IMG/VR virus record: IMGVR_UViG_3300009529_001494
Coordinates: 1-27,476 of that record
From: a virus
Reading direction: 5' to 3' (one strand)
Length of the DNA stretch: 27,476 nucleotides
Shown: in pieces, positions 1 through 27,476 of the stretch
Position numbering within the stretch: the first letter of the stretch is position 1
Layout of the letters: the number at the start of each line of letters is the position of its first letter
Notes under the pieces: model-generated
Databases searched by the model: none
What the model was told of the DNA's origin: nothing
What the model saw: the letters and a program-made list of their open reading frames with translations, nothing else
Program-made: the position numbers and the translations under genes

Positions 1-2
1 AG

Positions 3-122
3 ATACTTATCCAGAAAGCCGAGATTGACAGACTCAGGTGCGTCCTCGAGGCTGCAGAGGAGCGTATCGTTGAGCTCGAGCGTGAGAATGCAGATCTAAG
101 GTTGGGGTTGTATGGAAGTTGA
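3..122 (+). CDS. C-terminal end of an upstream gene, coiled-coil protein (partial)
   Basis: The frame beginning at base 3 is open from the window edge to a TGA at 120-122, giving 39 residues. They are rich in Glu, Arg, Leu and Ile in a heptad-like pattern (AEIDRL, LEAAEERIVELERENADL), which predicts a coiled coil ending in a short LGLYGS tail. The stop overlaps the ATG of the next gene at 112 by 11 bases, the tight packing seen elsewhere in the window. The start is outside the window and the function is unknown. Position just before the terminase genes suggests a small DNA-packaging or regulatory protein, but this is inference from location only. Confidence 0.55.
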   Translation: MLIQKAEIDRLRCVLEAAEERIVELERENADLRLGLYGS

Positions 123-684
123 AGAGGCCGAAGAGGTTAGGGTCTGGACGACTCATGATATGGCTGAGCACTTTGGTGTTCCTGCGGGTACTGTTCAGAA
201 GGCTGCCCAACGTGGAAGTGTTCCCGGAGCTACAAAGAGTATGGGGCGGTGGATCTTCGACCCGAAGGTGGCTGTTGGTTGGAGGTCAGATTCTCCTCTT
301 GCCAGAGAAACTGGTAAAGTTAAGAAGGGCAATCTTCGAGCTGTTGGTAATCGTGGGGGTAGGCCAAAACGTGAGTTCGAGCTTAAGTTTCTAAGAACTC
401 TTGTTGATACGGTTGCTCCTGAAGATTGGTCTGCCATCATCCTAAAAGCGGTAGAGCAGGCCAAAGCGGGCGAGTGGCGTGCTAGAGCTTGGTTAAGTAA
501 CTATCTTATTGGTGTGCCTGTTCAAAGAGTTGTTGCTCAAGTTGACATGACGGCTAAACATGAGTTCGAGACTGGAGAGCGGGCTGCTGCGATTATGTCA
601 ATACTCAATCTCGTTAGGGAAAGAGAGGAAGCGAACATCGTTGATGTGACTCCTAAGGAGGTCTCTGTAGATGCCTCTGCCTGA
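112..684 (+). CDS. Putative terminase small subunit with N-terminal helix-turn-helix
   Basis: 190 residues. Residues ~11-50 look like a MerR/excisionase-type winged helix-turn-helix (WTTHDMAEHFGVPAGTVQKA followed by a GRWIFDPKVAVGW wing), a fold used by small terminase subunits to bind pac/cos DNA. A basic stretch (GKVKKGNLRAVGNRGGRPKRE) links it to a helical C-terminal half with the KAGEWRARAWLSNYLIG pattern often seen in phage small terminases. It lies directly upstream of the large terminase and overlaps it by 14 bases, the usual order for a packaging pair. I assign it by architecture and neighbour rather than by a diagnostic motif. A plain DNA-binding regulator is the main alternative. 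Confidence 0.6.
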   Translation: MEVEEAEEVRVWTTHDMAEHFGVPAGTVQKAAQRGSVPGATKSMGRWIFDPKVAVGWRSDSPLARETGKVKKGNLRAVGNRGGRPKREFELKFLRTLVDTVAPEDWSAIILKAVEQAKAGEWRARAWLSNYLIGVPVQRVVAQVDMTAKHEFETGERAAAIMSILNLVREREEANIVDVTPKEVSVDASA

Positions 685-2155
685 TCTTCTAGAGAGATTG
701 ACGCCAACTGAGCAACTTCTTGTTGACACTTTGATAACAGGTAGTACTCTATGGATGCCGCACCCTGATAACTTACCGCAGATACAAGCGTACGTTAGTG
801 AAGCAGACATCTTGTACTTTGGCGGAGCAGCAGGAGGCGGAAAAAGCGATTTACTTCTGGGTCTGGCCCTAACAGCGCACAAGAAGTCAATTATCTTTAG
901 ACGTGAGTTTTTGCAACTCCGTGAACTTATAGATCGTTCGCAAGATATCCTAGGCGGTACGAGGGCTAGTTATAATCAGACTTTCTCACGCTGGATAAAT
1001 ATACCTGGAGGAAGAACTCTTGAGTTTGGTGCGGTTCAGCATGAGAAGTTTAAAGAGAAGTACAAGGGACGCCCGCACGATCTAAAAGCTTTTGATGAGG
1101 TTGCGGACTTCTCAGAGAGTCAGTTCCGGTTTCTGGTTGCGTGGAATCGTAGCACTGAACTTGGTCAGCGTTGTCGGATAGTATGTGCTGGTAACCCACC
1201 AACTCATTCAGCTGGTGAGTGGGTTATTAGGTATTGGTCCCCTTGGTTGTCAGAAGATCATCAAAATCCTGCAGTTCCTGGAGAACTTAGGTGGTTCGCA
1301 AGTCTTGATGGTAGGGATGTCGAAGTTACAGATGGCAGGCCCTTTTGGCATAATGATGAGCTCATTACGCCTCTAAGTCGCACGTTTATACCTTCCTTTT
1401 TGGACAATAACCCGTTCCTTAGGGATACGAACTATAAAGCAGTCCTTCAGGGTTTGCCGGAACCCTTAAGATCTCACTTGTTGCTGGGGTTGTTCACAGT
1501 GAGAGCACCAGATCCTCCCAGGCAAGTGATCCCTTCTGAGTGGGTTCGGCTCGCACAACGGAGGTGGAGGGAAAGGGTACCTCTCGAAAGAGAGGAGATA
1601 TCAGTTGTCGGACTCGATCCTTCTCGTGGCGGACTTGACAAGACCGAGATTGCTCCTAGAGCTGGGAGCTACTTCTTCGAGGTGCTTTCGTATCCAGGTG
1701 TTGGGGTTCCTGATGCTCCAGCGTGTGTGGCGTTGGTTGAGGAAGTGTTGGAAGATTCCTATCAGGATGTTCAGATAAACTTAGATGTCATTGGAGTTGG
1801 TGCTGGTGTTTATGACTTGCTGGTAGGACTTGGTTATACTGCTTCACCAGTAAACTTCTCAAGTAAGGCGTCTGGGTCTGACAAAACTGGGAGATTACGT
1901 TTCAGGAATGTACGAGCAGAAGCATACTGGAAGATGAGAGAAGATCTAGATCCTACTAGCGGGAAAGACTTGGCTCTCCCTCCTGGTGACGAGCTGCTTG
2001 CCGATTTGGTAGCTCCAACCTGGGATATGTCAGCTAGAGGCATAGTGGTTGAACCAAAGAAGAACGTAAGGAAAAAGCTTGGTCGTAGCCCAGGTCAGGG
2101 AGATGCTGTTGTTCTTGCCAACTATGACCCTGTTATGGGAGTCTTTTTCAGATGA
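671..2155 (+). CDS. terL: Terminase large subunit (packaging ATPase and nuclease)
   Basis: 494 residues, normal for the family. The ATPase domain has a Walker A loop GGAAGGGKS at 51-59, a Walker B ending in Asp142-Glu143 (LKAFDEVADF), and a coupling motif RIVCAGNPP near 169-177. The RNase H-like nuclease domain follows: an acidic residue in VVGLDPSRGG (~315), DVIGVGAG (~373) and a C-terminal GDAVVLANYD (~476). It cuts concatemeric DNA and pumps it into the prohead through the portal. The ATG at 671 has an AAGGAGG site at 655-661, inside the end of the previous gene, which fixes the start. The 3' end overlaps the portal gene by 4 bases (ATGA), implying coupled translation. Confidence 0.95.
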   Translation: MPLPDLLERLTPTEQLLVDTLITGSTLWMPHPDNLPQIQAYVSEADILYFGGAAGGGKSDLLLGLALTAHKKSIIFRREFLQLRELIDRSQDILGGTRASYNQTFSRWINIPGGRTLEFGAVQHEKFKEKYKGRPHDLKAFDEVADFSESQFRFLVAWNRSTELGQRCRIVCAGNPPTHSAGEWVIRYWSPWLSEDHQNPAVPGELRWFASLDGRDVEVTDGRPFWHNDELITPLSRTFIPSFLDNNPFLRDTNYKAVLQGLPEPLRSHLLLGLFTVRAPDPPRQVIPSEWVRLAQRRWRERVPLEREEISVVGLDPSRGGLDKTEIAPRAGSYFFEVLSYPGVGVPDAPACVALVEEVLEDSYQDVQINLDVIGVGAGVYDLLVGLGYTASPVNFSSKASGSDKTGRLRFRNVRAEAYWKMREDLDPTSGKDLALPPGDELLADLVAPTWDMSARGIVVEPKKNVRKKLGRSPGQGDAVVLANYDPVMGVFFR

Positions 2156-3618
2156 GAAAACCATCCTTTTTGACGCGTGCAAGAGCAGCGCTTAAGGTTT
2201 TTAGAAGTGGTTATCCCGAAGGGTCTAAGTCTCTTCCGTGGTCGTGGCCTTCCTGGAGGCAACTTCAACCTCAGTGGCATCTGACGGACTTTGAGACGTA
2301 TGTGGATGAAGGGTTCAACATGAACTCCTTAGTCTACTCAGCTATTATGTTCAAAGTGAGGGCTACAATTACGGCTCCTCTTCGGGCATATACAGGGGAT
2401 CCCTACTATCCGCAGACTCTCGAACCGGGTCACCCACTGGCTAAGCTCGTAGCAAGGCCAAACCAGCACCAATCTTGGGCTGAGTTCCAGTCACTGAATA
2501 CAGTTTATCTGAGTCTTGACGGAAACGCTTATGTCTACAAGACTTCAAATCAGGAACTCTATCCTCTACGTCCTGATCGGATGTATATTGTTCCTACCAG
2601 GGGGAAGAAAGCTTCTCTTGATTACTATATGTATGTTCCAGAAGGTAAGAGTTTTCACGATGGCTATCCTCTACTCTCTGAAGATGTCATTCATATAAAG
2701 TTGCCAAACCCTGGTGATCCCTTAGAAGGTATGGGATATGGATTGTCGCCTCTAGGTTCAGCTGCAACTAGTGCTGATGTGGATAACAAAGTCACTTCAT
2801 TTCTTGATGTCTTCTTCCAGAGCGGTACGATGTTGGCTGGTACTTTGTCTTACGATATTCCACTTAAGGAGAATATTGTAGATGAGATACTAGATAGATG
2901 GAAGAAGAAGTACGGTGGTTCGCAGAAGTGGGGTGAAGTTGGTGTGTTAGATCGTGGAGCCAAGTACCAGCGTCTGGGTCTTACAATTGAAGAGATGGGC
3001 TTCTCGGAGCTGGACGCTCGTAACGAGACGCGTATCCTAGGTCCCTTTGGTGTCCCGCCAATTCTGATTGGAGCTCGTGTAGGTATTGAACACGGAACCT
3101 ACAGTAACTACGAGGGAGCTCGCAAGGCAGTTTGGGAGGATACGCTACTTCCTGAGTTGAAGTTGTTTGAGGCAGAGTATCAGTATCATCTTACGGCACC
3201 AGACGCTTTTGTGAAGTTTGACATTTCTGGGGTTCCTGCTCTGCAGAAAGATCTGCCGATTCTCGTTAACTCGGCGTATACCTTGTACCAGATGCGTGTT
3301 CCTGCTAATCAGGCGCTTGCTGCTGTGGGTTTGCGTATTGGTGATGTGCCAGGTGGAGACCTCATTCCAGAGTTGCAATCTGGTAGGGGTCAGGGGCAGG
3401 GTCCTCGTGCGGATGACGAGGATGATAGTTGGGGTATGCGCTCGCTTGACTGCAGAGACTGTGGTGGGAACCTTAAGCTACTTGAGGGTCCGAGTACGGC
3501 TAGGCTAAAAATTCTGCAGTGTACGCACTGTTACCAGCTCTGCGCTCTATCTGAGAACGGAGATAGCTTAGAGGTTTTAGAGCATGAAAGAGATTCACTG
3601 TTACCGCAGGGGCTGTAA
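2152..3618 (+). CDS. HK97-type portal protein with C-terminal zinc-ribbon-like tail
   Basis: 488 residues. The first ~410 match the HK97/phage_portal family: a region starting near NSLVYSAIMFKVRATITAPL, a LDGNAYVY strand, EDVIHIKLPNPGDPLEGMGYGLSPL, and a GPFGVPPILIGARVG stem motif. Portals form the dodecameric ring at the capsid vertex through which DNA passes. After a Gly/Asp-rich linker the protein carries an unusual C-terminal CxxC...CxxC element (Cys434/437 and Cys457/460, plus Cys464), which looks like a small zinc ribbon. I do not know this as a standard portal feature. The gene overlaps terL by 4 bases and the next small Cys-rich ORF by 35 bases. Confidence 0.93.
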   Translation: MRKPSFLTRARAALKVFRSGYPEGSKSLPWSWPSWRQLQPQWHLTDFETYVDEGFNMNSLVYSAIMFKVRATITAPLRAYTGDPYYPQTLEPGHPLAKLVARPNQHQSWAEFQSLNTVYLSLDGNAYVYKTSNQELYPLRPDRMYIVPTRGKKASLDYYMYVPEGKSFHDGYPLLSEDVIHIKLPNPGDPLEGMGYGLSPLGSAATSADVDNKVTSFLDVFFQSGTMLAGTLSYDIPLKENIVDEILDRWKKKYGGSQKWGEVGVLDRGAKYQRLGLTIEEMGFSELDARNETRILGPFGVPPILIGARVGIEHGTYSNYEGARKAVWEDTLLPELKLFEAEYQYHLTAPDAFVKFDISGVPALQKDLPILVNSAYTLYQMRVPANQALAAVGLRIGDVPGGDLIPELQSGRGQGQGPRADDEDDSWGMRSLDCRDCGGNLKLLEGPSTARLKILQCTHCYQLCALSENGDSLEVLEHERDSLLPQGL

Positions 3619-3769
3619 CTGCCAGGCTGGGTGGAAACTTCCTGGAAGGCCTGTACTGTATCTATGTACAAGACATCTACGAGAGCTTTGCGGGGATGCG
3701 ATACCAGAGAGAATAGAGGTAGGCCCTTCAGAACATAAGTTAGAGGAGAAGGAAGATGAAGGCGATTGA
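3584..3769 (+). CDS. Small cysteine-rich protein, possible zinc binder
   Basis: 61 residues, not recognised. The N-terminal half holds Cys6, Cys11, Cys13, Cys28, His31 and Cys36 in a compact arrangement (CYRRGCNC ... LCTRHLRELCG) that could bind one zinc ion. The C-terminal half is acidic and probably disordered (HKLEEKEDEGD). The ORF bridges the portal and protease genes, overlapping the portal end by 35 bases and the protease start by 14. Without it there would be a 137-base gap in an otherwise gapless stretch, which favours a real gene. The ribosome-binding site (AGAGG, 3571-3575) is weak. A role with the neighbouring portal zinc element is speculative. Confidence 0.6.
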   Translation: MKEIHCYRRGCNCQAGWKLPGRPVLYLCTRHLRELCGDAIPERIEVGPSEHKLEEKEDEGD

Positions 3770-4895
3770 AAGTGCTGTTGAACCTTCTGAGTACAAAACA
3801 ATTCCTGCGTTTGTCAAGGTAATTGAAGCCGAGGGTGAAGGGATTGTCGAACATTTGATCTCAGTCTTTGGAGTCCTTGACTTAGGGAAAGACATTACTC
3901 ACCCAGGTTCGTTCAAGAAAACTATCGCAGAGAGGGAGGGTTCTATTAGGGTTCTTGATAGCCATCATCGGTCATCTGCCTTGGACGCAATAGGTCTCCC
4001 TCTTAAGATTTGGGAAGCCTCTAGGGACGAGCTCCCAAAGGAGGTACTTGAGAAGTATCCTGAAGCTACTGGTGGTGTGATGGCCAAGACGCAATTTCTA
4101 ATGAACACTCCAGAAGGTAAAGGGATATTCGCTAGGATCAAAGCTGGTGCGCTTGACGAGTTCTCCTTTGCTTACGACGTGCTTGATGAGGACTTGTCTG
4201 AGGTCAAGATTGGCGGGGAAGACGTAACGGTCAGAAATCTCAGAACTATTAGGTTGTGGGAGTACAGTCCCGTTGTGTTTGGCATGAATCCTGCTGCGAC
4301 CGTCGTTAGTGCCAAGGGGACTGAAGAGAAGCCTGCGCCTGATGTTACAGAAAACACGATCCGAATTAGGGTTCGAAATCCTAAGGACTTTCAGGAGGGT
4401 TCCTTTAGAACCATCAACATTGGTGACAAAGACAACGGCATTCAAGCTGTTATTGGTCTGCTTAAGGGTAAGACTACCACAACAATTCAGTCCTACATCT
4501 TCGATAAGAAGAAGTGGACAGCTAAGAGGGCCCAAGATTGGGTTAAAGAGCATGGCAAGAAGGCCTTAAGTCTCACAAGACTTATTAGCCAAGTGCGGGA
4601 AGCGTTCTACAAAGCTTACAACTCGGAAGATTACTCAAGTAACTACTGGGTTGAGGAAGTCTTTGACGCTCATCTTATCGTCAAGTCGTACGCTGATAGG
4701 TACAGTTACTTCAAGGTCGGTTTCAAGCTTACTGATGATAAGGTTACGTTTGACCCTAGAGGTGAGTGGGTCGCTGGTGACTATGTGTTCGTCGAGCGTA
4801 ACGCAGCAACTGAGGAGAAGGAGGTTTCTATAGAAGAGTTTTTGAGGCTCGTTGATGTTGAGTTGGAACAGATCGAGATCGCACAGATCTCCTAA
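3756..4895 (+). CDS. HK97-family prohead protease with extra C-terminal domain
   Basis: 379 residues. Residues 1-~190 are an HK97-type (S78/U35) prohead serine protease: ITHPGSFKKTI near 47-57, a DSHH segment with the likely catalytic His70, and GALDEFSFAYDV with the likely nucleophile Ser137. The enzyme matures the capsid by removing the delta domain of the capsid protein encoded next door. Residues ~200-379 are an additional domain, roughly doubling the usual ~190-residue protease. It has an RVRNPKDFQEGSFRTI strand region and a FDKKKWTAKRAQDWVKEHG helix, resembling domains attached to XkdF-like prohead proteins, and may act as scaffold. A GGAGAAGGAAG stretch precedes the ATG. A 59-base gap separates it from the capsid gene. 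Confidence 0.88.
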   Translation: MKAIESAVEPSEYKTIPAFVKVIEAEGEGIVEHLISVFGVLDLGKDITHPGSFKKTIAEREGSIRVLDSHHRSSALDAIGLPLKIWEASRDELPKEVLEKYPEATGGVMAKTQFLMNTPEGKGIFARIKAGALDEFSFAYDVLDEDLSEVKIGGEDVTVRNLRTIRLWEYSPVVFGMNPAATVVSAKGTEEKPAPDVTENTIRIRVRNPKDFQEGSFRTINIGDKDNGIQAVIGLLKGKTTTTIQSYIFDKKKWTAKRAQDWVKEHGKKALSLTRLISQVREAFYKAYNSEDYSSNYWVEEVFDAHLIVKSYADRYSYFKVGFKLTDDKVTFDPRGEWVAGDYVFVERNAATEEKEVSIEEFLRLVDVELEQIEIAQIS

Positions 4896-4954
4896 GGCCG
4901 GGCCGGACCTTAAGTACCACCCACCTTACTTATTTGAGCGTTAGGAGGAACAAG

Positions 4955-6271
4955 ATGACTTGGCAAGAGATGCTAGCCCAGTCGAATCAGCTCTTTGAGA
5001 GCATGAAGGTAATTCTTCAGAAGGGCGACGAGGCCACACCAGAAGAAAAGGAAAACTTTGATCAGCAGTTGGCCGACGCTCAGAAGCTTAAGGCAGATGC
5101 CCTGCAACTGAAGGCGGTTTCAGAGGGAGTTGTCCCTCTTCCACGACCTGATCGCAAGACGGATCCCCTGATGGATCCTTCAGGGGCGAGCGGCACGCCG
5201 CCCAAGGTCGATGGTGAGGTCAAGGACTTTGAGACTTGGGGCGAATACTTGTACGCGGTCTGGGTGAAGACGAAACACCAGAAGGATGATGCCCGCCTGA
5301 AGTGGCTAAGGGACGTCGGACCGGAGGGGCAGCAGAAGGCAATGTCTGGTAGTACTGGAGCTCAGGGAGGCTTTCTGGTACCTCCCCAGTTTCTACCGCA
5401 GCTTCAAGCCGTGATGGCGGAAGACTCTGTTGTTCGACAGTTCGCTACGATCATTCGAATGGCTCGTAGGCAGGTGAGTATTCCTGTTCTTGATCAAACT
5501 CAGACGCTTGGTGCCGGGCTTCCTACGTGGTTTGGTGGGATGCGCTTCTACTGGGCAGATGAGGGTGAAGAGAAGACGGAGACAGAACCCGCCTTCAAGA
5601 GGGTGAACCTAGTAGCCAAGAAACTGATTGGTTACACCCATGCTAGTGATGAGATCCTTGACGACAGTGCCATCTCTCTCGCGGACTTCCTAAGTGGGCC
5701 TATGGGCTTCGCTGGAGGTATCGCATGGATGGAAGATTACGCGTTCTTGCGTGGTGTCGGCGGAGGGCAACCTCGTGGGGTGGTCAACGCTCCTGTGACG
5801 CTCGCCCCAGCTCGTCAGGGTGCTGGTGCAATTAGTTACATCGACTGCATCAACATGCTGGAGCAGTTTATGCCTAGCGCTCGCGGGCGCTGGGTTGTGA
5901 CGCAGAGTGCGATGTCTGACTTGATCCAGATGAACGGTCCTGCTGGTAATCCCAGCTACGTGTGGCAACCAAGCGCGAGAGACGGCGTTCCGGGCTTCTT
6001 GTTCGGGATGCCAGTCCACTGGTGCGAGAAGATGCCCGCTATCGGGACACGAGGGGACATTCTGCTAGCTGACTTTCGGTATTACCTAATAGGTGATAGA
6101 CAAGCTACTACTGTAGAGTCTTCCACTGCACCTCGTTGGGCTTACGATGAGACGACTTGGCGCGCTGTACACCGCGTGGACGGTCAGCCTTGGTTGTCCG
6201 CGCCTCTTACGTACCAAGATCAAACGACACAGGTGAGTCCTTTTGTCGTACTCTCTGGTCCGACATCGTAG
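4955..6271 (+). CDS. Major capsid protein, HK97 gp5 fold
   Basis: 438 residues from the ATG at 4955. The reading frame is open from a TTG at 4934, but AGGAGG at 4943-4948 sits six bases before the ATG and decides the start. Residues 1-~120 form a charged helical delta/scaffold-like region (LAQSNQLFESMKVI, EEKENFDQQLADAQKLKADA). A Ser/Gly-rich junction around 130-140 (SGSTGAQGGFLVPP) begins the mature HK97 fold, followed by typical segments SIPVLDQTQTLG, YTHASDEILDDS and FLRGVGGGQPRGVV. The protein forms the icosahedral shell and is presumably processed at that junction by the upstream protease. The gene looks GC-richer than its neighbours, in keeping with high expression. Confidence 0.93.
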   Translation: MTWQEMLAQSNQLFESMKVILQKGDEATPEEKENFDQQLADAQKLKADALQLKAVSEGVVPLPRPDRKTDPLMDPSGASGTPPKVDGEVKDFETWGEYLYAVWVKTKHQKDDARLKWLRDVGPEGQQKAMSGSTGAQGGFLVPPQFLPQLQAVMAEDSVVRQFATIIRMARRQVSIPVLDQTQTLGAGLPTWFGGMRFYWADEGEEKTETEPAFKRVNLVAKKLIGYTHASDEILDDSAISLADFLSGPMGFAGGIAWMEDYAFLRGVGGGQPRGVVNAPVTLAPARQGAGAISYIDCINMLEQFMPSARGRWVVTQSAMSDLIQMNGPAGNPSYVWQPSARDGVPGFLFGMPVHWCEKMPAIGTRGDILLADFRYYLIGDRQATTVESSTAPRWAYDETTWRAVHRVDGQPWLSAPLTYQDQTTQVSPFVVLSGPTS

Positions 6272-6289
6272 CAGGGTCGTGACTGAGTA

Positions 6290-6347
6290 AAGTGGTGGCT
6301 AGGGACTATAGCCCGAAAAGTGGTTTCCCTGCCACCTGCCACCACTT
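6290..6347 (+). other. Inverted repeat / structured intercistronic RNA between capsid and HNH genes
   Basis: AAGTGGTGGC at 6290-6299 is the exact reverse complement of GCCACCACTT at 6338-6347, giving a 10-bp perfect stem that encloses 38 bases. The interior has its own pairing options, including GGG...CCC around a CTATAG palindrome at 6302-6314 and a second GTGG/CCAC pairing near 6319-6336. No U-tract follows, so it is not a classic intrinsic terminator. It may stabilise capsid mRNA, partially terminate, or keep the HNH gene from full expression. The 105-base gap it occupies shows no other gene. Confidence 0.6.
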
Positions 6348-6376
6348 AATCAGGGACGCACTAAGGGAGGTGTGAG

Positions 6377-6904
6377 ATGAGAGCGCCAAAGAAGTTCGGC
6401 GGAGGTAGGGGGACTACATACTGGGAACCTCCGGACGAGGAATGGTTAAGCCTTCACTACGTTGTTCTAGACAAATCCGTACGGCAGATTAGCCGCGAGA
6501 TTAAGGCTAGTCGGGCGGTCGTTGAACGCTGGCTGGGGGAGGGTAGGTTTCCTAGACGCACCCAGGCGGAGACTCACAGACGACACGCTAGGGCGATGAC
6601 AGGACGGGTAGGTAGTGAGAGCTCTAACTGGAAGGGTGGTAAAGGGCGGCGCTACGGACGGAAGGTGTTGCGACGTGCCGAAGTGCTTCAAGCTTGTGCC
6701 TGGTGTGGCCAAAACGGGTCCGGCCCTAGCAAACTTGAGGTGCACCACAAAGATCATAACAGTCAGAATAACATTCTGGAGAACCTTATGTACCTTTGCC
6801 AGGCGTGTCACTGGCTGGAACTGGGTCTTTGGCACCTGCGAGAGCAGGATAAGATAGATCTCATTGCTATAGGCAGCGAGATCCATGTAACCTTTAGGAG
6901 GTAG
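6377..6904 (+). CDS. Free-standing HNH homing endonuclease
   Basis: 175 residues. Residues ~32-56 form a helix-turn-helix (DKSVRQISREIKASRAVVERWL). A linker with SSNWKGGKGRRYG is typical of phage HNH enzymes. The nuclease core has Cys107/Cys110, the catalytic His123-His124 with Asp126 and His127 (VHHKDHN), Asn136 in ENL, and Cys141/Cys144-His145, so both zinc knuckles and the active site look intact. GGGAGG at 6365-6370 precedes the ATG. It interrupts the late operon between the capsid and decoration genes, and the ribosome-binding site of the following gene (AGGAGG, 6896-6901) lies in its last codons. It most likely spreads by homing into phages that lack it. Confidence 0.9.
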   Translation: MRAPKKFGGGRGTTYWEPPDEEWLSLHYVVLDKSVRQISREIKASRAVVERWLGEGRFPRRTQAETHRRHARAMTGRVGSESSNWKGGKGRRYGRKVLRRAEVLQACAWCGQNGSGPSKLEVHHKDHNSQNNILENLMYLCQACHWLELGLWHLREQDKIDLIAIGSEIHVTFRR

Positions 6905-6907
6905 AGC

Positions 6908-7363
6908 ATGTACACGGAACAATTTACAGAGGTCCATGATGTGTTAGCGGCGATTGCTCCTACTACGGCCAATGGTGCAGTAGGGGCTCACGCTAGTGGG
7001 TACGTAGACATGGCCGATTACCATCGAGCGTTCTGCTGGCTCCATGTCGGAACGCCAGGTGGTGCCAGCACTATTGATGTGGCGATAACACAGGCCACTA
7101 GTTCTGCTGGCGCAGGTGCGAAAGCGTTGACGACCCCTGCAGGTGGCTCCAAGTCGCCGACGCAGATCGTCGCCGCCGACGCTGGTGTGTATGTCGGTAT
7201 CGAGATCCGTAGTGCAGAACTGGATGCTACGAACGGTTTCCACTTTATCCAGGCCACTGTCACTGTGGGAACCAGCACGTACACGTATTCCCTGGTCATC
7301 TTCGGCACCGTCAGTAGGTATGAAGCTGTCGGCGTCACAGACTTCGCGCAAGTCGTGGCGTAG
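6908..7363 (+). CDS. Putative capsid decoration / head structural protein
   Basis: 151 residues, rich in Ala, Thr, Gly and Val, and predicted mostly beta. Segments such as DYHRAFCWLHVGTPGGASTIDVAITQAT and GVYVGIEIRSAELDATNGFHFIQATVTVG fit small phage structural proteins that sit just after the capsid gene and decorate the head. It has a strong AGGAGG site at 6896-6901, embedded in the end of the HNH gene, and is closed by a strong hairpin at 7386-7423. Both suit an abundant virion component. The function is inferred from composition and position; no catalytic motif is visible. A minor head or neck protein is the alternative. Confidence 0.6.
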   Translation: MYTEQFTEVHDVLAAIAPTTANGAVGAHASGYVDMADYHRAFCWLHVGTPGGASTIDVAITQATSSAGAGAKALTTPAGGSKSPTQIVAADAGVYVGIEIRSAELDATNGFHFIQATVTVGTSTYTYSLVIFGTVSRYEAVGVTDFAQVVA

Positions 7364-7385
7364 TCAGAGATTTCCTCCTTTGGAC

Positions 7386-7423
7386 GAGATAGGGGAGTAG
7401 TTGGGGACCTACTCCCCTATCTC
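7386..7423 (+). terminator. 15-bp perfect hairpin, probable terminator or mRNA-stabilising stem
   Basis: GAGATAGGGGAGTAG (7386-7400) pairs perfectly with CTACTCCCCTATCTC (7409-7423) around an 8-base loop. No U-run follows (AGGGAATGCG), so it may be a factor-dependent or partial terminator, or a stem protecting the 3' end of the head-gene mRNA. It lies exactly between the head genes and the carbohydrate cassette that starts at 7450. Confidence 0.7.
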
Positions 7424-7449
7424 AGGGAATGCGCTTCTAGGAGTGTACA

Positions 7450-8124
7450 ATGCCCTGGATTACACTGAAGGTTGCTAAGCAGATTAGGCGGGGTGGAGTT
7501 GCCCGAATGTACTATCCTGGTGACTCTGTAGAGGTCGGACGACAAACTGCGTTAGATTGGGTTCTTAACGATCTTGCTGAAGACCCGTTTGGGCAGGTTG
7601 GCACTCCTCTGCTAGAAAGCGAACTCGTAGAAAGAGGGCATGAGTATGGTGTCCGAGTCAGAAGCGAGAAAGGTAATGCTGAAGTCACCCCCTTAGGGCA
7701 AGTGGCACAACAACTTTCCTATGGTGAGCCGGCAATACCTTACAAGTACACGTTGATCTGGCGGCCTGGAGTTAGGGTCAACCCTAAGATGGCGCGGTAC
7801 GGCTTCCTTAGAATCTTGGAAACTGATAGAGAGGTAGGGACTTCTTGGGAGATGGCAGCAAGTCTTGTAAGTCTGAGTGTCCTTGCCGATAGTGTTGGTA
7901 GCGAAGAGGATCAAGCGAAGACGTTAAAGCTCGTTGGTGACCTGCGACTTCCAGTGTACGAATCTCGGCTGGTGTGGGCTCGGAACTGCCCCTCTGCACA
8001 AAAGGTGGTTGCTGCATGGGCTGCGGAGCTCGAAGACGGTGCGGGTGAGTATCACGCTTTTCTACGAGCTCTGTATTCAAATAGGACTTTGCTTTGCACG
8101 ATACCTAGCAGCTGGCAGGGGTAG
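7450..8124 (+). CDS. Degenerate glycosyltransferase-like protein with phage-type N-terminal domain
   Basis: 224 residues. Residues 1-~45 have a YYPGDSVEVGRQTALDWV pattern seen in small phage structural modules. The rest can be aligned by eye with the glycosyltransferase encoded next door. YTLIWRPGVRV (100-110) corresponds to YTLLLDADTRV, LVWARNCPSAQKVVAAW (174-190) to VMYFQKTCRVRKLFEAW, and AFLRALYS (203-210) to AFLRALRY. The metal-binding DxD of the neighbour is replaced by Arg-Pro-Gly, and its NTG and DQG motifs are absent, so this copy is probably catalytically inactive. It may be a structural or regulatory partner. AGGAG at 7439-7443 supports the ATG. The next gene starts two bases after its stop. 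Confidence 0.55.
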   Translation: MPWITLKVAKQIRRGGVARMYYPGDSVEVGRQTALDWVLNDLAEDPFGQVGTPLLESELVERGHEYGVRVRSEKGNAEVTPLGQVAQQLSYGEPAIPYKYTLIWRPGVRVNPKMARYGFLRILETDREVGTSWEMAASLVSLSVLADSVGSEEDQAKTLKLVGDLRLPVYESRLVWARNCPSAQKVVAAWAAELEDGAGEYHAFLRALYSNRTLLCTIPSSWQG

Positions 8125-8125
8125 T

Positions 8126-8737
8126 ATGGCGGGAAGTTTAGGAGCAATCTGGATTGCCTTCGGAATGAACGCTCAAACCGAGGCAGCGAAGAGCAAGAAA
8201 TCATTTCTGGAATATAATCGTTTTCCGACTAGAGTGCTCACAGACGCGTCCTTTCCAACACCAAAAGATCTTACGACTGACCAGAAAGCACACTGGGCTA
8301 AAGTCAACGCGGATCTTTGGTCGCCTTATGACTATACCCTATTACTAGATGCAGATACTAGGGTTAAGGGAAACCTTTCATTAGGGTTTAAGATTCTTCG
8401 AGATGGGTGGGAGATTGTACTCATACCAAGTATACCTCCATTACCAGGGATCTTTCTTTGGACCCTAAGTGGAACTGAGAAGAGAGGAACTCTAGAAGAA
8501 CTTGGAACCTGGAAACATATGATGCTTAATACAGGAGTCATGTACTTCCAGAAGACTTGTCGAGTTCGAAAGCTTTTCGAAGCTTGGAGGTCAGAGTGGC
8601 TTCGGTACAAAGATAGGGATCAGGGAGCGTTTCTTAGGGCCCTGCGATACTGCCCAGTGAATCTGTGGTTGTTAGGGTCCCCCTTCAACAGTGCAGAGGG
8701 TGATGTGGTTGAACACTTGTTTGGAAGAGCAAGATGA
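8126..8737 (+). CDS. GT-A fold glycosyltransferase (nucleotide-diphospho-sugar transferase)
   Basis: 203 residues from the ATG at 8126. The frame is open further upstream, but that extension lies wholly inside the preceding gene and lacks family features. The GT-A signature is clear: AIWIAFG at the N-terminus, YTLLLDADTRV with Asp75-x-Asp77 for the metal and nucleotide sugar, LNTGVMYF at 134-141, and RDQGAFLRAL at 164-173. These match nucleotide-diphospho-sugar transferases. Donor and acceptor cannot be predicted. It overlaps the next gene by 4 bases (ATGA). The adjacent upstream gene looks like a decayed relative with an added N-terminal domain. Confidence 0.78.
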   Translation: MAGSLGAIWIAFGMNAQTEAAKSKKSFLEYNRFPTRVLTDASFPTPKDLTTDQKAHWAKVNADLWSPYDYTLLLDADTRVKGNLSLGFKILRDGWEIVLIPSIPPLPGIFLWTLSGTEKRGTLEELGTWKHMMLNTGVMYFQKTCRVRKLFEAWRSEWLRYKDRDQGAFLRALRYCPVNLWLLGSPFNSAEGDVVEHLFGRAR

Positions 8738-9444
8738 AGGTCAAAAATCCAGGTCTGAGTTACTATGTCAGCCGCATCGAAAGTGGTTATCCATTTAGTT
8801 TTGTTCGCTTTGGCGATGGGGAGTGGACAGCTGGAATCTTGCGTGACAGAAATCGTACGACAAGTGGATCCCAAGCGTTAGACATTCCAGAGCTTCAGAA
8901 AGACATGCGTCGCGTCTTTACAAACTGTCACGTAGCGAGAAACTACATTCCTTCGCTAAGACCGACATCACTAAAACCAGAAGTCGAAACTTGGCTGGAA
9001 GGAAACGTTCCTAAGGGAGTTGTCTGGCACGACTGCCGCGTGTTCTACCTAAACAGCGCTCACGGCAAGTTGTTCCCTTTCATCGACGCGCTACAGCACC
9101 TTGACATTCCTATAGTTCTTGTAGGCCCGGTAAGGTTGTGGACCCTAAGATTTTCTGGTCTCTTACCAGAAGCCAAGTTGATCGTCACTCCGGATGTTGA
9201 CTGCTATGTATTGAAGGGTCAACTTATTGAGCAGATCCTTAACATTAAACAACCAGCTTGTATTATGTTTACTGCTGGACCTGCAGCGAAAGTGATGATC
9301 CATCAACTCTACCCAGTTATAGGTCATCACTCCTATCTACTGGATCTTGGTAGTCTTTGGGATGTGTATGTAGGTCATGTGACACGAAAGTATCATAAGA
9401 CTATGACACTTGAGACGATAGAAAAGAACTCGTTAGGGCTATGA
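8734..9444 (+). CDS. GT-D fold glycosyltransferase-like protein (DUF1792-like)
   Basis: 236 residues. FSFVRFGDGEW at 21-31 contains the Asp-Gly-Glu motif of the GT-D/DUF1792 family, where the acidic pair binds metal and UDP-sugar. The C-terminal half has ACIMFTAGPAAKVMIHQLY followed by SYLLDLGSLWDVY, matching the family's Rossmann-like half and terminal Asp-Leu-Gly segment. Characterised members add glucose to protein-linked glycans on streptococcal serine-rich adhesins; the sugar and acceptor here are unknown. It overlaps both neighbours by 4 bases, so the four glycosyltransferases from 8126 to 10771 are probably translated in a coupled manner. Confidence 0.75.
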   Translation: MKVKNPGLSYYVSRIESGYPFSFVRFGDGEWTAGILRDRNRTTSGSQALDIPELQKDMRRVFTNCHVARNYIPSLRPTSLKPEVETWLEGNVPKGVVWHDCRVFYLNSAHGKLFPFIDALQHLDIPIVLVGPVRLWTLRFSGLLPEAKLIVTPDVDCYVLKGQLIEQILNIKQPACIMFTAGPAAKVMIHQLYPVIGHHSYLLDLGSLWDVYVGHVTRKYHKTMTLETIEKNSLGL

Positions 9445-10037
9445 GAGGCATTGCTATCGTTATCCCTACACTAGACAAGGAAAAGGGAGAAAGCGCTGGC
9501 AGTTTAGCACTTGCAACGTCGAGGTGTGACGTTCCTGTAAGGGTCATAGTGTCACATGACGAGAAAGGTCAGGGGTTCACGAAAACTGTAAACACAGGGA
9601 TGCGGCAAGCGCCTGATGAGGATATCTGTTTACTCAATGACGACATCCTAGAGTTCCAGTATGGGTGGCTTGAGATTCTGAGACAGATCTTGTACATTGA
9701 TCCTAGGTATGGGATAGTCGGGCCTTCAGGTAGAAGCGCCTCAGCTCCAGCTAGTAAGGGGGCACCAGGGCAGTTTGGAAGTCAAGAGGTAGGTCAACTC
9801 TCCTTCTGGTGCGTCCTAGTAAAACGAGAAGTGATTGACGAGGTAGGTCTTCTAGACGAAGTGTTCATACATTATTGCTCGGACACTTGGTACTGTCGAG
9901 TTGCACGCGAGAAGAACTGGAAGTGTGTCTGGGCAAAAGCTGTTTATCTTAAACACAGGCATCATGGGTCAGGAATTCCTGGGGAGTGGAAGTTGCACGA
10001 CAGGAAGATTTATGCAGAGAGACGTGGAACATTATGA
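9441..10037 (+). CDS. GT2 family glycosyltransferase
   Basis: 198 residues, a compact GT-A domain. It begins with GIAIVIPTLDK, has the GFTKTVNTGM segment at 45-54 and LLNDDI with the metal-binding Asp67/Asp68, then SFWCVLVKREVIDEVGLLDE and DTWYCRVAREKNWKC, the usual GT2 acceptor-side motifs. It lacks membrane segments, so it is a cytoplasmic enzyme. The sugar is not predictable. The stop overlaps the start of the DUF616-like gene by 4 bases at 10034. Confidence 0.82.
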   Translation: MRGIAIVIPTLDKEKGESAGSLALATSRCDVPVRVIVSHDEKGQGFTKTVNTGMRQAPDEDICLLNDDILEFQYGWLEILRQILYIDPRYGIVGPSGRSASAPASKGAPGQFGSQEVGQLSFWCVLVKREVIDEVGLLDEVFIHYCSDTWYCRVAREKNWKCVWAKAVYLKHRHHGSGIPGEWKLHDRKIYAERRGTL

Positions 10038-10771
10038 ACATCGTAGTCTACACTGCAATTTTTGGCGACAGTGACCATTTGTGGTCGCCACAACCACTTG
10101 CTGTAGGAGGGTGTAAGCACGTTTGTTTTAGCGAAAAACCACGTCGTCAGGTAGGGCTCTGGGAGAACGAGCGCAAGATGAAACCTGGCACTGGCCAGAT
10201 GAGTCCACCACCAGTTTGGGAAGTTCGGATCGTACCGACGCATAAGGATAATCGCACTTCCGCTAGACGTTGCAAGGTATTATCGCACAGATATCTACCA
10301 GACGCAGATGTAACAATCTGGGTAGATGGAAACGTTCGGCTACTTGAGACACCGCAGGAGATGGTTCGTAAGTGGCTTACTGGTAGCTTTTTAACAACCT
10401 TCACACATCCATTTAGAGATTGCCTATACGATGAGGCAACATTTTGCCTGAAGGTTCCAAGAGGAGAGATCTACAGGAAGGAACTGGCCCAGCAAACTGC
10501 GGCATATCAAAGGGCCGGAATGCCTAGGCACTGGGGTTTAGCTGAAACACGTTGCGTGATGCGCGTTAACTCGCCACAAATCACGAAGATGAATGAGCTC
10601 TGGTGGAGCGAGATCCAAGCCCATAGCCCAAGGGACCAAGTTAGTCTTCCATATGTGTGCTGGAAGTTAGGCATAAAGTGGGGCGAACTTCCTGGAAGAA
10701 TCAGGATCTTTAACAGCCCAGGGGGTGCTACCGGACCCTTTTTCTGCATCAAACACGGACATGATCTATGA
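10034..10771 (+). CDS. DUF616-like glycosyltransferase
   Basis: 245 residues from the ATG at 10034, chosen because it gives the ATGA overlap used repeatedly here and because family similarity begins at MNIVVYTAIFGDSDHLW; an upstream ATG at 9986 lies inside the GT2 gene. Features of the DUF616 (TOD1/MUCI70-like) family: YTAIFGD, CFSE, ARRCKVLSHRYLP, TIWVDGN at 94-100, HPFRDCLYDEA at 125-135, and WWSEIQAHSPRDQVSLPYVCWK near the end. WVDGN stands where a DxD would be. The family is linked to glycan synthesis; the substrate is unknown here. It overlaps the synthetase-like gene by 4 bases. Confidence 0.8.
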   Translation: MNIVVYTAIFGDSDHLWSPQPLAVGGCKHVCFSEKPRRQVGLWENERKMKPGTGQMSPPPVWEVRIVPTHKDNRTSARRCKVLSHRYLPDADVTIWVDGNVRLLETPQEMVRKWLTGSFLTTFTHPFRDCLYDEATFCLKVPRGEIYRKELAQQTAAYQRAGMPRHWGLAETRCVMRVNSPQITKMNELWWSEIQAHSPRDQVSLPYVCWKLGIKWGELPGRIRIFNSPGGATGPFFCIKHGHDL

Positions 10772-11526
10772 AGGAAGTAACACGTTTTAATCCGACAGCT
10801 AACGGGCCGTTACACATCGGCCATGCGTATACAGCGCTGGTCAATGAGCATTTGGCACACTCAACTGGCGGGCACTTCGTGCTGCGCTTTGATGACAACA
10901 CTAGATACTGGAGGCAGAAGCTGGCCGGAGCCGCCCCTGTGTCTAAAATTGCTCAAGGGCAGCTTGATGACCTGCACTGGTTAGGGATAGAACCAGATCA
11001 GATTGTCTATCAGACGGATGTTGAAACAGGTGTTAAGCGTTTTTTAGCACAGTCAACAAAGTGGCAGCACGTTGTTGATCACTTTAGTCACACTGAGTGG
11101 GATCCAGTGGTTATCTCTGATCCTCCGATTAATGCTTTTGGTCTGCTAAGTTACATAACCGCAGAAAAGGTAGTTCTGGATTACTGGGAAAGGGTGACAA
11201 CCTTAGTTCGAGGGTTAGAGCTATTAAGTGAACATGCGCTATACTTGTACTTCTGTGCCTTGCTTGGGTTTGATCCTCCACGAGGTGTATACATTCCTAG
11301 ACTTATGGCGTATGAGGGCGAGGATCTTACCGAGGTTAGTAAGACTGAAGGTAACTGGAAGATCCGAGACTTACGAGACAGAGGGATTAACCCTGCGATG
11401 GTCCTAGATACACTGCGTGCATCCTGTCTAGTACGTCCCAGTGAGGGCTGGGGACTAGACAATCTGAAGTTTGCACCAAAGCTTCCAAGAGAGATACTAT
11501 GTTCTTACGAGCAGACGAACATCTGA
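10768..11526 (+). CDS. Short glutamyl-tRNA synthetase-like protein (catalytic domain only)
   Basis: 252 residues. It begins with the class I synthetase HIGH motif in FNPTANGPLHIGHAYTALVN (His16-His19), then HFVLRFDDNTRY, the GluRS/GlnRS equivalent of LRxEDTD. The second signature is divergent: LTEVSKTEGNW, with Ser191-Lys192 kept but the first Lys changed to Glu189. The protein ends soon after, with no anticodon-binding domain and no Cys cluster like that of GluQRS (the enzyme that glutamylates queuosine in tRNA-Asp). It can probably still bind ATP and an acidic amino acid. Genuine tRNA charging is doubtful. Its place inside a glycosyltransferase operon suggests an amino-acid transfer to a small molecule, glycan or RNA, which is inference. 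Confidence 0.75.
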   Translation: MKEVTRFNPTANGPLHIGHAYTALVNEHLAHSTGGHFVLRFDDNTRYWRQKLAGAAPVSKIAQGQLDDLHWLGIEPDQIVYQTDVETGVKRFLAQSTKWQHVVDHFSHTEWDPVVISDPPINAFGLLSYITAEKVVLDYWERVTTLVRGLELLSEHALYLYFCALLGFDPPRGVYIPRLMAYEGEDLTEVSKTEGNWKIRDLRDRGINPAMVLDTLRASCLVRPSEGWGLDNLKFAPKLPREILCSYEQTNI

Positions 11527-12518
11527 TAGTCGTCAACTTACCGTCGTGGCTTGTCTCGCCGTTCGGTCAGTGTTACTCTTTGACGGATGATGAACTGAGG
11601 CAATTACGTGACGTAGGTATCAGGGTTGTAATAAACTACGCTTACTGGCGCGTTATTGAAGCTGAGGGGTATGGTTATGTAGATGCAGCTATCGAACAAC
11701 TACAGAAATTAGGGATGCGCTGTATTTTAGGGTCTTACATTGAGCCTCCACAGGATCTCCCAGAACAATACTACTGTAGATACCAGAATGGTTCGCCTGG
11801 TCTTAGCGAACAGGGTTTCAAAGCGTTGTCTCTCTGGAACCTAGATGCAAGGGCTGCGATGCTTAAGCACTACGAGGACTTGATAGCCCGCTACGGCGGT
11901 CCTGATGTATTAGTCATGCACAGTGGCATTGACATGGGAGAGATAGTGTTGCCGCATACGCCCAGTTTCTATGATGATTCGGCGCTAGTTTCCCACGGTC
12001 TTGAGGTAGGAGGAGTACCGAACATCGCTAGGGGAAAGACACAAGCTTGGTTACGGCGTGGAGTTCTGGAGCACTTTCTAACAATTGATGAGCTTCTACT
12101 CACTCAGCACGATGAGGTTTGGCAAGCGTTACACCCCTGGCTAGATTGGGCTCGTAGACCAAGAGGCGCGAATGGAAACTTCGCACAGGAGGACATCCTA
12201 AGAACCGAGTTTGAAAGATGGCCTAATGCTTCTCGAACTCTGTTACAGTACACGTACTTTCATCACTACAAGCCTGTACGTAACAATGTCCCTTACAAGA
12301 AGCTCATCGACTTGTGGAAGCGTAACTATAACCCAAGGATCATAGTGGAGGCCAACTATTGTAAAGGTCTCAAGTCTACAACGCCAGAAGCAATCTCAAA
12401 GGGGTTCGCAGGACAGATAGTCGGAGTCGTGCACCCATGGTCTAAGACAGACCATCTGGAGCAATGGCAAGTTGAAGCGATTGCTAAGTCAGTCCGTCGT
12501 TGGGACGGCGAAGAATAG
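11499..12518 (+). CDS. TIM-barrel glycoside hydrolase-like protein
   Basis: 339 residues with no signal peptide. The pattern of an alternating beta/alpha barrel is visible: IRVVINYAYWRVIEAEGYGYVDAAIEQLQKLGMRCILGSYIEPP resembles the first strands of clan GH-A/GH14/GH42 barrels, and PDVLVMHSGIDMGEIVLP carries Glu148 at a possible acid/base position. IIVEANYCKGL carries Glu284, a possible nucleophile. The last strand is GQIVGVVHPWSK. I cannot name a GH family or substrate, and catalysis is unproven. It overlaps the synthetase-like gene by 28 bases and is followed 17 bases later by the sugar-binding lipoprotein, so it links the glycosyltransferase and transport halves of the cassette. Confidence 0.55.
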   Translation: MFLRADEHLIVVNLPSWLVSPFGQCYSLTDDELRQLRDVGIRVVINYAYWRVIEAEGYGYVDAAIEQLQKLGMRCILGSYIEPPQDLPEQYYCRYQNGSPGLSEQGFKALSLWNLDARAAMLKHYEDLIARYGGPDVLVMHSGIDMGEIVLPHTPSFYDDSALVSHGLEVGGVPNIARGKTQAWLRRGVLEHFLTIDELLLTQHDEVWQALHPWLDWARRPRGANGNFAQEDILRTEFERWPNASRTLLQYTYFHHYKPVRNNVPYKKLIDLWKRNYNPRIIVEANYCKGLKSTTPEAISKGFAGQIVGVVHPWSKTDHLEQWQVEAIAKSVRRWDGEE

Positions 12519-12535
12519 AAAGGAGAAGAAGCACA

Positions 12536-13951
12536 GTGAGTAGGAAGTTAAGTAGGCGTGAATTCCTGCTAAGCGCCGCAGCTGTTGGAGCAGGGACATT
12601 GGCCGCGTGTGCTCCTAAGGTTATTGAGAAGGAGGTCGTGGTCGAGAAACTCGTTGAGGTCGAAGTCGTGCGGGTCGCAGGACAACCTGCGTGGACGCCA
12701 CCTGACCTGAGCGGACAAGAGTATTTGATTTGGGGATTGCAGTACGATCCTCACGTGGAGACTTACCATCGACTAGCAGAACGGTTTGAGAAACACACAG
12801 GTGCTAAAGCTACTGTGGAACCTCTGGGCTGGCCTATTGAGAACCACATAATCACAGGGATGGCGGCGGGTCTAGTAGCCGACGTTGTCTGCATCGTTGG
12901 CAAGCAGATCTTCCCCCTGGTTGCCGAGGAAGCGGTTCTGGCAGTAGATGAGTTGGTGTATGACGCAATCGGTTGCGATGTAGATACCTGGTTCGGTCCT
13001 GTCGGACTTCAAGCGTACCAGTACTTCGGAAAGACTTGGGGTGTACCAACTGAGGGGAACAATGTCAGTGGCTTCGTCAACGGACCTCTGGATCTGATTG
13101 AAGAGGAAGGCGTAGAGGATCTGTGGCCTCCTTTAAACGGCGAGGACGGGTTTAAGGGTTTTGAGAACATGTGGGAGCTTGCAGATGCTCTGCAGAAAGT
13201 AGACAACGCTGGCAACGTGGCCCGCTGGGGCCTAAGTAGTGAAGGTTGGCACAACAGGCACCTGTTCGGCATAATGCGCACGCTAGGACGCGACTGGTGG
13301 GACCAGGAGTCTCATACGTTCCATCTTGATAGCGATGAAGCGTATGAGGCGATGCAGTTGTTAGCCGTGGTTCCGATCTTTGAGCTGGGGATTGAGACGC
13401 ATCTCGAGGAAGCGGCTACACGTTCGCAGTTTGCTGGGAAAGTTGCACTTGCTTGTGGCAATGCTACACAGCCGGGGACGGCCTTGACGGAAGCTGACGG
13501 CATGCGAGTCGACAATGCGGTGTATCCTTCTGCAATACCTGGACGTGAGGCACTATTTGTCGGTGAGGGCGGATGGGGCTTCATCGTACCTGCACAGGCG
13601 AAGAACCCAGACGTGGCAATCGAGTTTCTTAAGTTTATGACTACCTATGAGGGGCAGAAGGAGTACGCTCGCATCTACGGTGGTAACACGTCTGCCTGCA
13701 ACGCTGTTAACGATGATGCGGAGCTGTACCCAGAAGGGACCTTCATCGGTGATGCGATGCGTAGGGCTGGTGTTGCCCAGAAGCGGACGATCTACTACGG
13801 TAGCGAGTTCGGTAATCCTTCCGAGATGGAAGAGATAACCTCGTCGGCAGTCGAGAAAGTTCGCATTGGGGAGGCAACAACTGAAGAAGCCCTGGCAGAG
13901 GCTCAGGAGCTACTTGAGGAGATGCTAAAACGCTGGAACGAGGGGGCGTAA
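12536..13951 (+). CDS. ABC transporter sugar-binding lipoprotein (Tat-exported)
   Basis: 471 residues from a GTG at 12536, fixed by AAAGGAG at 12519-12525; the longer TTG frame from 12500 has no such site and would bury the signal. The N-terminus is a Tat signal (SRREFLL, Arg7-Arg8) with a lipobox LAAC, Cys25 being the lipidated residue. A linker IEKEVVVEKLVEVEVV follows, characteristic of Chloroflexota binding proteins. The mature part is a family 1-type extracellular solute-binding protein: YHRLAERFEKHTGAKATVEPL, KTWGVPTEGN, GEGGWGFIVPAQAKNPDVAIEFLKFMTTYEGQ. It would sit on the outer face of the membrane and deliver a sugar to the permeases. Ligand unknown; the downstream alpha-galactosidase suggests an alpha-galactoside. 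Confidence 0.93.
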   Translation: MSRKLSRREFLLSAAAVGAGTLAACAPKVIEKEVVVEKLVEVEVVRVAGQPAWTPPDLSGQEYLIWGLQYDPHVETYHRLAERFEKHTGAKATVEPLGWPIENHIITGMAAGLVADVVCIVGKQIFPLVAEEAVLAVDELVYDAIGCDVDTWFGPVGLQAYQYFGKTWGVPTEGNNVSGFVNGPLDLIEEEGVEDLWPPLNGEDGFKGFENMWELADALQKVDNAGNVARWGLSSEGWHNRHLFGIMRTLGRDWWDQESHTFHLDSDEAYEAMQLLAVVPIFELGIETHLEEAATRSQFAGKVALACGNATQPGTALTEADGMRVDNAVYPSAIPGREALFVGEGGWGFIVPAQAKNPDVAIEFLKFMTTYEGQKEYARIYGGNTSACNAVNDDAELYPEGTFIGDAMRRAGVAQKRTIYYGSEFGNPSEMEEITSSAVEKVRIGEATTEEALAEAQELLEEMLKRWNEGA

Positions 13952-13953
13952 CA

Positions 13954-14012
13954 GCTGGCACAGGCAGGCGGCGGAAGCCGGGTACAGACCACTCAACCCT
14001 GCCTGTGCTAGC
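13954..14012 (+). promoter_or_regulatory. Long intercistronic hairpin between binding-protein and permease genes
   Basis: Bases 13954-13968 pair with 13998-14012 over 15 bp with a single G-U wobble. The 29-base loop contains a nested mini-hairpin, CGGC-GGAA-GCCG (13969-13980), a 4-bp stem with a GGAA (GNRA-type) tetraloop. It starts two bases after the stop codon of the binding-protein gene. In many bacterial importers such stems protect the binding-protein mRNA and lower permease expression; that role is inferred here. Confidence 0.7.
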
Positions 14013-14028
14013 CACTCCCTTGAAGGCA

Positions 14029-14913
14029 ATGAGGACCCTACGAAACCCTCAGTTCCAGTTCGGGTTTGTGGTACTTGCACTTGTCCTAACTTGGTATGTG
14101 CTATTTAGTTTCCGACCCGTTGTGCTGGGCTTCAAGATGGCGGTGACTGATTACGATCTGCTAAATCCAGCAGATAGTAAGCTCGTGGGGTTGCAACACT
14201 TCGAGACGATCTTTAACAAGTACAAACTGTTCTGGGTTTCAGTACGTAATACCATAACCTATGCGGTTATGGTGAATCTAGGAACAGTGCCCATTGCTCT
14301 AGTCTTTGCGTATTGTCTCGCAAAGGTAGCCAATGGTCGTAGCTGGTATCAGTGGGCACTGTTTCTTCCAGTCGTAGTTTCAATGGCGGCAGTGGCTCTA
14401 CTGTTTCGATTCCTGATGGATCCAGGTCTAGGTATCTTCAACCACGCACTTAAGGCGGCGGGCTTACCGCCAAGTAGATGGCTGACAGGGCCGAGGTCAG
14501 CAATGTATTCAATTGTGATCGTAGCGTTGTGGAAGGGCTTAGGCGGAAACATTGTAATCCTAACAGCAGGGCTGTTGAACGTTCCTCGGGAGCTGTATGA
14601 CGTTGCCAAGGTGGATGGTGCAAGTTCCTGGAAGACGTTCTGGTATGTTACGTTGCCCTTGTTAAGTCACGTACTTAAGTTGGTTATGATACTGGTCACT
14701 ATCGGATCTCTGCAGGTATACACTTCAGCAATGATCCTGACCAGAGGAGGCCCTGGTCGTGCAACGTATATGATTAGCCAGTTTGTTGTAGAGGAGGCAT
14801 TTACCCACCTAAGGTTTGGGCTTGCCAGTAGTTCAGCGTTTGTTCTTTTTCTGGCAATCCTAGTGATCACATTGATGCAGTTGCGGCTCACACGCGTTGG
14901 CTGGGAATACTGA
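14029..14913 (+). CDS. ABC sugar permease, UgpA/MalF type
   Basis: 294 residues from the ATG at 14029. An in-frame GTG at 14005 would place the start inside the hairpin stem and has no ribosome-binding site, so I prefer the ATG, though its own GAAGG is very close. The protein has about six membrane helices, from FGFVVLALVLTWYVLF to the final AFVLFLAILVITLMQL. The EAA loop that docks the ATPase is at ~187-212 (RELYDVAKVDGASSWKTFW followed by LPLL). VDGASSWKTFWYVTLPLL is close to consensus, so the coupling surface looks intact. It would pair with the next gene's product; no ATPase gene is in the window. Confidence 0.92.
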   Translation: MRTLRNPQFQFGFVVLALVLTWYVLFSFRPVVLGFKMAVTDYDLLNPADSKLVGLQHFETIFNKYKLFWVSVRNTITYAVMVNLGTVPIALVFAYCLAKVANGRSWYQWALFLPVVVSMAAVALLFRFLMDPGLGIFNHALKAAGLPPSRWLTGPRSAMYSIVIVALWKGLGGNIVILTAGLLNVPRELYDVAKVDGASSWKTFWYVTLPLLSHVLKLVMILVTIGSLQVYTSAMILTRGGPGRATYMISQFVVEEAFTHLRFGLASSSAFVLFLAILVITLMQLRLTRVGWEY

Positions 14914-14914
14914 G

Positions 14915-15733
14915 ATGAAGCGACTTACAAGTCAGGGTATAACGCATCTCGTGTTGCTCATCGGGGCGTTTTTAGCAGTGACGCCCTTCGTATGGATGGC
15001 CTTCGCGTCAGTTAAGACTTTCACCGAGGTTGTTAGTTCTAGGCGATTACTACCCACGGTTTGGACCTTGCAGAACTACAGGGATATTTTAAGTCGAGTC
15101 GGGTTCCTACGTGCATTCTATAACAGTGCACTGGTGGCTGTACCGGCTACAGTCTCAGTCGTTTTTGGTTCGGCCGCTATGGGTTATGTTCTCGCAAAGT
15201 ATAGATTCTGGGGTAGAGAGGTTCTATTTAGAGTTCTCCTCTCGACAATGATGGTTCCGTTCACTGTTGTTATCATTCCGCTTTTTCTGACAATGCGAGA
15301 TCTGGAACTTACGAATAAGCTGGGAGGTGTTCTGGTTACAAGTTTGTGCAGCACGTTTGGCATCTTCCTAATGAGGCAGACGATTGAGTCGATACCTAAC
15401 GACTACATTGACGCAGCGAGAATTGATGGTGCGTCAGAGGTCTGGATCTTTAGTCAAGTTATCATTCCACTATCGCGCTCTGCCATCGCCACCCTTGCTG
15501 TGTTCATATTTCTAGGGAATTGGGACAACTATATGTGGCCATCAGTTCTGCTAAAGAGACCGAGTCAACATACGCTGCCTGTGGTCATCGCTGGTATGCA
15601 GAGCTTGTTCGTTGAGAGGTATCACCTCTGGTCGGCAGGTTCAATGTTGACTGTAATACCAGTAATGATCCTGTTTACACTTGCACAGAAGCAGTTTATG
15701 AGAGGGCTGGCACTAGCCGGTTTGAAAGGTTAG
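14915..15733 (+). CDS. ABC sugar permease, UgpE/MalG type
   Basis: 272 residues from the ATG at 14915, just after the stop of the first permease. An in-frame TTG at 14897 is possible but would add only six residues and overlap that gene. The N-terminus HLVLLIGAFLAVTPFVWMAFASVK is the usual first helix of MalG-type subunits. The EAA loop at ~163-185 (DYIDAARIDGASEVWIFSQV, then IIPL) is well conserved, followed by FLGNWDNYMWPSVLL, another family hallmark. About six membrane helices are predicted. It forms the heterodimeric channel with the upstream permease. The GH36 gene begins two bases after its stop. Confidence 0.93.
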   Translation: MKRLTSQGITHLVLLIGAFLAVTPFVWMAFASVKTFTEVVSSRRLLPTVWTLQNYRDILSRVGFLRAFYNSALVAVPATVSVVFGSAAMGYVLAKYRFWGREVLFRVLLSTMMVPFTVVIIPLFLTMRDLELTNKLGGVLVTSLCSTFGIFLMRQTIESIPNDYIDAARIDGASEVWIFSQVIIPLSRSAIATLAVFIFLGNWDNYMWPSVLLKRPSQHTLPVVIAGMQSLFVERYHLWSAGSMLTVIPVMILFTLAQKQFMRGLALAGLKG

Positions 15734-15735
15734 GA

Positions 15736-17673
15736 ATGTTTGCTTCTAAGACTTTGTTACCTGTTCGTGAAGAGATACCCTTCTCCTTTGTGTACGGACG
15801 CAAACACTCGCAACAGTTGTTGCCTAGATGGAAGTTTCTTGCTGATGAACTTGATGGGGTGAAGATCCTTACGTGGTCTGATCCGAAGACAGGGCTAAAG
15901 GTCTGTGCAGATGTAGTTGAGTATCCTTATACTGGGGCTGTTAAGTGGGTACTTAAGTTCATAAACACAGGGCCGGAGCCGACGCCCATACTTGAGGACG
16001 TGCAGGCACTAGATATTAAGGTACCTCAGGTTGGAGATCAGAGTGTTGTGCTGCATCGGCTTAAAGGAGACTCATTTAGGGTTGATGACTGGTTCCCTAT
16101 CAAGAAGCATATGCCGCGTATGACATCTCTTAGGTTTGGACCAGATCAGGGACGTCCGGCTGACGGTGCTTGTCCATTCTTTAACCTGCAGTGGGAAGGT
16201 GGCGGGGCCATTACTGCAATTGGTTGGACAGGTCAGTGGCAAGCTAAGGTAATTCAGCAGTGCTTCCCTTGGACACAGACGCAGGTAGGAATGGAACACT
16301 TACACTTGTCGCTTCTACCTGGGGAGAGTATTCGCAGCCCACTTATTATGCAACTGTACTGGGAAGGTGATGACACTGAGTTATCTTATAACCTGTTTAG
16401 GCAGACGATGCTTAAATACGTCCTTCCACGCGTAGATGGTGAGGTGGTCGTACCTCCGATAGCACATCTTAGCACAGCTGCTTATGAGTGGAATAGTAGC
16501 ACTGAGGAAAACGTAATGGAACATCTTGAAGCTGTTAAGGATCTTGGCTTTGAGGTGTTCTGGCTAGACGCGTACCATACATTAGGAGGTTTTCCTGGGG
16601 GAGTTGGAAACTGGTGGTTGCCAGCGACCTCATGTCTCCCAGTTGATCGTTTTCCTAGGGGTTTGAAGTGCATCTCAGATGCGGTGCATGAAGCTGGCAT
16701 GAAGTGGCTCTTGTGGTTCGAGCCAGAGCGCGTTGCTCCAGGAACGCACTTAGACGTTGAGCATCCTGAGTGGTTAATGACGGCAGACGGGCAGAAGAAC
16801 AAGCTACTAAACCTAGGAATTCCTAGTGCTAGAGAGTATATAACGAGTTTTCTGATTGGAGCTGTAGAAGAACATGGAATGGACTGGTTGCGCCCTGACT
16901 GTAACATTGATCCCTTACCATTCTGGCGGGCTGAAGATAAGAAGGATTCTAACCGTGTTGGTATAGCTGAGATTCGATATGTTGAGGGGTTGTACCAGAT
17001 GTTGGATGACATTCTTGCTGCATACCCGCACCTGCGTATTGATAATAGTGTTAGTGGCGGTAGACGTATCGACCTAGAGATGTGCTCCAGATCGACGCCC
17101 TTGTGGAGAACCGATAGAGTGATGATGCCGCAGGAAGTGGATAAGGATTTCGACCAAGGTGCGCTACAGAACCAAATGATTACTTCTGCACTAAGCCGGT
17201 ATGTTCCGTTCAGTACGACAGGTCAGATGGGTGAGCAACCCCACTGGTTCCGCAGCGGTTTTAACGCTGGTATAGCATTCTGTGAGGACTGCAGACCTGA
17301 ACACTACCCGCGTGACGTCCTTAAAGCTGGGATTGAAGAAGGTAAACGTATTCGGAAGTTTTACTCTGGAAACTTTTACGTGTTGAGTGAGATCTCTCTT
17401 GACCCTGCAGATTGGTGTGTGATGCAGTATCACAGACCTGAAGAACAGGACGGGATTATCTTAGCGTTTAGACGCGACAAAGCGGATGCTGTTAGTTTCG
17501 ACTGCCGTCCACGCGAAGTTGATCCGAATGTGTGGTATGAGTTGTCCTACTCATACAGTTACGAACGTGTAGATCCGATTGACTCTGTGCCGGGTGTCTG
17601 GTTTCGAGACTTCCGTTTGTACGTGCTTGACTGTCCAGGATCTGTTCTGGTAGAGTATCGTGTTGTTAGATGA
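15736..17673 (+). CDS. GH36 family alpha-galactosidase-like glycosidase
   Basis: 645 residues, slightly short for the ~700-residue family. Residues 1-~235 form the N-terminal beta-sandwich, ~240-560 the TIM barrel, and the rest a C-terminal beta domain. Barrel landmarks: FEVFWLDAY (273-280), WLLWFEPERV (324-333), WLRPDCNID with the probable nucleophile Asp388, and NSVSGGRRIDLEM with the probable acid/base Asp446. There is no signal peptide, so it acts in the cytoplasm on imported sugar. The nucleophile context (RPDCN) differs from the common KxDxN, so specificity might be alpha-galactoside or alpha-N-acetylgalactosaminide. It follows the permease by two bases, strongly suggesting the importer supplies its substrate. 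It overlaps the next gene by 14 bases. Confidence 0.88.
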   Translation: MFASKTLLPVREEIPFSFVYGRKHSQQLLPRWKFLADELDGVKILTWSDPKTGLKVCADVVEYPYTGAVKWVLKFINTGPEPTPILEDVQALDIKVPQVGDQSVVLHRLKGDSFRVDDWFPIKKHMPRMTSLRFGPDQGRPADGACPFFNLQWEGGGAITAIGWTGQWQAKVIQQCFPWTQTQVGMEHLHLSLLPGESIRSPLIMQLYWEGDDTELSYNLFRQTMLKYVLPRVDGEVVVPPIAHLSTAAYEWNSSTEENVMEHLEAVKDLGFEVFWLDAYHTLGGFPGGVGNWWLPATSCLPVDRFPRGLKCISDAVHEAGMKWLLWFEPERVAPGTHLDVEHPEWLMTADGQKNKLLNLGIPSAREYITSFLIGAVEEHGMDWLRPDCNIDPLPFWRAEDKKDSNRVGIAEIRYVEGLYQMLDDILAAYPHLRIDNSVSGGRRIDLEMCSRSTPLWRTDRVMMPQEVDKDFDQGALQNQMITSALSRYVPFSTTGQMGEQPHWFRSGFNAGIAFCEDCRPEHYPRDVLKAGIEEGKRIRKFYSGNFYVLSEISLDPADWCVMQYHRPEEQDGIILAFRRDKADAVSFDCRPREVDPNVWYELSYSYSYERVDPIDSVPGVWFRDFRLYVLDCPGSVLVEYRVVR

Positions 17674-18373
17674 AGTCACAGTTGTCATACCGAACTTCAA
17701 GATGCCTGGTCTACTTAAGGGTTTAGTAGACAGATTATTGAAGTTATACCCAGACATACGTCTGCTACTAATTGATAATGGATCACGTGACAGCTCCACT
17801 GCTTACATTAGCAGTATGGCTGATAGCTTTTACAACATCAAAGTGATACTTAACCAGGTAAACGCTGGGCATGGGCCAGCTATGCATCAAGGTATGGGCC
17901 TCTGTGAGACGCGACTCGTATGCCTGATGGACTCGGATTGCATAGTTCGTCGGCCTGGGGGTTTAGAGTTACTAGCCGAACCTTTCTCGGATAAGAGTGT
18001 TTATGCTACAGGAGAGATGGTACTTGTTGATGCTGGAGGTAACACAAAGGATGAAGGGGAACCATACATACTTCCATCGCGTATGATGATCCTTTGTGAG
18101 AGATACTTTGGCTTGGAACCTTTCAACCATCACGGTGCTCCTGCGGTTCTAAATATCAGGTCGGCGGACGCTAGGGGTTTTAGATTAGTGAATCTTCCTG
18201 ACATTGATGACTACATTCATCATCCAGGTCAGGGATTGGAGAAGGGTCCAGTACACTTGACTTACGGAATACCAGGTTGGCATCACCGTAAGTTCTACTT
18301 GCCAGAAAGCGCACCATCTGCAGCCGAAAGGTTGCAAAAGGCAAATCCAGTAGTACTTGGTTCGTGGAGGTAA
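17660..18373 (+). CDS. GT2 family glycosyltransferase
   Basis: 237 residues from a GTG at 17660 that overlaps the GH36 gene by 14 bases; no strong ribosome-binding site is visible, so translation is probably coupled. EVTVVIPNFKMPGLLKGLV opens a GT2 domain, IDNGSRD (38-44) binds the nucleotide, NAGHGPAMHQGM (68-79) is the usual acceptor-side glycine motif, and LMDSDCIV (89-96) holds the DxD. It has no membrane helices. The sugar is unknown. Its last codons contain GGAGG (18366-18370), which is the ribosome-binding site of the head-tail adaptor gene, joining the cassette directly to the structural genes. Confidence 0.85.
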   Translation: MLLDEVTVVIPNFKMPGLLKGLVDRLLKLYPDIRLLLIDNGSRDSSTAYISSMADSFYNIKVILNQVNAGHGPAMHQGMGLCETRLVCLMDSDCIVRRPGGLELLAEPFSDKSVYATGEMVLVDAGGNTKDEGEPYILPSRMMILCERYFGLEPFNHHGAPAVLNIRSADARGFRLVNLPDIDDYIHHPGQGLEKGPVHLTYGIPGWHHRKFYLPESAPSAAERLQKANPVVLGSWR

Positions 18374-18375
18374 CA

Positions 18376-19041
18376 ATGGCGGCTTATGCGACGAGGGCAG
18401 AACTTCAAATAAGAATTCAAATCTTGTCTGTGCCTTCGGCAGACCAGATAGCTATGATGGAAGCGCTGCTGGATGCTTCATCTCGTGCCATAGACAGAAT
18501 CTGCGGAGTTGACGATGATGCGTTCCAGGCTACAGGAGCTGATGCAATCAAGTACCTTCCTGCATATGGTGAGACATACTTACGCATTCCTCAGTGTGTT
18601 ACTATAACTACAGTTGCTGTTAAAGCGAGCGTAAGCGCAACCACTTACACTGATTGGGCTACACCTACGACGCCAATGGCAGGTGACGGAGACTGGATAC
18701 CCTGCAGGGGGAACCCTGAACATCCTGAATATGGTGTGACGCCTTACGATCTCCTAGTAATAGACCTAAACGGCGTATATTCCAGCTTCCTAGATAGCGA
18801 TGGCCTCCCTGTGATTAAGATTACTGCGGCCTGGGGTACTCGGTCAGCCGTCCCCGCAGATATACGAGAGGCATGCCTGATGCAAGCAGCGAAGTGGTAC
18901 AAGAAGTTTCAGGGTGCTCAAGCGTCTGATCTTGGAACGGACGAGTTTGGAAGGATCAGATACGCTCGTACTATGGATTCTGGCGTGAAGCAGATCCTTG
19001 TAGATGGGCGCTGGATATTGCCTCTGTATGGAGGTGCGTAA
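18376..19041 (+). CDS. Head-tail adaptor (gp6-like connector)
   Basis: 221 residues from the ATG at 18376, chosen because GGAGG lies at 18366-18370, five bases upstream; a GTG at 18364 in frame is less likely. The start YATRAELQIRIQI and the segment EALLDASSRAIDRICG are typical of HK97 gp6/phi-like head-tail connectors, as is the late PADIREACLMQAAKWYKKFQGA helix followed by a short SGVKQILVDGRWILP tail. The protein would form the ring below the portal that closes the filled head and receives the tail. Its separation from the capsid genes by the carbohydrate block is unusual. Confidence 0.82.
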   Translation: MAAYATRAELQIRIQILSVPSADQIAMMEALLDASSRAIDRICGVDDDAFQATGADAIKYLPAYGETYLRIPQCVTITTVAVKASVSATTYTDWATPTTPMAGDGDWIPCRGNPEHPEYGVTPYDLLVIDLNGVYSSFLDSDGLPVIKITAAWGTRSAVPADIREACLMQAAKWYKKFQGAQASDLGTDEFGRIRYARTMDSGVKQILVDGRWILPLYGGA

Positions 19042-19043
19042 CT

Positions 19044-19529
19044 GTGGCTGTTGGAGATCCAATTCCGCTTCTTGAAGTAGAGCTTTTGGGTTCACAACAA
19101 CTCCAAAGTCTTCTAGCAAGTGTCAACCCAAACCTTACGGGTGGGCGACTGATGGATGCGTGGGAGGATGTTGTTGAGCTGCTTAACATCGCAGTTCGTG
19201 GTGCAGCTCCGTATGACCTAGGTTATCTGATAGCCAGTATTGATGACGAAGTTATTTTAGATCAAGGGGAGATTACTGGAGTTGTTTTCTCGGATTTGTT
19301 CTACACTCCGTTTCAGGAACGGGGTACGACTCCTTACTGGCCAAACATTGACGCCCTTGAGGATTGGGCTATCCGCCACGGTACAACTGCTTACGTTGTT
19401 GCTCGGGCTATTGCCACTAGAGGAATAATTCCACTTAAGTACTTTGAACAGGCACTGATGGATAGCGAGGATGAAATTGTCCAGCTTGTCGGTCAGGTAG
19501 TGGCAGAGATTCTAGAGAGGGAGTACTAA
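19044..19529 (+). CDS. HK97 gp10-like neck / tail completion protein
   Basis: 161 residues with a GTG start two bases after the adaptor stop. Family-like segments are AWEDVVELLNIAVRGAAPYDLGYLIASI, then VFSDLFYTPFQERGTTPYWPNIDALEDWAIRHG, and IPLKYFEQALMDSEDEIVQLVGQVVAEILE. This matches the HK97 gp10 / minor tail family, which joins head and tail. Position between adaptor and terminator supports it. The stop overlaps the next ATG (TAATG at 19527-19531). Confidence 0.85.
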   Translation: MAVGDPIPLLEVELLGSQQLQSLLASVNPNLTGGRLMDAWEDVVELLNIAVRGAAPYDLGYLIASIDDEVILDQGEITGVVFSDLFYTPFQERGTTPYWPNIDALEDWAIRHGTTAYVVARAIATRGIIPLKYFEQALMDSEDEIVQLVGQVVAEILEREY

Positions 19530-19978
19530 TGGCAGTCACACTTGTACAAATCTGTGATGGTATTGAGTCTACGTTAAGTGCGGCCGCTGGTATTCAAAGC
19601 TCGACCTCTTACGATGAGATCACTGAGGGTATTCCATCAGCTGACTGCCCACGTCTTGAAGTCTATGCTGAGAAGGGAACTTGTGACCCTTCAGGTAATA
19701 CTGATCGAACAGTGTTCAACGCAGGTATGCAACAAACCGCAGTTGTCATTCATGCAGATTTGTACGCCAGACAGAGGTCACAGCTAGATGAGGACATCAA
19801 GTCCTATACGGACTTGACTGATGCTCTCATAACTGTTCTGCAAGCGCAGACAAAACCTGACTTCTTCGGCGTGGCAGGCATCAAAGCGTTTACATGGGAC
19901 TGGAACAGAGCTACATTTAGGCGTGCTGGTGCGATCTATGCAGGTGCACGGTTTAGGATTACCTGCAGGATCTTCTAG
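19529..19978 (+). CDS. Putative tail terminator protein
   Basis: 149 residues. VTLVQICDGIESTLSAAAGI at the start, CPRLEVYAEKGTCDPSG, the long helix after YARQRSQLDEDIKSYTDLTDALITVLQ, and a final strand GAIYAGARFRITCRIF give the alpha/beta layout of tail terminators (gpU-like). These cap the tail tube and meet the neck. The assignment rests on predicted fold and gene order, not a diagnostic motif. Overlaps the gp10-like gene by one base. Confidence 0.68.
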   Translation: MAVTLVQICDGIESTLSAAAGIQSSTSYDEITEGIPSADCPRLEVYAEKGTCDPSGNTDRTVFNAGMQQTAVVIHADLYARQRSQLDEDIKSYTDLTDALITVLQAQTKPDFFGVAGIKAFTWDWNRATFRRAGAIYAGARFRITCRIF

Positions 19979-19992
19979 TAGGAGAGACAAGT

Positions 19993-20313
19993 ATGTATAG
20001 AATCTTGGATAATTTGGAGTGGGAAAGTGGGCGAGCTCTCACAGCAGGTGTCGTGGATAAACTCGAGGGGATGACCGACAGGTTGAAGAAGATTCTTCTT
20101 AAGAGGGGGCTAATTTCAGAGGTACAAGCGCCTCCACTAAAGGTTCTACCTGGATGGGAAAGTAGAGCTGAAATGCTTGAACCAGTCGGTATCGAAACTG
20201 TTGATGACCTTCTCGAGGCTAACCTAGTGGAGGTATCGGAGGCGTTAGGTGTCTCTGAGGAGGCACTCGAGGGCACTGTTGAAGAGGCACGGAGCTGGGT
20301 GGAACCTTCCTAA
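19993..20313 (+). CDS. Small protein with helix-hairpin-helix-like domain
   Basis: 106 residues, function unknown. The N-terminal half is charged and helical (LTAGVVDKLEGMTDRLKKILLKRG). The C-terminal half, ~53-103, reads LPGWESRAEMLEPVGIETVDDLLEANLVEVSEALG, the pattern of a helix-hairpin-helix domain of the DUF4332/HhH_5 kind: a Gly-containing hairpin, then LxxxGIxTVxDLL. Such domains usually bind DNA or protein. An AGGAGA site precedes the ATG. In tailed phages a variable small protein often lies between terminator and tail tube, so a virion-associated role is possible. Confidence 0.65.
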   Translation: MYRILDNLEWESGRALTAGVVDKLEGMTDRLKKILLKRGLISEVQAPPLKVLPGWESRAEMLEPVGIETVDDLLEANLVEVSEALGVSEEALEGTVEEARSWVEPS

Positions 20314-20324
20314 GGAGGTAGGGC

Positions 20325-20609
20325 ATGGATGTTCCGGAAGTTTCGGGGTTTGAGCTGATCGCTATCGTGATCGGCGTGGTCCAGTTCATTAAGGAACAGC
20401 TTGAACTGGTGGATAAACCTGCTCAGAGGTTGACCCTAGGAGTTGGTTTAGTCGTATTCGGATACTGGTCCGCTGCGCAGGCTGGGGTAGTTCCTGAAGC
20501 CGTCGTGCTCTGGGCCAGCATAGTCATCCGCACTATCGGGTACACCTTGGCTGTGCCAGGACTGTACAAGGTAGTCAAGCATGAACTCTTGAACAGAAAA
20601 GGAGAGTAG
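20325..20609 (+). CDS. Small membrane protein, holin-like
   Basis: 94 residues with two or three hydrophobic helices: GFELIAIVIGVVQFI (8-22), LTLGVGLVVFGYWSAAQAG (36-54) and VVLWASIVIRTIGYTLAVPG (60-79), followed by a basic tail. The charged segment KEQLELVDKPAQR lies between the first two. This is the size and topology of a small holin, but the location in the middle of tail genes, away from any lysin, makes that uncertain. It could also be a membrane-targeted tail accessory. An excellent AAGGAGG at 20312-20318 overlaps the previous stop, suggesting strong translation. Confidence 0.6.
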   Translation: MDVPEVSGFELIAIVIGVVQFIKEQLELVDKPAQRLTLGVGLVVFGYWSAAQAGVVPEAVVLWASIVIRTIGYTLAVPGLYKVVKHELLNRKGE

Positions 20610-20612
20610 GAA

Positions 20613-21074
20613 ATGGCGAGAACAACTGAAGGTCTAAGTTTTGTAGCGTGCGACGTTGAGGTAAGTCAGGACGGGGCGACTTGGATTGACTTGTCTGACC
20701 ACGCCTCAAGCGTCGCGGTGTCTGGAGGCGATCGTGCTACTGGCGAGGTCAACGTCTTCGGCGACGAGCGACCAATCGTGAAAGCTGGCAAGAAAGCATC
20801 CCAAGATATCGTCATCAGGTACGCCTACACTGAAGAAGTAGACGCGGATGCTCCTTTCCAGAAGATGCGCCTCTGGGATGATACGGAGGGCGGAGTTATC
20901 TATGCTCGGTACTTCCCGAAGGGCAAGACTGTCGGTAATTTCGTCTTCAGTACAGGGGCTGCGATTATCACCAGTTTCTTAGATCCTGGCGGAGAAGCAG
21001 GTTCTGGTGATCCAGTTCTCTGTGAGATCGGCATCAAGACGGAAGAGCTGACACGTGCGAGTTGGGTAAGTTAG
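20613..21074 (+). CDS. Major tail protein (tail tube)
   Basis: 153 residues, mostly beta. ACDVEVSQDGATWIDLSDHASSVAVSGGDRATGEVNVFGDERPIV is the usual tube-protein opening, followed by ASQDIVIRYAYTE, FQKMRLWDDTEGGVIYARYFPKG and a final CEIGIKTEELTRASWV strand. Stacked hexamers of such proteins form the siphovirus tail tube. The AAAAGGAGAG site and position just before the assembly chaperone support the call. The base composition is GC-richer and resembles the capsid gene, as expected for an abundant protein. Confidence 0.85.
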   Translation: MARTTEGLSFVACDVEVSQDGATWIDLSDHASSVAVSGGDRATGEVNVFGDERPIVKAGKKASQDIVIRYAYTEEVDADAPFQKMRLWDDTEGGVIYARYFPKGKTVGNFVFSTGAAIITSFLDPGGEAGSGDPVLCEIGIKTEELTRASWVS

Positions 21075-21075
21075 G

Positions 21076-21396
21076 ATGCCTAGACGACTGAGTGTAAAGA
21101 GGCACTCTACAGAAGAGGTGCAGGGGGAAGAGTCTTACGTCGTCCTCTCTAGCGTTAAGGTTAGGGAGATCAGAAAACTACGAAAGATGTCCGCAGATGA
21201 GACCGACGACGACTCTGCCTTCGAGGGTGGAATTGCTCTTCTGGCTAAGCATCTTGTTGACTGGAACTGGGTAGATGATGATGATCAACCTCTCTCTCTA
21301 CCTAAAGATGACATCGAGGTCATGGATGAACTGACTGAGGAAGAGTCTAGGTTCCTAGTTAACTTGATGATAGGAGCTGAAGAAGCAAAAAACTAA
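21076..21396 (+). CDS. Tail assembly chaperone, short (G-like) product
   Basis: 106 residues, acidic in the C-terminal half. VREIRKLRKMSADETDDDSAFEGGIALLAKHLVDWNWVDDDDQPLSLPKDDIEVMDELTEEESRFLVNL has the layout of siphovirus tail assembly chaperones, which coat the tape measure during tail assembly. It sits between the tail tube and tape measure genes, as expected. Its last sense codons are GCA AAA AAC, a consensus -1 slippery site, so a fraction of ribosomes should make a longer product. Confidence 0.82.
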   Translation: MPRRLSVKRHSTEEVQGEESYVVLSSVKVREIRKLRKMSADETDDDSAFEGGIALLAKHLVDWNWVDDDDQPLSLPKDDIEVMDELTEEESRFLVNLMIGAEEAKN

Positions 21397-21584
21397 GTAA
21401 CCGAGTGGCCGTCTACCTATGGACACAGAGAGGAGACCCTCCTTGGGAGTTAACGTCCTATGTTCTCAGAAGAGATATCTATCACTGCTTGCCTGAAGAC
21501 TTAGAGGGGGCAGACTGGATAGGTATCTCTTCAGACATAGCTGTACGTAATGCGCTCGCAAGAGTGGAAAGAGTATCCAGGTGA
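21076..21584 (+). CDS. Tail assembly chaperone, frameshifted (GT-like) fusion
   Basis: Predicted product of about 169 residues: the short chaperone up to the A AAA AAC site, then the -1 frame from 21393 to the TGA at 21582-21584. The extension contains VAVYLWTQRGDPPWEL, YVLRRDIYHCLPEDL and NALARVERV, a plausible T-domain of normal length. It has no start of its own. In lambda-like phages the GT form recruits the tape measure to the tail tube subunits. The stop overlaps the GTG start of the HNH gene, showing that the endonuclease has been fitted exactly behind the chaperone rather than disrupting it. Confidence 0.82.
21387..21393 (+). promoter_or_regulatory. -1 programmed ribosomal frameshift site (A AAA AAC)
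   Basis: The heptamer A AAA AAC is in the correct X XXY YYZ phase: Ala codon GCA ends at 21387, then AAA and AAC, followed directly by the TAA stop of the short chaperone. Slippage by -1 opens a frame that continues for 63 codons to a TGA at 21582. This arrangement is conserved in siphovirus tail chaperones. Confidence 0.85.
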
Positions 21585-22339
21585 CAAGAAGAAGGTGGAC
21601 TGCTGAGATGGATGCCCTCCTAGGGACGATGCCTGACAAGGTTGCAGCTGCGCAGCTAGGGATAAGTAGGAGTGCTGCTAAGGGGCGTAGATACGGATTA
21701 GGTATCCCTCCTTGGCAGTCTTCATCCCCTAGGGGGAGATGGACACTTGAGGTAGACACGCTACTTGGTACTGACACGGACAGAGCTGTAGGAGAGAGAG
21801 TAGGTATTTCTACGACATCTATAACTTGGCGTAGGAGACAGTTAGGAGTTCCGTCATTTGGCCCTACTGGAAGGCCTATAAAGTGGACGCCTGAACTGGA
21901 TGCGCTGCTGGGAGAGTTAACGGATCGTGAGGTAGGAGACGAGCTGGTAATCTCAAATCAGGCTGTTAGGAATCGCAGACACGAGCTAGGGATCTCTTCC
22001 TGGCGTAGTCAACAACCAGCTAAAGAGAGTACTAGATGGCAGCAGATAAGCGCATTACCCTACACTCACACCTGGGAAGAATGGGAGTTTGCTTGTGAGT
22101 GGTTTGACAACAGATGCGCCTACTGCGATGTGACGTCTTTCTTAACGCAGGACCACCTAGTCCCAGTTAGTGGGGGAGGTCCTTGGACGGTTCTGAATAT
22201 CATACCTGCCTGCGTGAGCTGCAATAGCTCAAAAGGTAGCCGCCAAGCACATCTCTGGATCTACGAGAAGTTTGGAATGGAAAAGGGCAGTCAGATAGTG
22301 AAGCGCATCGTAGCGTATCTCACGAAGGTATCTAAGTAA
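21581..22339 (+). CDS. HNH endonuclease with three N-terminal helix-turn-helix repeats
   Basis: 252 residues from a GTG at 21581 overlapping the chaperone-extension stop (GTGA). Three ~40-residue Myb/HTH-like repeats start with RRRWTAEMDALLG (4), RGRWTLEVDTLLG (51) and PIKWTPELDALLG (99), each ending in RR..LGI/V[PS]. They should read a long DNA target. The nuclease core has Cys179/Cys182, Asp191-His192 (QDHLVPVSGGG), Asn206, and Cys211/Cys214-Asn215, so it looks active. An alternative ATG at 21608 would cut into the first repeat. It lies between chaperone and tape measure, and its stop overlaps the tape measure start (TAATG). A homing endonuclease is most likely. Confidence 0.88.
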   Translation: MTRRRWTAEMDALLGTMPDKVAAAQLGISRSAAKGRRYGLGIPPWQSSSPRGRWTLEVDTLLGTDTDRAVGERVGISTTSITWRRRQLGVPSFGPTGRPIKWTPELDALLGELTDREVGDELVISNQAVRNRRHELGISSWRSQQPAKESTRWQQISALPYTHTWEEWEFACEWFDNRCAYCDVTSFLTQDHLVPVSGGGPWTVLNIIPACVSCNSSKGSRQAHLWIYEKFGMEKGSQIVKRIVAYLTKVSK

Positions 22340-25300
22340 TGACTACTTTGTCGCACGCTCTTCAGATACTTATAACCGCAAAAAGCGTAGCTGGGCCTGC
22401 GCTTGCTCAAGCTGGCAAGAGTGTAGCAGGCCTCACGAAACTTGTCGCTGGTCTTGGTGGTAAGCTAGCTGGTCTGGCTAAGTTAGGGGCCTCGGCGTTT
22501 AAGACAGTCTTGACAGGCATTGGTAATGTCCTTAAGTTTGCTACCCTAGGAACCCTCGGGCTTGTGGCAGCTCTTGCAACTCTCCCCTTTACCCTTTCTA
22601 CAGCTATAAGCAAGACGACTGAGTACGCTACAGAACTTGAGGGTATGCGAAGGGCTATGAAGCAGATCGCAGGTGAAGCTGCTCCAGCTATGCTTGCGGC
22701 TCTTCGCGAGGCCTCTGCCTACATGAAGACTGAGAGAGATCTTCTAAGGCAGCACCACTTGTCCTACATGCTTCTGGGCAAGGACTTGACGCAGCATCTT
22801 CCTGAAGCAATGAAGTACCTAACCAAAGTAGCAGTTGCGACAGGTGACGACGTTACGTATCTAACTGAGCGGCTGATCAAAAGTGTTGGCCGTCTATCTA
22901 CACGATGGATGGCTTACATTGGTACTGTTGTTCCACTCGAAGAAGCCATTAGTAGGGCCATGAAGATGTTCGGTAAGACAGCCGATCAGCTGTCCTACAC
23001 AGAGAAACAGGCCGGAATGCTTGAGGGGGTTCTGGAAAAACTTGAAGCCCGTACGGCTGCCCTACCTGACGTCTTTGGTACAACTGCACAAATGGCAGCT
23101 GCCCTAAGGGTTCGTTTCAAGGACCTCTGGGGAGACATAACCACTTTTCTTCTACCTGTAGCAAGATCGATCTACAGGTTTACGATGCGGATTGTAGACT
23201 CCTTCAAGAAACTTATCGCACAGGGAGGTGCCCTTTACGGCCCTATTCGAAAGATTACGGCTGCGTTTGTTGCTCTTTCTGAAATCCTTACAGGGGTTCT
23301 TGACAAGATACTTGATGTGTCAGATGCTGGTACTTCGGCCCTTGAAGACTTTGCGGATAACATCATAAGCACGGCTTGGAAAGCAATTGAGTGGGGAGCC
23401 AATATCATAACTAATCTCGCAATTGGCATTGTACGAGGTGCTTCAACGGCCCTCGTCTCAGCAATGAACTTTATCGCCAAGTTGTTAGCTGATTGGTTAG
23501 CCCCAGGATCAGCTCCAAAGATCGTCGCTGACATCCTAAGTTGGGGAACGTCAGCTTTTACAGAGTTCCTAAAGGGTTTTACGCTAGCCGACTGGGACAT
23601 CCTTGAGGGTTTACAGGCACCCTTAAAGAGGATCTTCCAAGTCCTAGTTGACCTAGGGAAGATGACAGCTGTTGATGCTGGAAACGCATTTATTAGTCTT
23701 TCAGCCGATATGGCCGCAGCCCTCGACCAGTTTACAAAGACTGGAACTGTACCAGCTGACATATTCGCGAAACTCGCTGCAGTTGGTGGTGACTACGGGG
23801 ATTCCCTAGTTGAACTGTTCAAGAGGCAGCTTGCACTTGCTACGGCGATGAAGACTTTGGCTGCTGCAGAAGAACGCCTATCAAAAGCGCGAGACAATGA
23901 GGAGAAGGCGAACACAAAGCTTAGCAAGGCAGCGAGGGAGTACAACAAGTTGGTTCGTCAGGGTGCCGACCCCGCTGTGTTAAAAGCTAAACTAGCCGAA
24001 GTTGAGGCGTCTTACGACTCATTGGTAGCTGCACGTGAGGAAACAGATGCTGCGGAAGAAGCCGAAGAGGCAGCCCGCAAGCAGGTCAAGGCCCAAAAGG
24101 AACTTGTTCGGCTACAAGAAAAGCTGGTCAACCAGTTAATCACTATGGGCCAGGCAATGGCAGATCTAGCCAAAGCTCAGCAGCAGGCAGCCGATGACGC
24201 TGACGACATTGAGTGGCCAGATGTGTACCCGCTGTCTCTTGATGAAGCGTTCGATGAACTAGTTGCAGAAATCAAGAAGAAGTTCGAGACCCTCTGGGCT
24301 GAGTTGATGTTGCAGTGGCAAGAGTCAGGAGCAGGCCAGGCCATAAAGGACCTTCAAGAAAGGTGGGACATATTTAGGACAGAAACGCTGGATCCCCTAC
24401 TTGGAAAGCTGAATGAAGTGTGGGACGTATTTAAGCTCTGGGTGCTAGATCCAGCATGGGCGTGGGTACTTACGCAGTGGGATAAGTGGGGAGAGTGGTG
24501 GGACGAGAACGGCCCAGGCATTAAGGAGAAACTAAAGAGCTGGGCAGAGGAAGTCGAGAGGTGGTTGGTAGAGGATATCTGGCAGTGGGTCCTAGATGAG
24601 TGGGACGAGTGGAAGAAGTGGTGGGAAGAAGATGGACCTACAATCACAACTGCTATAGACCTACTCTACGAAAAACTAAAGGGAAGAGAGGTATGGAAGG
24701 GAATCACATGGTACTGGGATAACAAGTGGAGTTTGATGTGGAGTATCTTTACGTGGTGGGTCGAAAGACTTCAAATAGCAGCCACAGGCGGAATGGCAGA
24801 ACTTCGTCTGGCCATGACCCTTGGGTCTCAACTAATTCTAGGTGATTGGGAAGGCGCTAGTAAGACTCTAGAGAAGATGTGGTTAACAGCCCTTTGGACC
24901 CTAAACACGTTAACTGACGGCAGGTTGTACGAGATAGGGCAGAAGATAGTTGAGTATGCAGACCTAGTGCGAGGGGGCTTGGATAACTTTGTCGTCTCAC
25001 TAAATGAGACGCTCGATGAGCTTGTTGAAAAGGGGAGCTTGTTCATATACAACCTCATCGAGGGAGCTAAGTCAGAGTTCTGGAGACTAGTAAATCTGGG
25101 AGACATCATCCTAGACACACTGTCAAATGCCCTAACAGCTGGAGCACTAAAGGTCATAAATGCTTTCGCAGACATCATTGACAGGGCAGTTCAGTCAGCA
25201 CTGGACCTCCTAGGTATTGGTTCTCCCTCGAAAGTGTTCACGGCTATGGGGCAGAACCTTGTCAGAGGTTTCACTGAAGGCATCAACGATTTAGCTGATA

Positions 25301-25506
25301 CACCTGCTGTGTCCGTCAAGCGTATGGTAAACCTTTCAATGGACGCAGCATCAACTGCAGGAACTATGAACACAGGGGCAACGACAACAATCACTGTCAA
25401 TAACAACTTTGGACGAGATTCAGTCCGTAGTGACGCTGATATCTACAAACTGGCCGAACAAATGCAGCGCAGCTTGACCCTCAGGGGTGCGAGGAGTCTA
25501 TCCTAA
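22339..25506 (+). CDS. Tape measure protein
   Basis: 1055 residues. The N-terminus is hydrophobic and Ala/Gly-rich with membrane-like stretches (TVLTGIGNVLKFATLGTLGL). Long helices follow, including a strong Lys/Glu/Ala coiled coil at ~498-620. A Trp-rich duplicated region is at ~707-770, and a C-terminal LLGIGSPSKVFTAMGQNLVRGFTEGI motif is typical of tape measure proteins. The protein sets tail length, here about 150-160 nm by the 1.5 angstrom per residue rule, and may help DNA cross the cell envelope. I see no lytic transglycosylase or peptidase domain. Its ATG overlaps the HNH stop. Confidence 0.92.
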   Translation: MTTLSHALQILITAKSVAGPALAQAGKSVAGLTKLVAGLGGKLAGLAKLGASAFKTVLTGIGNVLKFATLGTLGLVAALATLPFTLSTAISKTTEYATELEGMRRAMKQIAGEAAPAMLAALREASAYMKTERDLLRQHHLSYMLLGKDLTQHLPEAMKYLTKVAVATGDDVTYLTERLIKSVGRLSTRWMAYIGTVVPLEEAISRAMKMFGKTADQLSYTEKQAGMLEGVLEKLEARTAALPDVFGTTAQMAAALRVRFKDLWGDITTFLLPVARSIYRFTMRIVDSFKKLIAQGGALYGPIRKITAAFVALSEILTGVLDKILDVSDAGTSALEDFADNIISTAWKAIEWGANIITNLAIGIVRGASTALVSAMNFIAKLLADWLAPGSAPKIVADILSWGTSAFTEFLKGFTLADWDILEGLQAPLKRIFQVLVDLGKMTAVDAGNAFISLSADMAAALDQFTKTGTVPADIFAKLAAVGGDYGDSLVELFKRQLALATAMKTLAAAEERLSKARDNEEKANTKLSKAAREYNKLVRQGADPAVLKAKLAEVEASYDSLVAAREETDAAEEAEEAARKQVKAQKELVRLQEKLVNQLITMGQAMADLAKAQQQAADDADDIEWPDVYPLSLDEAFDELVAEIKKKFETLWAELMLQWQESGAGQAIKDLQERWDIFRTETLDPLLGKLNEVWDVFKLWVLDPAWAWVLTQWDKWGEWWDENGPGIKEKLKSWAEEVERWLVEDIWQWVLDEWDEWKKWWEEDGPTITTAIDLLYEKLKGREVWKGITWYWDNKWSLMWSIFTWWVERLQIAATGGMAELRLAMTLGSQLILGDWEGASKTLEKMWLTALWTLNTLTDGRLYEIGQKIVEYADLVRGGLDNFVVSLNETLDELVEKGSLFIYNLIEGAKSEFWRLVNLGDIILDTLSNALTAGALKVINAFADIIDRAVQSALDLLGIGSPSKVFTAMGQNLVRGFTEGINDLADTPAVSVKRMVNLSMDAASTAGTMNTGATTTITVNNNFGRDSVRSDADIYKLAEQMQRSLTLRGARSLS
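24457..24645 (+). repeat. Tryptophan-rich tandem duplication in the tape measure protein
   Basis: Two 22-residue units 41 residues apart begin at Trp707 (24457-24522) and Trp748 (24580-24645). Both follow WxWVLxxWDxWxxWWxxxGPxI. The DNA of the two units has diverged, so the duplication is old or the pattern is maintained by selection. Clustering of Trp with acidic residues suggests an amphipathic, membrane-interacting segment. Confidence 0.8.
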
Positions 25507-25507
25507 G

Positions 25508-27476
25508 ATGGCACTTACGGTAAAGATTGGGGTAGCTGGCTCGGAAGTCGATCTAACAGCGAAGTTGGTATATCCCTCCTTGTCGATAGAGCAGCGTGCC
25601 GATGCGTTTGTTTCAACCTGCTCTCTACAACTCATTGATGAGGACGCTGACGTCGCTGCTTCATTTACTGTCAAAGAGAAAGACTCAATCTTAGTCGAAG
25701 ATGGTGCAACTAAGTACTTCGCTGGTGTCGTTGCTAATGTAGATATTCATGCACTCGCTGGAGGAAAAGAAGCACTCCTCTACACAATCGAGTGTCAGGA
25801 CTACAACATCCTCGTCGAAGAAGTTGTCATAGACCAGGTTGAGACGTATGGAGCCCAACAAGACTCCGCGATCATAGACGACCTCTTCGACACGTACCTT
25901 CCTGAAGTAAACAGCCATACTCCTGGTGGTGCACCTGCTGGATACGTGCAGTCACTTCACGTCTTTGCTGAAATTGAGTTTGTGGACATCTCCCTTCGAG
26001 AAGCCCTTGACCGCATAGCTACGGAAGTCGAAAGTGTGGCCCTTGAGGGATACTGGTATATCGACTTCGACAAGTATCTCCACTACTTCAACGTTGAAGA
26101 CAACGCACCTGCGTGGACACTTAGTGACACACCTGATGACATCAACTCATTTGGCTACCTCGCGGAGGTAAGGAAGTCCAGACAGGGCCCGGCCATCGTG
26201 AACCGCATTCTTGTTGTGGGCGCTGAGATGGCCTTGTTCGTACAGGACTATGATAGCTATGACTACTACGGCAAGTGGTTTGAGGCCGTAGTCCGTGACA
26301 ATACTCTGATCACGGTTGATGAAGTCATTGACCACGGTAACTCCCTTCTAGCCAAGTGGGCGTACCCAGATGAGACGTATGAAGTGACCATTCACAAAGA
26401 GGGTCTGCGAGCTGGGATAAATGTGCAGTTCGACAATACCCTCTTTGGCACTGCAACAAGAACAAACCAGCTCTTGAACCCCTCGTTTGAAGTCAACGTC
26501 ACTGACGGCTGGAACTTCTGGGAGTCAGGAGCTGGTGGTAGCCTGGCGCAAAGCGCAGTCAGAGCCTCTGTTGGAACACAGAGCTGCAAGATTCTTTCGA
26601 GTAATGGCGGAAACGCACATCTGGTACAAGATCCTGTTTACGCACTCGCTGACGGCGAAACTATAACAGCTCAGGTACGGATCTATCGGCCGTCTAGTAT
26701 AGGCACAAACTTCTACCTCTGGGATAACACCAGCTCTCTGGTGAGAGCTTCGTTAGCTCCTGCGCTGACGGGTACTTGGGAGTTCCTTACAGTTTCCTGG
26801 ACAAACGACACCGGACTACCAGCAGATATAAGGTTAGAGGTAACCAATACGGAGGGTGATGGGTCCTCAGAAATCTGGGTTGACGCCTGCATGGTGGAGA
26901 TTGATAAAGGCCCTTACCCTATAGAGTACATTGACGGCACTCTACCCTACTGCTCCTGGAGCGGATCGGCCCATAACAGTACCAGCAGTCGCCCCCCTGT
27001 GTTTATGGTTAAGCAGTTAACCATCACTTGGCCTGAGGAGACGATTACGTATGCGCTAACTCTTGGAGGTAAAGTCTCATCTACTGCTTTGATACGTGGT
27101 AGGGTGCAAGACGATGACGTGCGAGCTGGACTAGGTCCAGTGGTATCAGGTCAGTTACCTCTGGGTTCTAAGGGTTGGGGACACAACTTAGTTTTCTCTG
27201 CGACTGACTTCGATACAGTAGCTTGGTCCTCTGGGACTATAACCACAGCGGCGGGTGAGACTTTCTCTATCGATGCTGGTAACACAGGTGCGATGGCCGA
27301 AGGGACAATTCACTATATACATCTGGACATTGACACTTCACTAACGGTGTTGCAGGACTCAACTTCAGTTGCTGTAGGTTCCAACATAATCCTTGTTGCA
27401 GTAGCAGCCCCTGTGACTGACGCGGATACGAACAAAGCGACTTTCCAAGTGTTTGGCGGTGAAGGTCAGGGCGTGA
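25508..27476 (+). CDS. Large tail-tip / baseplate hub protein with carbohydrate-binding-like domain (partial)
   Basis: Open from the ATG at 25508 to the window end (656 codons, no stop). GAGGAG at 25491-25496 precedes it and the tape measure stop is one base before it. Residues 1-~310 look like a hub module of the Tal/gp27 type (KEKDSILVEDGATKYFAGVV, YTIECQDYNILVEEVVI). Residues ~320-473 form a CBM4/9-like jelly roll starting NQLLNPSFEVNVTDGWNFW. It is followed by Tyr474-Arg495, containing IDGTLPYCSWSGSAHNSTSS, a motif frequent in phage tail proteins after such domains. The remainder is beta-rich, fibre-like. It probably contacts host glycans, so it is a candidate receptor-binding component. 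Confidence 0.82.
   Translation, partial: MALTVKIGVAGSEVDLTAKLVYPSLSIEQRADAFVSTCSLQLIDEDADVAASFTVKEKDSILVEDGATKYFAGVVANVDIHALAGGKEALLYTIECQDYNILVEEVVIDQVETYGAQQDSAIIDDLFDTYLPEVNSHTPGGAPAGYVQSLHVFAEIEFVDISLREALDRIATEVESVALEGYWYIDFDKYLHYFNVEDNAPAWTLSDTPDDINSFGYLAEVRKSRQGPAIVNRILVVGAEMALFVQDYDSYDYYGKWFEAVVRDNTLITVDEVIDHGNSLLAKWAYPDETYEVTIHKEGLRAGINVQFDNTLFGTATRTNQLLNPSFEVNVTDGWNFWESGAGGSLAQSAVRASVGTQSCKILSSNGGNAHLVQDPVYALADGETITAQVRIYRPSSIGTNFYLWDNTSSLVRASLAPALTGTWEFLTVSWTNDTGLPADIRLEVTNTEGDGSSEIWVDACMVEIDKGPYPIEYIDGTLPYCSWSGSAHNSTSSRPPVFMVKQLTITWPEETITYALTLGGKVSSTALIRGRVQDDDVRAGLGPVVSGQLPLGSKGWGHNLVFSATDFDTVAWSSGTITTAAGETFSIDAGNTGAMAEGTIHYIHLDIDTSLTVLQDSTSVAVGSNIILVAVAAPVTDADTNKATFQVFGGEGQGV

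Follow-up and report, generated by a model that had tools for sequence, protein, structure and literature searches.

A sugar-importer and GH36-like glycosidase gene cassette in the capsid-neck interval of an uncultured tailed phage

Genes for a solute-binding lipoprotein, two different permeases and a GH36-like glycosidase lie next to one another between the head and neck genes of an uncultured tailed phage. On balance, and by a modest degree, we favor the reading that this cassette is real auxiliary-metabolism cargo, in which a captured CUT1-like importer that would work with a host ATPase is carried, together with a cytosolic glycosidase, in a variable slot of the phage genome.

Results

The Phage Record and Its Structural Gene Frame

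The window analyzed is the whole of IMG/VR record IMGVR_UViG_3300009529_001494 (27,476 bases), which is linear and probably a fragment, and the genes and features from capsid to adaptor lie on its + strand. It comes from an uncultured tailed phage and carries both a head module and a neck/tail module. Pfam and PHROG profiles place TerL, portal, prohead protease and HK97-type capsid genes to the left of the slot that holds the cassette, and head-tail adaptor (phrog_442), neck (phrog_5), major tail protein and tape measure genes to its right. The left flank of the slot is the major capsid gene (4934-6271; PF05065, E 8e-44; phrog_10), and the right flank is the adaptor gene (18364-19041), for which an alignment of eight relatives supports ATG 18376 as the probable start. 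About 12.1 kb of other genes, on a single strand throughout, separate capsid from adaptor, and the cassette has phage hallmark genes on both sides within the same contig, as expected of auxiliary cargo.

Two HNH endonucleases of the free-standing homing type also occur amid the structural genes (6377-6904 and 21581-22339), the first of which is found in only ~10 relatives. Beside the capsid gene, a 151-aa protein (6908-7363; phrog_28483) that is kept in 70 of the related loci described below is likely a capsid decoration protein; since glycosyltransferase-like genes follow shortly after it, the virions of this phage group may be glycosylated.

A CUT1-like Importer with No ATPase Recognized in the Record

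The first cassette gene (12536-13951) starts with GTG after an AAAGGAG site and encodes a solute-binding lipoprotein of the SBP_bac_1 family (PF01547, E 3e-14). Its N-terminus, VSRKLSRREFLLSAAAVGAGTLAAC, contains a twin-arginine motif, within a Tat-type signal, and a lipobox, and the protein gives a weak NgcE match in NCBIfam. In GC3 this gene (0.57) nearly equals the capsid gene (0.58) and exceeds most others, and its codon score against the capsid gene (0.70) is among the higher ones; the near-equal GC3 values would fit high expression. At the boundary with the permease 1 gene, RNA folding predicts an intercistronic hairpin with a 15-bp outer stem (13954-14012; −40.9 kcal/mol, z −2.9), and none of 200 shuffles was as stable. 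With hairpins of the malE-malF type, the binding protein is made in excess over the permease, and by analogy the phage hairpin would raise binding-protein output above that of the permease.

Permease 1 (14005-14913) is MalF/UgpA/AlgM1-like (PF00528, E 3.5e-10; AlgM1 in the PDB, E 7e-21) and matches the NCBIfam UgpA model (E 1.6e-27) with a score that falls short of its cut-off. Because the start at 14005 sits in the 3′ arm of the hairpin, ATG 14029 is an alternative and perhaps the true start. Permease 2 (14897-15733) is MalG/UgpE/AlgM2/SugB-like (PF00528, E 1.9e-19; AlgM2, E 1.6e-28, and SugB, E 1.9e-26, in the PDB), and its true start is probably ATG 14915. The EAA loop, through which a permease contacts the ATPase, is unbroken in both translations, and the nearest solved structures to the two permeases are AlgM1/AlgM2, SugA/SugB and MalF/MalG. 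All four Pfam matches of the cassette (SBP_bac_1, BPD_transp_1 twice and Melibiase) exceed the curated cut-offs. The cassette thus supplies both the SBP_bac_1 lipoprotein, with its lipobox, and the two different permeases of a CUT1-like importer, although every score of the importer falls well under the NCBIfam equivalog cut-offs, so that no named transporter is assigned. Together, these results bear out the first-pass annotation, which had described a Tat-type sugar-binding lipoprotein, two permeases with intact EAA loops and a GH36-like enzyme between the head and neck genes: Pfam recovers each of them in an intact frame.

No ABC ATPase was recognized with Pfam among the annotated genes of the 27,476-base linear fragment, as had been claimed at the outset. 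The accompanying proposal, that an ATPase would be borrowed from the host, agrees with a known arrangement for such importers: most sugar clusters in Streptomyces are without an ATPase and share MsiK (PMC6167110), and MsmK of Streptococcus suis serves several carbohydrates (PMC4519317). Since sharing of this kind is established, the lack of an ATPase gene in the record does not on its own indicate decay. Within the cassette, matches to promoter and terminator consensus sequences were no commoner than in shuffles. The set resembles CUT1-type importers (AlgM1M2, SugAB, MalFG and UgpAE, and the MsiK-dependent DasABC and NgcEFG) in its binding lipoprotein and two different EAA-loop permeases, and Streptomyces CUT1 clusters in that the ATPase would be encoded outside the cluster, but it differs from them in sitting in a structural operon. 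Two virus-derived PHROG families without an annotated function, phrog_1577 and phrog_20211, match both or one of the permeases, and permease-like genes would therefore have entered phage or prophage databases earlier.

A GH36-like Glycosidase without a Signal Peptide

The last cassette gene (15736-17673) encodes a GH36-like glycosidase (PF02065, E 5.4e-23, 82 bits versus a cut-off of 27; GH36 alpha-galactosidases in the PDB, E 6e-22; profile E 1.5e-43). Asp388 and Asp460 occupy the catalytic positions (nucleophile and acid/base); they are invariant across four PVC homologues and align with Asp residues of 2xn0 that we take to be the catalytic ones. As judged by eye, the phage protein has no signal peptide, and the enzyme would therefore act on the imported sugar in the cytoplasm. 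The first-pass annotation had called it a cytoplasmic, alpha-galactosidase-like GH36 enzyme, of which the GH36 family holds up. The name alpha-galactosidase, however, is too specific, because what is matched is the GH36 family as a whole, which includes other specificities, and the predicted assignment is best kept at the family level; a weak NCBIfam match is to beta-L-arabinopyranosidase. The domain and both catalytic Asp positions are shared with the alpha-galactosidases AgaA/AgaB and LaMel36A as well as with the PVC homologues, whereas the phage enzyme belongs to a subgroup with SGGRR and RxDxN variants. The predicted structure model (pLDDT 55) was too poor for a fold search.

The closest GH36 relatives found come from Verrucomicrobia and Pirellulales (48-51% identity) and have signal-peptide-like leaders typical of secreted enzymes, unlike the phage copy. 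PVC bacteria were considered as the direct source of the importer and rejected, as their best binding protein is 25% identical and the retrieved flanks of their GH36 genes contain no importer. Nor are they supported as the host, the planctomycete capsid matches being distant (34% at best) and without glycosyltransferase neighbors. A Chloroflexota host is plausible in view of the leader of the binding protein and its KEVVVEK-type linker, which we read as Chloroflexota-like.

Other Genes in the Slot

The unique cargo extends past the four-gene cassette and includes 10768-12518 and 17660-18373. The latter is a family 2 glycosyltransferase gene (PF00535, E 6e-18), which overlaps the GH36 gene by 14 bases and whose 3′ end holds the GGAGG site of the adaptor gene. 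Upstream of the cassette, a 339-aa protein (11499-12518) found no match in Pfam, PHROG or NCBIfam, so that its family is unknown; by eye it is possibly a TIM-barrel enzyme, and its single-sequence structure model (pLDDT 35) was too poor for a fold search. The gene before it (10768-11526; PF00749, E 1.7e-23, and NCBIfam) encodes a truncated GluRS/GluQRS-like catalytic domain of 252 aa, with PLHIGH and VSKTEG motifs, that is shorter than a normal synthetase, unusual for a phage and adjoined by glycosyltransferases. On the capsid side lies a glycan-modification block (7450-10771), in which a 224-aa gene is followed by glycosyltransferase-like genes and which comparison with relatives shows to be partly common to them. 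It includes a 236-aa protein (8734-9444) with FVRFGDGE near its N-terminus, which by eye is like a GT-D type glycosyltransferase. The position of this gene in the slot differs among relatives, indicating that the order of the cargo is shuffled.

The Capsid-Neck Interval in Related Phages

Scanning IMG/VR with the capsid and adaptor yielded a set of 141 related viral loci that totals 1.51 Mb and includes some contigs twice. Their gene order is capsid, 151-aa protein, 224-aa protein, glycosyltransferase-like gene, a variable stretch, adaptor and neck. In the 22 distinct contigs that span it, the capsid-neck slot measures 0.5-8.6 kb, as against 12.1 kb in this phage, and it holds mainly methyltransferases and glycosyltransferases, as well as epimerases, sulfotransferases, radical SAM proteins and a DegT aminotransferase. 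In one related locus without the cassette (L006), the glycosyltransferase-like gene ends at 7236 and the adaptor is at 7399. These contents show that phages of this group use the stretch between capsid and neck as a general slot for cargo, which normally consists of glycan-modifying genes.

In the 141 loci, tblastn (E up to 1e-3) detected no homologue of the GluRS-like, 339-aa, binding-protein, permease 1, permease 2, GH36 or family 2 glycosyltransferase gene. Furthermore, the BPD_transp_1 domain is absent from all 75 distinct whole related records (2.16 Mb), and the ABC_tran domain from the 34 of these that were searched for it, many related records being fragments in which a missing gene is not necessarily missing from the virus. 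Control genomes gave matches in both searches. A search of viral databases with the cassette proteins, which the first-pass annotation had proposed, was run on IMG/VR with the binding protein, permease 2, the GH36 protein (as a single sequence and as a five-sequence profile) and the 339-aa gene, and found no relatives, although short-pattern scans can miss distant ones. Matches to the permeases and the GH36 protein in phage collections fall mostly on short unannotated records of multi-contig "phages," plus Salmonella genome records, and most of them are probably host DNA. Among plasmids, similar binding proteins were limited to four distant matches.

The cassette is thus not conserved among related phages. 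Conservation would speak for maintenance without being strictly necessary for auxiliary cargo, and its absence counts against the auxiliary-cargo reading, leaving selection for these genes in phages conjectural. Such a one-off among 141 loci and 75 whole records would suit a recent hitchhiker, in which a piece of a host sugar operon was captured by illegitimate recombination, brings no benefit and will be lost. The bacterial operon order and the hairpin that are still visible point in the same direction, as does the missing ATPase, which would be expected from a partial capture or from a bacterial cluster with a shared ATPase. However, the four frames are intact, the catalytic residues and EAA loops are kept, and the cassette is tied by tight translational overlaps to phage cargo on both sides; its composition is near that of the phage as well, though DNA from a compositionally similar host would look no different. 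We regard a hitchhiker as unlikely, while allowing it an appreciable chance. The close packing had been taken in the first-pass annotation to show that the phage maintains these genes, and here it went too far: packing and composition argue for a real insertion, yet none of the relatives has the cassette, and a single occurrence is equally well explained by a capture that is recent and perhaps transient.

The setting of the cassette raises a further alternative, that import and hydrolysis yield a rare monosaccharide for the glycosyltransferases of the slot and so supply virion or host-surface glycosylation. The slot of the relatives is dominated by glycosyltransferases, methyltransferases, epimerases and aminotransferases, and the GH36 gene is itself overlapped by a glycosyltransferase gene. 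However, no sugar kinase or nucleotidyltransferase was recognized in the window, and the same glycosyltransferases occur in relatives without an importer, leaving this role a slim prospect.

Junctions and Composition of the Insertion

The genes between 8734 and 18373 meet in overlaps or very short gaps, with an ATGA overlap at 10768, a 28-base overlap at 11499, a 17-base gap containing AAAGGAG before GTG 12536, 53 bases between the binding-protein and permease 1 genes, and the 14-base overlap at 17660. In dinucleotide composition, the cassette lies at a distance of d* = 57 from its own flanks, within the range across other segments of this contig (23-85), compared with a median of 177 for equal-sized pieces of 114 related phage loci and 172-257 for PVC bacterial DNA. 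The tetranucleotide correlation between cassette and flanks (0.76) is slightly under the range of such segments, 0.78-0.87. The donor was possibly a host similar in composition to the phage. Repeats that a mobile element might have left at the flanks were looked for, and only chance-like matches turned up.

A contig from another assembly (L002; IMGVR 3300009529_003744) is identical to the window over 3-10037 and ends there, within the glycosyltransferase genes and before the unique cargo; because it stops at 10037, it neither confirms nor contradicts the cassette, and its end possibly reflects a branch in the assembly where strains differ in cargo. This contig end, the presence of the cassette in a single record and the absence of its genes from relatives could all be accounted for if bacterial DNA had been joined to phage DNA during assembly. 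Such a chimera would need two joins, each of which kept the strand, gene overlaps of 4 to 28 bases and ribosome-binding sites, and would have to combine flanks from one phage group with a cassette equal to them in composition; we give it little credence. The first-pass annotation had named misassembly among the findings that would overturn its proposal. Examination of junctions, composition and flanks instead indicates that the insertion in the phage looks genuine and that a chimera with unrelated DNA is unlikely, given the tight junctions, the composition matching the flanks and the derivation of both flanks from one phage group.

Discussion

Under the auxiliary-cargo reading, the variable capsid-neck slot would have taken up a bacterial carbohydrate-import operon comprising a lipoprotein, two CUT1-like permeases of the oligosaccharide type and a cytosolic GH36-like glycosidase. 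The cassette would be transcribed together with the late structural genes, with the hairpin presumably leaving the binding protein in excess over the permeases, and for their ATPase the permeases would rely on a multi-substrate MsiK/MsmK/UgpC-type protein of the host. An imported alpha-linked sugar could then be cut in the cytoplasm and feed the infected cell. More tentatively, and with somewhat less than even confidence, we propose that, within its late (virion) program, the phage equips the host membrane with a sugar importer of its own, borrows the host ATPase and has the sugar hydrolyzed in the cytoplasm; the product would either power the making of virions or go to the glycosyltransferases that decorate the particle.

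Phage lipoproteins that block superinfection are known, and the codon use of the binding-protein gene is capsid-like, but a surface binding protein acting in superinfection exclusion or receptor masking, with the other genes having merely come along, is very improbable, as the two permease genes and the enzyme gene are intact as well and nothing links this binding protein to exclusion.

If the auxiliary-cargo reading is true, the phage would change the diet of its host late in infection, through an ATPase-less import route and a catabolic enzyme encoded in the structural operon. Furthermore, it would become testable whether phage-encoded permeases can borrow the shared ATPase of a host. In the open-access library searched, no paper was found that describes a carbohydrate ABC importer and its enzyme encoded together among virion genes. 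Phage-borne uptake genes are exemplified by pstS of cyanophages, and the nutrient-uptake genes of phages are usually for single subunits such as PstS. ABC genes have been described in soil phages (PMC10746233), an alpha-galactosidase in Gilliamella prophages (PMC10259446) and ExbB plus GH127 in Lentisphaerae phages (PMC11361711). Like all these cases, cyanophage pstS included, the cassette consists of phage-borne genes for uptake or sugar degradation that derive from a host. However, those cases involve single subunits, transporter genes that are largely of the efflux type, or enzymes on their own, whereas in the phage described here the binding protein, both permeases and the enzyme stand together between the head and neck genes.
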